DNA from: SAR324 cluster bacterium
Lineage (GTDB): Bacteria > SAR324 > NAC60-12
Length of the DNA: 64,000 bases
Reading direction: 5' to 3'
Assembly: GCA_014382365.1 (NCBI GenBank)
Contig: JACNJW010000039.1
Span: forward strand, 62,001-126,000
A model generated the notes under the pieces. The model was not told the origin of the DNA. It saw only the letters and a program-made list of their open reading frames with translations, and made no database searches. A program made the position numbers and the translations under genes. Below are positions 1 to 64,000 of the stretch, piece by piece (positions within the stretch are counted from its first letter, which is position 1; each line of letters begins with the position of its first letter).

Positions 1-1641
1 GTTGCACTGGGCTTAATTGCACTGTTGTTACTGCTTTTATTTAGGTCTCCGGTCGGAGTGGTTTTACCATTATTAACGGTGATTTTCACTTTGTTGTCCA
101 CTGTAGGTTTAATGGCGGCAACTGACACACCCTTTACAGTGATCACCCAAATTCTGCCTTCATTGATGCTTGCTGTAGGTGTTGGCTATTCGGTACACTT
201 GTTGACGGTTTATTTTCATCATGTTCACAGACACGGTGACAAACGGGAGGCGATTGTTTTTTCCCTTGGACATTCCGGACTGGCCATTTTGATGACAAGT
301 TTAACTACTGCAGGAGGCTTGCTTTCCTTTATGCCTGCTCCGCTGCCGCCTGTTTCCGCATTGGGAACATTTGGTGCGATCGGCGTCTTGATAGCGGTTT
401 TTTACACTTTGATGTTCGTACCTGCTGTACTTGCGGTTTTACCAGTCAGTAAAAAACGGATAGAAGTGGACGATCGATCAGGATTAGTAGACAGAATTCT
501 GGAAAATTTTGGTTCGTTTGCAGTCAATAAACCCTGGACTGTAGTGATCGGCAGTGCGTTATTAGCTCTTGTTTCAATAGGCGGTATCACTCAGCTACGT
601 TTCTCGCATGACGTAATTGGTTGGCTTCCGGATGAAAGTTCAGTCCGGCTTGCTACAGAAATAGTTGATAAAAACCTGAAGGGTGCGTCTTCTGTAGAAA
701 TAGTAGTAGATTCAGGCAAAATGAATGGAGTCAAATCACCTGAATTTATGCAAAAACTAAACGAGTTTAATCAGTTCTCAGAACAATGGAGAGACAGCAA
801 TTTGTTTGTTGGAAAATCAACTTCTGTTGCGGATACCCTCAAACAAATACATCAGGCGTTAAACGAGAATCAGGAATCCTTTTACAATATCCCTGAAGAT
901 CCGGAGTTGATTGCTCAGGAATTGATTTTGTTTGAAAACAGTGGTTCTGATGATTTGGAAAATGTGGTCGATTCTCAATTTTCTCAGGCACGGATAACGG
1001 TCAAGACTTCATGGGCCGATGCAGGAGCATATACGGCAATGATTGATCAGTTGGAACAAAAAGCAAACGAATTATTTATAGAAGCCAAGGAAATAACTGT
1101 GACTGGTCTGATTCCGTTAATGGCTCGTACTATCAAACTTGTCATGGTGAGTATGGGCATGAGCTATTCTCTCGCTGCCATTATTATTACTTTGATGATG
1201 ATGCTATTATTGACAAGCTGGAAACTGGGACTCTGGAGTATGATTCCCAATTTTTTGCCGATCCTGATGGGATTGGGCTTAATGGGCGCTTTGGATTTGC
1301 CGCTGGACATGATGTCCATGCTGGTCGGTAGTATAGCGCTCGGATTGGCGGTGGATGACACTGTGCATTTTCTGCACAACTTCCGCCGTTACTTTGCTAA
1401 TACCGGTAGTGTTTCAACAGCAGTTTCGAACACGCTTCACACTACCGGACGGGCAATGTTTTTTGCGACAGTCGCTCTCTCGATTGGGTTTTTCGTTTAC
1501 ACTCAATCTTCATTGAATAATCTTTATTCGTTTGGTTTAATCACAGGAATCACGATCATCATGGCTTTGCTGGCGGATATTTTGTTGGCGCCGGCAATGA
1601 TGGCTTTGATTTACCGTAATCAAGAAACAAAATCTAAATAA
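1..1641 (+). CDS. RND/MMPL-family exporter, 5' end outside window
   Basis: The reading frame is open from base 1, so the gene starts upstream and only the last 546 residues are present. What is seen is the C-terminal part of an RND superfamily (MMPL-type) inner-membrane transporter: a block of membrane helices in the first 150 residues, a periplasmic loop of about 200 residues, then a second helix block containing a GLAVDDTVHF segment, which matches the proton-relay helix of the family. The next two genes encode a LolA-like periplasmic protein and an outer-membrane barrel, with short gaps, so the three probably form one export route for a lipid or hydrophobic compound from inner to outer membrane. 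The substrate cannot be read from sequence. Confidence 0.85.
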   Translation, partial: VALGLIALLLLLLFRSPVGVVLPLLTVIFTLLSTVGLMAATDTPFTVITQILPSLMLAVGVGYSVHLLTVYFHHVHRHGDKREAIVFSLGHSGLAILMTSLTTAGGLLSFMPAPLPPVSALGTFGAIGVLIAVFYTLMFVPAVLAVLPVSKKRIEVDDRSGLVDRILENFGSFAVNKPWTVVIGSALLALVSIGGITQLRFSHDVIGWLPDESSVRLATEIVDKNLKGASSVEIVVDSGKMNGVKSPEFMQKLNEFNQFSEQWRDSNLFVGKSTSVADTLKQIHQALNENQESFYNIPEDPELIAQELILFENSGSDDLENVVDSQFSQARITVKTSWADAGAYTAMIDQLEQKANELFIEAKEITVTGLIPLMARTIKLVMVSMGMSYSLAAIIITLMMMLLLTSWKLGLWSMIPNFLPILMGLGLMGALDLPLDMMSMLVGSIALGLAVDDTVHFLHNFRRYFANTGSVSTAVSNTLHTTGRAMFFATVALSIGFFVYTQSSLNNLYSFGLITGITIIMALLADILLAPAMMALIYRNQETKSK

Positions 1642-1652
1642 AAGGAGACACT

Positions 1653-2480
1653 ATGAAAATTTTGAAATTTACTTCAATCACAATCGGTTTTGCCGTTTTT
1701 AGCATCCTCTTTTCAGGAGCATTTATTTTTCCGGATAAAGTATATGCGCTCAGTGCACGTGAAATAATGGAAAAGGTCAATGAACGTGATGACGGTGACC
1801 GTTCAATTGCAGAAATGGAAATGATTTTAATTGACAAAAAAGGTAAGAAACGTGTCCGAAAAATAAAAACTTACGGTCGTGAAAAAGGTAAAGACTCGCA
1901 AAGTTTGATGTTTTTTCTCTCGCCTGCTGATGTCAGAAACACCGGCTTTTTGACCTTTGATTATGATGAGTCTGGCAAAGACGATGACCAGTGGCTTTAT
2001 CTTCCGGCCTTGCGCAAAACAAAACGGATTGCTGCAGGTGACAAAAGTGGAAGTTTTATGGGATCTGATTTGAATTATTCCGATATGACTTCACCGGATT
2101 TGGACCTCTATGAATATACTTTGATGAAAGAAACCGAAGTTAAAGGTCAAAAAGTCTGGCAAATCAAATCTGTCCCCAAAACAACTGCAGAAGCAGAAAC
2201 CAGTGGTTACAGTAAATCTGTGGTCTGGATTCGCCAGGATAATTACATGCTCTCTCGTGCAGTGCGTTGGGTACACAAAAAGAAACGCAACAAATACTTT
2301 GAAGCAAAAAAGATTGAAAAAATTGACGGCATCTGGATTGCCACTGAGTTGCATGTGACCACAAAAGCTGGTAAAAAAACTTTGCATAAAACAGTTTTGA
2401 TTCAAAGAAATGTGCACTTTAATCAAGATGAAGTGAATGAAGAATTGTTCACAATTCGTCGATTGGAAAAGGGATTGTAA
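1653..2480 (+). CDS. LolA-like outer-membrane lipoprotein-sorting family protein
   Basis: A 275-residue secreted protein with an N-terminal signal peptide ending near residue 32. The body resembles the LolA_like family that accompanies MMPL transporters: an early DDGDRSIAEMEM stretch, a QWLYLPALRKTKRIA segment, and a GSFMGSDLNYSDM segment. These proteins are thought to carry a lipid or lipoprotein across the periplasm. It starts 11 bases after the RND gene with a good ribosome site (AAAGGAGACACT before ATG). A paralogue of the same family lies at 5507-6292 on the other strand, next to an ABC exporter. Confidence 0.8.
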   Translation: MKILKFTSITIGFAVFSILFSGAFIFPDKVYALSAREIMEKVNERDDGDRSIAEMEMILIDKKGKKRVRKIKTYGREKGKDSQSLMFFLSPADVRNTGFLTFDYDESGKDDDQWLYLPALRKTKRIAAGDKSGSFMGSDLNYSDMTSPDLDLYEYTLMKETEVKGQKVWQIKSVPKTTAEAETSGYSKSVVWIRQDNYMLSRAVRWVHKKKRNKYFEAKKIEKIDGIWIATELHVTTKAGKKTLHKTVLIQRNVHFNQDEVNEELFTIRRLEKGL

Positions 2481-2481
2481 A

Positions 2482-4041
2482 ATGAATAAATTCAAAGTGA
2501 ATGGTCGGATGGAGAAGCATAGCGCAACCCCTTTTATTCGTGCGCTTATGGCAGAAATGAAAAACCTGAGTCTGACTTTATCTAGCTTACTGTTGTTTTT
2601 TGTTTTGCTGTTTAGTACAGGATTTGCGGAACTGCTGTTGGCACAGGAAAGTTCGGAAGAAACAGGTCTTGAAGAGGCTCTTTCCGGATTTGACGATGAG
2701 GTTTCCGGCGAATCTGATGATGATTTAATGTCAGGTTTTGGTGATGAAGATGCGTTTTCTGTTGATTCTACAGATTTGAAAAGTGAAAGTTCTGAGGAAA
2801 GCTGGAGCAGTTTTTCCGGAATTACTGGATTGAGTCTCAGTTACAGTTATCTTAAAGAAAAACCTGTCGACACTACACAGGCCGATTGGAGTGGACTGAC
2901 TAAACTGCGTCCTTACCTGTCATTGACCTGGGACGCAAAACTTGGTGAAAACTGGAAAACCCGGTTATCAGGTAAGGCATTTTACGATTATTCTTTTGGA
3001 ATGAAGGAACGGGAAAATTTCTCTCAAGAAGTGCTAGCCGAACTTGAACAGGAAACAGAGTTTCGGGAATTGTATTTAGAGGGCAGTCCATTTGGCAGCC
3101 TGGATCTTAAAATTGGACATCAGATTGTGGCCTGGGGTGTTGCAAACAGTTTGCGCGTTGTTGATGTCTTGAATCCCACTGACAACCGTGAATTCGGCAT
3201 GACAGACCTTGAAGATGTCCGCCTGCCGATTGCAATGACAAAACTGGATTATTATCTGGGAGACTTCAAGCTGGAAGCGGTAGCAGTACATCAAATCAAG
3301 TTCAACAAAGTTGCACCTTTCGGCAGCGACTTCAATCCTGCTCCACAAAAATTTAATGAAGTAATTCCGGAAAGTAATTCCGAAAATACGGAATACGGTT
3401 TGGCGCTCATTGGGACATTCAGTGGTTGGGATGCCTCTTTAAATTGGGCTCAGTATTTTGATGATACTGCTCATTTTGCAATAACAAAGATAACAATTGT
3501 TCCAGGAGTTGGTGCAGTACCAACGTTTGAGCAGCGTCACAGCCGCCTGACAATGGCCGGTGCTACTTTGAATGTTCCTTCCGGAAATTTCCTTTGGAAA
3601 GCCGAAGCTGCCAAACTGCAGGGGATGGAATTTGCTTTGGTGACTGACAAAACATTTTCAAGGACGGATGTCCTCTTGGGCACAGAATATTCCGGCTGGA
3701 ATGATACTTCGCTGACACTTGAATTTGGAGTACAGCACCTCAACGATTTCGATGTAAAGTTGGAAGCTGCACCGGATTCACAACTCGAAGACCGTATTGC
3801 TACTTCGTTCAGTTTCATGCAGGATTACATCAATCAGACTTTGCATTTGAACATGGTTGGAATGATGATAGGAAAAGGAGGTACTGATGGAGGAATCAAC
3901 CGTGCTTCACTTGAATATGATGTGATGGATGCCTTTTCAATAACTGGTGGAGTGATGCTCTATCAGCCTGGAGAAAACGCTTATTTTCAGAGTTTGAATG
4001 AAAATGACCGAGTGTTCTTTGAAGCCCGTTATGCTTTTTAA
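2482..4041 (+). CDS. Outer-membrane beta-barrel protein of exporter set 1
   Basis: A 519-residue protein. The chosen ATG follows the previous stop by one base; an internal ATG at 2557 would start exactly at the hydrophobic signal peptide and may be the true start. After the signal peptide comes an acidic, Ser-rich spacer of about 60 residues (many D, E, S). The rest is an alternating polar/aromatic pattern ending in FFEARYAF, a C-terminal aromatic as expected for a BAM-inserted barrel. It resembles DUF1302-like barrels often found with RND/LolA-like pairs, though I cannot assign the family firmly. It is the likely outer-membrane end of the export route started by the two upstream genes. Confidence 0.7.
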   Translation: MNKFKVNGRMEKHSATPFIRALMAEMKNLSLTLSSLLLFFVLLFSTGFAELLLAQESSEETGLEEALSGFDDEVSGESDDDLMSGFGDEDAFSVDSTDLKSESSEESWSSFSGITGLSLSYSYLKEKPVDTTQADWSGLTKLRPYLSLTWDAKLGENWKTRLSGKAFYDYSFGMKERENFSQEVLAELEQETEFRELYLEGSPFGSLDLKIGHQIVAWGVANSLRVVDVLNPTDNREFGMTDLEDVRLPIAMTKLDYYLGDFKLEAVAVHQIKFNKVAPFGSDFNPAPQKFNEVIPESNSENTEYGLALIGTFSGWDASLNWAQYFDDTAHFAITKITIVPGVGAVPTFEQRHSRLTMAGATLNVPSGNFLWKAEAAKLQGMEFALVTDKTFSRTDVLLGTEYSGWNDTSLTLEFGVQHLNDFDVKLEAAPDSQLEDRIATSFSFMQDYINQTLHLNMVGMMIGKGGTDGGINRASLEYDVMDAFSITGGVMLYQPGENAYFQSLNENDRVFFEARYAF

Positions 4042-4123
4042 ATTCTCAAGAACTGATTGTTTTCAATTCAAGTTTGCTGGCTTCCAAAAATTTTCGAGAC
4101 TGTGAAGTTATTTTGAGAGTATG

Positions 4124-4211
4124 CCGTGTCATCTCGAACGCAGAGAGAGGTCTTAATGATATCAATGCAGTAACTTAAAACAGATTTCACGTTACGCTCG
4201 AAATGACACGG
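4124..4211. repeat. Palindromic REP/MITE-like element
   Basis: An imperfect inverted repeat of about 88 bases. The left arm begins CCGTGTCATCTCGAACG and the right arm ends CGCTCGAAATGACACGG, each arm about 30 bases, so the transcript could fold into one long hairpin. The arm sequence resembles a widespread class of small palindromes of the type TGTCATTTCGAGCGAAGCGAG. It lies between two convergent genes. A similar single arm (CGTGTCATTTTGAGCGAAA) is seen near 38702. Confidence 0.7.
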
Positions 4212-4247
4212 TCCCAGTACTTTATAAACTGCAGCCACTTTTATTAC

Positions 4248-5510
4248 TCAAAAAGAACGGGTTGTCTTAAAATCCAGTTTGTTCCCCACTAAATTTTCTC
4301 CATATTGAGTATCTGCACTCCCGGAAAGCTGTTGCCATGAAACTTGAAAACCCCAGTTGGTAACAGGGGCATAGTTTAATTGTGTGATCACGTTTGAACT
4401 CTGGTCATCCAAGTTTCCGAGCCAGGTCAGTGACGGCGTGAAGTAAAGCCAGCTGAAAGGCTCTTTGAAACTGGCTTTGACATAGGCATAATTTTGATTG
4501 ATGATTTGCTTTTCCTGCAGTTTATTCAAGGCTGATTTTGCTGCTGAAGCAGAACCGTTTTTGATTGTTTGATAAATGGCAGTTGACTCATCTTTTGTCC
4601 AACCTGAAGTATCACGATAGGCTTCAATGGTCCAGGTGATCTCACTATCTGTCAGGTAGCGAACACCCAAAAGAGATTTTCCATATTTTTCTGCTGCAAC
4701 TTGATCTGCTGCATATTCTCCATGTACCTCAAAATTGGAACTGAGATTTGAGGCAAAATCAAAACCCCAATCTGTTTCTGATTTTTCGCTCCAGCGAGTC
4801 AGGTAAAAATCTAAATCTGTTGTACCCAGCAATGCCGACAGTTTCAACCCCCAGATATTTTCCTGTTCCAATTGTGATTCGTAATCATCATTGATTCCTT
4901 GCCGAACTGGAAGATAGACAAGCGTCACTGAATTGGAATCCAGTCCGGAGAATGCCTGAGGAATTACAACTCCCTGAAATACCCACAATCCTTCTCTTCC
5001 GGCTTCAGGATTTTCCGGATTTTTTGGACGTTCCAGAAGTGCCACCGGATTGAAGGCATAACCTTTCCCCCAGCGCAAAAGCCGTTTTCCTACTTCAAAG
5101 CTATGCGGCTCAAGTGTTGAAAGCTGCCAGTAGCCTTCACGTAAAAACACATTTCGTTCATTTGCATCCGCTAATGTTGAGACAGTTCTGCCTCCTTCAG
5201 CAACGAGATAGAGGCGTGACCAATCCCAATCCCAGCGACTTTCTATGAGCATTTGCACTCTCAATTCCTGTGCCTGTGTTTCCTTTTCTTTTTGAAATTT
5301 GAAGGGATAAAACAAGGATTCCTGATTGAAAGACATGGAGGATCCACTAAGAGACAATTCTCTTTTCCATTCCCAGATTTGCTTGCTGAATTCTTCAACC
5401 TCAAAAGAATACAAATCTTCATCCTGTGCCAACAAAGATACTGAAAGAAAAGAGGAAGTCAGCATAACTAGTAATGCACTCAGTGCCAGTAATTTTTTCA
5501 TATTATTCAT
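4248..5510 (-). CDS. Outer-membrane beta-barrel protein of exporter set 2
   Basis: A 420-residue protein with a signal peptide ending near SVSLLAQ (residue 29) and a barrel-like body rich in alternating aromatic and polar residues, closing in FKTTRSF with a terminal Phe. The segment around VGKRLLRWGKGYAFNPV resembles the strand in the barrel at 2482-4041 that reads IGHQIVAWGVANSLRVV, so the two are probably distant paralogues. Its start overlaps the end of the LolA-like gene at 5507-6292 by four bases, showing one operon. It probably forms the outer-membrane component for the ABC exporter upstream. Confidence 0.7.
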   Translation of the reverse strand: MNNMKKLLALSALLVMLTSSFLSVSLLAQDEDLYSFEVEEFSKQIWEWKRELSLSGSSMSFNQESLFYPFKFQKEKETQAQELRVQMLIESRWDWDWSRLYLVAEGGRTVSTLADANERNVFLREGYWQLSTLEPHSFEVGKRLLRWGKGYAFNPVALLERPKNPENPEAGREGLWVFQGVVIPQAFSGLDSNSVTLVYLPVRQGINDDYESQLEQENIWGLKLSALLGTTDLDFYLTRWSEKSETDWGFDFASNLSSNFEVHGEYAADQVAAEKYGKSLLGVRYLTDSEITWTIEAYRDTSGWTKDESTAIYQTIKNGSASAAKSALNKLQEKQIINQNYAYVKASFKEPFSWLYFTPSLTWLGNLDDQSSNVITQLNYAPVTNWGFQVSWQQLSGSADTQYGENLVGNKLDFKTTRSF

Positions 5511-6292
5511 CTCAGTGTCTCAATGCGTCCCAGGTAGTCTGTTGTAAAAACAGCCGGTGGAAGATCTCTGGGTTTCATCTTGGCGAAAATCATGATGGAT
5601 TTGTAGTCCTGATAAAGTGGACTGTCAGTTTCCACCACAGATGGTCGCTTGATGCCGTTGCCAAAATCTTTGATGTTTTTAAAATACAAAGTTTTGATCA
5701 GCATTCCTGAAGCTGCAACTGCTCTGATAATGACTGGAGATTTGAGATCTTGATCAATCATCATTTCCAGTTTGTCATAGGCCACTGCTCCGGTTTTGGC
5801 TTTTAAATTCAGTTGCAGTAGATTTTTTCCAGTGCTTCCTTGCTGTTGAGTTTCTACAAGATCGATCGCATCATATTCAGTTTGATAATCGACTTTGAGG
5901 ATGTCGGCATTATTAAAAACACCACCGGTTACAGACTGTAGCGAGGTGATACGTATTGGTCGTCCGACATTTGGAATGTAAAGCCACATATTTTCACCGA
6001 CTCGTAAAGTTGCACGTCCTTTTTCAGAAGCAGGTGACAGAAAGAGACTGATCACCTTTTCCCGGCCTTGTTTGAGAGTGAAGAGGACAAACTCTTTTTT
6101 GCTGCCGTCCGGTTCGATGTTAATAAGTTTTCGATACGACTCGTATTGAGGTGGATTCAAATCACGATCAATTGCCTCCAACCATTCCTGTGCAGTGCTT
6201 TGAGCAAAGGCACTGAGTGGTAGGGTTAACAAAGTTAACAGAATGAGAATTATGGAAGGTCTTTTTAAACTTAATAAAAGTTGATTTTTCAT
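5507..6292 (-). CDS. LolA-like outer-membrane lipoprotein-sorting family protein, copy 2
   Basis: A 261-residue secreted protein: signal peptide ending at SAFAQ (about residue 30), then a LolA_like body with GENMWLYIPNVGRPIRI and the following VFNNADILKVDY, the same positions as in the paralogue at 1653-2480. It sits between an FtsX-type permease gene and a barrel gene, and overlaps the latter by four bases. The inferred role is carriage of a lipid or lipoprotein between the ABC transporter and the outer membrane. Confidence 0.8.
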   Translation of the reverse strand: MKNQLLLSLKRPSIILILLTLLTLPLSAFAQSTAQEWLEAIDRDLNPPQYESYRKLINIEPDGSKKEFVLFTLKQGREKVISLFLSPASEKGRATLRVGENMWLYIPNVGRPIRITSLQSVTGGVFNNADILKVDYQTEYDAIDLVETQQQGSTGKNLLQLNLKAKTGAVAYDKLEMMIDQDLKSPVIIRAVAASGMLIKTLYFKNIKDFGNGIKRPSVVETDSPLYQDYKSIMIFAKMKPRDLPPAVFTTDYLGRIETLR

Positions 6293-6352
6293 TATCTTAT
6301 CTCAGAGAAAAGTTAATTTTTAAAATTGGAGTCCTTGTTTTTGTTTTTCTGG

Positions 6353-6392
6353 AGGACACAGAGATATGTTGTTTTAATCTCCTCTGTGTCCT
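6353..6392. repeat. Perfect 11-bp stem hairpin between permease and LolA-like genes
   Basis: AGGACACAGAG at 6353-6363 pairs perfectly with CTCTGTGTCCT at 6382-6392 around an 18-base loop. Neither strand has a T-run after the stem, so it is not a clear intrinsic terminator. It lies inside the minus-strand operon and may stabilise or separate mRNA segments. Confidence 0.6.
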
Positions 6393-6437
6393 TGTAAACA
6401 TCATAACATTATGCTTTATGCTGTCTTTAACAAATTA

Positions 6438-7694
6438 TTAAAAATGTCCTAGAGCATCCACCGGTTCCAGCCTGGAAGCTTTGACTGCCGGCTGTAAACT
6501 GGCCAGTGCAGAAATCACAATCACAATCACTGCGGTGATAATAACTTCAGACATGGCGATTGTCGGCGAAAGTACGAGAGCATCCTGTTTTCCAAAAGAA
6601 AACACTATTTGCTGCCAGTTTAAATACTGGATGATGCCGAGACTGATGAGACTTCCGGAGACGGCTCCAAAAATACCTAGGAACAATCCTTCCATTAAAA
6701 ACAAAGACCAGATCTTTCGTGGACTGGTTCCCATTGCGGCAATCGTCCCAATTTCACGGATGCGCTCATAAACTGCCATCAGCATCACATTCATGATGCT
6801 CACCAGCACAATTGCAATCAAAATGATTTTGACAAACAAAGTCAGCAAATCAATGATTTTTGCAATGTTGGAAAAGGGAGATAGTTTTTGCCAGGTATGG
6901 ACCTCAAAAACCGGTTTGTCTTTTTTATTCTTGAATTCAGACAAAGTTTGGGTGAGTTGTATTGAACTTAGATTCATCTGCTCAAAATCATTCAAACGGA
7001 TAGCTACTTCATTAACTTCTCCGGCCTTGATCCGCAGCAGCTGATACGCATCTTTAATGTTCAGATAACCATCCCTGCCGCCGGGACCGGTCATGGAGCC
7101 GATGACACCACTGACTGCCAGAGGGATCCCATTGACTGAACCATCCTTGTTGGTGGCCACCAGCACAACTTGTGCGCCGACCTTTATTTTTAAGCCCTTG
7201 GCCAGTGCTTCCGGCAGCCAGATTTCACCTATTTCAAGAGAGGGAGTTTCAGGCGACTCCGGATCTATTCCGGTAATACGCTGTGCCAGCAACGGTACCG
7301 TTTTCAGTTCTTGTTCGGGATTTATTCCGTTCAGCCGGATATTGGAAGTTTCCGTAAAGTTACTCAACATGCCGCCAAATTTCAGCCGCAGTGAATAAGA
7401 TTCTATGGATTTGTCTTCTGCTAATACTGTTTCAAGCTTGGCAACTTGTTTGGCTGGAAGATTCAAATTCAAAGGAGAATTTTCAATCGAAGCTACGTAA
7501 CCTTTGCGGTGTACCTGCAGGTGTCCCAGCATCGAATCAGTTATTTGCCCCACCATCAACTGCTTGAAGGATCCGGCAACTGCAATGAAAACCAGCACAG
7601 TTACAATTCCGATGATCACCAAACTTGATGTCAACAGGGTTCTGCGTGTGTAACGCAAAAGATTGCGGTAGGCTATTTTTGCTATTTTAAACAT
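6438..7694 (-). CDS. FtsX-like ABC transporter permease (MacB/LolCE type)
   Basis: A 418-residue permease: one N-terminal membrane helix (LLTSSLVIIGIVTVLVFIA), a large periplasmic MacB-like domain, and three C-terminal helices in the FtsX domain, including the family-typical YERIREIGTIAAMGTSPRKI before the second of them. The start at 7694 is preferred over a longer in-frame start because AGGAGGGACA stands immediately before this ATG and the N-terminus MFKIAKIAYRNLLRYTRR is typical. It overlaps the ATPase gene by eight bases. With the ATPase, LolA-like protein and barrel it forms an export set for an unknown lipid or lipoprotein. Confidence 0.85.
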   Translation of the reverse strand: MFKIAKIAYRNLLRYTRRTLLTSSLVIIGIVTVLVFIAVAGSFKQLMVGQITDSMLGHLQVHRKGYVASIENSPLNLNLPAKQVAKLETVLAEDKSIESYSLRLKFGGMLSNFTETSNIRLNGINPEQELKTVPLLAQRITGIDPESPETPSLEIGEIWLPEALAKGLKIKVGAQVVLVATNKDGSVNGIPLAVSGVIGSMTGPGGRDGYLNIKDAYQLLRIKAGEVNEVAIRLNDFEQMNLSSIQLTQTLSEFKNKKDKPVFEVHTWQKLSPFSNIAKIIDLLTLFVKIILIAIVLVSIMNVMLMAVYERIREIGTIAAMGTSPRKIWSLFLMEGLFLGIFGAVSGSLISLGIIQYLNWQQIVFSFGKQDALVLSPTIAMSEVIITAVIVIVISALASLQPAVKASRLEPVDALGHF

Positions 7695-8385
7695 TGTCCC
7701 TCCTGTCTTCTCGATTTTGAATAGTTCCGTCTTCAAGTGTATAAATAATTTCTGCTTCTCCAATGATTTTTGGATCATGTGTAGAAAAGACAAAAGTCGT
7801 TTTTTCCTGATCTTTCATTCTCTTCATCAAGTCAATGATTTTGAAGGCAGTATCATGATCAAGATTTGCAGTCGGTTCATCTGCAATGACTATTTTTGGT
7901 TGAGTGACGAGGGCTCTGGCCACAGCAACCCGCTGCATTTGACCTCCGGAAATCTGATGCGGACGTTTGTCTTTTTGATCAATAACTCCAACTGCATCCA
8001 AAAGACTCAGGATACGTTCACGGTGGTTTTTACTGTCTTCGTTTTTGATCATCAGGAGAGGATATTCCACATTTTCATAGACACTCAACACTGGAATCAA
8101 ATTAAAATTCTGGAAGACAAAACCGAGGTTTTGTCCACGAAAATCTGCCCGCTGCTTTTTATTCAAATCCTGCACTTGCTGATTTTCAATTAGTATTGAG
8201 CCGCTGGTAGGTTGATCCAGACAACCGATCAGGTTTAAAACGGTTGATTTTCCACTTCCGGATGGACCAACAATAGAAACAAATGAGCCGGCTTCAATTT
8301 CCATCTCCACGTTTTTTAACGCTTTGATGGAAACATCGCCCATTTTGTAGGTCTTGTAGATATTGTTTAGTTTTACAAATGGCAT
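7687..8385 (-). CDS. ABC transporter ATPase, MacB/LolD family
   Basis: A 232-residue ATPase with all core motifs: Walker A GPSGSGKST (about residue 40), Q-loop VFQNFNLIP, signature ISGGQMQRVA, Walker B IVIADEPTANLD and switch His in STHD. It powers the FtsX-like permease encoded just downstream. This is the first gene of the minus-strand operon; the ribosome site is weak to moderate (GAAAGGAAC before ATG). Confidence 0.9.
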   Translation of the reverse strand: MPFVKLNNIYKTYKMGDVSIKALKNVEMEIEAGSFVSIVGPSGSGKSTVLNLIGCLDQPTSGSILIENQQVQDLNKKQRADFRGQNLGFVFQNFNLIPVLSVYENVEYPLLMIKNEDSKNHRERILSLLDAVGVIDQKDKRPHQISGGQMQRVAVARALVTQPKIVIADEPTANLDHDTAFKIIDLMKRMKDQEKTTFVFSTHDPKIIGEAEIIYTLEDGTIQNREDRRDNV

Positions 8386-8465
8386 GCTGTTCCTTTCAGT
8401 TAAAGAGAATTAAATTTTTCAGCAACTGCGCTTAAGATCCTGTTTTAAGCGCAGCCGGAGAGAAA

Positions 8466-9047
8466 TTATTGTTTATTAATGTTTTGTCCGTGGGGCCCGT
8501 GAGGTCCTTCACCCATGTGTTTGTACATATCATTTGCTTCTTCTTTGGTTATGCGTCCATCTTCAAGAGCATTTTTAACAATTAACACAACCTTAGTGTG
8601 CATCACTGTTTCCATTTCTTCGAAACTGATATTGTGTTTTTTCAATAATGCAGACCTCGAGAGTGTTTTAGCATCTGCCTCAATTCGAGCAACCGGTAGA
8701 CCACTCAATTCGGCAAGGACTTCTGTTTGAGCTTTTTGCATCTCATCCCTAAAGAGGTTGCCGGGCCCAGCTGCAGTTGATCTTCTATTACTCCTCATTT
8801 GACGGTTTGTTTCCTGACGAAACATTTCAACTGCTGCTCCCTGCATTCTACCGCGTCTTGGAGTTCTCTGCATCTGAGGATTAGTACTATTGCTACTTTC
8901 AGCATTAGCTTGCTGAACTCTACCACGTTCATGACGTTTGCCCTTGTGCGCTCCTCGACCATCTGCGAGGACTATTCCACTTACAAGAACACTTCCGCCA
9001 AGAACACCTGCAACTATTATTTTTGTGAGCTTTTTCATCATAACCAT
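8466..9047 (-). CDS. Small secreted protein with DUF2680-like helical C-terminus
   Basis: A 193-residue protein with a signal peptide (KLTKIIVAGVLGGSVLVSG) followed by a basic, Arg/His/Gly-rich region of about 90 residues. The C-terminal half reads LAELSGLPVARI, then a helical segment and NALEDGRITKEEANDMY, close to the pattern of YckD/DUF2680 proteins; the DGRITKEEA loop is only superficially EF-hand-like. The ATG at 9038 is an alternative start. Function unknown; the gene is separate from the ABC operon by about 80 bases. Confidence 0.6.
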   Translation of the reverse strand: MVMMKKLTKIIVAGVLGGSVLVSGIVLADGRGAHKGKRHERGRVQQANAESSNSTNPQMQRTPRRGRMQGAAVEMFRQETNRQMRSNRRSTAAGPGNLFRDEMQKAQTEVLAELSGLPVARIEADAKTLSRSALLKKHNISFEEMETVMHTKVVLIVKNALEDGRITKEEANDMYKHMGEGPHGPHGQNINKQ

Positions 9048-9370
9048 TATAGTTTGAATTGAACTTATTGAATGTCATGAAGCACTGCGCCTCTTGACTT
9101 GAGATCAATTCTAGCAAAACAATGTGGAGGAAAATTGAAGGAAATGTGGGAAGGTAGTGAATATTTTTATAATCAAATAATTTTTTTAAAATATTTGTAT
9201 TTTTGAGGATAAAATCTCTAGTAAATTTACGTAAGTATCTTTGCGAATAGACAGGAAATGACATAAGAGTAGAATCCTAACTTGAGCATCCTCAAAACCA
9301 CATTGAGAGACTGCTGTTGCCAAACCCGTTTTTGTTTGGAGGCCCGCCGTATTTTTACCTCAACAGGCTG
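9048..9370. other. Divergent intergenic region
   Basis: This 323-base AT-rich gap lies between the minus-strand secreted-protein gene and the plus-strand cytochrome cluster. It contains the candidate operator/promoter described at 9220-9269. No other gene was seen; a short in-frame extension of the first cytochrome gene back to an ATG at 9317 is possible. Confidence 0.6.
9220..9269 (+). promoter_or_regulatory. Candidate operator and promoter for the multiheme/NrfD cluster
   Basis: GTAAATTTAC (9221-9230) is a perfect palindrome and, extended to TAGTAA-ATTT-ACGTA, resembles the TWCGTA-N4-TACGWA motif seen before five other units in this window. It is followed by TTGCGAATAGACAGGAA (9241-9257), a 17-base string that recurs identically at 22917-22933. 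TTGCGA could be a -35 box with TAAGAG 17 bases further as a weak -10. Confidence 0.5.
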
Positions 9371-9622
9371 ATGAAAAAAACCATCACCCTTATAAGCCTT
9401 GGGCAGATCTCAATTGTCGTCCTGATCGGCATAACTGTCTATTCCGTGGAAAGCTACACTGCCCGTTCTGACTTCTGTGGAACCAGTTGTCACATCATGA
9501 AAAAGCCCTACGCATCCTGGCAAAATTCCAAACATGGTAAAGAGGACATAGCATGTGTTGAATGCCATTGTGCACCAGGAGAGAAATTTACTCTCAACGC
9601 AAAATTCAGAGATTTAACATGA
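9371..9622 (+). CDS. Short NapC/NirT-type diheme cytochrome c, truncated relative to family
   Basis: An 83-residue protein with an N-terminal membrane anchor and two heme c sites: FCGTSCH (a CX3CH variant common as the first site of NapC/NrfH-like proteins) and CVECH. Family members usually continue with two or more hemes after the segment corresponding to LNAKFRDL; here a stop follows at once and overlaps the next start (ATGA). It could donate quinol electrons to the octaheme protein encoded next. A start at 9317 would add 18 residues before the anchor and is less likely. Confidence 0.6.
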   Translation: MKKTITLISLGQISIVVLIGITVYSVESYTARSDFCGTSCHIMKKPYASWQNSKHGKEDIACVECHCAPGEKFTLNAKFRDLT

Positions 9623-10842
9623 AAAGACTACCCCTGATAATCGGTGCAATCTTTACCCTGACTATTGTTATTGTGATCATCACTACCATTAAGCTTGAAC
9701 ACAAGGACGTGCCGGAGGGTGAATTCAAAACCATGGTGGACGCCACATATGTCGGTTCTTCTGAGTGCAAGAAGTGTCACGAAAGAAAATTTCTGGAGTG
9801 GACCACTACCCTTCATTCAAAGATGATGCAGGATGCCAAGGCCAACCCCATGGCAATTATTGGCGATTTTGACTCTTTAAGTGAGATAAGGACCTTTAAA
9901 AAAGAGGATGTTGACTTTACCCTCGGAAACCAATGGAAACAGCAGTATCTGAAAAAGACAGAGGATGACTATGTAGTGCTTCCAGCTCAGTATAATATTT
10001 CAAGCGGTCAATGGACCCTTTATCAGGCCGAGGATTGGCAGGATAAATCATGGTTCAAGGAATGCGCGGGATGCCATGCGACAGGTGTTGATCCTGAGAA
10101 GAAGACATTTAAAGAACCGGGAATCGGATGCGAGGCATGTCATGGGCCTGGGAGTAATCATGTCAAGGCAATTCCGGGTTATGAGATTGCGACCATAGTC
10201 GATCCTCAGAGATTGACAACGAATGCCGCCGCCCAAATTTGCGGTTCCTGCCATTCAAGGGGCATGGATAAGAGCGGGCAATATCAGTATCCAGCCAATT
10301 ACATGACTTCACGGGGGGTGGCCAACCTCAGGATCTTTTTCAACCACGCTAATCAGGAAGAAAACAAGGATATGTTCTGGCCAAGCGGTGATTCAAAATA
10401 TAACAACATGCAGTATCTTGACTGGCAGAATAGTGAGCATGCCAAGGCGGGTGTTTCGTGTACAAGTTGTCATACGATCCACGTGAGCCAATCCACGTTC
10501 CAGACAAAATTACAGGGAGATAAACTCTGCAGGAGTTGTCATCAAACCATGGAAAACAGGGGCGCCCACAAGCTCCATACCTTCGGCAGCTGTATAGCAT
10601 GCCATATGCCCAGGACAGGTAAGAGCGCTGAAGCCGGAGATATACGCAGCCATACCTTCAGTTTCATATACCCTGAACTCAGTATCGAAATGGGAGGGCT
10701 TGAGAAACAGCCAAATTCTTGCAGCGACTGTCATCACCACAAAGATAACCTGATAGAAGGTCTTGTCGAATTTCTGGATGCTGCAAAAAAAGCTGATATG
10801 CCAAAACCCTATGCTGTTCATCGCAGAAAGGCTTTAAAATAA
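9619..10842 (+). CDS. Membrane-anchored octaheme cytochrome c (c554-like)
   Basis: A 407-residue protein with an N-terminal helix (LIIGAIFTLTIVIVIITTI) and eight CxxCH sites: CKKCH, CAGCH, CEACH, CGSCH, CTSCH, CRSCH, CIACH and CSDCH. The early YVGSSECKKCH pattern is that of the cytochrome c554/multiheme family. It starts inside the stop of the previous gene (ATGA) and ends overlapping the following Fe-S gene by one base, so translation is coupled. It is probably a periplasmic electron carrier or terminal reductase of the NrfD complex; the substrate is unknown. Confidence 0.8.
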   Translation: MKRLPLIIGAIFTLTIVIVIITTIKLEHKDVPEGEFKTMVDATYVGSSECKKCHERKFLEWTTTLHSKMMQDAKANPMAIIGDFDSLSEIRTFKKEDVDFTLGNQWKQQYLKKTEDDYVVLPAQYNISSGQWTLYQAEDWQDKSWFKECAGCHATGVDPEKKTFKEPGIGCEACHGPGSNHVKAIPGYEIATIVDPQRLTTNAAAQICGSCHSRGMDKSGQYQYPANYMTSRGVANLRIFFNHANQEENKDMFWPSGDSKYNNMQYLDWQNSEHAKAGVSCTSCHTIHVSQSTFQTKLQGDKLCRSCHQTMENRGAHKLHTFGSCIACHMPRTGKSAEAGDIRSHTFSFIYPELSIEMGGLEKQPNSCSDCHHHKDNLIEGLVEFLDAAKKADMPKPYAVHRRKALK

Positions 10843-11696
10843 TGGTTCGTCGAACCACCAAAACAAGAAGGCAGTTTATAAAGTTTTTTGCCACGACATC
10901 TATCGGTCTGTCCCTTGGCAGTTCGGATCCGGCAGAGGCATCTCCAAGGAAATACGGGAAACTTCACGACACCACAAAATGCATTGGATGCAAGAGGTGT
11001 GTGTCCGCATGCAAACGGTGGAACAAGCTCAAGATTGACAGGGATGAGGAGCTTACAGACAGGGAAACAGACCTTACAGGCAAATCATGGGTAGTTGTTA
11101 ATCTTACAAGGGATAAAAGAAACAGGGAAGACCTCCACTATCAGCATTGGACGTGTCAGCATTGTATAAAGCCCGCATGTGCCGGGGTTTGTCCTGTAAA
11201 GGCTATTAAAAAGCTCCCCGAAGGTCCTGTGGTGATAGATGAAAAAAAGTGCATCGGGTGCAGATATTGTTATCAGGCATGTCCGTACAAGGTCCCAAGA
11301 TTTGATTTCGAAAAGAGGGTAACAAGAAAATGCACCATGTGCCACGACAGGATACCAAGGGTAAAACCGGCATGTGTGACCGCGTGTCCTGTAGGGGCGC
11401 TTGATTTTGGTGTGAAGCAGGAGATTTTGACGAAAGCGAGAAAGCGAACCGAAGAGGTGGGTGGTTATCTACTTGGCGAGCATGAGGCGGGCGGCACGGA
11501 TTTCCTGACCATTCTGACGACAACTCCCGAAGATCTCGGACTTGTTGTTGCTCCAAAAAAGGTGGTCAATAGAGACCTTGACAAGCTACGAATCACTTCA
11601 TACGGATTCTCGGGTGCCTCCCTGCTTACAGGTCTGATGTATATGTACTCTCGTACAGAGGAAGAGGAAACAGAGGAAACAGAGGAAAAGGAATAA
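10842..11696 (+). CDS. Tat-exported four-cluster [4Fe-4S] protein (PsrB/HybA type)
   Basis: A 284-residue protein with a Tat signal (TRRQFIKFF near residue 8) and four cysteine groups: CIGCKRCVSAC, CQHCIKPACAGVC, CIGCRYCYQAC and CTMCHDRIPRVKPACVTAC, giving four predicted [4Fe-4S] clusters. A hydrophobic helix near residue 260 and a Glu-rich tail end the protein, as in HybA-like subunits. It would pass electrons between the NrfD quinol-binding subunit encoded next and the multiheme cytochromes. Frequent AGG/AGA arginine codons and higher GC than the neighbouring genes set this cluster apart. Confidence 0.85.
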   Translation: MVRRTTKTRRQFIKFFATTSIGLSLGSSDPAEASPRKYGKLHDTTKCIGCKRCVSACKRWNKLKIDRDEELTDRETDLTGKSWVVVNLTRDKRNREDLHYQHWTCQHCIKPACAGVCPVKAIKKLPEGPVVIDEKKCIGCRYCYQACPYKVPRFDFEKRVTRKCTMCHDRIPRVKPACVTACPVGALDFGVKQEILTKARKRTEEVGGYLLGEHEAGGTDFLTILTTTPEDLGLVVAPKKVVNRDLDKLRITSYGFSGASLLTGLMYMYSRTEEEETEETEEKE

Positions 11697-11727
11697 AAGG
11701 AATAAAAGGAATAAAATAAAAGGAATT

Positions 11728-12990
11728 ATGGACAGCGCAATTCGAACAGGAAATGCAAAGTCACCTGCATACTATATTTGGATAAGCTCACTCATTGCTC
11801 TGATGGTTCTCGGCGGATACGCTCAGATAATGTCCTTGCTGACAAGCCTTGAGATCATGGAATTTTCCCTTAGAATTCCATGGACTATGATGGTGTCAAA
11901 TTATGTCTTTCTTGTTGTATCAAGCACAGGATTATGCATAGTCTCCTCACTTGGTCATGTATTTGGTATGAAGAGATATGAACTTTTAAGCAAACGCTGC
12001 GTATTCCTTGCCTTAGTAACAATTATTTTCGGGATGTCTTCCATAGCACTTCACTTGGGACATCCTGAAAGGGCACTAATTTACAATATAATTACCCCCA
12101 ATTTACGTTCTCCTATTTGGTGGATGGGGACATTATACTCCTTTTATATTTTATTTATTGCTGTTGAGTTCTGGTTTCTCGTTAGGATGGGGATGGCAAA
12201 AAAAGCTAATAGCTCTACAGACCTGAAACAGAAAATCTATAGTTTGATGGTTGCAAGAAAAACTGATGAAACCCCGGAATCTCTTAAGAATGATCATAAA
12301 TGGGCACGGATTGCGGGAGTATTAGCTCTTATATTCGGACTCTCAGCACATAACACACTTGGTGCGGTATTCGGTCATACAGAGGCAAGAGTGTTCTGGT
12401 ATGGGCCGTATTATCCTGTTTACTTCCTCTTCTCGGCAGCGTTTTGTGGTTATGCGTGGCTTATAAGCGCAACTATAATTACATATAAAGTAAAGGGCAA
12501 AGAGATAGCCGGAAAACTTAAAAAACTTCTGTTTGAAATGAGTAAAATATTCGCCCTGCTACTGTGCATAGGACTTCTCTTTACGTCTTATAAATTAGGA
12601 TTTGGACTTTTGAATCCGGCTAAAGCCAAATCTATCATGTTATTATTGAATGGGCCCTTCAGCCTGCCTTTCTGGCTCTTCGAGATTGCAATAGGGTCAC
12701 TGCTTCCAATCATCATACTGCTTTATGCTGCTTACAAGAAAAAAATCGGCGGTTTGCTTACAGCATCTATTATGGTTCTCATAGGAGTATTTGTTATGAG
12801 ATTTGATTTTTTGGTAGTAGGAGAAGTTTATCCGATGTTCAGTCCCATGGGAAAGGATGCTCTGGTTTTGGTACCTTCATTCTTCCCTGTATTAATGGAG
12901 ATATTTGTAATAGCAGGAATTTTTGGTGCACTCTTCCTGTCTTATACACTGGGTGTTAAGTTTTTGCCTCTAGAGGAGGAGTTACAGTGA
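11728..12990 (+). CDS. NrfD/PsrC-type integral membrane quinol subunit
   Basis: A 420-residue polytopic protein with about ten predicted helices and the NrfD family layout, including LHLGHPERA in the third or fourth helix region. It has no heme or metal motif, as expected: NrfD proteins bind quinol and pass electrons to a Fe-S partner. It follows the Fe-S gene after a short AAAGGAAT-rich spacer (a small tandem repeat at about 11693-11725) and is followed by a 12-heme cytochrome. Confidence 0.85.
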   Translation: MDSAIRTGNAKSPAYYIWISSLIALMVLGGYAQIMSLLTSLEIMEFSLRIPWTMMVSNYVFLVVSSTGLCIVSSLGHVFGMKRYELLSKRCVFLALVTIIFGMSSIALHLGHPERALIYNIITPNLRSPIWWMGTLYSFYILFIAVEFWFLVRMGMAKKANSSTDLKQKIYSLMVARKTDETPESLKNDHKWARIAGVLALIFGLSAHNTLGAVFGHTEARVFWYGPYYPVYFLFSAAFCGYAWLISATIITYKVKGKEIAGKLKKLLFEMSKIFALLLCIGLLFTSYKLGFGLLNPAKAKSIMLLLNGPFSLPFWLFEIAIGSLLPIIILLYAAYKKKIGGLLTASIMVLIGVFVMRFDFLVVGEVYPMFSPMGKDALVLVPSFFPVLMEIFVIAGIFGALFLSYTLGVKFLPLEEELQ

Positions 12991-13039
12991 AAATTTATTG
13001 GATTGCAGTTTTTTATTTAAACTTTAGGAGAAAAGGCTG

Positions 13040-14584
13040 ATGAAGAAAGCCATCGTATTTTCAACGGTATTTATAATAGCTATTACAATGACAACCTCTT
13101 TGTATTCCGCCGAGAAAGCCCCTGTTAATAGGACGCCTGCCGAAAAGACCCAGTTTTTCTGCGGTTACTGCCATGTCCTGACCTATCCAAAAATTATAAA
13201 AAAGGCATACAAATCATGGAAGAAGGATATACACGGTGAAAAGGCCATTTCCTGCGAAGAGTGCCATTATCCTCCCGAGAAGATGACAGTCGGGATACCG
13301 GAGCATGAAAAAATTCCCAGCGATGAAAAGACCGCCGCCGGGAAGAAGGAGACCGAGCGGGAATTTATGCAAACCCAGCTTGAGGTTCTATCACGGCAAA
13401 TAACAATTCTGGGAATGGAGGAATCAGTTATAAGAAGAAGGCCGAGGGTCGACGATCGCAGTTGCACAACATCCAACTGCCATCCCACAACCGGCAAAGG
13501 TAAAAAAGGAGAGTACTGGGTTAAAAAGCTCGATTTTATAGAGTACGAAAGGCCGAATAAAACAAAAGCAGTTGTTTCCTTCACTCATAAAGCACATTTT
13601 GATAAGAGGAAATGGATAGAAGGTCAGAAGCTCCACTGCACCACCTGTCATAGCCTTGAGACCGAGGAGAGGCATTTTGAAGTCTCTAAACAGACCTGCT
13701 TTCTCTGTCACTTTAAAAATACGGAGTTTAATGAAGAACGGGCAGAGTGTTCCTTATGCCACGAATTACCTGAGGAATCGATCGAACAATTAGTAAAAGC
13801 TGTAAAATCTGACGAACAATCGGAAGATGGAGCGACCAACCATAAAAAACTGGAAAAGAACAATGTACCATGCGTCAGTTGTCACCTTCAGATCGTAAGA
13901 GGCGATGGTCCTGTAAATAAGGGAAAGTGCCTCAACTGTCATGAAAATAGTAAATCGATAATGGAGGATTGGGACCATAAATTAACTGCGCATAAAGAAC
14001 ATGTGACAGCACAGACCGCAGACTGTTTTAACTGTCATGAAACAATCCAGCATAAAAAAGGGACAAAGGATTTTGATCATCTTGATGTAGCATTAGCAGA
14101 TTGTAGACAGTGTCATGCTGAACCACATCTTCATCAAAGGCAACTGTTGGCAGGTATAGGTGGTCATGGCATGGAGAAAGCTTATCCTGTCACTCATTAT
14201 GAGGTCAACGTGAACTGCATTGGATGCCACAGCAAAGAATCTCATGATGAGAAAGGGAGAAAGATCAAGGTTGCCACAGCAGAAACTTGTGTAAATTGCC
14301 ATACAGAAGGAGAGAGGCCACTGATTAAGAAGTGGAAAAATGATGTCGTAGATTTTTTAATAGAGGCTCGTGATATGGAGAAGGAAGCATTGGAGGCAAT
14401 GGAGGCTGGAAAAGGAAAATTATCGAAAACCACCATTCAGGAAGCAATGGCTTTGTTAAAAAATGGGCAAGAAAACCTTAGAATCGTTGATGCAGGAGGG
14501 GGTGTCCATAATAAGAAATTTTCAGTTTATTTGATTGATGTGGCCATTGAAAATTTTGAAGATGCCACGGATATGCTGAAATAG
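13040..14584 (+). CDS. Large periplasmic multiheme cytochrome c (about 12 hemes)
   Basis: A 514-residue protein with a signal peptide ending near SLYSAEK. Eleven CxxCH sites are visible (CGYCH, CEECH, CTTCH, CFLCH, CSLCH, CVSCH, CLNCH, CFNCH, CRQCH, CIGCH, CVNCH) plus one CX4CH-type site (CTTSNCH, about residue 143). The first two hemes resemble a NapC/NrfH module. The last 80 residues lack hemes and are helical. It is the last gene of the NrfD cluster and likely a soluble or membrane-associated electron conduit. Confidence 0.8.
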   Translation: MKKAIVFSTVFIIAITMTTSLYSAEKAPVNRTPAEKTQFFCGYCHVLTYPKIIKKAYKSWKKDIHGEKAISCEECHYPPEKMTVGIPEHEKIPSDEKTAAGKKETEREFMQTQLEVLSRQITILGMEESVIRRRPRVDDRSCTTSNCHPTTGKGKKGEYWVKKLDFIEYERPNKTKAVVSFTHKAHFDKRKWIEGQKLHCTTCHSLETEERHFEVSKQTCFLCHFKNTEFNEERAECSLCHELPEESIEQLVKAVKSDEQSEDGATNHKKLEKNNVPCVSCHLQIVRGDGPVNKGKCLNCHENSKSIMEDWDHKLTAHKEHVTAQTADCFNCHETIQHKKGTKDFDHLDVALADCRQCHAEPHLHQRQLLAGIGGHGMEKAYPVTHYEVNVNCIGCHSKESHDEKGRKIKVATAETCVNCHTEGERPLIKKWKNDVVDFLIEARDMEKEALEAMEAGKGKLSKTTIQEAMALLKNGQENLRIVDAGGGVHNKKFSVYLIDVAIENFEDATDMLK

Positions 14585-14670
14585 AAAATCGTCCATTTGA
14601 CTGAAATTATTGGTATACACAGAAACAGCACAATTAGTATTTTCAAAATCTGGAGTTAACCTTCTAATGA

Positions 14671-14707
14671 AACAAGGAGGAAATATGTGATAATAAACAA
14701 GAAGTAG
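14671..14707 (+). promoter_or_regulatory. Strong Shine-Dalgarno with start-stop or mini-leader upstream of the molybdoenzyme
   Basis: AAGGAGG (14674-14680) is followed four bases later by ATG-TGA (14685-14690) and six bases later by a GTG that opens a six-codon frame ending in TAG at 14707. The real structural gene has its own AAGGAGA site before 14749. This may be a leader peptide or the relic of a lost gene start. Confidence 0.35.
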
Positions 14708-14748
14708 TATAGGGGTTTGAATTTAACAATTTATTGAAGGAGATTACA

Positions 14749-17277
14749 ATGAATATTAAAAGGAAAACATTTTTGAAAGGAATGGCAGCAACAGGAGCAC
14801 TGTTCGCTGTCAATGGGCCAATTTTTAATTCCCTTGCTTTGGCTAAAACTTCTTCATCCAGTGATGGAAAATGGTTGCCAACCTCATGTCAAGGTTGCAC
14901 GACCTGGTGTCCCGCAGAGGTTTTTGTTCAAAATGGGCGAGCAGTCAAAGTCAAAGGAAATCGGTATTCAAAACAGAATGATGGCGTTCTGTGTCCCAAA
15001 GGACATTTAGCGCTTAAAGAACTGTACGATCCAGACAGGGTGAAGGTTCCAATGAAAAGAACCAACCCTAAAAAAGGAAAAGGAGTTGATCCCAAATTTG
15101 TTCCCATTTCATGGGATGAGGCATTGAACACCATTGCAGACAAGATGATGGAGTTGCGAAAAAATGGTGAGCCCGAAAAATTCTTGCTGATGCGTGGAAG
15201 ATACTCCTACATGAGGGACAGCATCTACGCAGCTTTGCCGAAAGTATTTGGTTCTCCAAATGGAATTTCACACAGTTCAATCTGTGCAGAAGCAGAAAAA
15301 TTTGGTGCATTTTACACTGCTGGAAATTGGGGTTATCGAGATTATGATCTGTCCAACAGCAAGTATGTACTAATCTGGGGTTGTGATCCATTGAGCAGTA
15401 ACCGCATGATTCCTGCCACCATCAAAAGATTTGGTGACATGCTGGATCAAGCAACTGTCACCGTGGTGGACCCAAAACTCCAATCATCATCCGCTAAAGC
15501 TCATGAATGGTTGCCCATCAAACCTGGTGAAGATGGTGCCCTTGCATCTGCAATTGCCCATGTTTTGCTGACGGAAGGTTTGTGGAACAAGGAATTTGTG
15601 GGTGATTTCAACGCAGGAAAAAATCTGTTTGTGGCAGGTAAAAAAGTGGATGAGTCTGCCTTTACTGAAAAAGAAACTTTTGGTTTGGTCAAATGGTGGA
15701 ATATTGAATTGAAGGACAAAACTCCATCCTGGGCTGCAGAAAAAACCCTGATAACCGAAGAGCAGATCCATCGTGTTGCCAGAGGTTTGGCTAAAGCCGC
15801 TCCATATGTGACGGTTTGGCTTGGGCCAGGTGCGGCAATGCATGTCAGAGGTGGATACAGTGCAATGGCAGTTCATGCTCTCAGTGGCCTTTTGGGCAGT
15901 ATTGATCACGAAGGTGGAGTTCTGGCAACTGCTAAAATTCCGGTGAAAAAGTTTCCATCCTTCAGTAAATATCAGGATGCTCTTGCCAAAAAACACTCCA
16001 AAAAACCAAAGATAGATCAACGTGGTACTAAAAAATTTCCTGCATTGAAAAATGGGAAATCTGGAGGTGGAGTGGTCACCGATAATACCGCAAATGCCAT
16101 TTTGCAAGATGATCCCTATCAGATCAAGATGGCCATTGGTTATATGAACAACTTCACTTTTTCCGGAACAGGTGCAGAGCGCTGGGAAAAAGCTATGGAG
16201 AAAGTTCCATTTTTTGCACACATCACCACCAATGCTGCAGAAATGACTCAGTATGCGGATATTGTTTTGCCTTCGACGATTACCCAATTTGAAAAAATGG
16301 GTTTTGTCAAAACCAAAGCCAACCGCTATGCCACGGCTACTCTGATTCTTCCTGTTGTCAAACCGTTCTGGGATGTGAAAATGGATGAGACAGAAATCCC
16401 CTGGCTGATTGCGGAGAAACTGAAGCAAAGAGGATTTTCGAACCTTTTGGATTTTTTCCAAAATGAATTCAAGGATCCTGAAACCAAGAAAAAGCCAACC
16501 AATGGAATCGAATTTACAGAATATAATCTGAAAAACCAAACGGCTCCACTCTGGGATGGAAAAAAAGATGTTGGAGGGGATAAGCTCAATGGATGGCAGG
16601 ACTTCAAAGAGCATGGCATGTGGAATTCTTCACCCTATAAATTCAAAAAACGCTGGGGAGGAAAATTCAAAACGGCCACTCATAAGTTCGAATTCTATTC
16701 TGAAACCCTGAAAACTGCTCTTGGGAAACATGCTAAAAAGCACAAGACCAACATTGATGATATTTTGAAAATCACCAACTATGAAGCCAGAGGTGAGTTG
16801 GCCTTTGTACCTCATTATGAAGCGCCATATCGTCATGGAAGTCTGAGCGAATATCCATTTGATTTTATTGATTTCAAATCCAAGCTCAATCGAGAAGGCA
16901 GGAGCCAGAATTTACCCTGGTATTATGAATTCAAGAAGATGGATGTTGGTGACATGAGTTGGGATGATGTGCTGCAAATCAATCCGATTGATGCAGAAAA
17001 TCTTGGCATCAAGGAAGGAGACAGCATCAAAGTGACTTCGACAGTTGCGTCCATTTTGGTCAATGCTCATTTGTGGGAAGGTGTTCGCCCGGGTACGGTT
17101 GCAAAATGTTACGGACAGGGACATTGGGCATACGGTAGGTTTGCTGCAAAAGATTATCAAAATGCAGTGCCTAGAGGGGGCAACAATAATTTGCTGATGC
17201 CCAATGATTACGACCGTCTCAGTGGAAGTTCAGCAAGGAATGGCGGCTTTACCGGCGTCAAAATTGAAAAAGTCTAA
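14749..17277 (+). CDS. arrA: Molybdopterin reductase, arsenate respiratory reductase (ArrA)-like
   Basis: An 842-residue DMSO-reductase superfamily catalytic subunit. The N-terminus KRKTFLKG is a Tat-like signal with RK in place of RR. The [4Fe-4S] motif is C47-x2-C50-x3-C54-x27-C82. Segments KFVPISW and EGLWNKEFVGDF closely match stretches on which widely used arrA primers were designed, and R151-Y152 in MRGRYSYM matches the Arg-Tyr pair described at the ArrA active site. The likely reaction is reduction of arsenate to arsenite in the periplasm; ArxA, PsrA or another group could share some of these features. ATG at 14749 has GAAGGAG upstream. The Fe-S subunit and a TorD-like chaperone follow. 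No arsenic-resistance genes lie in the window. Confidence 0.6.
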   Translation: MNIKRKTFLKGMAATGALFAVNGPIFNSLALAKTSSSSDGKWLPTSCQGCTTWCPAEVFVQNGRAVKVKGNRYSKQNDGVLCPKGHLALKELYDPDRVKVPMKRTNPKKGKGVDPKFVPISWDEALNTIADKMMELRKNGEPEKFLLMRGRYSYMRDSIYAALPKVFGSPNGISHSSICAEAEKFGAFYTAGNWGYRDYDLSNSKYVLIWGCDPLSSNRMIPATIKRFGDMLDQATVTVVDPKLQSSSAKAHEWLPIKPGEDGALASAIAHVLLTEGLWNKEFVGDFNAGKNLFVAGKKVDESAFTEKETFGLVKWWNIELKDKTPSWAAEKTLITEEQIHRVARGLAKAAPYVTVWLGPGAAMHVRGGYSAMAVHALSGLLGSIDHEGGVLATAKIPVKKFPSFSKYQDALAKKHSKKPKIDQRGTKKFPALKNGKSGGGVVTDNTANAILQDDPYQIKMAIGYMNNFTFSGTGAERWEKAMEKVPFFAHITTNAAEMTQYADIVLPSTITQFEKMGFVKTKANRYATATLILPVVKPFWDVKMDETEIPWLIAEKLKQRGFSNLLDFFQNEFKDPETKKKPTNGIEFTEYNLKNQTAPLWDGKKDVGGDKLNGWQDFKEHGMWNSSPYKFKKRWGGKFKTATHKFEFYSETLKTALGKHAKKHKTNIDDILKITNYEARGELAFVPHYEAPYRHGSLSEYPFDFIDFKSKLNREGRSQNLPWYYEFKKMDVGDMSWDDVLQINPIDAENLGIKEGDSIKVTSTVASILVNAHLWEGVRPGTVAKCYGQGHWAYGRFAAKDYQNAVPRGGNNNLLMPNDYDRLSGSSARNGGFTGVKIEKV

Positions 17278-17297
17278 TCACTTATGGAGAAAGAACT

Positions 17298-18152
17298 ATG
17301 GCTAAGATTAAATATACAATGGTAATCGACCTTCAGAAGTGTGTTGGTTGTGGTGCATGTGCAATTGCATGCAAAACAGAAAATAACACTCAGGATAGTA
17401 ATGGTGTACATTCCTATAACTGGTCGGACTTTACCTTTAAAAAAGAGGGGAAATTTCCTGATGTCAAATATGCTGCAATTCCTGTATTGTGTAATCACTG
17501 TGACGAACCTGCCTGCATGGAAGGTTGTCCAGAGCCCAAAGCGCTTTACAAAACAGATGACGGCATCACGATGTACAATTATCGCTATTGTGTTCAATGC
17601 AGAAAATGCTTTGAAGGCAAAACCGCATGTCCATACAGCTCACCTGATTTGAGCAAAACCGATGCACAATACAGTGTCATCAGTTTCAATGAACCAGGAA
17701 CAACAACCCACCCATTTTATAGTGACAAAAAAGCACTGATTCAAGGAGGAACTGGATCACCTGCAGAAATGTCCATGAAGGTCAATGCCCTGCCACCGGA
17801 TAAACATGAATATTCGTACAAGGATAGAATGAAGCCGGAGGCAGGTCAAAAAACCAGAGGTAAAGGGAAGTTGGCCGATGTTCGTGCTGACGGCTGGGTT
17901 GAAAAATGCACCTTCTGTATCCATAGAGTTCGAGATGGATTGAACCCCTATTGTGTGGATGCATGTCCTTCCAACGCAAGAATATTTGGAGACAGAAATG
18001 ATGCAAACAGTGAAGTGACTTTGCTTCTGAAAAAACACAAACCCAAGAGATTAAAAAACAATAAAGGAGAATTTCTGGGAGCCAATGAAAAAGGAACCGG
18101 GCCAAATGTCTTTTATATAAGAGATTTCAAGCCTCAATCTAAAAACGCTTAA
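17298..18152 (+). CDS. arrB: Four-cluster ferredoxin subunit of the molybdoenzyme (ArrB-like)
   Basis: A 284-residue Fe-S protein without its own signal peptide, consistent with export as a complex with the Tat-carrying catalytic subunit. Cysteine groups: CVGCGACAIAC, CNHCDEPACMEGC, CVQCRKCFEGKTAC and CTFCIHRVRDGLNPYCVDAC. The first part, MVIDLQKCVGCGAC then CKTENN, is very like ArrB/PsrB electron-transfer subunits. It is longer than typical ArrB (about 235 residues) because of an insert near residues 120-195. It starts 21 bases after the catalytic gene with GGAGAAAG before ATG. Confidence 0.65.
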   Translation: MAKIKYTMVIDLQKCVGCGACAIACKTENNTQDSNGVHSYNWSDFTFKKEGKFPDVKYAAIPVLCNHCDEPACMEGCPEPKALYKTDDGITMYNYRYCVQCRKCFEGKTACPYSSPDLSKTDAQYSVISFNEPGTTTHPFYSDKKALIQGGTGSPAEMSMKVNALPPDKHEYSYKDRMKPEAGQKTRGKGKLADVRADGWVEKCTFCIHRVRDGLNPYCVDACPSNARIFGDRNDANSEVTLLLKKHKPKRLKNNKGEFLGANEKGTGPNVFYIRDFKPQSKNA

Positions 18153-18165
18153 ATGAGAAGAAGAG

Positions 18166-18202
18166 CAGGAGCGTTGGAACCCAACCGATGCTCCTGTTTT
18201 TC
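18166..18202 (+). terminator. Intrinsic terminator after the ferredoxin subunit
   Basis: CAGGAGC at 18166-18172 pairs with GCTCCTG at 18190-18196, with an inner GTTGG/CCAAC pairing, and is followed by a T-run. It would end or attenuate the catalytic/Fe-S transcript before the chaperone gene, lowering chaperone expression. Confidence 0.7.
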
Positions 18203-18210
18203 AAGATAAA

Positions 18211-18840
18211 ATGACTGTTGATGAAAATAATTTGCTTCAAGAATCCAGGAAAGAAAATTGTTTCCGTTTTTTAGCCGGATCACTCTATTATCCTGAAAAA
18301 TCAGTATTTGAAGAAGCTGAACTTTTCAACAAATTGACGGAATTTTTGAAAGATGTTTGTCCTGAAGCACTACCCTTTTCAACTGAAATGGAAAAAAATT
18401 TTGCTCAATATTCAGAAAATGAATTGCAGGTAGAATATTCGAGGCTCTTTAAAGGACCCTATGAACTGATCGCTGCTCCTTATGGTTCTGTCTATCTGGA
18501 CGAAGGCAGGAGAGTGATGGGAGATTCGACCATTGCAGTCATTCAAGCTTATGAAGAAGAAGGGTTGGCTAAAAATGATGATTTCAAAGATTTACCCGAT
18601 CATATAGTGGTTGAATTGGAATTTATGAGCTTTCTGCTTTTTAAAGAAATTGAAGCCATTCAAGATCAGGACAGCCAGAAAGCCAATGAATATCAGGAGA
18701 AACAACAACGTTTTCTGAATATGTTCTTACGACAATGGGTGCCCTCTTTTTGCGAAAAAATAAAAAATGGTTCGGACAATTCATTTTATATTTCCCTGTC
18801 AAATTGCCTTTCCACTTTTATCATGAATCCCAAATTTTAG
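18211..18840 (+). CDS. TorD-family molybdoenzyme chaperone (ArrD-like)
   Basis: A 209-residue cytoplasmic all-helical protein. The mid-region EYSRLFKGPYELIAAPYGSVYLDE is typical of the TorD/DmsD/NarJ family, followed by DHIVVELEFMSFLLFKE. These chaperones bind the Tat signal of the catalytic subunit and hold it for cofactor insertion. Its place directly after the catalytic and Fe-S genes supports a dedicated role. No strong ribosome site precedes the ATG. Confidence 0.75.
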   Translation: MTVDENNLLQESRKENCFRFLAGSLYYPEKSVFEEAELFNKLTEFLKDVCPEALPFSTEMEKNFAQYSENELQVEYSRLFKGPYELIAAPYGSVYLDEGRRVMGDSTIAVIQAYEEEGLAKNDDFKDLPDHIVVELEFMSFLLFKEIEAIQDQDSQKANEYQEKQQRFLNMFLRQWVPSFCEKIKNGSDNSFYISLSNCLSTFIMNPKF

Positions 18841-18907
18841 TATTCAGATATTCAAGTTATTTCACGTCTTTTTTTGTATGAGCTTTTATGATGAAAGCTC
18901 TATTCTT

Positions 18908-19081
18908 CTATTTTCTTTCATGTCCAAAAGGTTTCAGAAAAATCAGCAACTGAGGCAGTAATGTCAAAGCTGCAATTAGGGCTGTCAGCATTGCCAGTCC
19001 AGTCAGCAAATCAAAATAAATGCTGGGGATGAATTTGGAAAAAACCAAAATGGAGAAGCCTATGATGATGGTCACAGAAGT
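18908..19081 (-). pseudogene. C-terminal remnant of an RND/MMPL transporter
   Basis: The minus strand encodes about 57 residues (TSVTIIIGFSILVFSKF, then two hydrophobic stretches ending in LLPQLLIFLKPFGHERK) that match the last two helices of an MMPL transporter such as the one at 1-1641. Nothing upstream continues the gene: the homology ends exactly where the inverted-repeat element at 19080 begins. It is a decayed relic, probably cut by that element. Confidence 0.65.
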
Positions 19082-19284
19082 GAGGGGGCAGGCCTTTGTT
19101 TCTTTGATTATTAAGTTGTTTTTTAAATCAAAGAAACAAAGGCCTGATATCCACACAAAAGGAACGGTCCGAGAATAATATAACCTGTCCCCTTTTTCCT
19201 TTTTCTGCTTAAACTACAAACCAATCCTTTAAGTTAATGACATTGACTAAAAAAATAATATAAACAAAGGCCTGACCCCTCACA
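19080..19284. mobile_element. MITE-like element with terminal inverted repeats
   Basis: The left end reads GTGAGGGGGCAGGCCTTTGT and the right end is its inverted copy with one mismatch, ACAAAGGCCTGACCCCTCAC (19265-19284). Inside, CAGGCCTTTGTTTCTTTGAT (19089-19108) pairs perfectly with 19127-19146 around an 18-base loop. Length about 205 bases with no coding capacity. It interrupts the end of an RND gene relic, consistent with insertion. Confidence 0.6.
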
Positions 19285-19773
19285 CTAGTTGCTGATTATG
19301 ACTCATTTTGAAACCTGAAATGTGAGTAATAAGCTTTTTAATGCTTATTGAAAAGTAATCGTTTGATCAATACCCTTGAAAGCTTGGCAAAATTTGGGGT
19401 GGCTACCTGATAACTTTAGTGTCCGAACTTAATATTTTAAGACCTCATTCAGAGTTTGCATCTCAAGCACAGGAATTCCTGGTAAGCGTTCTGCTGCTTG
19501 CCCAAAACGATTGCCCCAAACGGACTGGAAACCAACCTTTAAAAAAATGATACGTTATCACAAACGCCATCGTGGCAATCCGGACAATGATGACGTAGGT
19601 GATGCTGACTACGTCAGTTTTTGATGATCCTTCCAAACGGTGGGTCCACGTTCCAAAAAAATAATAGAAATCCTCTTATATACTTCTGCTGAAGAATCTT
19701 CCAATATTCGTTGTTTCCATTAAAACTCATAAAAGACATCATGCAGATGATGACGTGAGGTATTTTAGAGTTG
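19285..19773. other. Intergenic region without recognisable gene
   Basis: About 490 bases with no convincing gene. The stretch 19470-19625 can be read as a short plus-strand frame rich in Asp, Arg and His, possibly a relic, but it matches no family I recognise. Confidence 0.5.
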
Positions 19774-19789
19774 TTCGTATATTTACGAA
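19774..19789. promoter_or_regulatory. Candidate operator upstream of tetraheme/Fe-S/NrfD genes
   Basis: TTCGTA-TATT-TACGAA is a perfect 6-4-6 palindrome, 100 bases before the tetraheme cytochrome gene. It fits the TWCGTA-N4-TACGWA pattern repeated in the window. Confidence 0.5.
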
Positions 19790-19888
19790 TATTCTTAATC
19801 TCACAAACCGCTAGATTAAATGGAGCAACATTTTTTATTGAATTATTAATCTCAGTTCATTTGCCGGCAGAATATATTTTTCTTTTAT

Positions 19889-20659
19889 ATGTTTAAAATT
19901 CGTTTAATTACGTCTTCAGGACTCCTTGTTTTTGCACTTATACTATTTTATCTGAATCCATTTTTTAGCGGACAGACAGCAAGTGCAACAAAAGTATCTG
20001 ATGCTGCAGCTAATACTGCTGAAGATAATACCGAAAGTGCAGACGAGACCAAGATTGTCGAAGAAGAAACTGAAAGCGAAAGCGACGATAGTGATGAAGA
20101 AGACGGAGATTCTTCAGATGTGGTTTTTGAAAAACTACTATCCTACGAAAAATATGCGCCAAAATTCAGCATAAAACCTAGGAAGGAAGCAGAACTGGAA
20201 AATTTTCCCTGCATGGATTGTCACGAAGATGAAGAGACTAATTATAATATTCGTCTTCTGGAAGAAGATCATGAAGATTATAAGTTAGAACATGGTGCAG
20301 AAAGATTCTGGTGTTTGACATGTCACCAGGCAGATAATCGGGATTATTTGCGCTCATTAAAAAATAACGCCATTGATTTTGATCAATCGTACCGTCTATG
20401 CGGGCAATGTCATTTTCAGCGACAAAAAGACTGGTTTTTTGGTGCACATGGAAAACGTATTGGTAACTGGTCAGGTGAACGCAAACTTTATCTTTGTACA
20501 GAATGTCATGATCCTCACTCGCCGAGTATAAAACCTCTAAAACCGAACCCGCCTCCTAAAGTTAGAAAAGGTCTTGTTTTTGTGCCAAACGGAACTCACA
20601 TCAAAAAGAAAGTCTGGCAGAAATATTTGATGGATCAAACTGGTGAAAAACATGACTGA
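19889..20659 (+). CDS. Membrane-anchored tetraheme cytochrome c
   Basis: A 256-residue protein: N-terminal signal/anchor helix (GLLVFALILFYLNPFF), an acidic linker of about 50 residues rich in Glu, Asp and Ser, then four heme sites CMDCH, CLTCH, CGQCH and CTECH. It overlaps the next gene by eight bases. Together with the Fe-S protein and NrfD subunit that follow, it forms a quinol/cytochrome c oxidoreductase module; the heme protein would face the periplasm and exchange electrons with NirS or other carriers. Acidic linkers like this recur in cytochromes at 48909 and 56039. Confidence 0.8.
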   Translation: MFKIRLITSSGLLVFALILFYLNPFFSGQTASATKVSDAAANTAEDNTESADETKIVEEETESESDDSDEEDGDSSDVVFEKLLSYEKYAPKFSIKPRKEAELENFPCMDCHEDEETNYNIRLLEEDHEDYKLEHGAERFWCLTCHQADNRDYLRSLKNNAIDFDQSYRLCGQCHFQRQKDWFFGAHGKRIGNWSGERKLYLCTECHDPHSPSIKPLKPNPPPKVRKGLVFVPNGTHIKKKVWQKYLMDQTGEKHD

Positions 20660-21599
20660 AAACTTAAAAAATAACAGTAATCAAGTTTCCCGACGCAGCC
20701 TGTTGAAAAAAATCGGTGTGCTCGGTACAACCGGTGCTGCAGCGGCAACCGGAGTCACTCTGGCAGCGCAGGTTGTGGAAAAAAGTGGGCAGGAATTTTC
20801 GGACTCGCTGGATTCGTTTTTTCAAAAGCACTACCGTCGCATGAGTCCGGAAGAAGTTCAAGTTACTATCGCCCGCCTGCAGCGCAAAGCAAAACGCAAA
20901 TATAATAAAGATATCAGCATTGATACCGCACCGCCGCTTCCGGTGACACTATTCGGTTATGCACTAAATATTTCCAAGTGCAAGGGTTACCGCAAATGCG
21001 TTGATGCCTGTGTGGAGGAAAATAATCAGGGCCGTGACACACAAATTCAATTCATCCGTGTTTTGGAAATGGAGCGCGGGAGCATGAATTTAGAAGAATC
21101 GAATCATTATTATGATCCGGAAACAGTTCCGCAAAAGGGTAAATTCTACCTGCCTGTGCAGTGTATGCAGTGCGAAAATCCACCTTGTGTCAGAGCTTGT
21201 CCTGTCAAGGCCACCTGGAAGGAAGATGATGGAGTAGTAGTCATTGATTATGACTGGTGCATCGGCTGTCGTTACTGCATGACAGCCTGTCCGTACTGGG
21301 CACGTCATTTCAACTGGAACGAACCGCATGTACCTCCGGAAGAATTGAATCCGGTTACACATTATTTGGGTAACCGTCCGCGTTCAAAAGGTGTGATGGA
21401 AAAATGCATGTTTTGTGTCCAGCGAACCCGTAAAGGTAAACAGCCGGCATGCATGGAAGCCTGTCCTACTGGAGCGCGTATTTTTGGAAACTTACTTGAT
21501 CCGGAAAGTGAAATACGTTATATCCTTGAAAATAAAACAGTATTTCGCTTAAAGGAAGATTTAGGGACTGAACCCAAATTCTGGTATTTTACAGACTAA
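20652..21599 (+). CDS. Tat-exported [4Fe-4S] protein of the second NrfD complex
   Basis: A 315-residue protein with a Tat signal (SRRSLLKK) and four cysteine groups. The first reads CKGYRKCVDAC, so Tyr stands where the second Cys is normal; the others are complete: CMQCENPPCVRAC, CIGCRYCMTAC and CMFCVQRTRKGKQPACMEAC. The first cluster may therefore have unusual ligation or be a [3Fe-4S] cluster. The ATG at 20652 is chosen; a GTG at 20643 would add three residues. It transfers electrons between the NrfD subunit and the tetraheme cytochrome. Confidence 0.85.
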   Translation: MTENLKNNSNQVSRRSLLKKIGVLGTTGAAAATGVTLAAQVVEKSGQEFSDSLDSFFQKHYRRMSPEEVQVTIARLQRKAKRKYNKDISIDTAPPLPVTLFGYALNISKCKGYRKCVDACVEENNQGRDTQIQFIRVLEMERGSMNLEESNHYYDPETVPQKGKFYLPVQCMQCENPPCVRACPVKATWKEDDGVVVIDYDWCIGCRYCMTACPYWARHFNWNEPHVPPEELNPVTHYLGNRPRSKGVMEKCMFCVQRTRKGKQPACMEACPTGARIFGNLLDPESEIRYILENKTVFRLKEDLGTEPKFWYFTD

Positions 21600-21603
21600 G
21601 ACT

Positions 21604-22818
21604 ATGAAAGCAACGTTCTCATTTTGGCTGGACTTCATCCGTGAAGCTTTTCGCGGCGGAAAATTATTTTATTTGTGGATGACACTCCTGACAGTCGTAG
21701 TGTTTTTAGGTTTTGCTGCTTACATTCGTCAGTTTCAGCATGGCTTGATAGTTTCCGGAATGAGTGACCAGGTTTCCTGGGGTGTCTATATTTCCAATTT
21801 CACCTTTCTGGTTGGTGTGGCTGCAGCAGCTGTGATGCTGGTTATTCCGTCTTATATTTTTCGAGATGAAATGATAAAAGAGGTTGTTCTACTGGCAGAA
21901 GGTTTGGCAGTAGCAGCCTGTATTATGTGTATCCTTTTTGTCACAGTAGATCTAGGAAGACCGGATCGAATCTGGCACATGTTGCCCTTTGTTGGAGAAT
22001 TTAATTTTCCACAATCCTTATTAGCCTGGGATGTTTTTGTGCTTACGGGCTATCTGTTTCTCAGTTTAACAATTCCATATTATATCCTGTTTGTCCGTTA
22101 CAAAGGCGGGGAACCAAAGCACAACGTGTATTTTCCCGGTGTGCTTATTTCAATTGGCTGGGCTATTTCAATCCATACGGTAACAGCGTTTTTGCTCTCT
22201 TCGAACGTTGCCCGTCCGTTTTGGCATACAGCTATTTTGGGTCCCCGCTTTCTGGCCTCAGCCTTTTCTGCGGGACCGGCATTTTTTTTACTGACACTAA
22301 AATTTATCCGGCGCTACACGGATTATCCGGTTTCAGAAAAGATTTTTCAGCGCATTGCAATTATTGCAACTGTGGCCCTGCAGATAAATTTGTTTTTGCT
22401 TTTTGCAGAAATTTTTACTGAGTTTTATCACCAGACGGATCACACGGCGTCTGCCTTATATTTGTTTTTTGGCATTGGCGGAAAAACGGCTCTAGTACCC
22501 TGGATTTGGAGTGCAATTACAATGAATGTGGTGGCAGTGCTGATCCTCAGTATTGAACCTTTACGAAATAATAGTCGTCTACTGAGTGTCGCCTGTGTCC
22601 TGATGGTTGTAGGTGTCTGGATTGAAAAAGGAATGGGCCTCATAATTCCCGGATTTATTCCAACTCCGCTCGGAGAAGTTTTTGAGTATTCTCCTACACT
22701 GATTGAAGTCACTGTTTCTGCCGGAATTTGGGCAGTCGGATTGATTATTTATACTTTACTGGCCAAAGCTGCGATTGCAATTGAACTTGGCAAAGTGCGT
22801 TACAAAAAATTACCCTGA
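21604..22818 (+). CDS. NrfD/PsrC-type membrane quinol subunit of the second complex
   Basis: A 404-residue polytopic protein with about ten helices and the NrfD family region VDLGRPDRIWHML. It starts four bases after the Fe-S gene. A conserved charged or polar pattern inside the helices (for example FTEFYHQTDH) may line a quinol or proton path. Its partner set and position just before nirS suggest it links the quinone pool to periplasmic carriers. Confidence 0.85.
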   Translation: MKATFSFWLDFIREAFRGGKLFYLWMTLLTVVVFLGFAAYIRQFQHGLIVSGMSDQVSWGVYISNFTFLVGVAAAAVMLVIPSYIFRDEMIKEVVLLAEGLAVAACIMCILFVTVDLGRPDRIWHMLPFVGEFNFPQSLLAWDVFVLTGYLFLSLTIPYYILFVRYKGGEPKHNVYFPGVLISIGWAISIHTVTAFLLSSNVARPFWHTAILGPRFLASAFSAGPAFFLLTLKFIRRYTDYPVSEKIFQRIAIIATVALQINLFLLFAEIFTEFYHQTDHTASALYLFFGIGGKTALVPWIWSAITMNVVAVLILSIEPLRNNSRLLSVACVLMVVGVWIEKGMGLIIPGFIPTPLGEVFEYSPTLIEVTVSAGIWAVGLIIYTLLAKAAIAIELGKVRYKKLP

Positions 22819-22889
22819 ATTTTCAGATGTTTTCTGGCAGTAAATGCGGCAAGGTTCAATCAAAACAACAATGTTCTACCCCCATCAGG

Positions 22890-22945
22890 TTGTACGTATA
22901 TTTACTATTCGTACAATTGCGAATAGACAGGAATGCCGGTAAATA
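22890..22945 (+). promoter_or_regulatory. Candidate operator and promoter of the nirS unit
   Basis: TACGTA-TATT-TACTAT (22893-22908) matches the shared palindrome in one half and partly in the other; TTGTACG and CGTACAA flank it as a wider palindrome. TTGCGA (22917-22922) and TAAATA (22940-22945) are spaced 17 bases as -35 and -10 boxes. The 17 bases at 22917-22933 are identical to 9241-9257. Confidence 0.55.
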
Positions 22946-23060
22946 TAAAACTGATAATGCTGTTTGAACAGTATTGCTTTTGGTAACTGTAAACAATGAT
23001 GTTGTAGTAATGTTTTTTACTGACTCATTATTGTTAATACAAAATCATCTGGAAAAATAA

Positions 23061-23435
23061 ATGAATATTTTGATTAAAAAAATTATACACGCAGGCGTTC
23101 TTTTTATTTCTATAACTCTTTTTTCAGCTGGAATGAGTACGAATTTGATTGCTGCAGAGGATAGCGCCAAGCTCTATAAAAAACAGTGTAAAAAATGTCA
23201 TGGAAAAAAAGGTGAAGGCAAAAAATTCAAGAAAGAACCAGAAAAATTTAAATATGCTCCGATCAATGAATTGAGTCAGGATGAATTGCTGGAGTCTCTG
23301 AACAAGTATTTTAAGATGTGGAGTGCAAAAAACTGGGAAAACAAAAAAGAAAAGAAAATGGCAAAGGCAACAAAAAAATTGGATGACGCAAAAATCCAAA
23401 CTCTGGCCGAGTTTATTGTCACACTTAACAAATAA
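23061..23435 (+). CDS. Small monoheme cytochrome c
   Basis: A 124-residue secreted protein with a signal peptide and one heme site, QCKKCHGKKGEG. It is very Lys-rich. A Met in MWSAKNW or near the C-terminus could be the sixth ligand. It precedes nirS by about 150 bases and is a plausible electron donor to it. Confidence 0.75.
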   Translation: MNILIKKIIHAGVLFISITLFSAGMSTNLIAAEDSAKLYKKQCKKCHGKKGEGKKFKKEPEKFKYAPINELSQDELLESLNKYFKMWSAKNWENKKEKKMAKATKKLDDAKIQTLAEFIVTLNK

Positions 23436-23587
23436 TTAATTTTGGTAGTTGTTCCTGCTCAGCTAAAACAAGGATTTATTTTGAGTCAGGATCTTTTCAG
23501 GAGGCTATACAATAAGTCGTGCGTTGAATTTCAGGGTAGGCTTGAAAAACAACGTTTTTTAATAATTCAAATAATGAGAGGTGTGTT

Positions 23588-25201
23588 ATGAAGAATCATA
23601 CAATTTGGAAATGGACAGCAGTCGCAGCTGGGGCAATGTTGTTCTTGGGTACACAAGCATGGGCAGCAAAACAGGCACCCCAACTGAGTGAAAAAGATTT
23701 TAAACGCGGCATACAGATTTATTTTGATCGCTGTGCCGGATGTCATGGAACGCTGAGGAAAGGTGCAACCGGACCAAAAATCACTCAGAAAAAAATGCTC
23801 AAGAAGAGCTTGGAGGAACTTGAAGAAGTCATTTATCATGGTACGAAAGCCGGAATGCCAGGTTGGGGCCGTACAGGAGAAATGAATGAGAAAGATACCA
23901 AACTCATGGCCAAGTTCATTCAGCACAAGGCTCCAATACCTCCAGAATATGGTTTACGGGCGATGCTGAAAACGCATAAAGTCATTGTGCAGCCAAATGA
24001 CAGGCCTTCAGCACCTCAACATAGTCGGGATATCGACAATATGTTTGGTGTGATTTTGCGTGATGTAGGCAAAGGTGCAGTCATTGACGGTGACACTCAT
24101 GAGGTAATTGAAAAAGTTAAAACCGGATTTGCAGTGCATATCTTCCGGGCATCCGCCAGTGGACGATATTTCTACACTGTTGGACGTGATGGAAAAATTA
24201 CCATGATTGATCTCTTTGAAAAGAAACCGAAAGTGGTTGCTGAGGTTAAAGTTTGTGCTGATGCACGTTCCATTGATGTTTCAAAATATAATGGTCCCAA
24301 AGGAAATTTTACTGACAAGTTGGCAATAGTTGGCTGTTATTGGCCTCCGCAATTGGTGGTAGTTGACGGAATGACTTTGAAACCTATCAAAATTATTTCA
24401 ACTCGCTCTCATACTTATGATACCAACGAGTACCATCCGGAACCACGTGTAGCTGCAATTGTGGCTTCACATGCCGACTCAGAGTGGGTTATTGCAATTA
24501 AAGAAACCGGTCTGATTTGGCTGGTAGATTATGCCGATTTGAAAAACCTGAAAATCACTGAAATTGAAGCAGAACGATTTCTGCATGATGGTGGTTGGGA
24601 TGCTTCAAAACGTTACTTTATTGTAGCCGCAAATATGCGTGATACAATCGTAGTGGTTGATACTAAATTAAAGAAATTGGCTGCGAAGTTTGAAACTGGT
24701 GTTAAACCACATCCGGGACGCGGTGCAAACTGGATAGATCCTGAATACGGTAAGGTTTCTGCGACCACTCACCTGGGTGAAGGTAAAATCACAGTTTTTG
24801 GTTCTGATCCTGAAGGACGGCCAGACGTTGCCTGGAAGGTTGTTCGTGAAGGCTCAACAGCCGGTCCTGGATTGTTCCTGAAAACTCATCCAAACAGTGA
24901 GAACATCTGGACGGATAGTACCCTTGCCAAAGAAGAAGGTGCGAACAAGAAAATATGTGTTTACAAAAAAGCTAATTTTGGCAAAGAACCTTTCAAATGC
25001 TGGAAAGCCACAGAACACGGAAAAATCGTCCACTTTGAATACAATAAAGCTGGAACTCAGGTTTGGGCTTCGGTTTGGGACAAGCAGGGTGAACTCATCA
25101 TTTATGATGATAAAACTCTGAAGGTCATCAAACGTATCAAAGGTTTACACACTCCCACAGGTAAGTGGAATGTGTACAATACTGTAAACGATATTTTCTA
25201 A
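23588..25201 (+). CDS. nirS: Cytochrome cd1 nitrite reductase
   Basis: A 537-residue periplasmic enzyme reducing nitrite to nitric oxide. After the signal peptide (ending GTQAWA) there is a cytochrome c domain with C49-x2-C52-H53, then an eight-bladed heme d1 propeller. Landmarks of NirS are present: AVHIFR (predicted heme d1 axial His), GRDGKITMIDL, YWPPQ, EYHPEPRVAAI, AERFLHDGG, HPGRGANW, TTHLGEG and the C-terminal TPTGKWNVYNT; the two His-containing segments EYHPEP and TTHLG probably hold the catalytic pair. Length is as expected. Small cytochromes c surround it. No complete heme d1 gene set is nearby; a NirJ/AhbD-like enzyme lies 32 kb away at 57686. Confidence 0.95.
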   Translation: MKNHTIWKWTAVAAGAMLFLGTQAWAAKQAPQLSEKDFKRGIQIYFDRCAGCHGTLRKGATGPKITQKKMLKKSLEELEEVIYHGTKAGMPGWGRTGEMNEKDTKLMAKFIQHKAPIPPEYGLRAMLKTHKVIVQPNDRPSAPQHSRDIDNMFGVILRDVGKGAVIDGDTHEVIEKVKTGFAVHIFRASASGRYFYTVGRDGKITMIDLFEKKPKVVAEVKVCADARSIDVSKYNGPKGNFTDKLAIVGCYWPPQLVVVDGMTLKPIKIISTRSHTYDTNEYHPEPRVAAIVASHADSEWVIAIKETGLIWLVDYADLKNLKITEIEAERFLHDGGWDASKRYFIVAANMRDTIVVVDTKLKKLAAKFETGVKPHPGRGANWIDPEYGKVSATTHLGEGKITVFGSDPEGRPDVAWKVVREGSTAGPGLFLKTHPNSENIWTDSTLAKEEGANKKICVYKKANFGKEPFKCWKATEHGKIVHFEYNKAGTQVWASVWDKQGELIIYDDKTLKVIKRIKGLHTPTGKWNVYNTVNDIF

Positions 25202-25297
25202 ATTGTAATCTTCTTAACAAAACAATGGCATCGAGGTAAACCCTTGGTGTCGTTGTTTTGTGACGTGATAACTAAGTTTATTAAAAAACTGAGGAAC

Positions 25298-25699
25298 ATG
25301 TTAAAAAATATTTTCTTTGGCCTGCTGATCTTCTCAGGTAGTTTACTATTTGCAGCCGAACCCCTGTACAATGTCCCTGATGCTCCTGCGGAATATGCCG
25401 AAATGACAAATGCCTTCACATCTCAAAAAGATCTTGAAATTGGTAAAAAATACTATCAAAAAGAATGTGCCGATTGTCATGGAGAGTCTGGAGAAGGTGA
25501 TGCAGATGATAAAAGTGTAGTTGCTTTCACTAACTCTGCCTGGATGAATACAAGGAGTGATGGGCAATTGTTCTATATTGCTGCAGAAGGTGCCGGTGAA
25601 GACTCTGATATGGAGGCATACGGACCTTGGAGTGAGATGGGATACAGTGAAAAAAGAGTTTGGCAAATGATCTCATATATCCGTACATTGATAAAATAG
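25298..25699 (+). CDS. Small cytochrome c near nirS (NirC/NirM-like)
   Basis: A 133-residue secreted protein with a signal peptide (IFFGLLIFSGSLLFA) and one heme site, CADCHGESGEG. The ATG at 25298 is preferred over an upstream non-ATG start because it opens directly on the signal peptide. It shares NSAWMNTRSDGQLFY and a C-terminal EKRVWQMISYIR with the next protein, so the two are paralogues. Probable electron donor to NirS or helper in its maturation. Confidence 0.75.
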   Translation: MLKNIFFGLLIFSGSLLFAAEPLYNVPDAPAEYAEMTNAFTSQKDLEIGKKYYQKECADCHGESGEGDADDKSVVAFTNSAWMNTRSDGQLFYIAAEGAGEDSDMEAYGPWSEMGYSEKRVWQMISYIRTLIK

Positions 25700-25715
25700 A
25701 ATTAAGTACCTGTTT

Positions 25716-26126
25716 ATGAATATATTTTACATTTTGCTCGGAATAAGTTATTTTATAACCTCTCATGAATTTGCCGCAGCAGGTGAGGCAGTACCACTTG
25801 AGTATAGAAATTTAAAGAACCCGCTAGTCCTGACTCAAAAACGCAGGACTTACATAGCCAAGCAATATCAAACTAAATGTGCCCGCTGTCATGGAGAAAA
25901 TGGTGAGGGTGGAGTAAAAAGTTTGGAAGCATTGGAAGTGGCACCGGCGAATTTTACGGATGTTACTTTCATGAACAACCGCACAGATGGACAATTGTAT
26001 TATCAAATTGAACAGGGCGGTGAAGAAAGGTCGGCAATGCCGGCTTTTGGTCCGGATTCGGACCATGGTTGGAGTGAAAAGAAAATTTGGGAGATGGTTG
26101 CTTATATTCGCAGGCTGGCTAGATGA
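25716..26126 (+). CDS. Small cytochrome c near nirS, paralogue
   Basis: A 136-residue secreted protein with one heme site, CARCHGENGEGG, and the same layout as its neighbour at 25298 (FMNNRTDGQLYYQI, then EKKIWEMVAYIRRL). Sixteen bases separate the two. Likely role as for its neighbour. Confidence 0.75.
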   Translation: MNIFYILLGISYFITSHEFAAAGEAVPLEYRNLKNPLVLTQKRRTYIAKQYQTKCARCHGENGEGGVKSLEALEVAPANFTDVTFMNNRTDGQLYYQIEQGGEERSAMPAFGPDSDHGWSEKKIWEMVAYIRRLAR

Positions 26127-26536
26127 ATCTATGATTATTATAAAAGTCGAAAAAAGGAAAAATATATTTCTCGCGAGTAATTTTTCAAACTATCCCCTCT
26201 CAAGTAGTAGTCCTTTTGCTTAGTCATTTGAAATTGCCTAAGAATAGCAACACAAATTATCTACGTATATTTACTAATACATTATTATTGATAAGTATCT
26301 ATAATTAACCACCTTGATGTAATATTTATTTACTTCCCTTATTGTTTGAACTTGCTGATCCGGAGTAACAGTAAACTGAGTTCATCGAGTCCCATGTTGC
26401 AGGAGTATTAGCGTTTGTAACAGGACTAATCTTTGAAAACAGGAAGACTCATGAGAAAGCAGTTCATGGAAGTTATACAGGAGGTGTTAAGGCTTGTATG
26501 GGCAAATTGCTCTTAATCTATTAACGGAGATTAAAA
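26127..26536. other. Intergenic region before the heme-copper cluster
   Basis: A 410-base gap holding the candidate operator at 26262-26277 and TATAAT at 26300-26305. The rest has no gene I recognise. Confidence 0.6.
26262..26305 (+). promoter_or_regulatory. Candidate operator and -10 box of the heme-copper cluster
   Basis: TACGTA-TATT-TACTAA (26262-26277) has one perfect half-site of the shared palindrome. TATAAT stands at 26300-26305, which would put the operator centre about 42 bases before the transcription start, as for class II CRP/FNR-type activation. Confidence 0.5.
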
Positions 26537-26680
26537 ATGGCAGAAACAATTGATGTCAGTTTTTGGGAAAAAGTCTGTGATAATGACTTTTTGCTGCTGG
26601 CATTTCATGTCGGGGTCAGTACTCTATTTTATTTTGTCTGGGGTCTGATTGACATTTTGAGCATTCCAACACTAGGTTGA
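26537..26680 (+). CDS. Small membrane subunit (47 residues)
   Basis: The frame opens with ATG after ACGGAGATTAAAA and encodes one strongly hydrophobic helix (FLLLAFHVGVSTLFYFVWG). It ends nine bases before the CuA subunit gene. Small single-helix subunits are common in heme-copper oxidases, and this is probably one; no family is recognised. Confidence 0.6.
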   Translation: MAETIDVSFWEKVCDNDFLLLAFHVGVSTLFYFVWGLIDILSIPTLG

Positions 26681-26689
26681 AGGAGAAAA

Positions 26690-27256
26690 ATGAGTGTTTT
26701 TATTCCTGAAAGAAATTGGTGGGCTCAGCCTTTGGGTAAGGATGAGAAATTATGGCTCAAAGTATGTGTGCTGACAGCAATTATTCTTTTTTTAATGATG
26801 CCCCTTTACAATTTGATGGGGCATCAAAATCCCAGTCATGAAGGTTACAAAGTTACTCCGGAGAAATTCAATCAATTAACGGAAGATTTTGTTGCAAAAA
26901 ACAAAGTGCGTGATGAGGTGGTTAAACAAAGGTTTGGTACTACCGAAGTCGAAATGAAAATACCGGTCGTGCATCCTGGACCGGGAGTCAAGGATATTTA
27001 TTTGCGTGCCAGAGCATGGGAATTTTATCCAATACTGGAACTGGAAGAAGGACGGGAGTATCGTGTACACATGTCTTCAATGGATTACCAGCACGGCTTT
27101 TCATTACAACCGCAAAATATTAATTTCCAGATCCTTTCCGGATACGACCTTGTTGTCACCATGACACCTCGTGAAACCGGAGAATTTTATGTCATCTGCA
27201 ACGAATATTGCGCACTGGGGCATCACACTATGATAGGAAAAATCATTGTTAAATAG
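26690..27256 (+). CDS. CuA-binding subunit II of a B-family heme-copper enzyme
   Basis: A 188-residue protein with one N-terminal helix (VCVLTAIILFLMMPLYNLM) and a periplasmic cupredoxin domain. The CuA site is complete at the C-terminus: C170-x-E172-x-C174-x3-H178-x2-M181, with the upstream His in DYQHGFS. Single-helix subunit II is typical of ba3-like B-family enzymes. It accepts electrons from a periplasmic cytochrome c or cupredoxin and passes them to subunit I encoded next. AAGGAGAAAA stands before the ATG. Confidence 0.9.
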   Translation: MSVFIPERNWWAQPLGKDEKLWLKVCVLTAIILFLMMPLYNLMGHQNPSHEGYKVTPEKFNQLTEDFVAKNKVRDEVVKQRFGTTEVEMKIPVVHPGPGVKDIYLRARAWEFYPILELEEGREYRVHMSSMDYQHGFSLQPQNINFQILSGYDLVVTMTPRETGEFYVICNEYCALGHHTMIGKIIVK

Positions 27257-27265
27257 AGGAAATAA

Positions 27266-28855
27266 ATGGCTGATACATACTCAAATCAATTCAGAACCTG
27301 TGAAACCACAGGCCTAAAGGTCTACTTGCCGGGGGAACGGCTGTTTTATGTGCATGCCGTTACTGCAGTAGTGGCATTGTTGACGGGTGGAATCATGGCA
27401 ATTTTGATCGCTTTAACACGTTGGCCGGCAGTTCATTTGTTGCCGGCGGATTTATTTTATCGATTTATCACTGCTCACGGCATTAACATGTTGGTTTTCT
27501 GGATTGTATTTTTTGAAATGGCAGGGCTTATTTTTGCTTCAACCGCTGTTTTAGGTAGCCGCCTGCCTGCAGTCTGGTTCGGATGGCTGAATTATGCGTT
27601 GATGCTGGTGGGAGCACTGCTCACAAATTATATGATTTTTACAGGTCAGGCGGATGTGATGTTTACTTCATATCCTCCTTTAAAAGCGAATCCGAACTAT
27701 TATCTGGGTATCATTCTTTTTGCGGTTGGTACTTTACTGGCCTGTTTTCATTTTATGGCTACCTTGGTAGTCGCAAAAAAAGAAGGCTATCACAAAGGTA
27801 GTTATCCGCTTTTCACCTTTGGTATTTTGATCGCTGTGATCCTGGCGATTTTCACTTTGCTGGCGGGTGCGGCTACATATATTCCAACCTGGCTCTGGGC
27901 AATGGGCTTTATTGACTCAATTGATCCGTCACTTTATCGCTTAGGATTCTGGGGTTTCGGACATTCAGCCCAACAAATCAATCTTGCAGCCATGGTTTCA
28001 ATCTGGTATTTGATTGGTACTTTGAGTGTTGGAGCTGTACCATTAAATGAAAAATTCAGCCGTGCTGCTTTCTTGTTGTACTTACTGGGTATCAACGTGG
28101 CATCGGTTCATCACTTGCTTGTGGATCCAGGGCTGAGTGCTTCATTCAGAATTTTCAATGCCAGTTATGTGATTTATGCCGCAACCATCGGAAGTATGAT
28201 TCATGCTTTCTCCATTCCAGCTGCTATTGAAGTGGCTCAGCGTGCCAAAGGATACACCAACGGACTTTTTGAGTGGTTGACAAAAGCTCCCTGGAGTAAC
28301 CCTGCATTTTCGGGAATGGCGCTTTCCATCGTGATTTTTGGTTTCGGTGGCGGTGTAACAGGTGTGACGCAAGGTGTGGAGCAGATCAATATCATGTCTC
28401 ACAACACGCTTAGGATTCCTGGGCACTTTCATGTAACAGTGGTTGGTGGAACTTCCCTGGCTTTTATGGCATTGACTTATTACGCATTGCCCTTAATCAT
28501 GAGGAGAAAACTGATAGGAGAGACCTGGGCTAAGTATCAACCCTGGCTATTCGGAATCGGTATTTCAATTTTTGCGACAGGTATGTCTTTTGCGGGAATT
28601 CTTGGAGTTCCACGCAGACATTATGATGTCACTTTCTCTTCCGCTATTTTCCAGGTACCTTTTAGCGCAACGGCAACGACCATGTTGGGCTTGTTAGGCA
28701 TCGGAGCGATAATTGCCTTTATCGGTTTAATGATATTTTGTTTGATTGCGGCACTTACAGCATTTTTCGGTGAACGGATTGAACCCAAAATGGAACCACA
28801 CTATCCGCCATATTTGAAAGACGGAGAAGTAGAAGTGTCAGCAGTGGCTGGTTAA
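27266..28855 (+). CDS. Heme-copper catalytic subunit I, B-family, lacking the cross-link Tyr (probable NO reductase)
   Basis: A 529-residue protein of about 13 helices resembling ba3-type subunit I (for example VPRRHYD and VHHLLVDPG). Metal ligands are seen: H71 (low-spin heme), H233, H282-H283 (CuB position), H387 and H389 (hemes). The helix VI motif is GHSAQQ instead of GHPxVY, so Gln237 replaces the active-site Tyr needed for O2 reduction. Loss of this Tyr is a hallmark of NO reductases evolved from oxygen reductases (eNOR- and bNOR-like groups). The downstream position to nirS supports NO reduction to N2O; assignment to one named group cannot be made by eye. Confidence 0.8.
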   Translation: MADTYSNQFRTCETTGLKVYLPGERLFYVHAVTAVVALLTGGIMAILIALTRWPAVHLLPADLFYRFITAHGINMLVFWIVFFEMAGLIFASTAVLGSRLPAVWFGWLNYALMLVGALLTNYMIFTGQADVMFTSYPPLKANPNYYLGIILFAVGTLLACFHFMATLVVAKKEGYHKGSYPLFTFGILIAVILAIFTLLAGAATYIPTWLWAMGFIDSIDPSLYRLGFWGFGHSAQQINLAAMVSIWYLIGTLSVGAVPLNEKFSRAAFLLYLLGINVASVHHLLVDPGLSASFRIFNASYVIYAATIGSMIHAFSIPAAIEVAQRAKGYTNGLFEWLTKAPWSNPAFSGMALSIVIFGFGGGVTGVTQGVEQINIMSHNTLRIPGHFHVTVVGGTSLAFMALTYYALPLIMRRKLIGETWAKYQPWLFGIGISIFATGMSFAGILGVPRRHYDVTFSSAIFQVPFSATATTMLGLLGIGAIIAFIGLMIFCLIAALTAFFGERIEPKMEPHYPPYLKDGEVEVSAVAG

Positions 28856-28883
28856 TTATTAAATATTATTTTCGAGAATTTTT

Positions 28884-29012
28884 ATGAGTGAAAAAAACGA
28901 CAAGTTTCACGCGCCAGGGACTGTGGCATTGGTGTTTATTTGGTTCGCATGGTTCATTATTTTATATGTTACCAATTGGCTGGCTCTTAGTGAGAATTGG
29001 TTCCTTAGATAA
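28884..29012 (+). CDS. Subunit IIa-like small protein (42 residues)
   Basis: The frame starts with ATG and encodes MSEKNDKFHAPGTVALVF followed by the rest of a single helix and SENWFLR. The pattern PxGT, one helix with Trp, Tyr and a short tail is that of the subunit IIa of ba3-type oxidases. It lies 28 bases after subunit I. This supports placing the enzyme in the B family. Confidence 0.65.
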   Translation: MSEKNDKFHAPGTVALVFIWFAWFIILYVTNWLALSENWFLR

Positions 29013-29052
29013 ATCCTGAACGTTTTTCTGTTCAAGTTAGTTTTCTATCCTA

Positions 29053-29080
29053 TAAGAGACGGGCTGCTGCCCGTCTCTTA
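29053..29080. repeat. Perfect 11-bp hairpin after the heme-copper genes
   Basis: TAAGAGACGGG (29053-29063) pairs perfectly with CCCGTCTCTTA (29070-29080) around CTGCTG. No T-run follows on either side, so it may be a Rho-dependent terminator site or a transcript-stabilising stem separating the heme-copper genes from the cytochrome b gene. Confidence 0.6.
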
Positions 29081-29202
29081 ACTTGATCAGACTGGAGTCT
29101 GGCGGCAAAGCACCGGTTTTCTGTCAACAGAAACAGAACCACCTTGCAACTCACTCCTCTAGCCTCTATTCCCAGACTGCGGAAAAAAAGCAACTCAAAC
29201 CA

Positions 29203-29538
29203 ATGTTTTCAAAACACCTGATCATTTACGGACTGCTTTTGCTGCTGATATTTGCACTTCTGGGCAGTGGAAGTTACGCTGTATTTTATGAAGAACTCGT
29301 TGTACGCTGGACAGGAGAAGGGATCATCAATTGGGAGCGTATTGCGGCAATCTGTGGGTGGGCAGGAAGTCCTGATCCGGGGGAAAGTTTGTGGGGCTAT
29401 CGCATTCGCAGCACCTGGAACATGATTTCTGCACAAATGGGGATGACTGCGGTCTACGTAGGAATGATGATCTTGTTCTATTTTCTGGTGCGTCTGGTCT
29501 TTTGGTGTACAGAAAAACGAACAAATAACCCTTCATGA
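29203..29538 (+). CDS. Small membrane protein before the cytochrome b fusion
   Basis: A 111-residue protein with two helices (HLIIYGLLLLLIFALLGSG and MGMTAVYVGMMILFYFLV) and a short periplasmic loop containing ICGWAGSPDPGE. The ATG at 29203 is chosen because it opens on the first helix; ribosome site weak. It overlaps the next gene by four bases (ATGA), so the products probably work together. No family recognised. Confidence 0.6.
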   Translation: MFSKHLIIYGLLLLLIFALLGSGSYAVFYEELVVRWTGEGIINWERIAAICGWAGSPDPGESLWGYRIRSTWNMISAQMGMTAVYVGMMILFYFLVRLVFWCTEKRTNNPS

Positions 29539-31703
29539 TAGTTCTCAAGAAACACTCCAGCGGAGTTCAGGGAGTTTATGAGCAATGGCATCGTCTCTGG
29601 TCCAGACTTTTTATGGGAGTCGAAGCGCATTGGAACCGTGTGTTTGGTGAGCAGAATAATCCTCTGTATTTTTTGGGAGGTCTGACTATTTTTAATCTGC
29701 TGGTTCTTACTGTGACCGGCATTTACATGTTCATCTATTATTCGCCTAATGTTGAAACAGTCTATGAGTCGGTACGTTACGTAAATAATGAAGCATTTTT
29801 AGGCGAACTCACGCGCAGTGTTCATCAGTATTCTTCAGATTTGATGATTGTACTGATTGTCTTACACATGATTCGTGTTTTTGTTCAGGACAAATACCGC
29901 AAATACCGTTGGATTGCCTGGGTCTCTGGTTTAGTGATGCTCTTTTCAACTTTAATTGAGGGTGTCACGGGACACATCATGAGCTGGAATTCCCGTTCGC
30001 AGTTTGTAGTGATGGAAAGCTCCAGGTTGCTGGCAGAGTTAAAAGTTTTCGGACAGGACCTCCCGCGTGCTTTTGCTTCAGAAGCCTTGTTGAGTACGTG
30101 GATCATGTGGATTTTGCTGGCCATTCACATTCTCATTCCAATAGCTTTTATTTTTCTGCTTTACATTCACTTCTCACGTATTACCCGTCCCAAAATGTTG
30201 CCGCCTAGACCCTTGATATACGGGACTTTGGTTTTTCTGGTTGGATACAGCCTGCTCTTTCCCGTACAACTGCTCCAAAAAGCAGATTTGATGAGGCTGC
30301 CTTTAATAGAGGAAGTTGACTGGTTTTATTTGTTTTTTATCCCTTTACTTCCGGAAACGTCTCCTGCGGTTATCTTAAGTGGAACAGCCTTGCTGATGTC
30401 CTTTTTATTTGCTGCACCTTGGTATCGCAAAAAATTAACGGTGGATGTTGCTGACCGCGAATTATCATCCTGCACCGGCTGCGCGGCGTGTGCTAAAGAC
30501 TGTCCATATGAAGCGATTTACGTGCGTCCCCGAACGGACGGACAAAAATATAAAATGGAATCGGTTATTATTCCGGATCGCTGTGCAGGTTGCGGAATTT
30601 GTGTTGGATCATGTAATTTTGGAGGAATGAACCTCACCGACCTCAGGCTGACTACAATAGAAAGCCGTATGAAAGCTCTGCTCGCAAGAACTGATTCAAG
30701 ACAACCTGCTCCTTATCTGGGAGTATTTTGTGAAAACACTTTGACTGATACTGTTCATTTTGATTTAAGCAAGCAAACTTTGAGAGAAGATTCCCGGCTG
30801 TCCGTGTTTTCAGTACCCTGCGCCGGCTTAGTCGGTCCAGCCTTCATCAAAAAAGCTGTCCAAATGGGTGCAGAAGGCGTAGTCATTGCCGCTTGTCGTT
30901 TGCGGGATTGTCATTATCGTGAAGGCAATATTTGGCTGAAAGAACGTTTGAAAGCCAAACGTGTGCCAAAAATAAGGCTAAAAGACACCTCAAAACCTGT
31001 CGCGGTATTCTCCTTTAACAGCAGTGAAAGCCGGGACTTTGTCAGCACTGTTTCTCAACAACTTGATGAATGGGAAAAAAATATAAATTCACCTGCATCG
31101 AGAGGTCAATTTATCGCTTTGCGTTCAGGAAAACGCTGGGTATCCGCTGCAGCGCTAGTTCTCGTTTCCGGATTATTTCTTGTAGGGTTTTCGTGGGGTG
31201 TACTGGATCCATGGGCAAATTATAATCCTCCACCAACTGCACTTTTGAGGGTTAATTTTTTTCATCTAAGTGAACAGGTTTCATGTGATTTAAATAATTT
31301 GGAAGGTAGTGTAGCCAAAATACGTAACAAAATTGATGATGTAACTCGTGGAGACAACATTCCTATAGAAGGCAGGCAACAACAAATTTCCACCAATCTT
31401 GTTTCCTCTATGCTGTGTCCACGTGAAAGGGTGCCAGTACGTTTGAAATTGACAATGGATGATACTTTGTTGCTGGAAAAAGAATTTGTTCCTGCAGGTT
31501 TCAGCAATGACGGGCTGACTTATGTCAATCACGAACTTTATGTGTACCCTGGAAAACACAGCTTAGCCCTTAACATTGTTGACTCTTTAAAAGAGGAGCG
31601 TCAATCCGGGATTGATTTTATGACAGAAGTCGTCCTGAAAGACAGGCAAGTTCTGTTTATTGATTTCGATGACAAACTTGGACAATTTTATATTCGAAAA
31701 TAG
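29535..31703 (+). CDS. Fusion of cytochrome b, two [4Fe-4S] clusters and an MvhD-like domain
   Basis: A 722-residue protein. Residues 1-300 are a cytochrome b (bc1/b6 type) with two heme pairs, H97-x13-H111 and H198-x13-H212. Residues 313-360 carry two ferredoxin motifs (C313, C316, C319, C323 and C350, C353, C356, C360). Residues about 390-505 resemble the MvhD/FrhD-type hydrogenase iron-sulfur subunit: VPCAGLVGPAFIKKA and ACRLRDCHYREGN. A further membrane helix (about 545-562) leads to a C-terminal domain of 160 residues with no known match. The cytochrome b part probably oxidises quinol; the cytoplasmic Fe-S part suggests coupling to a soluble electron carrier. It begins inside the stop of the preceding gene. 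Confidence 0.8.
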   Translation: MIVLKKHSSGVQGVYEQWHRLWSRLFMGVEAHWNRVFGEQNNPLYFLGGLTIFNLLVLTVTGIYMFIYYSPNVETVYESVRYVNNEAFLGELTRSVHQYSSDLMIVLIVLHMIRVFVQDKYRKYRWIAWVSGLVMLFSTLIEGVTGHIMSWNSRSQFVVMESSRLLAELKVFGQDLPRAFASEALLSTWIMWILLAIHILIPIAFIFLLYIHFSRITRPKMLPPRPLIYGTLVFLVGYSLLFPVQLLQKADLMRLPLIEEVDWFYLFFIPLLPETSPAVILSGTALLMSFLFAAPWYRKKLTVDVADRELSSCTGCAACAKDCPYEAIYVRPRTDGQKYKMESVIIPDRCAGCGICVGSCNFGGMNLTDLRLTTIESRMKALLARTDSRQPAPYLGVFCENTLTDTVHFDLSKQTLREDSRLSVFSVPCAGLVGPAFIKKAVQMGAEGVVIAACRLRDCHYREGNIWLKERLKAKRVPKIRLKDTSKPVAVFSFNSSESRDFVSTVSQQLDEWEKNINSPASRGQFIALRSGKRWVSAAALVLVSGLFLVGFSWGVLDPWANYNPPPTALLRVNFFHLSEQVSCDLNNLEGSVAKIRNKIDDVTRGDNIPIEGRQQQISTNLVSSMLCPRERVPVRLKLTMDDTLLLEKEFVPAGFSNDGLTYVNHELYVYPGKHSLALNIVDSLKEERQSGIDFMTEVVLKDRQVLFIDFDDKLGQFYIRK

Positions 31704-31728
31704 CAGGCATACAAAATACCTGCTTTTG
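31702..31728 (+). terminator. Hairpin after the cytochrome b fusion gene
   Basis: AGCAGG (31702-31707) pairs with CCTGCT (31719-31724), followed by TTT. Weak on its own, but a second hairpin follows at 31741. Confidence 0.5.
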
Positions 31729-31740
31729 GAGTCATTGACA

Positions 31741-31778
31741 GACTGTAGTTCTATTGAAACAGTCTTTGTGTTTCTTTT
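31741..31778 (+). terminator. Second hairpin with T-rich tail
   Basis: GACTGT (31741-31746) pairs with ACAGTC (31759-31764), followed by TTTGTGTTTCTTTT. Together with the hairpin at 31702 it is a probable intrinsic terminator between the fusion gene and the TPR gene. Confidence 0.55.
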
Positions 31779-31819
31779 AAAAATCAGTAGCTGAAACATT
31801 TATAGAAAAGAGAAATTCA

Positions 31820-32518
31820 ATGAAGGCATTTGTAATTCCACATTTTGAACTACCAAAAAATTCAGGCTTTTGGTGGAAACTTTCAATATTTTTTGGAGCA
31901 GCAATCTTGTTTGCACTGGTGGTGCACTGGATACGGCAGGCACCTCCTACTGCAGCCAGTTCAGGATGGGCGTACCAACAAGTTGAAATGCTGGATCAGG
32001 CAGGAGACTTGTATCATGCGCTTGAGTTTTTACCGAATGCACTGGCGGAGGCTTCAAGTAAACAGGCCGCAGAAGATTTTCTTAAAGCAGTTGAGACTCG
32101 TAAAAAACAAGCTCCATCAGCTTCAACTCAAATTGTAAGTCAACTTCAAACTACAGAACTAAAATTTATTATTCCACGCCTCCTGTTTAACAAGGGCGTG
32201 ATTGCGGATTTGATGCAGGATAATCTTGACGCAATCCGTTGGTACAAAGCCGCGCTTGAGAAAAAACCTGGGATGTCGATTGCCTATGTGCGCCTCGCCC
32301 TGGTGCATGAACGTATGGGTGAACTGGAAAAAGCGGAAGGATATTTTCTCAAAGCTTTAAGTATCCAAAGCCGTGCACCTTTGACCCATTTTCATTATGG
32401 TATGTTTCTGACACGCACAGCGGTTCGGCCGCAGGATGCATTGAAGGAAGCACAATTTTTAGAGAAAGTTCGTCCGGCTTACAGTCGGATGATTATCGAA
32501 CAAATCAAAGGAGAATAA
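31820..32518 (+). CDS. Membrane-anchored TPR protein
   Basis: A 232-residue protein with one N-terminal helix (WWKLSIFFGAAILFALVVHW) and tetratricopeptide repeats, clearest at about residues 130-200 (NKGVIADLMQDNLDAIRWYKAAL, then AYVRLALVHERMGELEKAEGYF). TPR proteins of this layout often assist assembly of respiratory complexes. It is followed at four bases by a small membrane protein and then by a Sco gene, which fits a role in maturing the heme-copper enzyme. Confidence 0.7.
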   Translation: MKAFVIPHFELPKNSGFWWKLSIFFGAAILFALVVHWIRQAPPTAASSGWAYQQVEMLDQAGDLYHALEFLPNALAEASSKQAAEDFLKAVETRKKQAPSASTQIVSQLQTTELKFIIPRLLFNKGVIADLMQDNLDAIRWYKAALEKKPGMSIAYVRLALVHERMGELEKAEGYFLKALSIQSRAPLTHFHYGMFLTRTAVRPQDALKEAQFLEKVRPAYSRMIIEQIKGE

Positions 32519-32521
32519 AGT

Positions 32522-32713
32522 ATGAATTTTTCAAAAAAATACATGATGTTTTGGTGCGCAATTATACTGGCCGCTGTACTGACAGATGTATTTGATGTCT
32601 TTGCTAAACTTGAAATTGACGGTAACTCATTCGTTTACGGATTACTGATTGGTTTTGTAATTATGAAATTTGCGCCCACGGTCAGGGACTCAGAGGATAA
32701 GGAAAAAAACTAA
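32522..32713 (+). CDS. Small two-helix membrane protein
   Basis: A 63-residue protein with two hydrophobic helices (MMFWCAIILAAVLTDVFDVF and VYGLLIGFVIMKF) and a charged C-terminus. The start follows GGAGAATAAAGT, and its stop shares one base with the Sco start. No family recognised; it is probably an accessory subunit or assembly factor. Confidence 0.6.
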   Translation: MNFSKKYMMFWCAIILAAVLTDVFDVFAKLEIDGNSFVYGLLIGFVIMKFAPTVRDSEDKEKN

Positions 32714-33363
32714 TGCGGCTTTTAATTATTCGTTCTCTCGCAATTGGACTGTTGAGCTGTATGCCGCTCTTTATCTGGTTGGGGTGGAAGGCGCAGCGGA
32801 GTTCAGAAACACCGCTCAATATTTCACCAGTTTCCGGAACGCGTTCACCGACAGCTCCTGTGCGCCAGTTGAATCTTTATGATGCGGCGGGAGAGTGGAC
32901 TGATCAAGATTCAAATCCTGTCAGCTTCAAACAATTCCGGGGTAAACCCGCGCTGGTGGGTTTTATTTACACCACCTGTGTTGATACGTGTTCGCTCTTA
33001 ACTTTACAGATGAAAGAAGTGGAAACCTGGATGCCTCAAGAATGGCAAGGTCGAGTCCAATTCCTTTCAGTGACAATAGATCCTGAACAGGATACTCCGG
33101 AAGTGTTGCGAAAATATGCAGCCCGTTTTGAGGCACTTTCAGCATCGTGGTCTTTCCTCACTGCATCTGAGGATACAATTGAAGCTTTGACCAGTCAGTT
33201 TTCCTTCTACTTCCGGAAGGAAGGCTCAGCTTATATACACTCCGATATGCTGGCGCTTGTTGATAAGAATGGCAAGCTGACTCATCAGTTCTGGGGTGGT
33301 TATTCTCCGGAAAAAGTAGTAGATGCACTAAAAATGAATTTAGCACAGGAAATCACGGATTAG
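32713..33363 (+). CDS. Sco/SenC copper-chaperone protein
   Basis: A 216-residue membrane-anchored thioredoxin-fold protein. The copper site is complete: CVDTC (CxxxC) in GFIYTTCVDTCS and the His in YIHSDMLALVD. The SVTIDPEQDTPEVLRKYA segment is diagnostic of the family. Sco proteins deliver copper to, or reduce, the CuA site, here the subunit at 26690. A Sco gene linked to a heme-copper NO reductase is also known for the sNOR loci of ammonia oxidisers. Confidence 0.9.
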   Translation: MRLLIIRSLAIGLLSCMPLFIWLGWKAQRSSETPLNISPVSGTRSPTAPVRQLNLYDAAGEWTDQDSNPVSFKQFRGKPALVGFIYTTCVDTCSLLTLQMKEVETWMPQEWQGRVQFLSVTIDPEQDTPEVLRKYAARFEALSASWSFLTASEDTIEALTSQFSFYFRKEGSAYIHSDMLALVDKNGKLTHQFWGGYSPEKVVDALKMNLAQEITD

Positions 33364-33439
33364 CGTTTTCCTAAAAAACTTAGTTAATAAAACTTTAGCT
33401 TTTGTTTCAAGAGATATTTTCTGTCGCGAGTAATTAAAG

Positions 33440-34267
33440 ATGACTTATTTACACTCAATTAAAGGCAAATTTATTCTGTTGATGTGTGCACTGGTAATTC
33501 TCATGTTACTGGCCATTAAGTTCTACTTTATTCCTAAAGTAGATCATTTTCTTGAATTATCAGTTGAGCATGAGATGAAGCGCAATATGCAGTCTTTTGA
33601 AAAAGTAATTCATACAGTTGCAGTAGCAGCAAATGGTGATAGAGACGTTGTACGTAATGCTTTGGAATCGATCAGCCGTGATCCTGAAATACCGGTTGTC
33701 TTTCGCAGGAGCAATTCAATCCACTTGCAATATGGCAGGTCAGCAGGGAAGAAAACGCAAAACTCAATTGAAGAGAAAGTCTTCCGAGACGAAGAAGCGA
33801 TTTTCATTAAGCAGCCAAATTCATTTGAATACATCTATCCCTTAAGAGCAATTGAAGTTTGCCAAACTTGCCACGTTGCAGAGAATGGAAAAGACAATGT
33901 AGCGCTGGGTTATGTCTTAGGTTTAGCTGTTATGAGCGTTCCACACAAAGTATTACGGGAAAATAAGTTGTTTTACTTTGTCAAAGACATTTTTGTCAAC
34001 AATCTATTCCTGATTGCACTGATGCTGTTAATTATTTTTTGGGGACTCTGGAGGTGGATTTTCAAACCTCTGGAATTGGTTTCAGCCAGGGTGCAGGATT
34101 TGACCGGCAGAGATGAAGAATATTACAATTTTGAAGTAGGTGCAGTTCAGCATGATGAAATCCGCACATTGAAATTACACATTGAGGAACTGATTAAGCA
34201 GAATGATTCCTCTGCTAGCGGAGATACTGAGAATAAAACTTCAGCTTCAGTCAAGGAGACTTTATGA
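33440..34267 (+). CDS. Heme c sensor-like membrane protein (DUF3365/Tll0287-like with HAMP)
   Basis: A 275-residue protein: N-terminal helix (FILLMCALVILMLLAIKFY), a periplasmic domain of about 150 residues with one heme site CQTCH, a second helix (NNLFLIALMLLIIFWGLW), and a HAMP-like cytoplasmic segment. The periplasmic part resembles the DUF3365 domain of heme c sensors. There is no kinase or cyclase output, so it may be an electron carrier or a partner subunit rather than a signalling protein. Its end overlaps the next gene by four bases. Confidence 0.7.
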   Translation: MTYLHSIKGKFILLMCALVILMLLAIKFYFIPKVDHFLELSVEHEMKRNMQSFEKVIHTVAVAANGDRDVVRNALESISRDPEIPVVFRRSNSIHLQYGRSAGKKTQNSIEEKVFRDEEAIFIKQPNSFEYIYPLRAIEVCQTCHVAENGKDNVALGYVLGLAVMSVPHKVLRENKLFYFVKDIFVNNLFLIALMLLIIFWGLWRWIFKPLELVSARVQDLTGRDEEYYNFEVGAVQHDEIRTLKLHIEELIKQNDSSASGDTENKTSASVKETL

Positions 34268-35658
34268 AAGCATTTCCCCGTTTAACAAGCCAGCAGGCTG
34301 AGTTAGGAAAAATCGTGCTGACTACTGCAGTTTTAACCATCGTTTTTGCTGAAATATACGCGCTCTTTGCCGCAGCTGCCAGAACTCCAGGGGTTTATCA
34401 ATGGTTGCCTGGATCGAATTTTTTCTATGTGGCTCTGGTGACTCATGTCAATTTGTCGATAGTAATTTGGTTTCTGGTATTTACGGGATTACTGGCCATG
34501 ATCTCTCAAGTAATCCTGAAACCTCTTTCCGGAATGGCACGCCTCAGCATCGGCACGGGAGTGGCCTTTGCCGCAAGTGGAATGACTTTGATCGTCCTTG
34601 CCCCATTTTTAGGAGCGGATTCTCCGATCATGGCTAATTATATTCCTGTACTGAATCATCCGCTCTTTTTTAGTGCTCTCGGTTTATTATTTTTCGGAAT
34701 CAGTGTAATGCTCAGTTTTGCGTTTTGGAAAAGTAATTCCAATCAAAGTGTAGACTGGCATGCAGAATTTGCTTACGGAATCAGAATGGCTGGGCTGACT
34801 TTTGGAGTAGCTATGTTTTGTTTCCTGCTGGCTTTCTGGAAACTTGAAGGCACTCCTGACACATTGCCTTATTTTGAAACATTTTTCTGGGGCGGTGGGC
34901 ACATTCTGCAATTTGTAAACACTCTGGCTATGCTTTCCTGCTGGATTTTACTCGCACATTTATCTTTAAAAAAATTACCATTATCTTCTTTTGTGCTTAA
35001 AGTTCTGTTGAGTAGTGTTTTCCTTTTTGCTCTGCCTGCACCGTTCTTTTATTTTTTCTATGGACCGCAGGAAGCGGAACTAATCGATGGTTTTACTTTT
35101 TTGATGCGCTGGGGACTTGGCCCGGCTACGATCCCAATTGGAGGTGTAATTGTCTGGAAACTTTTTAAACAACGCCGAAGCGTTGATTGGAAATCACCAT
35201 ACAGCACTTCTTTGCTCGCATCCATTTCTTTATTCGCATACGGTGGAATAATAGGCGCACTGATTGACCATAGTAATGTAAAAATTCCAGCCCATTATCA
35301 TGGTGTGATAGGCGCGGTTACATTGTCATTTATGGGAGCAAGTTACGCTCTCCTTCCTGCTTTAGGAAAAATCTGGAAAAAAAGCCGAATGATTTTTTGG
35401 CAACCGATTTTATGCGGAGGAGGTGGAGTGCTTTTTGTGACAGGCATGTATTGGGCGGGAACTCACGGAGTTGCACGTAAAGTCTCCGGAGCAGCACAGG
35501 GTCTGGATAATCTCGGCAAAATGATAGGTATGTCTTTGATGGGACTTGGAGGATTGGTTACTTTGTTCGGTGTGGTCGCCTTTGTTGCCGTTGTTTTGAG
35601 AGCACTTTATCCGAAAACCGTTCCGCTCAAACTGACAAATTTAGTGCTTAGAAAATAG
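34264..35658 (+). CDS. Heme-copper subunit I homologue lacking the CuB histidine pair
   Basis: A 464-residue protein with about 12 helices. Heme ligands of the superfamily are kept: H61 in THVNLS, H344 and H346 in PAHYH. Helix VI has H213 in GGGHILQF, but the position of the usual His pair reads DGFTFLMRWGLGP (about residues 275-286) with no His. The site could therefore bind hemes but not a standard CuB or FeB. It resembles NorB/cbb3-like short subunits rather than the B-family protein at 27266. It begins inside the stop of the heme c protein, suggesting the two form a complex. Role unknown; NO binding, electron transfer or sensing are possible. Confidence 0.7.
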   Translation: MKAFPRLTSQQAELGKIVLTTAVLTIVFAEIYALFAAAARTPGVYQWLPGSNFFYVALVTHVNLSIVIWFLVFTGLLAMISQVILKPLSGMARLSIGTGVAFAASGMTLIVLAPFLGADSPIMANYIPVLNHPLFFSALGLLFFGISVMLSFAFWKSNSNQSVDWHAEFAYGIRMAGLTFGVAMFCFLLAFWKLEGTPDTLPYFETFFWGGGHILQFVNTLAMLSCWILLAHLSLKKLPLSSFVLKVLLSSVFLFALPAPFFYFFYGPQEAELIDGFTFLMRWGLGPATIPIGGVIVWKLFKQRRSVDWKSPYSTSLLASISLFAYGGIIGALIDHSNVKIPAHYHGVIGAVTLSFMGASYALLPALGKIWKKSRMIFWQPILCGGGGVLFVTGMYWAGTHGVARKVSGAAQGLDNLGKMIGMSLMGLGGLVTLFGVVAFVAVVLRALYPKTVPLKLTNLVLRK

Positions 35659-35724
35659 TTTCCCCTAAATATACTTGAAAACTGCTCAGATATTGTTAAG
35701 TAAAACCCTTTCAAAATCTTTTCC

Positions 35725-35768
35725 TAGTTAAATTTACGTATTGACCCAGATTCTTTAACATTTAGACT
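35725..35768 (+). promoter_or_regulatory. Candidate operator and promoter upstream of the CHAT gene
   Basis: TAGTTA-AATT-TACGTA (35725-35740) has one perfect half of the shared palindrome. TTGACC (35741-35746) could be the -35 box and TAGACT (35763-35768) the -10 box, placing the operator centre near -42. The promoter would read toward the CHAT gene. Confidence 0.5.
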
Positions 35769-35899
35769 ATTGGGTTATTCTGTCTGAAATTTGAAAACCG
35801 GTTTGCTGTTATGTTGAGAGGCAGTAAATTTACAGCTTATGTTTTCTCAAAAAGTGTTTTCATAAGTTAGAGTGACCTGTAAACAACTGAAATTATCTA

Positions 35900-36130
35900 G
35901 TTTACAACGAGGCACAAATATGGGGTTTTCTGTAGAGACACCTTTGAGGTAGAGCCATGGTAATGTCGCTTCCAGGGATCTCGTTTTTCTGACGTAAGGT
36001 GGAACCAATGCAGAACGAAAAGTGAGTGGCTCACCTATAACTCTTTTACCTTTCAAACAACTCCCAAGTTTGATAAAGTCGTGGTCTCTAAAACATTTCA
36101 ACGATAGTGTTGATTTGCTGTGATTTGCAG
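35900..36130 (-). pseudogene. Relic of an IS256-family transposase N-terminus
   Basis: The minus-strand frame contains RSALVPPYVRKTRSLEATLP followed by WLYLKGVST, matching the conserved N-terminal region of IS256/mutator transposases (pattern PPYxRRxKSxExxxPWLYLKGIST). The homology ends abruptly after this segment and the catalytic DDE part is absent. It is a fragment, not an active element. Confidence 0.6.
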
Positions 36131-36155
36131 CTAAATCGTCCTTTATCAAAACTTG

Positions 36156-38654
36156 ATGAAAATTATAATCCAAGTTCTTTGTTTTACACTACTGACAGGT
36201 TGTCTGGCAGTTGATCTTCCTGATTTTGAGCGCAGTTCCATAAAACCGAAATATTCAACAGAAAAAATTGAACAGTTCATAAATGCCGGCCCAGTACCGC
36301 GCAGTACTCTTCCCACTACACTTCTTCCAAATAAAACTGTCAGAATGCCAAGTGTGGGCGAAAAAAACCCATATGGAGTTATTATTACACCTGAACTGGA
36401 ATTAGCTTATAACACATATTTAGGAGGAGACGGAGAAATAGCGCTAAAGGCGCTTGATGCTGCAGAGGCTCAGGCTACCGAACCAAGAACAACCTGGCAG
36501 ATATCATTTTTACGGGTACAGATTTTAATGATGATGGGTCGCTCTGCAGATGCTGAAGTTGAAATTGAGCGCACAATGATACGAGAAAAAGTATTCATGG
36601 GACATTCGATGAACAGCTTGGCCCTGCGCTCTTCTATTAGTATTTGGCTTGGAGATTATGCCCGGGCAAAAGAGGATGCTGTGACGGTTCTGATTGGGAT
36701 AGGAGACTGGCATCTTCCAACTTTCTATACCGGACCTCCTTCAAACAATAATGAGTTGTATGCAGTTGCAACAGCAAAAGGGCGTGCCCTGATAATTTTA
36801 GGAGGAGCACTCTATTTTGAAAAAAAATACGAGTTAGCTTACCGCTGGTTGGAAGCCGCAGAGCAGCATTTTAATGATGTTCATTATGTCAGCAACCATT
36901 TTATTTACGGTAGATTAAATAAAGTTCATGCTGACAGTTATTACGGTCGTGCCATTAATCTGGCTTTTTTAGCATCAGCAGACCTGGTCCGCACAAAATC
37001 TACTACTAAAGCTTATTCTCTCTATAAAAGAAGTCTACAATTCTTCCGGACGCTCGGTTACAAACAGGGTGAAGTAATCGTAGAGGCATTCCGTGCCTAT
37101 GCACTCTTCAGGGTAGGCAAAGCGGAAATGGCCAATCAGGCTGCAAAAAAAGCTCTTGATCTGGCGCGTCTCTATGGTTTTCCTGATTTTATTTGGCGCA
37201 TTCAGGGGCTGCATGGAAAAATGCTCTATCAGCAAAAACGTTACAAGGAAGCTGAAGCTGCTTTCCGCAGTGCACAGGCCAGTCTGGATCAAATTTCAGG
37301 TGCCCTGCAGGGAGATCATGCTAAAACCCGTTTTGGAGTAGGCAAAGATGATATTGCGCATAACTTGATAAAACTCGATCTGCGCAGCAAAAATTATGTT
37401 AATTTGTTTGCCGATATGGAACGCGGACGTGCCCGTACTTTTGTTAATACACTGGCCAACAGAAAAATTGAAGAAAGTCGTGAACGTGAAACTGCACAGG
37501 CTATCCGTAAACTGGAAGCCAGAATTATTCAGTTCCGCTTGAAACGTTATGCTCCTTATGCTGTTGACACTGAACTGCTCAAAGAGGAAGAACTTTTACT
37601 GAAACAGCGAAAACAATTACTGTTGAAACTTCGTCAGGCAGATCCTGAACTGGCAGATGTCTTTGCAGTCTCAGTGTCTTCGCTGGCTGATATTCAAAAA
37701 CGTCTTCGTTCAACTGAAACTTTGGTCTATGCCCTGCCTGTCAAGGGCAATGACAAATTGAAACTGCTGATAGTTCAAAGTGAGAGAGTTAAGATTAAGA
37801 CTCTTAATTTGACCATGCTTGAACTGCAGGAAGGACTGGATGTATTTGCAAATGCTCTTGGTCTTGAGGAAGAAGAAAACGAAGCCATCCAGATTCTGGC
37901 TGCTGGACTTGCTCCTCAATCCTGGATTAACGGCAGTGTAGTTTATTTTGTGCCAGCTGATGTTCTGCATTTTGTGCCCTGGGGCGTTTTTGATTTGCAG
38001 ACACCTATAGTGATTCTGCCTAATGGTGGCTGGTTACTGCGTCGCCCAAAGCCGATTCTTACTGAATCTCCTATCAGTATTGTCGGTGGTCCGGAATTTG
38101 GGGGCGACCTGATACCATTACCGGGTGCACGTGCAGAAGCAAAAAGTCTGGCTGCATTGTACAAAGTCAAACCTCTGTTGGGAAAAGAGGCCAGTGAGTC
38201 TTCATTGAGATTAAGTCTTGGACGTGGAGTTAAAGTGCTGCATCTGGCAACACATGGACAATATTCAGCAAAAGAACCACTTGATTCCGCAATCTATTTG
38301 AGCCGGAATGGACATGCTAAAGCTTTGACTGCACAAGCAATCTATGAGAGACCATTAGCTGCACAGCTCGTAGTTCTTTCCGGTTGTGAAACCGGCCTGG
38401 GAAAAAGAGTCTCCGGAGAAGACTTACTTGGGTTAACCCGCAGTTTTTATCTTGGTGGAACACTGGCGGTGCTTGGTAGTTTGTGGACGATTGAAGACGA
38501 AGGAACACGGGAATTCATGGAGGTTTTTCATCAACAGGCTTCAGGAGGTAAACTGGCACAAGCCTGGTTGACTGCAAGAAACACACTCAAAGCAAAGGGT
38601 TATGCTCCTTCAGTTTACGGTGCTTTCGTCCTGGGCGGAGCAGAGAGTTTGTGA
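36156..38654 (+). CDS. TPR-CHAT lipoprotein (caspase-like protease)
   Basis: An 832-residue protein with a lipoprotein signal (LLTGC, Cys at residue 16), tetratricopeptide-like helical repeats over about residues 85-460, a charged coiled-coil stretch, and a C-terminal CHAT domain. The caspase-type pair is intact: H700 in HLATHGQ and C744 in LSGCETG, followed by the usual GEDLLGLTRSFYLGG. CHAT proteases cleave protein partners in regulatory or defence settings. A lipid-anchored, presumably periplasmic, version among respiratory genes is unexpected. No obvious substrate or partner gene is adjacent. Confidence 0.85.
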   Translation: MKIIIQVLCFTLLTGCLAVDLPDFERSSIKPKYSTEKIEQFINAGPVPRSTLPTTLLPNKTVRMPSVGEKNPYGVIITPELELAYNTYLGGDGEIALKALDAAEAQATEPRTTWQISFLRVQILMMMGRSADAEVEIERTMIREKVFMGHSMNSLALRSSISIWLGDYARAKEDAVTVLIGIGDWHLPTFYTGPPSNNNELYAVATAKGRALIILGGALYFEKKYELAYRWLEAAEQHFNDVHYVSNHFIYGRLNKVHADSYYGRAINLAFLASADLVRTKSTTKAYSLYKRSLQFFRTLGYKQGEVIVEAFRAYALFRVGKAEMANQAAKKALDLARLYGFPDFIWRIQGLHGKMLYQQKRYKEAEAAFRSAQASLDQISGALQGDHAKTRFGVGKDDIAHNLIKLDLRSKNYVNLFADMERGRARTFVNTLANRKIEESRERETAQAIRKLEARIIQFRLKRYAPYAVDTELLKEEELLLKQRKQLLLKLRQADPELADVFAVSVSSLADIQKRLRSTETLVYALPVKGNDKLKLLIVQSERVKIKTLNLTMLELQEGLDVFANALGLEEEENEAIQILAAGLAPQSWINGSVVYFVPADVLHFVPWGVFDLQTPIVILPNGGWLLRRPKPILTESPISIVGGPEFGGDLIPLPGARAEAKSLAALYKVKPLLGKEASESSLRLSLGRGVKVLHLATHGQYSAKEPLDSAIYLSRNGHAKALTAQAIYERPLAAQLVVLSGCETGLGKRVSGEDLLGLTRSFYLGGTLAVLGSLWTIEDEGTREFMEVFHQQASGGKLAQAWLTARNTLKAKGYAPSVYGAFVLGGAESL

Positions 38655-38701
38655 AGATCTTAATCCAGCAAGCTTGATGAACTCGTTAAAAGCCCTATGA
38701 G

Positions 38702-38720
38702 CGTGTCATTTTGAGCGAAA
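38702..38720. repeat. Single arm of the palindromic repeat seen at 4124
   Basis: CGTGTCATTTTGAGCGAAA resembles the right arm of the element at 4124-4211 read in reverse. No second arm was found nearby, so this is probably a decayed copy. Confidence 0.4.
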
Positions 38721-38927
38721 TTATTTTTAGTTGCTGCCATCTTATTCAGCAGTGCACTCAGTGATTTTGTTATCAGACCAAAAGCTACTCTCACCTGGCG
38801 AAAAAATTTTGAATCGATGTGCTCAAAAATACTACGGTTTTGGTCCCGTTGGATGGGACGTCTAAATGTTTTACTGGGTTTTACTGCAGTATTTTTTGGG
38901 GTGATATTAGTGCGTGGTTCATTTTAA
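38715..38927 (+). pseudogene. Start-less membrane-protein fragment
   Basis: An open frame of 70 codons without a good start codon encodes LVAAILFSSALSDFVIRPKA near its beginning and ends in LLGFTAVFFGVILVRGSF before TAA. Hydrophobic ends around a basic middle suggest the C-terminus of a small integral membrane protein, vaguely like DUF4149 proteins. It begins inside the repeat arm, so it may be a gene cut by that repeat. Confidence 0.3.
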
Positions 38928-39451
38928 TAAATATTTTGAAAAAAACTCTCCAATAAGTGCTGAAAACTTTTTCTTCTTCAACTATCTCCAAAGACATCCT
39001 TTTTCTAAACTTCCTTTACTACGGTGAATTGATGTTGGCTCTTTACTGAGCAAACACTTCTCACTGTCTTTCTTACATCTAAGGACTTTTAGCTCCGGTG
39101 CTAATTAAACTCACTATTACAGTGAGATAAACTTCAGTAATTGTCATTGTGCTGGGACATGCTTTACCGAAAAAAATCTACCAATTTCTTTTAAAAAATT
39201 AGTACTACGTAAATTTACGTAGGTAAATTTGCGTATTGACGCTCTAAATCATTTTTATCAAGATACTGCTCATAGAAATGATTTACTTTATTGTAAATCT
39301 GGATTAAGAGACGTATCAAACACCAAAGTTTATAATATTCAGAAAACTGTGTCTGCAGAAAACTGGATTTAGAATCGGAGAAAGTTTCATACGAGGCCTC
39401 ACTAGATCAGTGTTTTTTCTTAAAAACCTGGAAACCATTTAAGGAGATATC
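38928..39451. other. Intergenic region before the iodate-reductase-like operon
   Basis: About 520 bases of AT-rich DNA. The only feature I can support is the double operator and promoter at 39206-39241. Confidence 0.55.
39206..39241 (+). promoter_or_regulatory. Double palindromic operator before the idr-like operon
   Basis: TACGTAAATTTACGTA (39206-39221) is a perfect 16-base palindrome and the best copy of the shared motif. It overlaps a second, weaker copy TAGGTA-AATT-TGCGTA (39220-39235). TTGACG (39236-39241) follows directly as a possible -35 box. The gene starts 210 bases further on. Confidence 0.6.
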
Positions 39452-40561
39452 ATGCGCACATTGTTTATTTTTTTCGTGGCTGGTGTACTGACTGCGACCA
39501 CCTCGCTTTTGTTAGCTGGAAGTGGTTTTGGACAAGCACTACCTGTCGTGAAAATTAATGCAAAAAAGGCTGCCTTAGGCAAGCGTCTATTTTTCGATGA
39601 ACGCCTCTCAGGTGACGGTGCCTTAAGTTGTGCCAGTTGTCATATACCGGAGAAAGGATTTGCAGACGGCAAGCCACTCTCTAGTGCTTATCCCGGAACA
39701 GAAGGATTCCGCAACACACCAACATTGATCAACACTGTGCACAAAAAAAGCCTGGGCATACCTTGGTTTCATGATGGTCGGATAGGAACTAATCTGAATG
39801 ATGTTACACGTGATCAAATTACAGAGACAATTTGGATGAACATGGACATGCGGATTATGCAGGAGCGTGTCAAGCAGGACCCTGTTTATCGCAAAATGTT
39901 CAAGGATGTGGGCATGGGCGAACCTTCCAACGGCAAGGTCCGTAAGTTGATTCCAGAATACCTCAAAACTTTAACTTCTCGCAATGTACCTTTCGATCAG
40001 GGAAAAATGAGCGCTGCAGCCAAAAAAGGAGAAGCTTTGTTCAAAGGCAAAGGCGGATGTGCACAATGTCACAATGGACCTCTCTTTACGGACGGGCAAG
40101 CCCACAATCTAGGAGTTCCGGAAAATCAGGATATTTTCAAAGAGCCTTTGCGTCACATTACTTTCGTAGCCTTCAACATGTTTATGGGTAACGAAAACTT
40201 CATGAATCTACGCCGTGATCCGGGTGCACATGTGATTAATCACTATGCGGATGGACGTGATATGGGTAAGTTTTTTACACCAACTCTACGTGAGCTGAAA
40301 CAGACCGCACCTTACATGCACAACGGTATGCTGGCTTCGTTGAAAGACGTAGTTACCTTTTACAACAAAGGCGGAGGTAACGATCCAAACAAAGATTCAC
40401 GGTTGAAACCTCTGGGCATGTCGGCTCAGGAGCAGGCGAACATAGTGGCTTTTCTGGAGTCACTTTCCGGAGACCCGTTAACAGGTCCGGAACACGTCTA
40501 TGGCGAAAGTATTTCGCAAAAATATGATCCAATTCCGAATTGGTTGACGGTAGAAAATTAA
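39452..40561 (+). CDS. Diheme cytochrome c peroxidase-like protein, IdrP1/P2-type
   Basis: A 369-residue secreted protein of the bacterial CcpA/MauG family: signal peptide, then two heme sites CASCH and CAQCH, with KRLFFDERLSGDG near the N-terminus and the downstream TAPYMHNGMLASLKDVVTFYN typical of the family. The two peroxidase-like genes are followed directly by Rieske and AioA-family genes, the set that defines iodate reductase loci (IdrA, IdrB, IdrP1, IdrP2), where these peroxidases are proposed to remove H2O2 formed during iodate reduction. AAGGAGATATC precedes the ATG. P1 versus P2 cannot be decided here. Confidence 0.85.
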   Translation: MRTLFIFFVAGVLTATTSLLLAGSGFGQALPVVKINAKKAALGKRLFFDERLSGDGALSCASCHIPEKGFADGKPLSSAYPGTEGFRNTPTLINTVHKKSLGIPWFHDGRIGTNLNDVTRDQITETIWMNMDMRIMQERVKQDPVYRKMFKDVGMGEPSNGKVRKLIPEYLKTLTSRNVPFDQGKMSAAAKKGEALFKGKGGCAQCHNGPLFTDGQAHNLGVPENQDIFKEPLRHITFVAFNMFMGNENFMNLRRDPGAHVINHYADGRDMGKFFTPTLRELKQTAPYMHNGMLASLKDVVTFYNKGGGNDPNKDSRLKPLGMSAQEQANIVAFLESLSGDPLTGPEHVYGESISQKYDPIPNWLTVEN

Positions 40562-40571
40562 AGGAGCAGTA

Positions 40572-41705
40572 ATGAAATATTTGATCAAAAGGTTTTTGGC
40601 CTTAATTCTGGCAGGTTTGATTTTGCCAACCGGACTTCTGGCTTCCGGAGATCCGGACAGAGATGCACCACTTGATGCGTTAGGACCCGTTCCGGTGCAG
40701 CTGGATAATAAGCAGACTGCAGATAAAATAGCGCTGGGTAAAATGCTTTTCTTTGACCCGCGACTTGGTGGTGACGCTTCGGTTGCCTGTTCGGACTGTC
40801 ACAGTCCAAAAGAAGGCTGGTCTTTTGCTGCTCCGATTAGTCGCGGTTATCCCGCTACAATCCATTGGAGGAGTAGTCAAACTGTTATCAACTCTGCTTA
40901 TTACAGCAAATTGTTTTGGGCTGGCTCGTCAAAGTCCCTGGAAGCACAGGCTCCGTCTGCCGCAAAAGGCGGAGTGGCTGGAAACGGAGAAAACGACGTA
41001 ATGGAAGCCAGGTTGGCTTTTATTCCTGAATACCGCAAATTATTCCGGGATGTTTTCGGGGACGAATGGCCGCTGATTGGCAATGCCTGGAAAGCCATTG
41101 CTGCCTTTGAGCGTACTTTGGTTCAGCGGGATACCCCGTTTGATAAGTATATGCTGGGTGACGGAGCAGCACTTGGAGAAGCTCAAAAGAGAGGTCTGGC
41201 ACTCTTTGAAGGCAAAGCGAACTGTGTTGAGTGTCATAACAGTGCCCTGTTTTCCGATCAAAAATTTTACAACCTTGGTGTACCCCGCCATGATGGTTGG
41301 ATAGATGACGGTTTGAAGCAGATAACCTTTCGCTTTGAGTTATACGCCAAGGGTGTTACAGAAAAAGATTACCGCAGTTTGAAGGATGATCCGGGCTTGT
41401 ACTTCCGTACTAAGCAACAGCGTGATAAAGGTAAGTTCCGTACTCCAAGTTTGCGCTATTTAGTTTACACAGCACCGTATATGCACAACGGAGCATTTTT
41501 TGACTTGGAAGAGGTAATTGACTTTTACAACGAAGGCGGAGGAACTAATGATTTTGCTGCCAACAAAACTAAAATTTTGAAACCTCTGGGTTTGACTGAT
41601 GATGAAAAAGAGGATTTGTTGGCTTTTCTGGAAAGTTTGAGCGGAGAAGAAATTCTGATGGATGCTCCGAGACTACCAAAATATCAACCCTTAGCTAAGG
41701 ACTAA
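40572..41705 (+). CDS. Second diheme cytochrome c peroxidase-like protein, IdrP1/P2-type
   Basis: A 377-residue secreted paralogue of the preceding protein, with heme sites CSDCH and CVECH and the conserved GKMLFFDPRLGGD and TAPYMHNGAFFDLEEVIDFYN. It starts ten bases after the first gene with AAAGGAGCAGTA before the ATG. The close spacing and matching ribosome sites across all four genes show a single operon. Confidence 0.85.
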   Translation: MKYLIKRFLALILAGLILPTGLLASGDPDRDAPLDALGPVPVQLDNKQTADKIALGKMLFFDPRLGGDASVACSDCHSPKEGWSFAAPISRGYPATIHWRSSQTVINSAYYSKLFWAGSSKSLEAQAPSAAKGGVAGNGENDVMEARLAFIPEYRKLFRDVFGDEWPLIGNAWKAIAAFERTLVQRDTPFDKYMLGDGAALGEAQKRGLALFEGKANCVECHNSALFSDQKFYNLGVPRHDGWIDDGLKQITFRFELYAKGVTEKDYRSLKDDPGLYFRTKQQRDKGKFRTPSLRYLVYTAPYMHNGAFFDLEEVIDFYNEGGGTNDFAANKTKILKPLGLTDDEKEDLLAFLESLSGEEILMDAPRLPKYQPLAKD

Positions 41706-41714
41706 AGGAGAATT

Positions 41715-42275
41715 ATGAAAAAAACAGAAAGCGAAGGGAAAGCAACAGTGAAGCAAAGTGGTTGTGCTCTCTCAAGACGAAAATTTTTATTTTACAGCGG
41801 AACTGCACTGACGACAAGTACAGTTCTGCTGCAGATTCCTGGTGTTTTAAAAGCAAGGGAAGCACATGTGGCCACTTATCCCAGAAAGTTGATTGGCAAG
41901 ATGAGCCAGTTAAAACTCGATCAACCAGTGAATTTTAATTATCCGGATGATGGACTAAACGCCACCAGTGTTCTAGTCAAACTGGGACAGAAAGCTGGAG
42001 GAGGAGTAGGAAAACAACAGGATGTTGTGGCTTTCAATACTATTTGTACTCACCAGGGCGGACCACTGCTGGGCAGTTATAACAAAGAATATAAAACTCT
42101 TGGCCAATGTCCTTTTCATCTGACCACTTACGATTTGACACGCTACGGTATTATTGTTTCCGGACAGGCTTATCAAAGTTTGCCGCAAGTGTTGCTGGAA
42201 GTAAAAGGAGACAGTATTTACGCAGTTGGCGTGATGGGACTGATCTTTGGCAGAAATAACAATTTGATTGGATAA
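41715..42275 (+). CDS. idrB: Rieske [2Fe-2S] subunit of an AioB/IdrB-type enzyme
   Basis: A 186-residue protein with a Tat signal (SRRKFLFYSGTAL) and a Rieske site: CTH in TICTHQGGPL and CPFH in GQCPFHLTTYD. The extra disulfide cysteines of many Rieske proteins are missing (CTHQGG, not CTHxGC; CPFH, not CPCH). It would pass electrons between the molybdopterin subunit and periplasmic cytochromes. Order Rieske-then-catalytic is that of aio/idr operons for this pair. ATG preceded by AAAGGAGAATT. Confidence 0.85.
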   Translation: MKKTESEGKATVKQSGCALSRRKFLFYSGTALTTSTVLLQIPGVLKAREAHVATYPRKLIGKMSQLKLDQPVNFNYPDDGLNATSVLVKLGQKAGGGVGKQQDVVAFNTICTHQGGPLLGSYNKEYKTLGQCPFHLTTYDLTRYGIIVSGQAYQSLPQVLLEVKGDSIYAVGVMGLIFGRNNNLIG

Positions 42276-42287
42276 AAGGAGATAAAC

Positions 42288-44954
42288 ATGTCTACACCCT
42301 ATTACACACCAACTGATAAAGTACCTTTGCCTCCCCGTAATGCAGAAGTACTGACTACTGCCTGTGATTACTGCATTGTTGCCTGTGGTTATAAAGTCTA
42401 CCGCTGGCCGCTTGGTCAGGAAGGTGGGCACGAAGCCGCTAAGAATGCTTTTGGTAAGGATTTTCCTGTAGCAACTCTTCAGGAATGGATTGCCCCAAAC
42501 CAACACAACATTGTAATGCACAAGGGACGGCAGCACCATGTCGTAATCTTACCGGATAAGCAAACTAAGTTCGTCAATTTGTATGGTGATTCTTCGGTTC
42601 GCGGAGGAACGATTGCACAGAAATGCTACAATCCTGCGACTCCTACCAAAGATCGGCTGAAAACTCCGTTGATACGAATATATGATACGCTGATGCCTGT
42701 TACGTGGGACATGGCATTGGATGTGGCTGCAGAAGTAGGAAAGCATGTGATTGCCAAACATGGTGCGAATGCCTACTCGGTTAAGACTTTTTCGTATCAA
42801 TATATCGAAAACACTTATGCGATTACCAAGTATGCAAGACGGCATATTAATACTGCCGCATTTACCTGGCATGACACTCCATCTGATGTGACTTCAACTC
42901 CGGGCTTCCGTGATGCAGGCTTTGATAATTTTGGTGCAGCTTACAAAGATTGGGCTGATGCGGAAGTATTGATGATCTGCGGAACAGATCCTTACGAAAC
43001 TAAATCAATTCTTTTCACTCAGCATATTAAACCGGCAATTGAAGCAGGTCAAAAAGTGATTATGCTCAATCCACGTGAAACTGCTGGTGTCGCTTTTGCG
43101 AAAAAGATGGGCGGAATTCACATTGATCTCTATCCTGGGACAGATAATCTGGTCGTCAATGCCATGGCACGAATTATTGTCGAAAATGGCTGGGAGGATT
43201 CAGAGTGGATTAAAAAATGGGTCAACAACAAGTGGGAAACGGATTCCGGTTTTGGTCAGGGAACACGCAATACCCCCTGGCAGTGGCGTACTACCTGGGG
43301 TAAGTTCGAGTCTAAAGGTTTTGAAGATTGGAAAAAGTGGGTCATGGCACAACCGGAATATGAGTTGGAATATGCTGCTCGATTATCCGGGGTTGATCCT
43401 GCCAAAATACGAAAAGCAGCAGAATGGCTCTCCAAACCTGTCAACGGTAAGCGTCCGAAAACCTCGATCGGCATTGAAAAAGGATTTTACTGGTCAAATA
43501 ATACTGGCAACACGGAAGCTATCGGTGCTTTGGCGATTATCACAGGAACCGGTGGACGGCCTGGCCAAATGGTAGCACGTTTCGGCGGTCACCAGAGAGG
43601 TGGTACCGGTGGTGGTAAATACCCGCGTAATAAGTCACCGGAAAAAAGACCGGGAAGACGAAGGAGGGCACTGGATACCGATCGTTGGCTTTATTCAGAT
43701 CACACACGTTTTTCACATGTGATTGGTACGACTTGGCTGCAGTCAATGTGTGGTTCACAGGGACTGCAGAAAAAATTTCATGAACTGGTAACTGCAAATC
43801 CGCACCAGATTCGTTCTTTTGATAAAGCAGAAATCATTGAAACGCTGAAGAAACGTGCTGATTCCGGTGGTATGGTGGTTATAAATCAGGATATCTACCT
43901 GGTTGATCCAATTGGAGCAAAATTTGCGGACATTGTTTTTCCTGCTGCAACATGGGGTGAGGAAGATTTTGTCCGTGCTAACGGTGAACGCCGTTTGCGG
44001 CTCTACTCCAAGTTCTATGATGCACCGGGAGAGGCTAAACCGGACTGGTGGATAATCAGTCGGCTTGCACAGCGAATGGGTTTCGACGGTTTTGACTGGG
44101 AAAACTCAAATGATGTTTTTGAGGAATCCTGTCGCTTTTCACGAGGCAACCGCAAGGATTATAATATGATCAAGGTTGATGCACGTGCCAAAGGAATTAC
44201 TGCTCACGAACGCCTGCGACAGTTTGGTACTGATGGTATTCAGGGACCGGTGTTTCGAGTTAACGGAGAACTGGTTGGAACAACCCGTCTGCATGATACG
44301 CAGAAGGAACTTCCGGAAACCGGGCCGATGGGTGCAAATATGTTCAACAAAAAGCTGACTCACTTTAATTCGCAAACGGGGAAGAATAACATTATGAAGT
44401 CTCCGTGGAGCCTTTTTTCAGATTTCTGGGAATGGCTCTCACCAAAAGGTGATGAATTATGGGTGACCAACGGTCGCATCAACGAAATTTGGCAGTCAGG
44501 TTTCGACGATGTTGAAAGGCGTCCCTATATAACTCAACGCTGGCCGGAAAACTATTGCGAAATTCATCCGGACGATGCCAGAAGGCGTGGAATTAAATCC
44601 GGAGATCGGGTCATGGTCTATTCGGAACGAGTAGCGGAGCAAAAGGAAACTATTCTTGGAGTTAAGGGTGATGATTTTCAATTTTCCTCATTAATGGATA
44701 GAGGTCAAATTGAGCTCAGTAAAGGTGCGGTGACAGCAATTGCAATGGTGACACCTGCTATTAAAAAAGGAGTTTTATTTATGAATTTCCTTGATAAACG
44801 TCAACCGTCTAATGCCATTCAAGCAAGAGTGGTAGATCAAATTAGCGGAAACTACAATTATAAGATGGGAGTCGGAAAGATCGTTCGACTTGGAGGCTCA
44901 GCTTACCAGAGAGATCAACATTCCTTCTCGTTTGCACCTCGCAACATCGTATAA
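42288..44954 (+). CDS. idrA: AioA-family molybdopterin catalytic subunit, probable iodate reductase
   Basis: An 888-residue protein with the AioA/IdrA iron-sulfur motif C26-x2-C29-x3-C33 and a Ser (S103, in SSVRGG) near the fourth-ligand position, indicating a [3Fe-4S] cluster. Segments NQDIYLVDPIGAKFADIVFP, NGERRLRLYSKFYDAPGEAK and PAATWGEEDF match AioA-family folds. No signal peptide is present; it would be exported with its Tat-bearing Rieske partner. The two peroxidase genes upstream favour iodate reductase (IO3- to iodide or hypoiodous acid) over arsenite oxidase, which lacks such partners. The order here, P-P-B-A, differs from the described A-B-P1-P2. Confidence 0.75.
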   Translation: MSTPYYTPTDKVPLPPRNAEVLTTACDYCIVACGYKVYRWPLGQEGGHEAAKNAFGKDFPVATLQEWIAPNQHNIVMHKGRQHHVVILPDKQTKFVNLYGDSSVRGGTIAQKCYNPATPTKDRLKTPLIRIYDTLMPVTWDMALDVAAEVGKHVIAKHGANAYSVKTFSYQYIENTYAITKYARRHINTAAFTWHDTPSDVTSTPGFRDAGFDNFGAAYKDWADAEVLMICGTDPYETKSILFTQHIKPAIEAGQKVIMLNPRETAGVAFAKKMGGIHIDLYPGTDNLVVNAMARIIVENGWEDSEWIKKWVNNKWETDSGFGQGTRNTPWQWRTTWGKFESKGFEDWKKWVMAQPEYELEYAARLSGVDPAKIRKAAEWLSKPVNGKRPKTSIGIEKGFYWSNNTGNTEAIGALAIITGTGGRPGQMVARFGGHQRGGTGGGKYPRNKSPEKRPGRRRRALDTDRWLYSDHTRFSHVIGTTWLQSMCGSQGLQKKFHELVTANPHQIRSFDKAEIIETLKKRADSGGMVVINQDIYLVDPIGAKFADIVFPAATWGEEDFVRANGERRLRLYSKFYDAPGEAKPDWWIISRLAQRMGFDGFDWENSNDVFEESCRFSRGNRKDYNMIKVDARAKGITAHERLRQFGTDGIQGPVFRVNGELVGTTRLHDTQKELPETGPMGANMFNKKLTHFNSQTGKNNIMKSPWSLFSDFWEWLSPKGDELWVTNGRINEIWQSGFDDVERRPYITQRWPENYCEIHPDDARRRGIKSGDRVMVYSERVAEQKETILGVKGDDFQFSSLMDRGQIELSKGAVTAIAMVTPAIKKGVLFMNFLDKRQPSNAIQARVVDQISGNYNYKMGVGKIVRLGGSAYQRDQHSFSFAPRNIV

Positions 44955-44961
44955 GTTAAAT

Positions 44962-44994
44962 GCCCGTCAAGATCCTGGTTATGTCTTTACGGGC
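44962..44994 (+). terminator. Terminator hairpin of the idr-like operon
   Basis: GCCCGTCAAGA (44962-44972) pairs with TCTTTACGGGC (44984-44994) with one mismatch around an 11-base loop. Only a short TT follows, so strength is uncertain. Confidence 0.55.
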
Positions 44995-45225
44995 TTAACT
45001 ATATGGTATTTCAATGTTTACAGATAGATTTATTTAATTTGCAATTAATTGTAAGAAAATTGTCTCCTGTACGACAAAAATGTAAATTAGTACTAAATTA
45101 TATAATTGAGTGATTAAGCCGTTAACAGCTTTTTTGGAATAATCCAAATTTAGCTGAGTCAGATTGCTTTATCTACAATTGAAGTGATCAAATCAATTGA
45201 GTCTGAACCTAAACAAAAAATTGCT

Positions 45226-45999
45226 ATGAGAATTTTTATATCCCTGGTATTCGTCTGTTTGCTTTTTGGTGCATCTCAGGCACTTAGTGCTAAAAAGTAT
45301 AAAGTAATTGAAGTCAAAAATGGTGGATCGGTTTCCGGAAGTGTTTTGCTGAAAGGCAAAGTTCCCAACCCGGAACGGATTGCCGTTGCCAAAAATCCGG
45401 AAGCCTGCGGAACCGAAGACCGTATGATTAAGTGGGTTGAAGCCGGTGAAAAAGGCGGGTTACAGAATATGGTGGTTTATCTCTACAAAGTAAAAAAGGG
45501 CAAAGGGTGGAAAAATGACTCTGGAACTTATGAGATTGATCAAAAAGATTGTGATTTCCACCCTTGGCTAAAGATTGTTCCCAAAGGTAGCAAATTGATT
45601 GTCAAAAATTCTGATCCGGTTTTACACAATATTCATATCCGCGAATTGAAAGGAGTCAAGCCTGGAAAACGCTATCGTCCGGTGAAAAAGACTGTGTATA
45701 ACGAAGGACAACCACCTGGAAGCGGTGATATTAACACTGAGATCAAAACGCGAATGAGAGGAAACTTAATTCGTATCAACTGTGAAGCACACAATTTCAT
45801 GTTTGCCTGGATGTTTGCTGCAGACCATCCTTATGTTGTACAAACAAATGCCGATGGTAGTTACTCCATCGACAACATTCCAGCGGGGAAATATAAACTT
45901 CGTGCCTGGCATCCGACTCTTGGTTTAAAAGAACAGAAAATCAAAGTTGCAGCTGGTGCTTCAGTCACTCAGGATTTTACTTTCAAAGGAAAAAAATAA
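45226..45999 (+). CDS. Cupredoxin-like protein with carboxypeptidase-regulatory-like domain
   Basis: A 257-residue secreted protein. The ATG at 45226 opens on the signal peptide (IFISLVFVCLLFGASQALS), favoured over an upstream GTG. The middle is a cupredoxin-like fold with a plausible type-1 copper site: His in VLHNIHI and a C-x2-H-x2-M group in NCEAHNFM. The last 70 residues (DGSYSIDNIPAGKYKLRAWH) are a carboxypeptidase-regulatory-like beta domain. It may be a periplasmic copper electron carrier serving the iodate or bd-like enzymes that flank it. Confidence 0.7.
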   Translation: MRIFISLVFVCLLFGASQALSAKKYKVIEVKNGGSVSGSVLLKGKVPNPERIAVAKNPEACGTEDRMIKWVEAGEKGGLQNMVVYLYKVKKGKGWKNDSGTYEIDQKDCDFHPWLKIVPKGSKLIVKNSDPVLHNIHIRELKGVKPGKRYRPVKKTVYNEGQPPGSGDINTEIKTRMRGNLIRINCEAHNFMFAWMFAADHPYVVQTNADGSYSIDNIPAGKYKLRAWHPTLGLKEQKIKVAAGASVTQDFTFKGKK

Positions 46000-46083
46000 A
46001 CGGTATTTGTAAGCGGATTAACGCGATTATAAAATCATGTTTAACAGGGCAATCTGCACCAATAAATTTTAAAAGGAGAACAA

Positions 46084-46815
46084 ATGTTACGATGGAAAAT
46101 ATTTTTAAGTCTCACTTTAGCATTATTTTTAGGAGTAATGCCTCTACAGGCAAAAAAATATAAAGCTCTTAAAAAAGGTGTAAAAAATGGTGCAACTTTA
46201 ACCGGACAAATTGTATTTGACGGCACGCCGCCAAAACCAAGAATGCTCAAGGTTGATAAAGATACTGAGACCTGTGGAAGCGATCGTCTTTCCGAAGAAT
46301 TGGAAGTCTCTTCCGGAGGTGGTATCAAAAATGTGGTGGTCAGTATTGAGGGAATTTATAAAGGGAAAAAATGGAAAAAGAGTTTCAAAAAATTCACTTA
46401 TGACCAAAAGGGTTGTCGGTTTGTACCGCATATTATTTTGATGCGTGCAAAAGCAAAAGGCGTGGTACTCAATAGTGACAATGTTGGACACAATTTCCAC
46501 ACTGTCAGTAAAGGGGTTTACAATATCAATAAAAAAATTAAAGCCAATGCCAAAATGAAGGTCAAGAAAAAGAAGATCAAGAAATCCGGAATAATTCGGG
46601 TAAAGTGCGATCTGCACTCTTGGATGGGAGGTTGGTGGATTGTGGCCAAAACACCTTACACAGAATTAACAGATGCCTCAGGTAAATTCAGCATTGCTGA
46701 TATTCCTCCTGGAAAATATACTTTGAAAATTTGGCAGGAAAAGCTTGGTGAAACCAAACAAAAGCTAGTGATCAAAGCTGGTGAAACCAAAAACATCAGC
46801 ATCAAAATTAAATGA
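46084..46815 (+). CDS. Second cupredoxin-like protein with carboxypeptidase-regulatory-like domain
   Basis: A 243-residue secreted protein, very Lys-rich, of the same layout as its neighbour: signal peptide, cupredoxin-like domain with VGHNFHTV and C-x2-H-x2-M in KCDLHSWM, then a C-terminal DASGKFSIADIPPGKYTLKI beta domain. AAAAGGAGAACAA precedes the ATG. The two genes probably arose by duplication. It precedes the bd-like oxidase genes. Confidence 0.7.
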   Translation: MLRWKIFLSLTLALFLGVMPLQAKKYKALKKGVKNGATLTGQIVFDGTPPKPRMLKVDKDTETCGSDRLSEELEVSSGGGIKNVVVSIEGIYKGKKWKKSFKKFTYDQKGCRFVPHIILMRAKAKGVVLNSDNVGHNFHTVSKGVYNINKKIKANAKMKVKKKKIKKSGIIRVKCDLHSWMGGWWIVAKTPYTELTDASGKFSIADIPPGKYTLKIWQEKLGETKQKLVIKAGETKNISIKIK

Positions 46816-46819
46816 TATT

Positions 46820-46885
46820 CCGGTCTCGTCTCAAGGCTGTTTAAACAAATCTCTTATGAGATAACTCTGAGTGGGACGAGTCCGG
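46820..46885 (+). terminator. Long hairpin after the cupredoxin genes
   Basis: CCGGTCTCGTC (46820-46830) pairs with GACGAGTCCGG (46875-46885) with one mismatch; a TATTTTCC tail follows. The long interior can fold further. It probably ends the cupredoxin transcript before the bd-like oxidase genes. Confidence 0.6.
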
Positions 46886-46931
46886 TATTTTCCAAGTATT
46901 TCATATACCCATAGTAGAATTAAATCAAAAA

Positions 46932-48893
46932 ATGTCGCATTTATTACCGAACAAATTTAGAAAAAACTCAAGATTGTGGATGCCATTGTTCCTTTCCGGA
47001 ATAGTGTTTCTTGGAGGAGTATTTTCTGTTTTTGGTGCGGGTGCGCAGGAAATAGTAGACTACAGAACTTTCTTTGGTTTTGATCCACGGACTACAGTAT
47101 GGATTATTGCAGAACTGCATTTGATGTTTGGGGCTTTTGTTCTGGGTGTGCCGATGTTTGCGGTGACTGTTGAATATGTTGGTGTGTTGACCGGAGAAGA
47201 ACGCTATGACCGTTTGGCCAAGGATTTTACCCGTCTGCTTTCGGCTTCCTTTGCTCTGACTGCAGCTTTGGGAGGTTTATTGACTTTTGCACTGTTCACG
47301 CTTTATCCAAAAGTTATGACCTTCATGTCAGGAATCTTTCATGAAAGTTTTTACATTTATGCTTTCTTTTTCTTTGGAGAAACTTTTGTCCTCTATTTTT
47401 ATTACTATTCCTGGGATCGCTTAAAAAACCGAAAGGGTATTCATATTTCTGCTGGTATCTTGTTGAATCTTATCGGTCTGATCATCATGGGAATTTCAAA
47501 TTCCTGGGCAACTTACATGATGAGTCCGTCAGGGATTGATCCGGAGACCATGAAATTCACCGGAACTCTAATGGATGCCATCTGGAATCCGCTTTGGAAT
47601 CCACTCAATTTACACCGTATTTTAGGAAACGCCGTTTTTGGCGGCTATGTCGCCGGTGCTTATGCAGCGGTTAAATTTTTAACTGCACAAACAGAAGAAG
47701 ACCGTGCCCATTACGATTGGATGGGTTATGTCGGCAATTTTATTGCCATTGTCTCGCTCCTCTTTTTGCCGTTCGCCGGTTATTATTTGGGGCGCGAAGT
47801 TTATAGTTTCAGCCCGGTTATGGGGAACAACATGATGGGCGGTGCGTTCAGTTGGACCTTTATCATCCAAGCCATCGGTATCGGTAGTTTGCTGATTTTA
47901 GGCAATTTTTATTTGTGGATGGGAATGGGACGCATTCCGGGAGCCGAGCGTTATCAGGGGTTTATCAAATTCATCCTTTTTATTTTGACACTTTCTTTTG
48001 CGATTTGGCTCACGCCGCACAACTTGCCTTTGAGTTCCGGCGAACAATTACGAATGGGCGGCCAATATCATCCGACACTAAAATTTTTCGGCTTAATGCC
48101 GGCCAAAAACGCGGTTATCAATTTTATGATTCTTGGCACATTCTTCAGTTTTTTGCTCTATCGTCGGGGCAACATTTCCAAAACAATTCCCTTTTCGCAA
48201 CAAGGCGGCGGAGCAAAGTTCTGGACTTTGATTTTCACCGGACTCGCTTTTGCGTCAATTTTGTGGTATGGCGAATATCTTTGGAATCTTGATCCAAAAG
48301 AGCTCGACCTTCCTCCCGAAAAAGTTGAATTTTTTTCATTAGCCGCCTGGTGTTTAATTGGACAAGCCTTTTTTATTGCAGTGGCAGTTGCTTTCACTTT
48401 CAAGGACCAAGGAAAAATTGGACAAGCAATTTTATTTACTTACACAGTGATTAACACAGTCTTTATTTTAGGAATTTACGGATTTGTGGTGATGGCTGAG
48501 GCCAGTCCTTTCTTGAGAAACATTGCAGTAGCCCAGTGGTTGTCAATGTTGAGTTGCATCATTGCAGTACTCACAATTGATATTTTTATCTTCCGCAAAG
48601 CAGAACACATGGGGGCGATTCGCTGGGGTAAAATGTCTGCAGTTTCACAATATGTTTTATTGACGTTGTTTATTGTGTCTTTGTTGACAATGGGTATCAT
48701 GGGCTTTATCCGTTCAGGTTTGCGTGAAAACTGGCACGTTTACGGAGTTTTGGAGGATACATCTGACTGGGCCTTTACGCCGACCAATCTATATGCCGCA
48801 AAGGTTATTGCTTTTTGTGCACTCACGTTCATTTTAATGATGACAGTTGCCTTCTGGCTGAGTGAATTAGGAGAGAAGAAAAAAGTAAAATAG
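46932..48893 (+). CDS. bd-like oxidase subunit I homologue, module A
   Basis: A 653-residue membrane protein whose first half resembles CydA of cytochrome bd: H63 in AELHLMFGAFVLG aligns with the conserved heme ligand His of helix I, and LHRILGN holds a second conserved His. The quinol-loop GRQPW motif of CydA is absent and the C-terminal half differs, with about 14 helices in total. Enzymes of this kind are known from Nitrospira as bd-like oxidases. The three following genes encode cytochromes c, so electrons probably enter from these rather than directly from quinol. Oxygen reduction is likely but unproven. Confidence 0.75.
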   Translation: MSHLLPNKFRKNSRLWMPLFLSGIVFLGGVFSVFGAGAQEIVDYRTFFGFDPRTTVWIIAELHLMFGAFVLGVPMFAVTVEYVGVLTGEERYDRLAKDFTRLLSASFALTAALGGLLTFALFTLYPKVMTFMSGIFHESFYIYAFFFFGETFVLYFYYYSWDRLKNRKGIHISAGILLNLIGLIIMGISNSWATYMMSPSGIDPETMKFTGTLMDAIWNPLWNPLNLHRILGNAVFGGYVAGAYAAVKFLTAQTEEDRAHYDWMGYVGNFIAIVSLLFLPFAGYYLGREVYSFSPVMGNNMMGGAFSWTFIIQAIGIGSLLILGNFYLWMGMGRIPGAERYQGFIKFILFILTLSFAIWLTPHNLPLSSGEQLRMGGQYHPTLKFFGLMPAKNAVINFMILGTFFSFLLYRRGNISKTIPFSQQGGGAKFWTLIFTGLAFASILWYGEYLWNLDPKELDLPPEKVEFFSLAAWCLIGQAFFIAVAVAFTFKDQGKIGQAILFTYTVINTVFILGIYGFVVMAEASPFLRNIAVAQWLSMLSCIIAVLTIDIFIFRKAEHMGAIRWGKMSAVSQYVLLTLFIVSLLTMGIMGFIRSGLRENWHVYGVLEDTSDWAFTPTNLYAAKVIAFCALTFILMMTVAFWLSELGEKKKVK

Positions 48894-48908
48894 ACTGTAA
48901 TTAATAAA

Positions 48909-50081
48909 ATGAAGCGAATTCTACCGATAGTAATTTTTGTATTTTCTGTTTTGGGGGCCTTTGTCTATGTGGGTTATGTGGTGACAGATATCGCCGGTGG
49001 TGGAGTGGCTACCGCTGGTGCTGAAGGCGTGAGTCCTGAAGCCGGTGAAACAATTTTCTGGGGCAAAGGAAAATGCTACACTTGTCACAGTATTGGCGAC
49101 GAGGGTAGTGCCATCCGCTGTCCAAATTTGGGTGAAAACAACATTGCCGCCTTATTGTCATTACCTGTTGGTGTTCGGGCTGAAGAACGCGCTGTGTTGC
49201 GGAGTGAGCAGACAGGAAAACACTTTTCTGCAACCGATTATTTAGTTGAAAGCCTGGCAGATCCTGGAGCCTATGTTGTTGACGGTTTTAAAAACGAAAT
49301 GCCTTATGTTTATAAGCCTCCAATCGGTTTGACACCTGATGAAGTGAAAGCCGTTATTTTGTATTTGCAAAGTCAAGGTGGAGAAGTTGATGTGGCACAA
49401 ATCAAACTTCCGGATGTAATACTTGCGGCACAAAAAGAAGAAGCTGAACCATGGCAACCGTATTTTGCAGGTGATCCTGAAAACGGCATGGAGCTTTTCT
49501 TTGACGAAGAAAGCAACGCCGGTTGTTCCCGTTGCCATACGGTAGCAGAAAATGGAGGAAAAGTAGGTCCTGAGTTGACAACTGTTTCCGGAACACGTTC
49601 CCCACAATATATTGTCGAATCCATAATACAACCCAGCGAAGTTATTGCCAGTGGTTTTGAATCCCTGTTAATTGTCAGTAAAGACGGACGATATTTGACT
49701 GGAATCAAAAAGGGTGAGGACGAACAGTCAATTTCCTTGATGCTTGATACTGGAGAAATTCAAAAAGTTTCCAAAGATGAAATAGAAGAAGTGGCTCCAC
49801 AAGAAACGTCTGTGATGCCTTCCGGATTTGCCGATGATCTCACCATGACCGAATTCCATGATGTATTGGCCTTTGTTTTGACTCTCGATGGTGAACAACC
49901 AATAGGTGGCAGCGGGGATGAAGATGAGGAAGATGATGATGAAGAGGAAAGTGCTGACGAAGACTCCGAAGATGTGGAAGATGATTCAGGTGATGATGAG
50001 GAAAGTGATGATGAGGAAAGTGATGATGAGGAAAGTGATGATGAGGATGAGAACGGCAGGGATAAAGGAGAGGAAGGATGA
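48909..50081 (+). CDS. Diheme cytochrome c with acidic tail, module A
   Basis: A 390-residue protein with an N-terminal anchor helix and two heme sites: CYTCHSIG (about residue 56) and CSRCHTVA (about 202). The second half, including GPELTTVSG and RSPQYIVESIIQPSEVIASG, matches the heme-binding domain first described in planctomycetes (TIGR02603 type). The last 55 residues are almost all Asp, Glu and Ser, encoded by a 15-base DNA repeat (GATGATGAGGAAAGT) at about 49992-50045. It starts 16 bases after the bd-like gene and overlaps the next by four bases. Confidence 0.8.
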   Translation: MKRILPIVIFVFSVLGAFVYVGYVVTDIAGGGVATAGAEGVSPEAGETIFWGKGKCYTCHSIGDEGSAIRCPNLGENNIAALLSLPVGVRAEERAVLRSEQTGKHFSATDYLVESLADPGAYVVDGFKNEMPYVYKPPIGLTPDEVKAVILYLQSQGGEVDVAQIKLPDVILAAQKEEAEPWQPYFAGDPENGMELFFDEESNAGCSRCHTVAENGGKVGPELTTVSGTRSPQYIVESIIQPSEVIASGFESLLIVSKDGRYLTGIKKGEDEQSISLMLDTGEIQKVSKDEIEEVAPQETSVMPSGFADDLTMTEFHDVLAFVLTLDGEQPIGGSGDEDEEDDDEEESADEDSEDVEDDSGDDEESDDEESDDEESDDEDENGRDKGEEG

Positions 50082-50953
50082 ACTTTTTTTGGAAAATAGT
50101 GCTGTTTTTTGTTGCTATCCGTTATGGGTTTTTTGAAGTTGTTTTTCCCAGAGTTTCACAATGGGCAGTCAACTCTCCGGATTTATTACCAGCACCAGCG
50201 GCGGCTATGAGCATGTATACCTGGCTGATGATGGTAGCCATTGCAATTTATATTCTTTCAAGTGAAGAAAGAATTGCTGATTTTATGACGCCAATTCATC
50301 AGTTTCTTAAACCCCAAACAGCAGCAGCTAAAAAAGGTATGCAGATTGTGGTGCTGGCAGCAATACCATTATTTGGTGGATGGAGTTATTTTGATGTTAA
50401 CTCTCCCAAAATGGTCAGCCCAACTGCAGTTCGTATTCAGCATCCAACCATGCCCGGCTCATTTGAAGGCATGAAGAATCCGCTACGCGATCCCACCGAG
50501 GAGCAGGTTGAGGAATTCATTGCAGAGCAAAAAGAGTTGGCAGAAGAGGCTGCAGAAGATGAAGAAATGGAGCCGGTAACCGTACCCAATAATATTGAGG
50601 ATGGTCGCATTGCCTTAGTCTCCAAATGGACGGAAGAAGGTGCAGCACTTTATGCAGTAAATTGCCGACCTTGTCATGGAATGCAGGCGGATGGTGTGGG
50701 ACCAATGGCTGTAGGCTGGCGTTTACAACCTGCCAATTTCCGGGATCCTGGGACTATTGCGACTATTGTTGAAGAATATGCTTTTTGGCGTGTGAGCAAA
50801 GGTGGTCCGGGATTACCTTCTGCATCCACTCCATGGGACTCTGCAATGCCGATTTGGGATTTGGACTTATCAGAAAATGAACGTTGGAAAATACTACTGG
50901 GAGAATATTTTCTTGCTGGTGTAGGTCCGCGACAAACAGAAAAACTGGAATGA
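50078..50953 (+). CDS. Membrane-bound monoheme cytochrome c, module A
   Basis: A 291-residue protein with two or three N-terminal helices (WLMMVAIAIYILSS, GMQIVVLAAIPLFGGWSYF) and one heme domain with CRPCHGMQADGVGP and the family pattern PANFRDPGTIA. A Glu-rich segment (QVEEFIAEQKELAEEAAEDE) links them. GGAGAGGAAGG precedes the ATG, which lies inside the previous stop. Probable electron entry subunit for the bd-like protein. Confidence 0.8.
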   Translation: MNFFWKIVLFFVAIRYGFFEVVFPRVSQWAVNSPDLLPAPAAAMSMYTWLMMVAIAIYILSSEERIADFMTPIHQFLKPQTAAAKKGMQIVVLAAIPLFGGWSYFDVNSPKMVSPTAVRIQHPTMPGSFEGMKNPLRDPTEEQVEEFIAEQKELAEEAAEDEEMEPVTVPNNIEDGRIALVSKWTEEGAALYAVNCRPCHGMQADGVGPMAVGWRLQPANFRDPGTIATIVEEYAFWRVSKGGPGLPSASTPWDSAMPIWDLDLSENERWKILLGEYFLAGVGPRQTEKLE

Positions 50954-50978
50954 TGCAAAGCAGAAAGATAACAAAAAT

Positions 50979-52592
50979 ATGATTCCATTACATTCCTTAG
51001 AAAAAAACGGATTACAAAAATATCAGCTTTGGCTGTCATTATTTCTGTTGCTGCTTTTTACATGTGTTGGACTTTTAAATGCACAAACTGCAGAAAAACT
51101 TCCGGCAACCGCTGAAAATTTAGTGGCGGGAAAACAGATTTACCGCAACAGTTGTTGGTATTGTCATGGAAAAATCGGAGACGGAAATGGTCCTGCGGCA
51201 GATTTTCTGGATCCGCGTCCACGAGATTTTACGGCGGGAATGTACAAAATCCGCACGACCAAAACCGGAGAATTGCCCACCGATGAAGACCTTTTCCGGA
51301 TCATCAGCAAAGGCATTCCGGGAACAGCTATGCCGCGCTGGGAATTGACGCTTGACGATAATGAACGATGGCAGGTTTTGCAGTACATTAAGGCTTTTGC
51401 CTACGAATTTTCCGATCCGGAATATGACCCCTACAAAGCGGTGGTGGAAATTCCGCCAAAGGTTGAATCGTCTCCGGAAAGTATTGCCCAGGGCCGGAAA
51501 ATATTTGAAAAAAATAAATGCTTTGAATGTCATGGTTTGGAAGGAAAAGGTGACGGACGCGACGGTTTAGAAGACGGTTGGGGCTTTCCGGTGCGTGTCC
51601 GGAACTTAACAAGAGGCACAAATATTAAAGGCGGTAAGAATCCGGAAGATATTGTTTATCGTTTCACCACCGGAATCAACGGCACGCCAATGCCCTCTTT
51701 TGCAAAAAATATCGGCGGCGAAGATCGCTGGCATTTGGCGAATTATATTGCTTCCATTGCCAGTACAGAGTATAGCGAAGGTGTGATCCTCAAAGCTGTT
51801 AAAATCGAACAAACTGCTCCGTCAACAATCGATGCGGAAATTTGGGAGACGCTTCCGGCATTGCGGATTCCATTGGCCGGACAGGTAATTGCCAAACCAC
51901 GTTGGCAAAATCATGCTATTGATTTAGTACAAGTTCGTGCTGTATTCAATGATGAAGAAATTAGTTTCCTCGTGGAATGGGACGATCCGTTTCAAGACAC
52001 AAAACATGATGCAGAACAAGAAATTCACGAATATGAAAATACTTATGTCATGGCAGTTGATGAAGTACCACGCGAGCGGAATGTGTTCCGGGACTCGATT
52101 GCAATGCAATTTCCGGTGAAGCTCAAATCAGGAGCAAAAAAACCGCACTTTTTCCGCGGCGATACCAGTAATCCGGTCAACTTATGGGTTTGGAAATCAG
52201 ATCTTGAAGCCTCTGGAAACAATCCGGTAGAAGATACCAACGCCAACGGTTTCAATAAACCTCTCAAATCACAACCGGAGACAGGACAACAGGTGACAGG
52301 AAAAGGCGTTTGGAAAAATGGGCGCTGGCGGGTGGTCATGAAACGAACGCTGACTACTGAAGACCGTAACGATATTCAGTTTGAAAAAGGAAAAATGATT
52401 CCGATGGCTTTCAACGCCTGGGACGGCTCAAACGGCGAACACGGCCTGATCATGTCACTGTCTGCCTGGAGTTTTGTTTATTTGGATGTTCCAATTCCAA
52501 CCAATTTGTACGGCTATGCTTTTCTGATAATGCTAATAATCGCAGGATTGTTATTATTATTTATTCGCTATAGCCGCTCTAAGTCTTCTTAA
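50979..52592 (+). CDS. Diheme cytochrome c with ethylbenzene-dehydrogenase-like heme domain, module A
   Basis: A 537-residue secreted protein with two heme c domains (CWYCHGKIGDGNG and CFECHGLEGKGDG), then a domain of about 230 residues resembling the heme b-binding gamma subunit of ethylbenzene dehydrogenase (LRIPLAGQVIAKPRW, FLVEWDDPFQDT), and a C-terminal helix (AFLIMLIIAGLLLLFI) anchoring it. It closely parallels the protein at 56039. Likely a periplasmic electron carrier linking other reductases or oxidases to the bd-like membrane core. Confidence 0.8.
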   Translation: MIPLHSLEKNGLQKYQLWLSLFLLLLFTCVGLLNAQTAEKLPATAENLVAGKQIYRNSCWYCHGKIGDGNGPAADFLDPRPRDFTAGMYKIRTTKTGELPTDEDLFRIISKGIPGTAMPRWELTLDDNERWQVLQYIKAFAYEFSDPEYDPYKAVVEIPPKVESSPESIAQGRKIFEKNKCFECHGLEGKGDGRDGLEDGWGFPVRVRNLTRGTNIKGGKNPEDIVYRFTTGINGTPMPSFAKNIGGEDRWHLANYIASIASTEYSEGVILKAVKIEQTAPSTIDAEIWETLPALRIPLAGQVIAKPRWQNHAIDLVQVRAVFNDEEISFLVEWDDPFQDTKHDAEQEIHEYENTYVMAVDEVPRERNVFRDSIAMQFPVKLKSGAKKPHFFRGDTSNPVNLWVWKSDLEASGNNPVEDTNANGFNKPLKSQPETGQQVTGKGVWKNGRWRVVMKRTLTTEDRNDIQFEKGKMIPMAFNAWDGSNGEHGLIMSLSAWSFVYLDVPIPTNLYGYAFLIMLIIAGLLLLFIRYSRSKSS

Positions 52593-52612
52593 TCATAGTT
52601 CAATAAAATACT

Positions 52613-54379
52613 GTGCAAGCAAAAATAAATAGAATAGATAATTCAAAATATGTTGTACGCAGTATTTTTCTGCTGTTGTTTTTGGGTCTTGCCGGAGCAG
52701 TCTGGGGGCAGGAACTGATTGAGTTGCCTGAATATCGGGCATTTCCGATTATTGGCAGTCGGGTGGCGGTTTGGATTGCCGCAGAGGTGCATTTGATGTT
52801 TGCTGCGTTTGTGCTGGGTGTGCCGATGTTTGCAGTGATTGTCGAACTGATTGGTGTTCTCACAAAGCAAGAACGCTATGACAAGATGTCTAAGGAGTTC
52901 ACTAAACTATTGGCAATTGCTATGTCCACCACTGCCATTTGGGGGGGGATTTTGCTTTTCCTGCTTTTGACGCTATACCCGCGTTTCATGAATTACCTCT
53001 CTGAGGTTTTCCTGCCGACTCTCTGGATTTATCCTTTTCTTTTCTTTCTCGAAGCCTTCACGCTCTATATTTATTATTATGGTTGGGAGCGGATGAAAAG
53101 CGGAAAGAGTAAATGGTTTCATCTTTATCTCGGACTTCAACTCAACATTGTCGGCACTGTTTTATTGTTGGTAGCCAATGCCTGGGCCACTTTTATGATG
53201 ACTCCCGGAGGTGTTGACATGAAAACCGGAGCCTTGATGAATATTTGGGAAGTCATCGACAATTTCGCGTGGTGGCCGATCAACATTCACCGTTTGATTG
53301 CCAATGTGACATTTGGCGGTGCAATCGTAGCGGCTTATGCGGCATTTAAGTTTTTGCATTCCAGCACAGATGAAGATAAGGCGCATTATGATTGGATGGG
53401 GTATGTCGGCAACATGATTGCCATTTGGTCGTTTTTGGTTTTGCCGTTTGCAGGATACTGGTTGATGCGCGAGTTATATCAATATGATCAGACAATGGGT
53501 ATCACAATGATGGGCGGATTTCTCTCCTGGCTTTGGATTATTCAGGCGGTACTGATTTCATCACTTTTTCTAGCCAGCAATTATTATTTGTGGCTGGGCA
53601 TGGAGCGGATTGACGGCGGGGAGCGTTACCAGAAATATATCAAATATATGCTCAGTGTTTTGCTCTTGTGTGTTTGGGTTTGGGCAACTCCGCACAGCCT
53701 TGTGGTTTCACCGGAAGAAGTCGCGGTCATGGGCGGCGTACATCATCCGGTAATCGGAATTTTCGGCGTGATGTCCGCAAAAATGACGGCGGTCAACTTT
53801 ATGATTTTAACTTCGGCAATCGGCTTTATGTTTTACCGCCGCGCCAACAAAGTGGCAACTGTCAGTTATGCGATGCCGCTTAATTTGCTGCAAGCCGGAA
53901 TTTTTGCAGGAGTCGGGGCTTATGTTTTGTACTTGGGTGTGGACGGATATTTTGTCGAACCAAGCATTCGCGTCAATAAATATTCGGTTTGGCAGGTTTT
54001 AGCGGTTTTATTCGCCATCATTTCAACAACAGTGATTGATGTTTTCCTTTTTAAAAATTCTGAATCTCTTGGCAAATTCCATTGGGGGAAAATGCCGCAA
54101 CGCTCCCAATATATTTTGATTTTTATTGCAGTTACCTTCACTTGGCTGATGGGATTGATGGGCTATGCCCGTTCCGCAATTCGTCAGCATTGGCACGTCT
54201 ATAAAGTGATGGAAGATACTTCAGTTGATGCTTTTGCGCCAACTCTAGGTTTTGCCTCAAATGTGGTTTCAGTTTGCGTCTTAATCTTCTTGGGGTTGGT
54301 CATGTTTATTTTCTGGCTTGGTTCACTGGCTGACCCGAAAAAGAAAGAAACTCCGGTTGTGGCGGAGATGAACCGATGA
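52613..54379 (+). CDS. bd-like oxidase subunit I homologue, module B
   Basis: A 588-residue paralogue of the module A protein, sharing AEVHLMFAAFVLGVPMFAV (His60), NIHRLIANVTFGG and YDWMGYVGNMIAIWS, and again lacking GRQPW. The start is a GTG; no ATG lies near. It is about 65 residues shorter than its paralogue. It overlaps the next gene by four bases (ATGA). Confidence 0.75.
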   Translation: MQAKINRIDNSKYVVRSIFLLLFLGLAGAVWGQELIELPEYRAFPIIGSRVAVWIAAEVHLMFAAFVLGVPMFAVIVELIGVLTKQERYDKMSKEFTKLLAIAMSTTAIWGGILLFLLLTLYPRFMNYLSEVFLPTLWIYPFLFFLEAFTLYIYYYGWERMKSGKSKWFHLYLGLQLNIVGTVLLLVANAWATFMMTPGGVDMKTGALMNIWEVIDNFAWWPINIHRLIANVTFGGAIVAAYAAFKFLHSSTDEDKAHYDWMGYVGNMIAIWSFLVLPFAGYWLMRELYQYDQTMGITMMGGFLSWLWIIQAVLISSLFLASNYYLWLGMERIDGGERYQKYIKYMLSVLLLCVWVWATPHSLVVSPEEVAVMGGVHHPVIGIFGVMSAKMTAVNFMILTSAIGFMFYRRANKVATVSYAMPLNLLQAGIFAGVGAYVLYLGVDGYFVEPSIRVNKYSVWQVLAVLFAIISTTVIDVFLFKNSESLGKFHWGKMPQRSQYILIFIAVTFTWLMGLMGYARSAIRQHWHVYKVMEDTSVDAFAPTLGFASNVVSVCVLIFLGLVMFIFWLGSLADPKKKETPVVAEMNR

Positions 54380-55167
54380 ACACAATTAAAGTCATTCTTT
54401 TCACTGTTTTAGTTGTTGGTTTTTATTCTTTTTACGCCAATAGCATTCCGCAAACCGAATCACATCCGCCAAAAAAAATCAGCCTTGACGCAAAACTCAG
54501 CGAAGACGAAATGATCGAAGCCGGAGAGCGTGTTTATTCGACAAAAGGCACTTGCGGAATTTGCCATGCAATTGGGCGCAAAGGTTCGCGAGGACCGGAT
54601 TTGAACGGTGTCGGTTTACGGGCCGCAAACCGCAGAGAAGGCATGAACGCAAAAATTTATTTACTGGAATCGCTGTTGGATCCGTCTGTTTATTTGGTGG
54701 AAGGCTACGCACCGATGATGCCACCGATGGCCGGTATTTTGACTCCCGGAGAAGTGATGGTGACAGTCGCTTATCTTCAAAGTTTGGGCGGGCAGGTTAA
54801 TATTACTCCGGAGGATGTCCGGGCCGCAATGCAGGTTGGTGCAAGTTCAACTTCTCCGGTTACGGAAGTAGCTCCGGCAGTTGAAGAAACAGCTGTAAAC
54901 ACTATTATTAATGAAGTGAAATCCGGTGATGCAGAAAAAGGGAAAACGGTCTATAACACTTTTTGTATTGCATGTCATAATCCTGACCCGGCTTTGGCTG
55001 GTCCAATTGGGCCGGAAATCAAAGGTTCTTCACGGGAATTGCTGGAAGCACGTGTCATGCGGGGGCAATATCCGGATGATTACACACCCAAAAGGGAAAC
55101 GAAAATTATGCCACCCATGACAAATCTGGTTAACGACATTGACCATTTGACTGAATTTTTGAAATAA
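54376..55167 (+). CDS. Diheme cytochrome c, module B
   Basis: A 263-residue protein with an N-terminal anchor helix and two heme sites, CGICHAIGRKGSRGPDL and CIACHNPDPAL, separated by a Pro/Glu/Ala-rich linker. It is the counterpart of 48909 in module A but has no acidic tail and a simpler second domain. Confidence 0.8.
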   Translation: MNTIKVILFTVLVVGFYSFYANSIPQTESHPPKKISLDAKLSEDEMIEAGERVYSTKGTCGICHAIGRKGSRGPDLNGVGLRAANRREGMNAKIYLLESLLDPSVYLVEGYAPMMPPMAGILTPGEVMVTVAYLQSLGGQVNITPEDVRAAMQVGASSTSPVTEVAPAVEETAVNTIINEVKSGDAEKGKTVYNTFCIACHNPDPALAGPIGPEIKGSSRELLEARVMRGQYPDDYTPKRETKIMPPMTNLVNDIDHLTEFLK

Positions 55168-55179
55168 ACTGTTCAAACA

Positions 55180-55941
55180 ATGTTTAAAAAAATTCTTACA
55201 CATATTTTATTTATCAATGCTTTGATTGTGCTGGCTGTTGTCTTATTTCTGCAATATGCAGTTGTGCCGGCCATTCCGCAAAGTGTTTTTTCATTCTATG
55301 TGATTGCGTTGATTTTGGGTTTAATCTTGTTTGTGACTTCAACCAGCAAGAATTTAGAGGAATTCTGGCAGCCCATCGAAGTACTTTTGACCAATGATAA
55401 ATTGATTGTTTTACGGTGGCTGGTGCTGTTGACAATTCCGGCTGTGCTTGCTTTTTACATCGGATTATCTATGTTACCTTCTAATCAGGCACCTTTGGAA
55501 TTAAGGGTAGTCCATCCTGCACCGCCTGGAGAAATCATTTTTAACGGAAAAACAATCAGTATGCGGGATGTCGTTAATCCCTTCAGAGCATATGAAACTT
55601 CTGATCCGGAAAAATTTACGGAACACGTAGAGTTGGGACGCAAAGTTTATTATGAAAATTGCCATTTTTGTCACGGCGATTTTCTGGACGGCAAAGGTAC
55701 TTTTGCTAATGCGCTCGACCCGAAACCGGCCAATTTTCAAGATGTCGGAACGATTGCTCAGTTGCAGGAAACCTATGTTTTTTGGCGCATTGCCAAAGGC
55801 GGACCGGGACTGCCGGCAGAGTCGATGCCGTGGCAGTCAGCAATGCCGGCCTGGGAGGGTATCTTGTCTGAAGAAGATATTTGGGACGTAACCTTGTTTT
55901 TATACAAAGCAACCAATCACCCTCCGCGAACTTGGGAATGA
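55180..55941 (+). CDS. Membrane-bound monoheme cytochrome c, module B
   Basis: A 253-residue protein with three N-terminal helices and one heme domain, CHFCHGDFLDGKG, followed by PANFQDVGTIAQLQETYVFW, which mirrors PANFRDPGTIATIVEEYAFW in the module A protein at 50078. Probable electron entry subunit. Confidence 0.8.
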   Translation: MFKKILTHILFINALIVLAVVLFLQYAVVPAIPQSVFSFYVIALILGLILFVTSTSKNLEEFWQPIEVLLTNDKLIVLRWLVLLTIPAVLAFYIGLSMLPSNQAPLELRVVHPAPPGEIIFNGKTISMRDVVNPFRAYETSDPEKFTEHVELGRKVYYENCHFCHGDFLDGKGTFANALDPKPANFQDVGTIAQLQETYVFWRIAKGGPGLPAESMPWQSAMPAWEGILSEEDIWDVTLFLYKATNHPPRTWE

Positions 55942-56038
55942 TTTAGTATTTGTGCCCATGGATCATTCGAATAAAAACGGAAAAAATCCGAACAACCATC
56001 GAAAATTTGTGACTGATTATAGATTTATTGGTTTTTTT

Positions 56039-57640
56039 ATGAATCGTATATTTTACGGAATATTGGCTTTAATCATTTTTAGTGTACCGCTAGTTGCTTC
56101 GGCGGCTGGGCACTCGCACGACCATTCCGGAGGCAAAGCAGTTTATGACGAACATTGTGCACATTGCCATGGATACGAAGGTGACGGACAAGGTTATGCT
56201 TTTGAAAATGCTTTTCCGAAACCGAGAGATTTTACTTTCGGAATGTTCAAAATCCGTACAACTGCTACCGGAGAAGAACCTACGCAAGACGACCTTTTCA
56301 ACATCATCAGCAGAGGAATGCCCGGAACCACCATGCCGGAATGGGCAACTGTGCTGAACGAACAACAACGCCGCGATGTCGCCGTTTATGTAGAGCAGTT
56401 TTACAAGGGTGAAGATGAGGAGGAAGAAGACGAAGAAGTAGATGAGGATGAAACTGAAAAGGAAGAAGCAGACGAAGAAGAGACTGACGAGGAAGAAGCA
56501 GACGAAGAAGAGGAAGAGGTGGATGATGAAGATGAAGAAGATGCTCCGGTTGCACCTCTCGTAATTCCAAAAGCACCGGTTTCTACTCCGGAAAGCATTG
56601 CACTCGGCAAGGAATTGACCATAAAAGTAGAATGCGATAAATGTCACGGAAAAGAGGGACGAGCGGATGGTCCATCTGCAATGGAATTGAAGGACGATTG
56701 GAATCAATTAGCGATGCGCCCTGCAGACTGGACTGCTCCCTGGCGTTTCAGAGGTGGAAATCTTCCGGAAGATATTTTCCGTACAGTACGAACAGGGCTT
56801 AACGGTACGGCCATGCCCTCCTTTGCGGAAGATCTAACAGATGAAGAGACATGGAATGTAGTGCATTATGTGCGCTCACTGGCTCCAGAAGTTGAACCGA
56901 ATGTAAAACGAACACTTGTTTCTAAAGAAGTGGAAGGTGAACTTTCATTAGAAATGGATGTTCAATGGCAAGCTGCTCAGGAATTTTATGTGCCGTTTTC
57001 CGGACAAGTGATTGTCAACGAACGACTGTTTCAACCCATGGTACATTCTCTCCGTTTTCGTTCTATTTACAATGAAGAAGAAATAGCCTTCCGGATTCAG
57101 TGGAACGATCCGACTTCAAAAGATCACAAAGATTTTGCCGGCGGTGATGAAATGATTTTACAATTTCCGGCAAAGCTTAAAAAAGGTGAACGTATCAAGC
57201 CATATTTTTTGATGGGACAGCCCGGCAAGTCGGTCAACATCTGGCTTTGGAGCGATGCTACAGGAAAAGCAGTTGACGCAAAATCCTCGCGTTTGGGTGA
57301 TTGGCTGGTACGAGAAGATCACAACTTGGATTCTAAAATTGAACACAAAAACGGTCAATATACTTTGTCGATTAAACGTGCCCGTGTCAACGAACAAAAA
57401 GGAAGCATCCAGTTTCCACCTGATCAGGTGTTCGTGCCAATTGCATTTTCTGTAGTCGAAGGCTCCAGCGGTGAAGGCGGCAGCAAACGTGGTGTAACAA
57501 CCTGGTATAATTTACTGCTGGAACAGCCCGTTGGAAATAATATCTATTATGTGCCGATTTTGATATTTCTGTTAATTCTTGGTTTGGAAATACTGTTGAT
57601 GATACGCACCAGGAAAAATTTTAAGGCAGCAAAAAGTTAA
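56039..57640 (+). CDS. Diheme cytochrome c with acidic linker and ethylbenzene-dehydrogenase-like domain, module B
   Basis: A 533-residue protein. ATG at 56039 opens on the signal peptide (IFYGILALIIFSVPLVASA); an upstream in-frame ATG at 55952 would add 29 polar residues. First heme CAHCHGYEGDGQG, then a 45-residue linker of almost only Glu and Asp (about 126-170), second heme CDKCHGKEGRADG, a heme b-type ethylbenzene-dehydrogenase-like domain (FYVPFSGQVIVNERLF, FRIQWNDPTS) and a C-terminal helix. Same architecture as 50979 apart from the acidic linker. Confidence 0.8.
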   Translation: MNRIFYGILALIIFSVPLVASAAGHSHDHSGGKAVYDEHCAHCHGYEGDGQGYAFENAFPKPRDFTFGMFKIRTTATGEEPTQDDLFNIISRGMPGTTMPEWATVLNEQQRRDVAVYVEQFYKGEDEEEEDEEVDEDETEKEEADEEETDEEEADEEEEEVDDEDEEDAPVAPLVIPKAPVSTPESIALGKELTIKVECDKCHGKEGRADGPSAMELKDDWNQLAMRPADWTAPWRFRGGNLPEDIFRTVRTGLNGTAMPSFAEDLTDEETWNVVHYVRSLAPEVEPNVKRTLVSKEVEGELSLEMDVQWQAAQEFYVPFSGQVIVNERLFQPMVHSLRFRSIYNEEEIAFRIQWNDPTSKDHKDFAGGDEMILQFPAKLKKGERIKPYFLMGQPGKSVNIWLWSDATGKAVDAKSSRLGDWLVREDHNLDSKIEHKNGQYTLSIKRARVNEQKGSIQFPPDQVFVPIAFSVVEGSSGEGGSKRGVTTWYNLLLEQPVGNNIYYVPILIFLLILGLEILLMIRTRKNFKAAKS

Positions 57641-57685
57641 CTCTTAAATCTTGCAGTTGCAGGTTTGATTGAGTCAGGAGGAGCG

Positions 57686-59008
57686 ATGGCCAATAACCAA
57701 CAAATCAATAATCAATACCAGCCCTATCTGGTAGCGTTAAATTTGACTCAGCGCTGCAATCTAAAATGTGCACATTGTTATCTTGATGCAGGTGGAAAAA
57801 CAGACTCTGCCAAAGATGAGTTAAGTACCTCAGAATTGAAGGCTCTCTTTTCAGAAATATCTGAGCGTGCAGAAGGCACTTTGATTGTACTGACTGGTGG
57901 AGAACCTTTGTTACGACCGGATATCGTCGAATTAACTGCAGCTGGGAATGCACTAGGTTTACGCATGGTTTTGGGTACGAACGGTATGCTGCTCACTTCG
58001 AAAGTTGCACAGGAATTAAAAGGTGCAGGTTTACAAGGCGTTGGCATCAGTCTGGACAATTTGCATCCTGAAGGGCATGACCGGTTTAGAGGTGTTTCGG
58101 GTGCCTGGGAAAAAACACTAACGGCAATTCGTGCTTGCCGTGCCTGTGGACTACATGTCCAGCTTCATACAACGGTAACTCACCAAAATGCGAACCAGAT
58201 TGAAGCCTTTGTTGAGTTTGCAAAAAAAGAAGGTGCAAGTATTCTTAATTTCTTTTTTCTGGTTTGTACAGGACGAGGGCAGTGGATGAACGATATTTCT
58301 CCGGAACAATATGAAGATGTTCTTGAACGCATTGCAGAACTGCAGAGAGAGACTAAATCATTGATGATTCAGGCTCGTTGTGCACCTCATTTTAAACGCA
58401 TTTTGTATCAACACGATTCACAGTCAGCATTTACACGGGCTCAGGGCTACGACGGCGGAGGCTGTCCGGCGGCAACGCATTATTGTCGGATTGATCCGCA
58501 GGGTAATGTCACACCTTGTCCTTACATGGAAAATGTTGCAGGTAATATCAGACAGTCCGGTTTCTGGAATATTTGGAATGAGTCATCTTTATTTCAGAGG
58601 TTTCGCTCGCCTTCGTTGAATGGACGTTGCGGAAGTTGTGAATTCCGCAATTTATGTGGTGGTTGCCGGGCAAGAGCACAGGAGCGTTTTGAGGATATAA
58701 TGGCCGAAGATCCGACCTGTACCTGGCAACCGAAAACGAATCTTCCAGTAGCAATAGATTTACCTTCCGGAAAACTGGATGGCTCTGTTGAGTGGTCTGC
58801 GGAAGCAGAAAAACGATTAAAACGAATTCCGATTTTTTTACGAGGCATGATCCGCAAACGTTTGGAAGAAAAAGTTCGCTTAATGAATACAGATTTTAGT
58901 GAAAAAATTGTGATTACTCCGGAATTCATGGCGGAGCACCGGAAACAGCGTGAGCAGGAATTAGGAATTAAATTTGAAGATGCAAACCCTACAAGGAGAA
59001 CAATATGA
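57686..59008 (+). CDS. Radical SAM/SPASM heme-biosynthesis-type enzyme with PCP_red-like tail
   Basis: A 440-residue cytoplasmic enzyme. CNLKCAHC (C23, C27, C30 region) binds the radical SAM [4Fe-4S] cluster; GGEPLLRPD is the SAM motif; the SPASM region ends in CGSCEFRNLCGGCRARAQ and AEDPTC, very like AhbC/AhbD and NirJ, enzymes that trim heme precursors. After residue about 360 comes a helical domain (WSAEAEKRLKRIPIFLRGMI) resembling PCP_red (BchB C-terminal type). It could make heme d1 for NirS, but its place after the bd-like modules suggests a role there. CAGGAGGAGCG precedes the ATG at 57686. Confidence 0.75.
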   Translation: MANNQQINNQYQPYLVALNLTQRCNLKCAHCYLDAGGKTDSAKDELSTSELKALFSEISERAEGTLIVLTGGEPLLRPDIVELTAAGNALGLRMVLGTNGMLLTSKVAQELKGAGLQGVGISLDNLHPEGHDRFRGVSGAWEKTLTAIRACRACGLHVQLHTTVTHQNANQIEAFVEFAKKEGASILNFFFLVCTGRGQWMNDISPEQYEDVLERIAELQRETKSLMIQARCAPHFKRILYQHDSQSAFTRAQGYDGGGCPAATHYCRIDPQGNVTPCPYMENVAGNIRQSGFWNIWNESSLFQRFRSPSLNGRCGSCEFRNLCGGCRARAQERFEDIMAEDPTCTWQPKTNLPVAIDLPSGKLDGSVEWSAEAEKRLKRIPIFLRGMIRKRLEEKVRLMNTDFSEKIVITPEFMAEHRKQREQELGIKFEDANPTRRTI

Positions 59009-59931
59009 GCGCAGTATTAAAATTTGAAAAGCAATATCCACAAATTTCTGTGGAAGCTGAAGCAATGGCAGTTGATTTGCCAGATGGACCGACCAGGATG
59101 CCGGTTACCACACTTCCGGAACACTTCATTGATTGGATGGAGGAGGGACGCCGCGGAATGTATAATCGTTTGAAGGGAAAGCAAGATAATGTTGAATTCT
59201 TTTCTCAGCATCTTCCGGTTTTGGTGACGCACAATCCGAATTCAGTTTTTCCTTTTAATTGCGGAAACAAAGGCGTAGGGTTTTTGCCGAAAGCAGAATA
59301 TTTGGAAGAATACACGGAGCGTTACCGCGAAACGATGGAACGTACACGCGGCATTCCTTGGCAAGATTCTTTGGAACAGCGTTTGGAAACAGTTTCCGAG
59401 TTTAATTTTAATCGTGAAGTGATTGATTACCGTTGTCTAACTTCATTGGAAATTTTTGAAAAACGAACTTTCAACAATCTCCGCCAGTTACCTTTGGCAT
59501 CTTTGCATTATACAGGTCACTGTCCTTCTTATACCAGTTTTCAGTTAAATTGCGGTGTTGAAATTGTGGGGCAGGATGATCCAAGACACACCTTTATCAT
59601 GCTTTCCCGTACAATGTTTGAATACGACAGTTTTCATATTGCACAACCTCAGTTTCCGTATGGCTACCTTTTTTGGATTTCTGAGGTGCAGGACAAAACG
59701 CCGCATCGTGTTGAGGAACAACCGGACAAAGTGCAGTACCTTCAACAAAATGGAGAAATGCAATGGCAACCTGAAGCAATCGCTTCTATTAACCGTGCTC
59801 CAGGAATGATTCGTCAACACATTTGTGAGACTGTCGAAAAATATGCACGTGAACGCGGTTTTAGCGAAATTACAGTAGAAGTTTTGCAGGAAGCAAAGAG
59901 CAACATGAACGAATGTCCGGTGCATAAGTAG
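59005..59931 (+). CDS. Unknown protein with C-terminal PCP_red-like domain
   Basis: A 308-residue soluble protein. The first 240 residues match no family I recognise; they include HYTGHCPSYTSFQLNC and two further Cys. The last 55 residues, MQWQPEAIASINRAPGMI and the helix after it, match the PCP_red-like repeat also found in both neighbours, and the protein ends in ECPVHK. It starts inside the stop of the radical SAM gene (ATGA), so the two are translationally coupled and probably cooperate. Confidence 0.65.
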   Translation: MSAVLKFEKQYPQISVEAEAMAVDLPDGPTRMPVTTLPEHFIDWMEEGRRGMYNRLKGKQDNVEFFSQHLPVLVTHNPNSVFPFNCGNKGVGFLPKAEYLEEYTERYRETMERTRGIPWQDSLEQRLETVSEFNFNREVIDYRCLTSLEIFEKRTFNNLRQLPLASLHYTGHCPSYTSFQLNCGVEIVGQDDPRHTFIMLSRTMFEYDSFHIAQPQFPYGYLFWISEVQDKTPHRVEEQPDKVQYLQQNGEMQWQPEAIASINRAPGMIRQHICETVEKYARERGFSEITVEVLQEAKSNMNECPVHK

Positions 59932-60010
59932 AGCTCCTGATATTCATTCAGCAAATATTAGTTTAACGAAAAACGGATCTGATTCTTGATCAATTCATAA
60001 AAAACAAACT

Positions 60011-62428
60011 ATGTATCAAAATATTTACGTTCCTGTTGACAACTCTCCACATTCAGATGCAGCAGCACGATTGGCTTTAGCTTTAGCCAGAACTGCAGGA
60101 GCCAAGATTTATGGGAGTCATGTTTATGCAGCAAAACTCCACGATAAACGGTTTCGTACAATGGAAAGTGGTTTGCCGGAACAATTTCAACAAGAAAAGG
60201 AACTTGAAAAACAGCGGGTTATCCACGATTCATTAATTACCAAAGGCTTGGAATTAATTACCGATTCGTATTTGTTGGTGCTGGCAGAGGCCTGTCGTGA
60301 GGCAGAATTGGAGTTCAAAGGGATTTCTCTGGAAGGTGCAAACTGGAAGGAACTGGTACGTGATATTGATGAACATGAATATGATCTGGTTGTGATGGGT
60401 TCAAACGGTATGGGACGTGTAGCAGACTCTTTGCTCGGTTCTGTCACCGAACGTGTTGCACGCAGGATTCAAACAGATTTGCTGATAGTTAAGAAAACTG
60501 ATGATAATAAGACAGAGTCTGACAAAATTGTTGTCTGTCTTGACGGCAGCGAGCGTTCTTTTGGTGGACTAAAAGCTGCTTTGGAACTAGCAGAAGCATT
60601 TGGTAAAAAGGTGGAGGCAATTTCAGCTTTTGATCCATATTTCCATTATGGAATGTTTAATTCACTGAACAATGTTCTTTCGGATAAGGCACGCAAAGTT
60701 TTTAAGTTTGAGGAACAGGAAAAACTGCATGAAGAAATCATTGATAACGGTTTAGCAAAAATATATCAATCGCATTTAGACATTGCCAAACGAATTGCGG
60801 ATGATGCAGGAATCGAACTAAACACTAAACTGCTGGACGGCAAGGCCTGGAAAAAGATGTTGGCTCATGTAAAAAAGGAGCCACCCTGGTTGTTGGTTTT
60901 GGGACGCACAGGGATTCACAGTGATGACGAGATGGATATTGGCGGGAACACAGAAAATGTACTGCGACTTGCACCTTGCAACATTTTGATGATGGAAACA
61001 AAATATCAGCCGCCGGTAGAATATATGGCAGAAGAAACGATCGGCTGGACTGTAGAAGCCCAGGCACGTATGCAGAATGTGCCGGACATGGCGCGGGGGG
61101 TGGCGATGAAAGCGATTCAGCAGCATGCTGTTGCCGAAGGTTATACTATGATTACTTCTGAAGTGGTTGAAAAGGCAATTCGAGCTTTGCTGCCTCCGCA
61201 GGCACTTTCTGCGATGGGCATAGAGTTTAGTGAAAGAACTGAAGCTAAATTAGAGGATCATGAGACATTTAAACTCTCATTTGAGTGCCCATCCTGCCAG
61301 TATGTACATCACCTGAAACGACCTGAAAAATGTCCTGTTTGTAATGCAGAAGGTCAAGGTTTCAGGATTTATGATAGTTCACCTGTCACGGCATCCCCTG
61401 AACAGCAGGGAATTACTGAAACAACTTTTGACGGTCGTAAATTGACTTGGACACCTGAAGCAAAAATGCGTTTGAATCATGTGCCTGTTGGAGATGTAAG
61501 GGAGCAATTACGTTATAAATTGGAAAAAAGAGCATATACAAGGCATCAGCAGGTGATTAGCGAGAAGATGGTCAGTGATGTTATTGAAGAAGATGGCATT
61601 TCTGCAACATCATTTGACGATACTGCTGTTTCAGGATTTGAATGGACGGATGAAGCAGTCAAACGCCTGGCCCGGGTTCCGGAAGGATTTATGCGCAAAG
61701 CAGCACAAACTACAATTGAAGAATATGCCTCTGGAGAAAAAATCAACAGAATTGATTTGGATGTTGCAGAAGCGGGGTTGGGTAAAGCACGTGAAAAAAT
61801 GCAGCAATCTATGCAGTCCGGAAATAATTCTGTGGATGCTGAACCTGCTAAAACTATTCCTGAGGAGAAATTAAAAACAGTGCTGGAAGCAGGAACCTAT
61901 GAATGTCTGCTTTGCGGATATACTCACGTCCGTGAGCAAAATAAATCCGGTACATCCGTAGTAAGTTGTGAAATTTGTCATGGATCAGATTTTAAAAAGC
62001 TTTCTGAGGAAGAACTCAAAATAGTATCGGCTACAGCTTTTCAGAAACTAAAATGGAATGAGGTGGCACAGGAAAAATTACAAAATGTACCTGCAGGTTA
62101 TATGCGGGCTATGACTAAAAACCGGATTGAGCAATGGGCTCGAAAGTTTAATAAAACAGAAATTACCCTTGAAGTAGTTGAGGCAAAATATACTTCATGG
62201 GGAGAAGGTTCTCAGGGGCTGGTTAGTCAGCTTACGTGGTCTGATGATGCGCAAACACGTATTCAGCGGGTGCCGGATTTTATTCGTCCAATGGTAAAGT
62301 TGGAAGTAGAACGAAATGCACGTCTGCAGGGGCAAAATTTTGTTGATGGAGGAACCCTGGACCAAATTATGGAAAAATGGGGTACAGCAAACTCATCCGG
62401 AACCCAGCAATTTCATCAACGTTCTTAA
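60011..62428 (+). CDS. Tandem UspA protein with five PCP_red-like domains and two zinc-ribbon-like motifs
   Basis: An 805-residue cytoplasmic protein. Residues 1-160 and about 170-335 are two universal stress protein domains; the first has GSNGMGRVADSLLGSVTERV, an ATP-binding-type signature. After that come repeats of a W/F-x-x-E-A-x-x-R/K-L-x-x-V-P pattern at about residues 348, 478, 545, 678 and 738, which resemble PCP_red domains. Two rubredoxin- or zinc-ribbon-like motifs, CPSCQYVHHLKRPEKCPVC and CLLCGY then CEIC, lie between them. I know of no described protein with this order. It follows the radical SAM and unknown PCP_red genes by about 80 bases. Confidence 0.75.
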   Translation: MYQNIYVPVDNSPHSDAAARLALALARTAGAKIYGSHVYAAKLHDKRFRTMESGLPEQFQQEKELEKQRVIHDSLITKGLELITDSYLLVLAEACREAELEFKGISLEGANWKELVRDIDEHEYDLVVMGSNGMGRVADSLLGSVTERVARRIQTDLLIVKKTDDNKTESDKIVVCLDGSERSFGGLKAALELAEAFGKKVEAISAFDPYFHYGMFNSLNNVLSDKARKVFKFEEQEKLHEEIIDNGLAKIYQSHLDIAKRIADDAGIELNTKLLDGKAWKKMLAHVKKEPPWLLVLGRTGIHSDDEMDIGGNTENVLRLAPCNILMMETKYQPPVEYMAEETIGWTVEAQARMQNVPDMARGVAMKAIQQHAVAEGYTMITSEVVEKAIRALLPPQALSAMGIEFSERTEAKLEDHETFKLSFECPSCQYVHHLKRPEKCPVCNAEGQGFRIYDSSPVTASPEQQGITETTFDGRKLTWTPEAKMRLNHVPVGDVREQLRYKLEKRAYTRHQQVISEKMVSDVIEEDGISATSFDDTAVSGFEWTDEAVKRLARVPEGFMRKAAQTTIEEYASGEKINRIDLDVAEAGLGKAREKMQQSMQSGNNSVDAEPAKTIPEEKLKTVLEAGTYECLLCGYTHVREQNKSGTSVVSCEICHGSDFKKLSEEELKIVSATAFQKLKWNEVAQEKLQNVPAGYMRAMTKNRIEQWARKFNKTEITLEVVEAKYTSWGEGSQGLVSQLTWSDDAQTRIQRVPDFIRPMVKLEVERNARLQGQNFVDGGTLDQIMEKWGTANSSGTQQFHQRS

Positions 62429-62451
62429 TTTTATTACAGCAACTATTTTAT

Positions 62452-64000
62452 ATGTCCAGTAAACAAAAAACTATAGAAAGCCTGATAAATGTTTTAAAGA
62501 CAGGTAATGATGCTAATCGCTGTTTTTCAGCACAGGCACTAGGCAGAATAGGAGATATATCTGCAGTAGATTCATTGTTGACTGCCTTACATGATGAAGA
62601 TGAAGATGTGGTGATGGATGCAGCCGCAGCTTTGGGACAAATTGGAGCAGCTGCAGCAGTTAGAGATTTAATTGAGTGCTATCAGCAACATCCTGTGGGT
62701 GATGTGAAAGTTGCGGCGGTTGAGGCCATAGGTTCAATTGCAGTTAATGCAGATGTAGATCAGGAAACGGTGATTGATTTTATGCAGGAAGTTGTTTCCG
62801 GACATGGTGAGGATTTGCAGTGGCAAATCGATGATGATGAATGGGATGACTGGTGGGATGCACAATTCAAGGCGGTTGAAGCTCTGGGAAACATGGGAGC
62901 ATTGAAGGCTGTACCTGTTTTGATGAGCGCTCTTCACGACGAAGACTCACAGGAACTGAATGAAGTCGTTTTTTGTGCCCTGGCTAAAATGGGAAAAGCG
63001 GGAGAAGTTGTACTCATAGAGTGTCTGCAAACTGGCGATACCAGCCAGCGTCGTTCTGCGGCAAAACATCTGGCATGTCTTTACTCAGAACCGGTTACTC
63101 TTGCCTTAGGCAAGGCTTTAAAAGATTCAGATTTGACAGTTTGTGTTGCAGCAGCAAAAGCTCTGACCAGCCAACCAGAATCGGCTACACAGTCCCAGTT
63201 GATGAGCGTGTTTCTTGATTCCAGAACGAGTCTAAAAAGACGGGTTCTGGAAGTAATGATTCAATCAGGTTTTCAGGTTCCCCAAGTTCAACTTCAGATG
63301 CTGCTTAAAGATGAAGATGAACTGGTTCGTCTTCAAACTTTGCGGACGATTTCAGGGCAGAGTAATACTGAGTTGATTGATCAGGTATATGGGGCCCTTA
63401 GTGACCAGTCTCTGGAAGTGGTTGAAGCAGCAGTTCAGACATTAGGAACGCTAGGAGTCGGAAAAGCAGGTGGTACGATTGCAACACTGTTGTCTGAACA
63501 AGGTTTGAATACAAACCTGCGGGTCAGTTCTGCAGTTGCTCTTGGAAAAATTGGAGGAGAATTGGAGTTGCCGATTTTGTTGGAAATGCTCAAGGATCCG
63601 GAACAACCTGTACGTTTGAATAGTTTGAATGCAATTGCACATCTTGATTATCCCGGAACTGAGGGGGTTTTGTTGTCTGCACTTCGAGGTGAACTTATTC
63701 CGGAACCAGAATCCGTTTCCGTAGAACAGCAGGAATCCACGCCATCAGATTTGGAAAATAATGAAAATCAGGAAACAGTAGTGGACGAACAAGAAGCTGA
63801 AAGTGAAATTGAAGAAATTCCGGAACCGAAAAGTACGCTTGAATCAATTTTACAGCCGCCGACTGGAGACGGAGTTTCAGATCCGGAAAATGAAACAGAG
63901 GAATTGAACGAAGAACAAAGCCATTTTTTGGATATTGCTGACGCAAACCGCAAACTAAATCAGGAATTACAAGATCGAAAAATTCTGGCTCCACATCAGG
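62452..64000 (+). CDS. HEAT-repeat protein, 3' end outside window
   Basis: The frame opens with ATG at 62452, 24 bases after the previous stop, and stays open to the window end (516 residues so far). It consists of HEAT/PBS-lyase-type repeats (ALGRIGDISAVDSLLTALHD, then LGQIGAAAAVRDL, ALGNMGALKAVPVLMSALHD and others) followed from about residue 410 by an acidic, Glu-rich region. Repeat proteins of this type act as scaffolds. No enzymatic motif is visible. The position after the PCP_red genes suggests the same operon. Confidence 0.75.
   Translation, partial: MSSKQKTIESLINVLKTGNDANRCFSAQALGRIGDISAVDSLLTALHDEDEDVVMDAAAALGQIGAAAAVRDLIECYQQHPVGDVKVAAVEAIGSIAVNADVDQETVIDFMQEVVSGHGEDLQWQIDDDEWDDWWDAQFKAVEALGNMGALKAVPVLMSALHDEDSQELNEVVFCALAKMGKAGEVVLIECLQTGDTSQRRSAAKHLACLYSEPVTLALGKALKDSDLTVCVAAAKALTSQPESATQSQLMSVFLDSRTSLKRRVLEVMIQSGFQVPQVQLQMLLKDEDELVRLQTLRTISGQSNTELIDQVYGALSDQSLEVVEAAVQTLGTLGVGKAGGTIATLLSEQGLNTNLRVSSAVALGKIGGELELPILLEMLKDPEQPVRLNSLNAIAHLDYPGTEGVLLSALRGELIPEPESVSVEQQESTPSDLENNENQETVVDEQEAESEIEEIPEPKSTLESILQPPTGDGVSDPENETEELNEEQSHFLDIADANRKLNQELQDRKILAPHQ

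Follow-up and report, generated by a model that had tools for sequence, protein, structure and literature searches.

A Rieske-less cytochrome b with a built-in iron-sulfur/MvhD-like module accompanies putative eNOR-type nitric oxide reductases in SAR324 and other bacteria

The 722-amino-acid product of one open reading frame in the window (the whole 64,000-nucleotide stretch of SAR324 cluster DNA analysed here) is a real and widespread respiratory membrane protein, in which an iron-sulfur module is built into the cytoplasmic side of a cytochrome b. The gene for this cytochrome b/2x[4Fe-4S]/MvhD-like fusion is tightly linked to eNOR. On balance, we consider it probable that the fusion is a Rieske-independent bc-type cytochrome b, which would serve eNOR respiration as its dedicated electron conduit across the membrane.

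Three regions of the fusion were recognised by Pfam above the gathering cut-off: Cytochrome_B (PF00033, residues 43-216, 2e-22), Fer4_7 (residues 312-363, 1.9e-8) and FlpD/MvhD (PF02662, residues 413-508, 2.7e-14). A profile search also matched MvhD chains at about 1e-17. Together with the conservation of the heme and cluster ligands, these matches bear out the original prediction that a two-heme cytochrome b, a ferredoxin and an MvhD-like domain share one polypeptide; the MvhD-like character of the middle region is confirmed by PF02662 and by its conserved cluster cysteines. The same frame is open in relatives G003, G018, G022 and G026 and in Spirochaetota. Identity to the fusion is 56-94% in four relatives, one of which sits on a 489-kb contig, and about 30% across many phyla. 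An assembly artefact was ruled out since the same fusion occurs in many genomes. The AF2 model of the full chain, calculated as polypeptide without cofactors, scored well (pLDDT 89.4, pTM 0.88).

Table 1 Features of the fusion and its neighbours, in positions of the window.
Feature	Position	Strand	Basis
eNOR subunit II, one helix and CuA domain, motif CNEYCALGHHTM	26690..27256	+	CoxB model 1.9e-7
eNOR subunit I, putative heme-copper NO reductase, GHSAQQ in helix VI	27266..28855	+	PF00115 1.2e-65; Gln motif
111-aa two-helix protein	29203..29538	+	Conserved neighbour in SAR324 and Spirochaetota
Cytochrome b/2x[4Fe-4S]/MvhD-like fusion, 722 aa	29535..31703	+	
Cytochrome b helices A-D (residues 43-216), H97/H198 and H111/H212	29661..30182	+	PF00033 2e-22; invariant in 74
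Helices E-F (residues 225-297), Qo-type motif D262-W263-F264	30207..30425	+	Profile alignment to subunit IV
Two-[4Fe-4S] ferredoxin domain (residues 306-367), after helix F, n-side	30450..30635	+	Fer4_7; 8 Cys; model topology
MvhD/FlpD-like domain (residues 393-514), Cys 399, 429, 454, 459	30711..31076	+	PF02662; HdrA2 model
Last transmembrane helix (residues 534-557), helix G position	31134..31205	+	Structural alignment
C-terminal p-side beta-sandwich domain; own gene in other lineages	31230..31700	+	
Membrane-anchored TPR protein	31820..32518	+	Conserved order
SCO1/SenC-like protein	32713..33363	+	Conserved in eNOR loci
Membrane protein, one CxxCH heme c motif	33440..34267	+	Conserved order

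Few respiratory proteins have been studied as thoroughly as cytochrome b, whose expected partner is a Rieske protein. In an alignment of 74 sequences, H97, H111, H198 and H212 were invariant, as the ligands of two bis-histidine b hemes in helices B and D. The region after helix D aligned by profile with b6f subunit IV and the C-terminal half of cytochrome b, and D262-W263-F264 fell on the E-W-Y of the PEWY motif of subunit IV. This Qo-type motif reads Asp-Trp-Phe/Tyr across the relatives (Asp in 71 of 74), such that the acid is kept and the proline is not. Cysteine was not among the common residues at the position that carries the heme-ci cysteine in b6. The model aligned with cytochrome b over about 260 residues (VIA Z 20-23; Foldseek E 2e-8), with residues 26-565 placed onto residues 23 to about 345 of mitochondrial chains. 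With residues 306-514 soluble, only the helix at 534-557 can correspond to helix G in this alignment, and the iron-sulfur module is thus inserted between helices F and G. In the topology of cytochrome b the F-G loop lies on the n-side, which places the iron-sulfur module on the n-side and the C-terminal domain on the p-side.

In the model, the fusion is a predicted bc-type cytochrome b of six helices, with a helix-G equivalent after the inserted module. Two b hemes span the membrane, the Qo-type motif lies at the p-side, and the n-side F-G loop houses two [4Fe-4S] clusters that form a chain with an MvhD-type cluster. A quinone may bind at the p-side site, as this one motif suggests. The fold, the four heme ligands, the helix glycines, the Qo-type motif and the helix order A-G are all shared with the cytochrome b of bc1 and b6f complexes (b6 plus subunit IV in the latter). 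Unlike these, the fusion has no Rieske partner in its locus and no heme-ci cysteine, carries the iron-sulfur/MvhD module in its F-G loop and extends beyond helix G into a p-side beta-sandwich.

This C-terminal extension had been described as an unknown domain behind another helix; both elements are present in the model, where they now read as helix G and a periplasmic domain. The part was modelled as a helix followed by a beta-sandwich, and no conserved metal ligands or invariant Cys/His were found in the domain in the alignment of relatives. A cupredoxin or other redox domain was considered and rejected, as no clear fold match was obtained (best Foldseek E 0.014; best VIA Z 8.9, to generic beta-sandwiches). 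The protein is split in other families of the order, as well as in Magnetococcales and several Proteobacteria: it stops after the MvhD domain, and one helix with the C-terminal domain is encoded by the gene that follows. The small protein thus supplies helix G, which supports a shared complex. In three Melainabacteria loci (L108:7902-11256, L097 and L068), Rieske and cytochrome b genes adjoin a cytochrome b-ferredoxin gene and MvhD is a separate gene, an arrangement that may represent an intermediate stage in how the fusion evolved.

All eight ferredoxin cysteines were invariant in the 74-sequence alignment, although in the first ferredoxin motif part of this conservation was built in, as the scan for relatives used the pattern Cx[KLQ]DCPY[EGN]A. 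In the MvhD domain, C399, C429 and C454 were invariant and C459 was present in 70 of 74 sequences. The second cysteine of the CxxC of free MvhD is absent from the fusion; its four conserved MvhD cysteines are those of QmoB from its own genome. The NCBIfam HdrA2 model matched residues 310-513 as a single stretch (3.3e-26). This points to the ferredoxin-MvhD half of HdrA2/QmoB rather than a chance joining of a ferredoxin to a free MvhD, and as judged by sequence the soluble module is closest to that C-terminal half and not to free MvhD. Both have two [4Fe-4S] clusters followed by MvhD with its four cysteines; the fusion differs in having cytochrome b in place of the FAD domain and no Hdr or Qmo partner genes nearby.

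The gene at 27266-28855 encodes a protein with Gln where O2 reductases carry the cross-linked Tyr, and a CuA subunit lies upstream. The eNOR enzymes are defined as CuA-containing members of the heme-copper superfamily with Gln in place of the active-site (helix VI) Tyr (PMC8756737). By these motifs the gene product is an eNOR-type, putative NO reductase, in agreement with the heme-copper NO-reductase-like neighbour noted originally. This eNOR, with its cupredoxin subunit II directly upstream of subunit I, is the neighbour and likely partner of the fusion. In the literature covered, which does not extend to the chief publication on eNOR (Murali et al. 2024, PNAS), eNOR is described as having two subunits with no mention of a cytochrome b partner, and searches for a cytochrome b with MvhD found no description.

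Several other genes of the window were also inspected. The small protein between eNOR and the fusion, which gave no match in Pfam or NCBIfam, has a conserved CGWAG...RxxxNM loop and occurs in Spirochaetota clusters too. The SCO1/SenC-like protein had no family match itself; homologs in the same place match SCO1-SenC. A divergent COX1-superfamily protein at 34264-35658 (GGGHILQ in helix VI, HYHG in helix X) is probably not a normal oxidase because it is without the helix VII His-His pair of CuB ligands; its homologs occur in 24 of the 79 loci described below, and some keep the pair. A cytochrome cd1 (NirS-type) gene lies upstream of eNOR at 23588-25201, together with two small cytochromes c, and its product is the likely source of NO for eNOR. 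Positions 46932-57640 hold two tandem paralogous operons that look like a duplication; both encode several cytochromes c and, by eye, a cytochrome bd-like quinol oxidase subunit. A radical SAM protein lies at 57665-62428 with W..EA..RL..VP-repeat proteins (PCP_red-like by eye) joined to universal stress domains.

Scanning GTDB genomes gave 154 loci that encode relatives of the fusion, and 79 of these were kept. These come from SAR324, Spirochaetota, Nitrospinota, Nitrospirota, Rokubacteria, Pseudomonadota, Aquificota, Calditrichota, Gemmatimonadota, Bdellovibrionota, Planctomycetota, Chloroflexota and Melainabacteria; no viral relatives were found. One isolate, Thioalkalivibrio denitrificans ALJD, carries two copies. 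In the tree, SAR324 and Spirochaetota proteins cluster together, as do the Chloroflexota proteins with O2 reductases (one member is without a reductase in the DNA examined), and two paralogs of a lineage with NuoF form one clade. Neighbours were counted by tblastn because ORF calling missed genes in G+C-rich loci. An eNOR subunit I with the helix VI Gln was present in 44 of the 79 loci, with two further truncated copies. A B-family-like (ba3-like) O2 reductase with GHPLVY was found in eight loci, all from Chloroflexota, and a C-type enzyme together with a Rieske protein in three, from Melainabacteria. Other recurring neighbours were a CuA subunit (51 loci), SCO (47), CyoE (33), the divergent COX1-like protein (24) and NuoF (13). 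Where the full 8-kb upstream flank was available, 35 of 36 loci had a heme-copper reductase (27 eNOR, five B-family O2 reductases and three C-type enzymes). Equally, the fusion was found in 10 of the 52 genomes of the window's class and eNOR in exactly those 10, these genomes being related by descent and not 52 independent trials; in two of them (G035 and G039) the fusion and eNOR lie on different contigs.

No Rieske protein belongs to the fusion. In the window's genome (92% complete) the fusion is the one PF00033 protein, and the sole Rieske protein found adjoins an arsenite-oxidase-like enzyme: the Rieske gene and a large molybdopterin enzyme gene, arsenite-oxidase-like by eye, follow one another at 41715-44954. 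No Rieske gene lies close to the fusion gene among the loci, except in Melainabacteria (five loci). Among 30 other fusion-bearing genomes, eight have a single cytochrome b and the rest carry extra copies, canonical bc1 in many; two (G062 and G077) lack a Rieske gene. No bc-type cytochrome b other than the fusion occurs in the SAR324 and Spirochaetota genomes.

The proposed connection of the quinone pool to a carrier in the cytoplasm gained support from a NuoF-like NADH/FMN subunit, which lies beside the fusion in 13 loci of one lineage (Nitrospirota/Nitrospinota). The function of NuoF is well established. Pfam confirmed this neighbour (Complex1_51K, 1.1e-43), which in complete loci lies between two cytochrome b paralogs. 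In SAR324 neither a soluble partner gene nor a NuoF-like subunit adjoins the fusion; the window's genome has four NuoF/RnfC-like genes, all located elsewhere. In genome G000, two Rnf operons (RnfC, RnfD; loci L112 and L114 on contigs C22 and C67) make membrane ferredoxin-NAD exchange available twice. A precedent is found in Kuenenia, whose NAD(P)-linked Rieske/cytochrome b complexes (Kustd1480-1485, Kuste4569-4574) have an n-side NAD(P) oxidoreductase (PMC12954380). Both systems wire cytochrome b on the n-side to iron-sulfur clusters, with an NAD(P) module in Kuenenia. The Kuenenia complexes keep the Rieske protein, multiheme c subunits and an FAD-type NAD(P) oxidoreductase, whereas the fusion has no Rieske, carries its MvhD domain in the same chain and has NuoF in some lineages only. 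The NuoF neighbours and this anammox precedent point to NAD(H) as the carrier.

Under the conduit reading, a carrier in the cytoplasm would exchange electrons with the quinone pool or eNOR, along a route from MvhD through the two [4Fe-4S] clusters, heme bH and heme bL to the p-side quinone site. In Nitrospirota/Nitrospinota the carrier would probably be NAD(H), through the NuoF-like subunit. This reading draws on the invariant heme and cluster ligands, the structural match to cytochrome b, the Qo motif aligned with PEWY and the non-cysteine heme-ci position. It further draws on the NuoF-like neighbours, the heme-copper reductases in 35 of 36 loci, the co-occurrence with eNOR in 10 of 52 genomes and a window genome with no other bc-type cytochrome b and only an arsenite-oxidase-type Rieske. 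Our preferred direction, held with less than even confidence, is outward, from a reductant in the cytoplasm to the quinone pool and eNOR.

Canonical bifurcation at a Qo site requires a mobile, high-potential Rieske protein. Quinol oxidised on the p-side could nevertheless send one electron towards the high-potential eNOR side and the other, via the b hemes and the iron-sulfur module, to a low-potential cytoplasmic acceptor, with NO or O2 reduction driving reduction of NAD(P)+ or ferredoxin. Such a model has been proposed for the anammox NAD(P)-linked Rieske/cytochrome b complexes, which are the closest precedent in having an NAD(P) oxidoreductase on the n-side of a cytochrome b (PMC12954380). 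The retained acidic Qo-type motif, the constant pairing with a high-potential terminal reductase and the NuoF neighbours make it attractive, yet it is weakened because there is no Rieske to accept the first electron: none is encoded near the gene outside Melainabacteria, and G062 and G077 have none at all. We regard bifurcation as unlikely. The joint claim that a Rieske-free cytochrome b with eNOR or a ba3-type oxidase forms an undescribed class of respiratory complex, coupling NO/O2 reduction to NAD(P)+ or ferredoxin reduction by quinone-based bifurcation with a new high-potential branch, is quite unlikely.

We also considered a replacement of complex III, that is, a quinol:cytochrome c or quinol:CuA oxidoreductase feeding eNOR in which the iron-sulfur module is structural or regulatory. 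Consistent with this, SAR324 and Spirochaetota genomes have no second bc-type cytochrome b, and the gene mostly adjoins a CuA enzyme, with an O2 reductase swapped in by Chloroflexota. Many genomes, however, encode further cytochrome b proteins, often canonical bc1; a structural role would not call for the strict conservation seen in all the cluster cysteines; and the C-terminal domain has no conserved p-side heme c or metal ligand. It is therefore improbable.

The functions of MvhD and HdrA are established, and a bridge to HdrA had been suggested by the MvhD-like domain. In nine of ten fusion-bearing genomes tested, no HdrA match was found at E 1e-25; in the tenth the match was QmoA/QmoB, on another contig. 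The fusion was the sole MvhD protein in seven of ten genomes searched for MvhD. An HdrA bridge as its general role was rejected because HdrA is absent from these nine genomes. A Qmo/Hdr-like complex, with the MvhD domain docked on an HdrA-type flavoprotein and cytochrome b as membrane anchor, would suit a module closest to HdrA2/QmoB and the presence of Qmo in the window's genome, but is very improbable given the HdrA-type proteins missing from those nine genomes and a gene that accompanies eNOR and not qmo or hdr genes. The QmoABC-like genes of that genome are on contig C38, and the window itself encodes, at 20643-22818, a TAT Fe-S protein and an NrfD protein, the latter above the cut-off for DsrP (DsrMKJOP).

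The fusion represents a conserved form of cytochrome b in more than 10 phyla, with a Rieske-less locus and its own iron-sulfur chain to the cytoplasm. Its likely partner, eNOR, is an NO reductase that produces the greenhouse gas N2O and is still poorly understood. If electrons do flow between a carrier on the n-side and either the quinone pool or eNOR, as the sequence and the model suggest, this would link eNOR denitrification directly to the cytoplasmic redox pool, and an origin of cytochrome b complexes from membrane-anchored dehydrogenases would become testable on living examples. The pairing of the fusion with eNOR, or in some lineages with an O2-reducing enzyme, suggests a little-known connection between NO respiration and intracellular reducing power.

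Follow-up and report, generated by a model that had tools for sequence, protein, structure and literature searches.

The window, a stretch of 64,000 nucleotides from a SAR324 genome (3.25 Mb, 71 contigs), very probably contains a complete iodate reductase (Idr) locus in its canonical order, idrP1-idrP2-idrB-idrA, as judged from the sequence. All four proteins belong to the respective Idr families, stand in the Idr gene order and carry the corresponding cofactor motifs. SAR324 is a widespread deep-ocean lineage, and the finding bears on the question of what organisms are responsible for iodate reduction in oxygen-poor ocean water. Two points seem new: SAR324 as a host, and the linkage of idr to cupredoxin genes and to units encoding a CydA-like protein, cytochromes and EB_dh domains. 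Neither a link between SAR324 and iodate nor a larger conserved idr cluster was found in the literature searched, a search that had most subscription papers and preprints outside its reach.

The four genes form a single operon on the plus strand, with intergenic gaps of 10, 9 and 12 nt and an AAGGAG ribosome site before each gene. The first gene, idrP1 (P1, 39452..40561), encodes an exported di-haem peroxidase-like protein of the MauG type with 369 aa, two CXXCH motifs and a Tyr in the sequence FYNKGGG. It is followed by idrP2 (P2, 40572..41705), whose 377 aa product is of the same type, with two CXXCH motifs and the sequence FYNEGGG. The CCP_MauG Pfam scores are 121.6 bits for P1 and 141.8 bits for P2. 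The Rieske [2Fe-2S] small subunit encoded by idrB (B, 41715..42275; 186 aa; Rieske 28.8 bits) is Tat-exported, with an SRRKFLF motif and the cluster motif CXHX18CX2H. The molybdopterin catalytic subunit encoded by idrA (A, 42288..44954; 888 aa; Molybdopterin 131.3 bits) contains the [3Fe-4S] motif CX2CX3CX69S. No signal peptide is present on IdrA, the Tat signal being located on IdrB instead. The same arrangement of the four proteins is conserved in close relatives, indicating that it is not due to chance.

Automated naming gives a different enzyme. Subunit A scores 434 bits against TIGR02693 (cut-off 359) and B scores 127.7 bits against TIGR02694 (cut-off 95.7). As both exceed the curated cut-offs, NCBIfam names them the large and small subunits of "arsenate reductase (azurin)", i.e. 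arsenite oxidase. A correct name is important, since idr genes are labelled arsenite oxidase by standard pipelines. The arsenite oxidases (AioBA) of NT-26, Thermus and the Nitrobacter plasmids also have a Rieske gene directly before the gene of a [3Fe-4S] molybdopterin subunit, and the best PDB matches of A are AioA structures.

In a tree obtained by quick maximum likelihood with SH-aLRT support, in which some AioA branches are long, A and 60 other IdrA-type proteins are split from 7 AioA with 100% support. On the iodate reductase side, the reference in this tree is a predicted iodate reducer, Endozoicomonas OPT23, rather than a verified IdrA such as those from Denitromonas, Pseudomonas SCT or Roseovarius azorensis. 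Sequence identity of A is 49-94% to IdrA-type proteins and about 28-30% to AioA. On plasmids, the best matches are found in Vibrio sp. THAF190c (67%), Azonexus hydrophilus (50.6%) and Thiothrix subterranea (49%), after which the identity falls directly to the AioA range. The same separation is observed in the family of Ruegeria (298 genomes), where the matches of A form two separate groups, IdrA-type at 46-72% and AioA at 30-33%. A Glu located 8 residues past the active-site His, a pair that corresponds to H195/E203 in A. faecalis, is present in 3/3 AioA aligned and is replaced by Ser in A. The RxGGHQ motif is kept, and the residue that follows it is Arg in nearly all IdrA but Glu in the AioA aligned. 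The [3Fe-4S] motif differs by one residue in its last spacing from the CX2CX3CX70S published for Azoarcus DN11, and the Rieske motif has the same spacing as the published DN11 IdrB. An arsenite oxidase with peroxidase genes adjacent by chance is rejected on the basis of the identity, the Glu to Ser replacement and the tree, and is very unlikely also in view of the peroxidases, which are fixed partners in all four-gene loci but were not seen in the AioA loci inspected.

In the tree of the peroxidases, P1 falls into the IdrP1 clade and P2 into the IdrP2 clade (98% each), both distinct from the MauG, MauG-like and CcpA sequences that it contains, and their best plasmid matches are on the same three replicons as those of A. 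Both share the CCP_MauG fold and the two CXXCH motifs with CcpA and with di-haem enzymes of the MauG/MbnH type, and a PYMHxG motif followed by Tyr is common to them and MauG. The Tyr motif FY[ND]xGG, or a close form of it, is found in 79/79 P1 and 79/80 P2 sequences. At this position MauG has a Tyr, its ligand Tyr294, whereas Azospirillum CcpA has a Met. By analogy, the Tyr at the MauG ligand position suggests that the haem chemistry of the IdrP proteins is of the MauG type rather than that of a plain CcpA peroxidase. Classification of P1 and P2 as either CcpA or MauG is ruled out by their own two clades and, for CcpA, also by the Tyr in place of Met.

These results confirm the observation behind the first-pass annotation and support its interpretation in part. 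It had described two di-haem peroxidase genes, a Tat-Rieske gene and an AioA-family gene with matching ribosome sites and gaps of about ten bases, had taken them for an iodate reductase locus and had expected a pipeline to name it arsenite oxidase. A does not branch within the arsenite oxidases, and P1 and P2 group with IdrP1 and IdrP2 and not with CcpA. The description of the locus as rearranged, with the peroxidases moved to the front, does not stand. The order P1-P2-B-A is observed in every locus that has all four genes, which are 78 of the 91 loci (76 forward and 2 reverse, including two duplicate fetches), and also in the annotated Azonexus and Thiothrix plasmids and in Endozoicomonas sp. 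OPT23. According to PMC8801600, idrP1P2 comes before idrAB in all cases. A rearranged operon is therefore ruled out; the error arises from reading the name idrABP1P2, which is only a name, as a map.

The locus shares all four genes, with idrP1P2 ahead of idrAB, the cofactor motifs and the presence of the Tat signal on IdrB and not on IdrA with the known Idr systems of Pseudomonas sp. SCT, Denitromonas sp. IR-12, Azoarcus sp. DN11 and Aromatoleum TC-10. Differences can be observed in the host, in the IdrA subclade, which is the marine one, and in the neighbourhood. The known idr genes adjoin a two-component system, cytochrome c551 and moaA, while those of the window adjoin cupredoxins and two CydA-like/cytochrome units. 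All iodate-respiring isolates confirmed by early 2022 belong to one small IdrA clade (PMC8801600). By its gene neighbourhood, the Azonexus type resembles that clade, with a two-component system upstream and cytochrome c and moaA downstream. IdrA of the window, 50% identical to the Azonexus type, belongs to a sister clade that is mainly marine and stands at a clear distance from the Azonexus/Thiothrix type in the tree. Within it, the SAR324 clade of 7 IdrA that holds the window (99% support) is sister to gammaproteobacteria including Endozoicomonas sp. OPT23 (L067), which is counted among the predicted iodate reducers (PMC8692401).

The separation of the marine subclade is consistent with a different use of the enzyme. 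The main substrate of its members could be an oxidant other than iodate, such as bromate, chlorate or a different oxyanion, or they could serve as an electron sink and not in respiration. In marine alphaproteobacteria that have idr, iodate is reduced but does not support growth (PMC11445184), in agreement with such a use. In marine Roseovarius azorensis, however, 0.1 uM iodate induces idrA, and mass spectrometry during the activity work identified its IdrA; as both IdrA subclades occur in the family of Ruegeria, this IdrA may belong to either. Overall, we consider such a different main role unlikely. The proposal of iodate respiration stands only in part: the membership of A in the IdrA clade points to an iodate reductase, while respiration is unproven, since the three marine idr bacteria that reduce iodate show no growth on it (PMC11445184).

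In the mechanism that we favor for the iodate reductase, IdrA would be carried to the periplasm together with IdrB via the Tat system. Electrons would enter at the Rieske centre of IdrB and pass to the [3Fe-4S] cluster of IdrA, and iodate would be reduced at the molybdenum to hypoiodous acid and finally to iodide. IdrP1 and IdrP2 may clear peroxide or other oxidants that arise on the way.

The region downstream of idrA may bear on the source of these electrons. The first gene, cup1 (45184..45999, +; the start is uncertain, with an ATG at 45226 being possible), encodes a predicted exported cupredoxin with a C-terminal carboxypeptidase-regulatory-like domain. Its predicted copper ligands H148, C200, H203 and M206 are invariant in 22 aligned sequences, and its structure model (pLDDT 82.6) matches the AcoP, CuA and pseudoazurin folds in Foldseek (prob 1.00, E about 1e-5 to 1e-4). 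The paralogue cup2 (46084..46815, +), with the same CxxHxxM motif and 35% identity to cup1-type proteins, is also present in the SAR324 loci L039, G035 and G039. The next gene, bd1 (46932..48893, +), encodes a CydA-like membrane protein (Cyt_bd_oxida_I, 80 bits) and is followed by the carriers of the first unit (48909..52592, +), assigned by Pfam as a c-type cytochrome (48909), a membrane-anchored cytochrome c (50078) and a fusion of two cytochrome c domains with EB_dh (50979). The second unit (52613..57640, +; Pfam) consists of a CydA-like protein (52613), a cytochrome c (54376), a membrane-anchored cytochrome c (55180) and a cytochrome c-EB_dh fusion (55952). The CydA fold is indicated by Pfam and Foldseek for bd1, which matches CydA of bd oxidases with E 1.3e-7 and prob 1.00, and by Pfam and phmmer only for the protein at 52613. 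Accessory genes (57665..62428, +) encode a radical SAM/SPASM protein with PCP_red (57665), a PCP_red protein (59005) and a Usp protein with PCP_red (60011).

The linkage of these genes to idr extends beyond the window. Among the 80 best-matching idr loci of a GTDB scan, cup1 is located near idr in 27, and cup1, a CydA-like gene or an EB_dh gene is nearby in at least 31, a lower bound because contigs end. In one alphaproteobacterial order the CydA-like gene is present in 17/18 genomes with idrA and in 5/279 others (Fisher p 2e-22), and in SAR324 in 5/7 and 0/45, respectively (Fisher p 8e-6), p values that overstate independence because the genomes share ancestry. In 12/17 genomes the CydA-like gene and idrA are on the same contig, 3.5-14 kb apart. 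Five alphaproteobacterial genomes have the CydA-like gene and no IdrA; in two of them (G375 and G434) the contig stops where idr would follow, and assembly gaps may explain such cases. Together with bd1, the carriers of the first unit occur in the same order in SAR324 and in marine alphaproteobacteria. Radical SAM and Usp/PCP_red genes are repeatedly found next to idr in marine alphaproteobacteria and in Thiotrichaceae. The second unit is located upstream of idrP1 in some lineages (L051, L089, L106, L120 and L061) and downstream of idrA in others, which indicates repeated co-location and not one frozen order. No such module is present at the idr loci of Vibrio, Ruegeria, Endozoicomonas and Azonexus.

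The idr cluster does not contain a quinone oxidoreductase, and in known iodate reducers the electron supply was attributed to cytochrome c and a "non-dedicated" quinone oxidoreductase (PMC8692401). In this lineage, the cupredoxins and the two CydA-like/cytochrome c/EB_dh units would act as partners of Idr in electron transfer, and we give the proposal that they supply it with electrons about an even chance. It provides a testable answer to the question which carriers feed Idr: copper-, haem- and oxidase-like carriers that are linked to idr and conserved in many marine bacteria may power iodate reduction. In Nitrospina, Nitrospira and Kuenenia, NXR is accompanied by a bd-like protein, mono- and di-haem cytochromes c, NxrC and two cupredoxin-like proteins (PMC3578206). 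As described there, this set closely resembles that of the window in its kinds of parts and in standing beside a periplasmic molybdoenzyme; in the window the molybdoenzyme is Idr and two CydA-like units are present. The idr module suggests that idr hosts and nitrite oxidisers use a similar kind of electron-transfer set.

The main rival for the module concerns the CydA-like units. Instead of feeding electrons to Idr, they could be OR-N-like oxygen reductases that share a cytochrome c pool and protect an oxygen-sensitive Idr by lowering the oxygen around it. Their CydA fold is in agreement with this role, OR-N CydAA' enzymes were proposed to reduce oxygen with electrons from cytochrome c (PMC10839748), and Idr appears to be oxygen-sensitive (PMC11445184). 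However, the role of the bd-like protein is unsettled in nitrite oxidisers and in the anaerobe Kuenenia (PMC3578206), and the cupredoxin and EB_dh partners fit electron transfer equally. We regard the oxygen-reductase role as tentative, although with appreciable weight.

The cluster could also run in the oxidising direction, with Idr taking reduced iodine towards iodate and handing the electrons, by way of cupredoxin and cytochromes, to the CydA-like units and then to oxygen. Nitrite oxidisers may use NXR and similar kinds of carriers in a parallel way. The oxidase-like units are compatible with this direction, about which the sequence itself cannot decide. To our knowledge, every proven Idr is a reductase, and we consider the oxidising direction very unlikely; if true, the cluster would be a candidate microbial source of marine iodate.

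Within the SAR324 phylum, IdrA is found in 7/52 genomes, one of which (G026) has two copies. IdrA of the window is 94% identical to that of a genome of the same genus and 84% identical to that of a genome of the same family. The SAR324 IdrA form one clade except for the second G026 copy, which is located at the base of the marine subclade. The NirS and the ArrA-like enzyme that had been noted in this genome are both present. NirS (23588-25201) matches PF02239 with 411 bits, and the ArrA-like protein (14734-17277) scores 1123 bits against the ArrA model NF041714, below its cut-off of 1600. NirS was rejected as a general idr partner and is lineage-specific, as it is seen in only 1 of the 80 best-matching idr loci of the GTDB scan. 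In the close relative L039, NirS is located directly upstream of idr.

The idr genes and the CydA-like units are repeatedly adjoined by genes for radical SAM/SPASM and PCP_red-domain proteins, which occupy 57665-62428 in the window. The best matches of its radical SAM/SPASM protein are NirJ2 and AhbD, both below the cut-offs. It is possible that these radical SAM/SPASM and PCP_red proteins have a role in haem or cofactor maturation.

The NirS (cytochrome cd1) gene is located at 23588-25201 in the window, where it is separated from idrP1 by a stretch of approximately 13 kb that carries oxidase, cytochrome b, SCO and CHAT genes; in the closely related SAR324 locus L039, the NirS gene lies directly upstream of idrP1. 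The intervening region encodes a divergent haem-copper oxidase-like protein (34264-35658; COX1, 38 bits), which is matched by none of the NCBIfam models, and a CHAT-domain (caspase-like) protein (36153-38654) upstream of idrP1.

An ArrA-like molybdoenzyme is encoded together with an ArrB-like subunit and a TorD-type chaperone at 14734-18840. Since its ArrA score of 1123 bits falls below the curated cut-off of 1600, the enzyme may be a relative of ArrA instead of ArrA proper.

The SAR324 genome carrying locus L040 contains a second, divergent idr locus (L041, G026 contig C4, 8960-14391; IdrA 65% identical), which forms a basal branch within the marine IdrA subclade. In the marine alphaproteobacterial loci L202 and L206, idrA and cup1, the predicted exported cupredoxin gene, flank a gene (at about 12700-15000 in L202) for a ~750-residue protein with HEAT-like repeats.

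Follow-up and report, generated by a model that had tools for sequence, protein, structure and literature searches.

The region 46932–57640 of the window, that is, of the 64,000-nucleotide stretch of SAR324 cluster bacterium DNA analyzed here, contains two four-gene modules (A, then B), which we read, with a probability of roughly 0.55, as encoding two bd-like O2 reductases of the OR-N/OR-C kind, each self-contained and fed by cytochrome c. In this reading, module A is tied to a neighboring Idr/Aio-like enzyme and module B is the widespread general form, with a heme that is perhaps tailored by an adjacent radical-SAM/PCP_red gene set. The host genome is a 3.25 Mb MAG that is 92% complete. The host, a little-studied bacterium, is related to ‘Candidatus Lambdaproteobacteria’, a group named SAR324 in GTDB and placed by NCBI as a class within Pseudomonadota.

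Locus organization and core proteins

Both modules share one gene order: a CydA-like core, a diheme cytochrome c (c2), a membrane monoheme cytochrome c (m), and a diheme cytochrome c with an EB_dh heme-b domain (eb). This order had been noted in a preliminary description of the same DNA, and ORF positions, strand, domains, and CXXCH counts all agree with it. The eight ORFs lie on the + strand and are nearly contiguous, with 4-base overlaps or gaps of at most about 25 bases, and 20 bases separate the two modules. The Pfam matches in each half are, gene by gene, Cyt_bd_oxida_I (PF01654); two cytochrome c domains; one cytochrome c domain preceded by a membrane part at the N-terminus; and EB_dh (PF09459) together with two cytochrome c domains. 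The corresponding CXXCH counts are 0, 2, 1, and 2 in A and B alike. No gene for a CydB partner, and no further membrane ORF of that kind, was found within 46932–57640, and a scan of the locus for promoters and terminators gave sites no more numerous than in shuffled sequence. The features of the locus and its flanks are as follows.

39452..40561, +, MauG/CCP-type diheme peroxidase, idrP-like (PF03150, 5.7e-35; the same pair adjoins Rieske and Mo genes in relatives)
40572..41705, +, second MauG/CCP-type diheme peroxidase, idrP-like (PF03150, 3.4e-41)
41715..42275, +, Rieske subunit, idrB/aioB-like, with a twin-arginine N-terminus seen in the sequence (TIGR02694, 127.7 bits, cut-off 95.7)
42288..44954, +, molybdopterin subunit, idrA/aioA-like (TIGR02693, 434 bits, cut-off 359; peroxidase-Rieske-Mo order as in idr clusters)
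45184..45999, +, secreted cupredoxin/CarboxypepD_reg-like protein, cpd1 (domain matches; relatives also adjoin single modules)
46084..46815, +, second cpd-like protein, cpd2 (domain matches; relatives at other loci)
46932..48893, +, module A, CydA-like core A, 653 aa (PF01654, 1.7e-22; CydA fold, Z 34.7)
48909..50081, +, module A, c2A, diheme cytochrome c with an acidic tail (Pfam, CXXCH count)
50078..50953, +, module A, mA, membrane monoheme cytochrome c (Pfam, CXXCH count)
50979..52592, +, module A, ebA, diheme cytochrome c with EB_dh heme-b domain (PF09459, 2e-25)
52613..54379, +, module B, CydA-like core B, 588 aa (PF01654, 4.3e-26; CydA fold, Z 34.7)
54376..55167, +, module B, c2B, diheme cytochrome c (Pfam, CXXCH count)
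55180..55941, +, module B, mB, membrane monoheme cytochrome c (Pfam, CXXCH count)
55952..57640, +, module B, ebB, diheme cytochrome c with EB_dh domain (PF09459, 5.2e-12)
57665..59008, +, NirJ/AhbD-like radical-SAM-SPASM protein with C-terminal PCP_red domain (family-model matches; relatives near the module in 54/80 loci)
59005..59931, +, PCP_red-domain protein (PF08369, 4.2e-11)
60011..62428, +, USP-domain protein with PCP_red repeats (PF00582 and five PF08369 stretches; relatives near the module in 49/80 loci)

The AlphaFold models of cores A and B are good (mean pLDDT 85.6 and 85.7, respectively; pTM 0.85), and in structure comparisons both cores match CydA chains over almost their full length (Z 34.7, 352 residues, rmsd 3.4–3.5 Å). 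The model of core A has two extra helices, at residues 426–451 and 462–490, that are absent from core B. R9, H19, E107, and H186 (E. coli CydA numbering) are kept in all aligned A and B cores, and the preliminary description was thus right that CydA-type heme histidines, the equivalents of H19 and H186, are present. The position of E. coli E99 is occupied by Tyr in both core types. H170, H378, M387, M513, M516, and H528 (core B numbering) are invariant or nearly so in both, and M513 and M516 are candidate ligands for active-site hemes. For E. coli M393 and E445, we found no clear equivalents in a profile alignment that is reliable only for the first ~240 residues; hence, the heme sites may differ from those of E. 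coli CydA.

In the quinol site, the GRQPW motif, which had been described as missing, is reduced to R-x-x-W-H, so that just the Arg and Trp survive, and the quinol-site residues K252 and E257 are lost as well. Measured against the canonical quinol-oxidizing cytochrome bd (qOR), the cores have the CydA fold with its active-site His and lack the quinol-site residues, and the locus lacks a CydB gene. Sequence and models together support the earlier view of a bd-like core that has no quinol site and is fed by cytochromes c.

Each module would encode a complete membrane electron-transfer complex. The periplasmic diheme-c/EB_dh heme-b protein and the diheme cytochrome c would collect electrons from a high-potential periplasmic donor; the membrane-anchored monoheme cytochrome c would contact the core and hand them on to it; and the core would reduce O2 on its active-site hemes. 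No purified enzyme of this kind was found in the literature searched. Genes of the heme-copper-oxidase type are also present in the host genome, and modules A and B are therefore not its only possible oxidases.

Genes that accompany the modules

For comparison, we used 80 loci that were found by patterns from both core types and ranked by similarity to core B, so that the set is biased toward B. Most typically, these loci have a single core, with c2, m, and eb coming after it.

On the 3′ side of module B lie a radical-SAM-SPASM protein with a C-terminal PCP_red domain, a further PCP_red protein, and a USP protein in which five stretches match PCP_red. Homologs of the radical-SAM protein occur within the 10 kb flanks in 54 of the 80 loci, in many phyla, on either side of the module and on either strand. 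All 16 homologs that were scanned match the NirJ2 and AhbD models, and 14 of them carry PCP_red. The window protein (57665–59008) scores best on the same two models but under both cut-offs; its scores of 331 (NirJ2), 187 (NirJ), and 321 bits (AhbD) compare with NCBIfam equivalog cut-offs of 500, 515, and 500, none of which is reached. Its gene is the sole match of its kind at E below 1e-30 in the host genome. Within the window’s phylum, a close homolog is found in three of the four module carriers and otherwise only in genome G025 (p = 0.0007), where the contig ends inside the ebB gene beside the homolog, and the module there has thus probably been cut off.

NirS is encoded elsewhere in the window (23588–25201). 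Provision of heme d1 for NirS is not the general role of the radical-SAM gene, since at least 15 genomes with this gene beside the module have no NirS or NirF, although it may also serve NirS in this host. Gene association and family resemblance suggest that the NirJ/AhbD-like radical-SAM/PCP_red set may tailor the heme of the neighboring module B; we found no mention of such a link to bd-like modules in the literature searched. A broader and tentative idea, which we put forward with clear reserve, is that cytochrome-c-fed bd-like oxidases of many phyla have their own heme-tailoring system, in which the radical-SAM-PCP_red fusion and its PCP_red/USP partners would make or insert a modified heme, neither d nor d1, for the CydA-like cores.

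Upstream of module A (39452–44954), two peroxidases of the MauG/CCP type, a Rieske subunit with a twin-arginine N-terminus, and a molybdenum subunit of the Aio/Idr type reproduce the peroxidase-peroxidase-Rieske-molybdenum synteny of the IdrABP1P2 iodate reductase. The order matches the published one for idrP2, P1, B, and A, and PMC8692401 relies on this synteny to distinguish iodate reductase from arsenite oxidase. The molybdenum subunit (42288..44954) passes the arsenite oxidase model TIGR02693, which does not separate IdrA from AioA. Part or all of the peroxidase-Rieske-Mo set adjoins A-type cores in genomes G003, G035, G039, G074, G090, G238, and G243, and the association spans the window’s lineage, Methylomirabilota, and G090. 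In G238, core A lies directly 3′ of the Mo gene, and in G035 and G039 the peroxidases come after ebA. In G035, a genome from the same order as the window, core B comes after the Mo gene, which sits at a contig end on a different contig; the cluster therefore seems to lie between the two modules, if the contigs join as we infer. Three of the nine Methylomirabilota genomes that bear the Mo gene have A (p = 0.05). The link between A and Idr/Aio-type genes is recurrent, not obligatory.

The partner with which module A would exchange electrons is most likely the neighboring Idr/Aio-like molybdenum enzyme with its peroxidases. If that enzyme runs as a reductase, module A might act instead to remove the O2 that is set free in the process; a terminal oxygen reductase is the last component in the SCT model for Pseudomonas, as cited in PMC8692401. 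The earlier suggestion that the diverged copies serve different conditions survives in the form of different recurrent neighbors, an iodate-reductase-like cluster for A and the radical-SAM/PCP_red set for B.

Origin, distribution, and alternative readings

The genes of the two modules pair one to one. In blastp comparisons, cores A and B share 51% identity over 396 aa and 41% over 142 aa (E about 1e-133), the diheme cytochromes c 32% (E about 1e-19), the membrane cytochromes c 31% (E about 1e-35), and the diheme-EB_dh proteins 30–32% (E about 1e-77 to 1e-84). At 30–51% identity, the pairs are related far beyond chance. We placed 74 cores in a quick tree from which long branches had been removed. 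In this tree, the A-type cores form one clade (SH-aLRT 100) with members from the window’s phylum, Methylomirabilota, Myxococcota, Nitrospinota, Nitrospirota, and one alphaproteobacterial MAG. Core B is placed apart from this clade, near sequences from Chloroflexota, Gemmatimonadota, and Rokubacteria. When the A and B copies of the window’s lineage are made to form a single clade, the log-likelihood falls by 217 units (AU p = 1.6e-12), a large rejection even though the tree is a quick one. Modules A and B are ancient paralogs that have been brought side by side.

With regard to distribution, B modules usually stand alone, and A modules can. A whole-genome search of 38 genomes from the 80-locus set found a single core of this type in 22. 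Among 95 Methylomirabilota genomes searched with an A profile, 10 gave a strong A match (over 650 bits), 39 had a full-length B-type match only, and nine had partial matches only. B is also present in eight of the 10 A-bearing genomes, and A is alone in two, both MAGs. Within the window’s phylum, four of 52 genomes carry both A and B, and neither occurs alone in any. Absences of A or B in these counts are limited by MAG incompleteness.

These data bear on how the pair arose and whether its halves work together. The preliminary description was headed as a tandem duplication, and the modules are indeed adjacent, on the same strand, and in the same order; however, a fresh local duplication of one module that is now diverging is extremely improbable, as the tree and AU test reject it and A and B differ both in their multi-phylum distribution and in their neighbors. 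The same description offered, as one of two options, that the copies form a heterodimer as CydA and CydB do. CydB is a heme-less partner, and such a division of labor was rejected here because one invariant His/Met/Glu set is common to the two cores and CydA is the best match of each. A pairing of A and B in one CydAA′-like oxidase, like the one put forward for the OR-N1 and OR-N2 proteins of Nitrospirales and Nitrospinota, is possible but unlikely. The published proposal, the adjacency of the A and B genes, 20 bases apart, and the joint presence of A and B in four of four carriers of the window’s phylum and eight of 10 A-bearing Methylomirabilota genomes favor such a pairing. The two cores are not always together, however, as would be expected of the CydAA′ type, since B without A is common and A without B occurs in two MAGs, which may be incomplete; in Methylomirabilota, A with B is not enriched (Fisher p = 0.19); and in G035, A and B seem to be separated by other genes. 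Each core of the window, moreover, has its own full cytochrome set, whereas in the Nitrospirales pairs inspected the two cores lie ~5.5 kb apart and a c2-m-eb-like set follows the second core only, and two full sets in tandem are thus a different arrangement. The preliminary description had named functional single-module genomes, combined with copies that never co-occur, as speaking against its view; single-module genomes are common, but A and B do co-occur. A heterodimer is at best doubtful for this organism and less favored than two self-contained modules.

It is also rather improbable, and somewhat more so than an A–B pairing, that the complexes, instead of being terminal oxidases, join periplasmic cytochromes to the quinone pool as alternative-complex-III-like or reverse-electron-transfer machines. 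This was suggested once for Nitrospina bd-like proteins, provided that another quinol site exists (PMC3578206), and it would suit the change at E99, the probable change at E445, and the finding that ActC/F-like chains of ACIII are the next structural matches of both cores (Z 19–23). CydA chains match far better (Z 34), however, the cores lack K252, E257, and GRQPW, the known quinol residues, and they retain H19, E107, and H186 at the heme sites.

Significance and relation to known systems

In major nitrite oxidizers and in manganese oxidizers, the terminal oxidases are presumed to be bd-like enzymes that do not depend on quinol. The core-c2-m-eb module is a self-contained gene unit across many phyla, of which two old versions can be combined, and an iodate/arsenite-type molybdenum enzyme is a repeated neighbor of one of them (A). 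Of most interest as a lead is the radical-SAM/PCP_red companion, which is conserved: a porphyrin-type radical-SAM gene that travels with the module gives a concrete hypothesis about the heme, and single-module B operons are simple expression targets.

The radical-SAM protein resembles the heme-modifying proteins NirJ and AhbD, its best-scoring families, and has the same radical-SAM plus SPASM architecture. It differs from them in staying under the equivalog cut-offs, in its extra PCP_red domain, and in that its kind accompanies bd-like modules in genomes that have neither NirS nor NirF. The molybdenum cluster shares two peroxidases, a Rieske subunit, and a molybdenum subunit, in the same order, with the IdrABP1P2 iodate reductase; the passages of PMC8692401 and PMC10989891 that describe the latter mention no bd-like module, whereas the window has one beside it.

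The modules themselves belong among the cytochrome-c-linked bd-like oxidases already described, and their arrangement is new. The literature takes related bd-like enzymes to be cytochrome c oxidases. With the OR-N and OR-C families of the cytochrome bd superfamily (Murali, Gennis and Hemp 2021, as cited in PMC10839748, PMC12342949, and PMC13189123), the window shares a CydA-like core that lacks the quinol site and is encoded together with cytochromes c, a presumed cytochrome c donor, and the absence of CydB from the locus; the likeness is one of features. The Nitrospina/Nitrospira bd-like oxidases (PMC3578206) and TO_1 of Manganitrophaceae, a terminal oxidase described with a periplasmic cytochrome b (PMC9040806), likewise have a bd-like core beside cytochromes c, with extra helices replacing the Q-loop. 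Unlike OR-N/OR-C pairs in which two cores share one set, the window has two complete core-c2-m-eb sets in tandem, and unlike the Nitrospina/Nitrospira oxidases and TO_1, its two full modules have an Idr/Aio-like molybdenum enzyme, and not nitrite oxidoreductase, as their neighbor.

bd-like cores in other genomes

In the Nitrospirota genomes used as a two-core comparison (G126, G133, G117, and G104; loci L195–L202), each genome carries two pairs of bd-like cores, the cores of a pair lying about 5.5 kb apart, and in those pairs that were inspected, a cytochrome c/EB_dh-like set accompanies the second core only. A third, more divergent bd-like core occurs in G035, a genome of the same order as the window, on the contig that carries its module B (L147, 12985–15126); this core has its own diheme cytochrome c, EB_dh-domain cytochrome c, USP, and radical-SAM neighbors. 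Homologues of the set that follows module B in the window recurrently adjoin the bd-like modules of many phyla:

57665–62428, NirJ/AhbD-like radical-SAM-SPASM protein with a PCP_red domain, a PCP_red protein, and a USP protein with five PCP_red stretches

Respiratory genes upstream of the modules

The locus is widened into a larger respiratory island by four genes located upstream on the same strand:

23588–25201, cytochrome cd1 nitrite reductase
27266–28855, COX1-family protein
32713–33363, SCO1-like protein
34264–35658, weak COX1-like protein

Between the respiratory clusters sits a gene for an 833-residue protein (36153–38654) that combines a CHAT domain with TPR-like repeats.

Likeness to known complexes

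Two further gene sets lie in the window:

9562–22818, a molybdopterin oxidoreductase (14734–17277) along with multiheme cytochromes and two FeS/NrfD pairs
39452–44954, two MauG/CCP peroxidases, Rieske protein, and Mo subunit, in the order idrP1P2BA

The former resembles ACIII- or reductase-type complexes. Judged by gene order, the latter, whose Mo subunit may be of the IdrA or the AioA clade, is likely an iodate-reductase-type cluster in a Lambdaproteobacteria-like genome.
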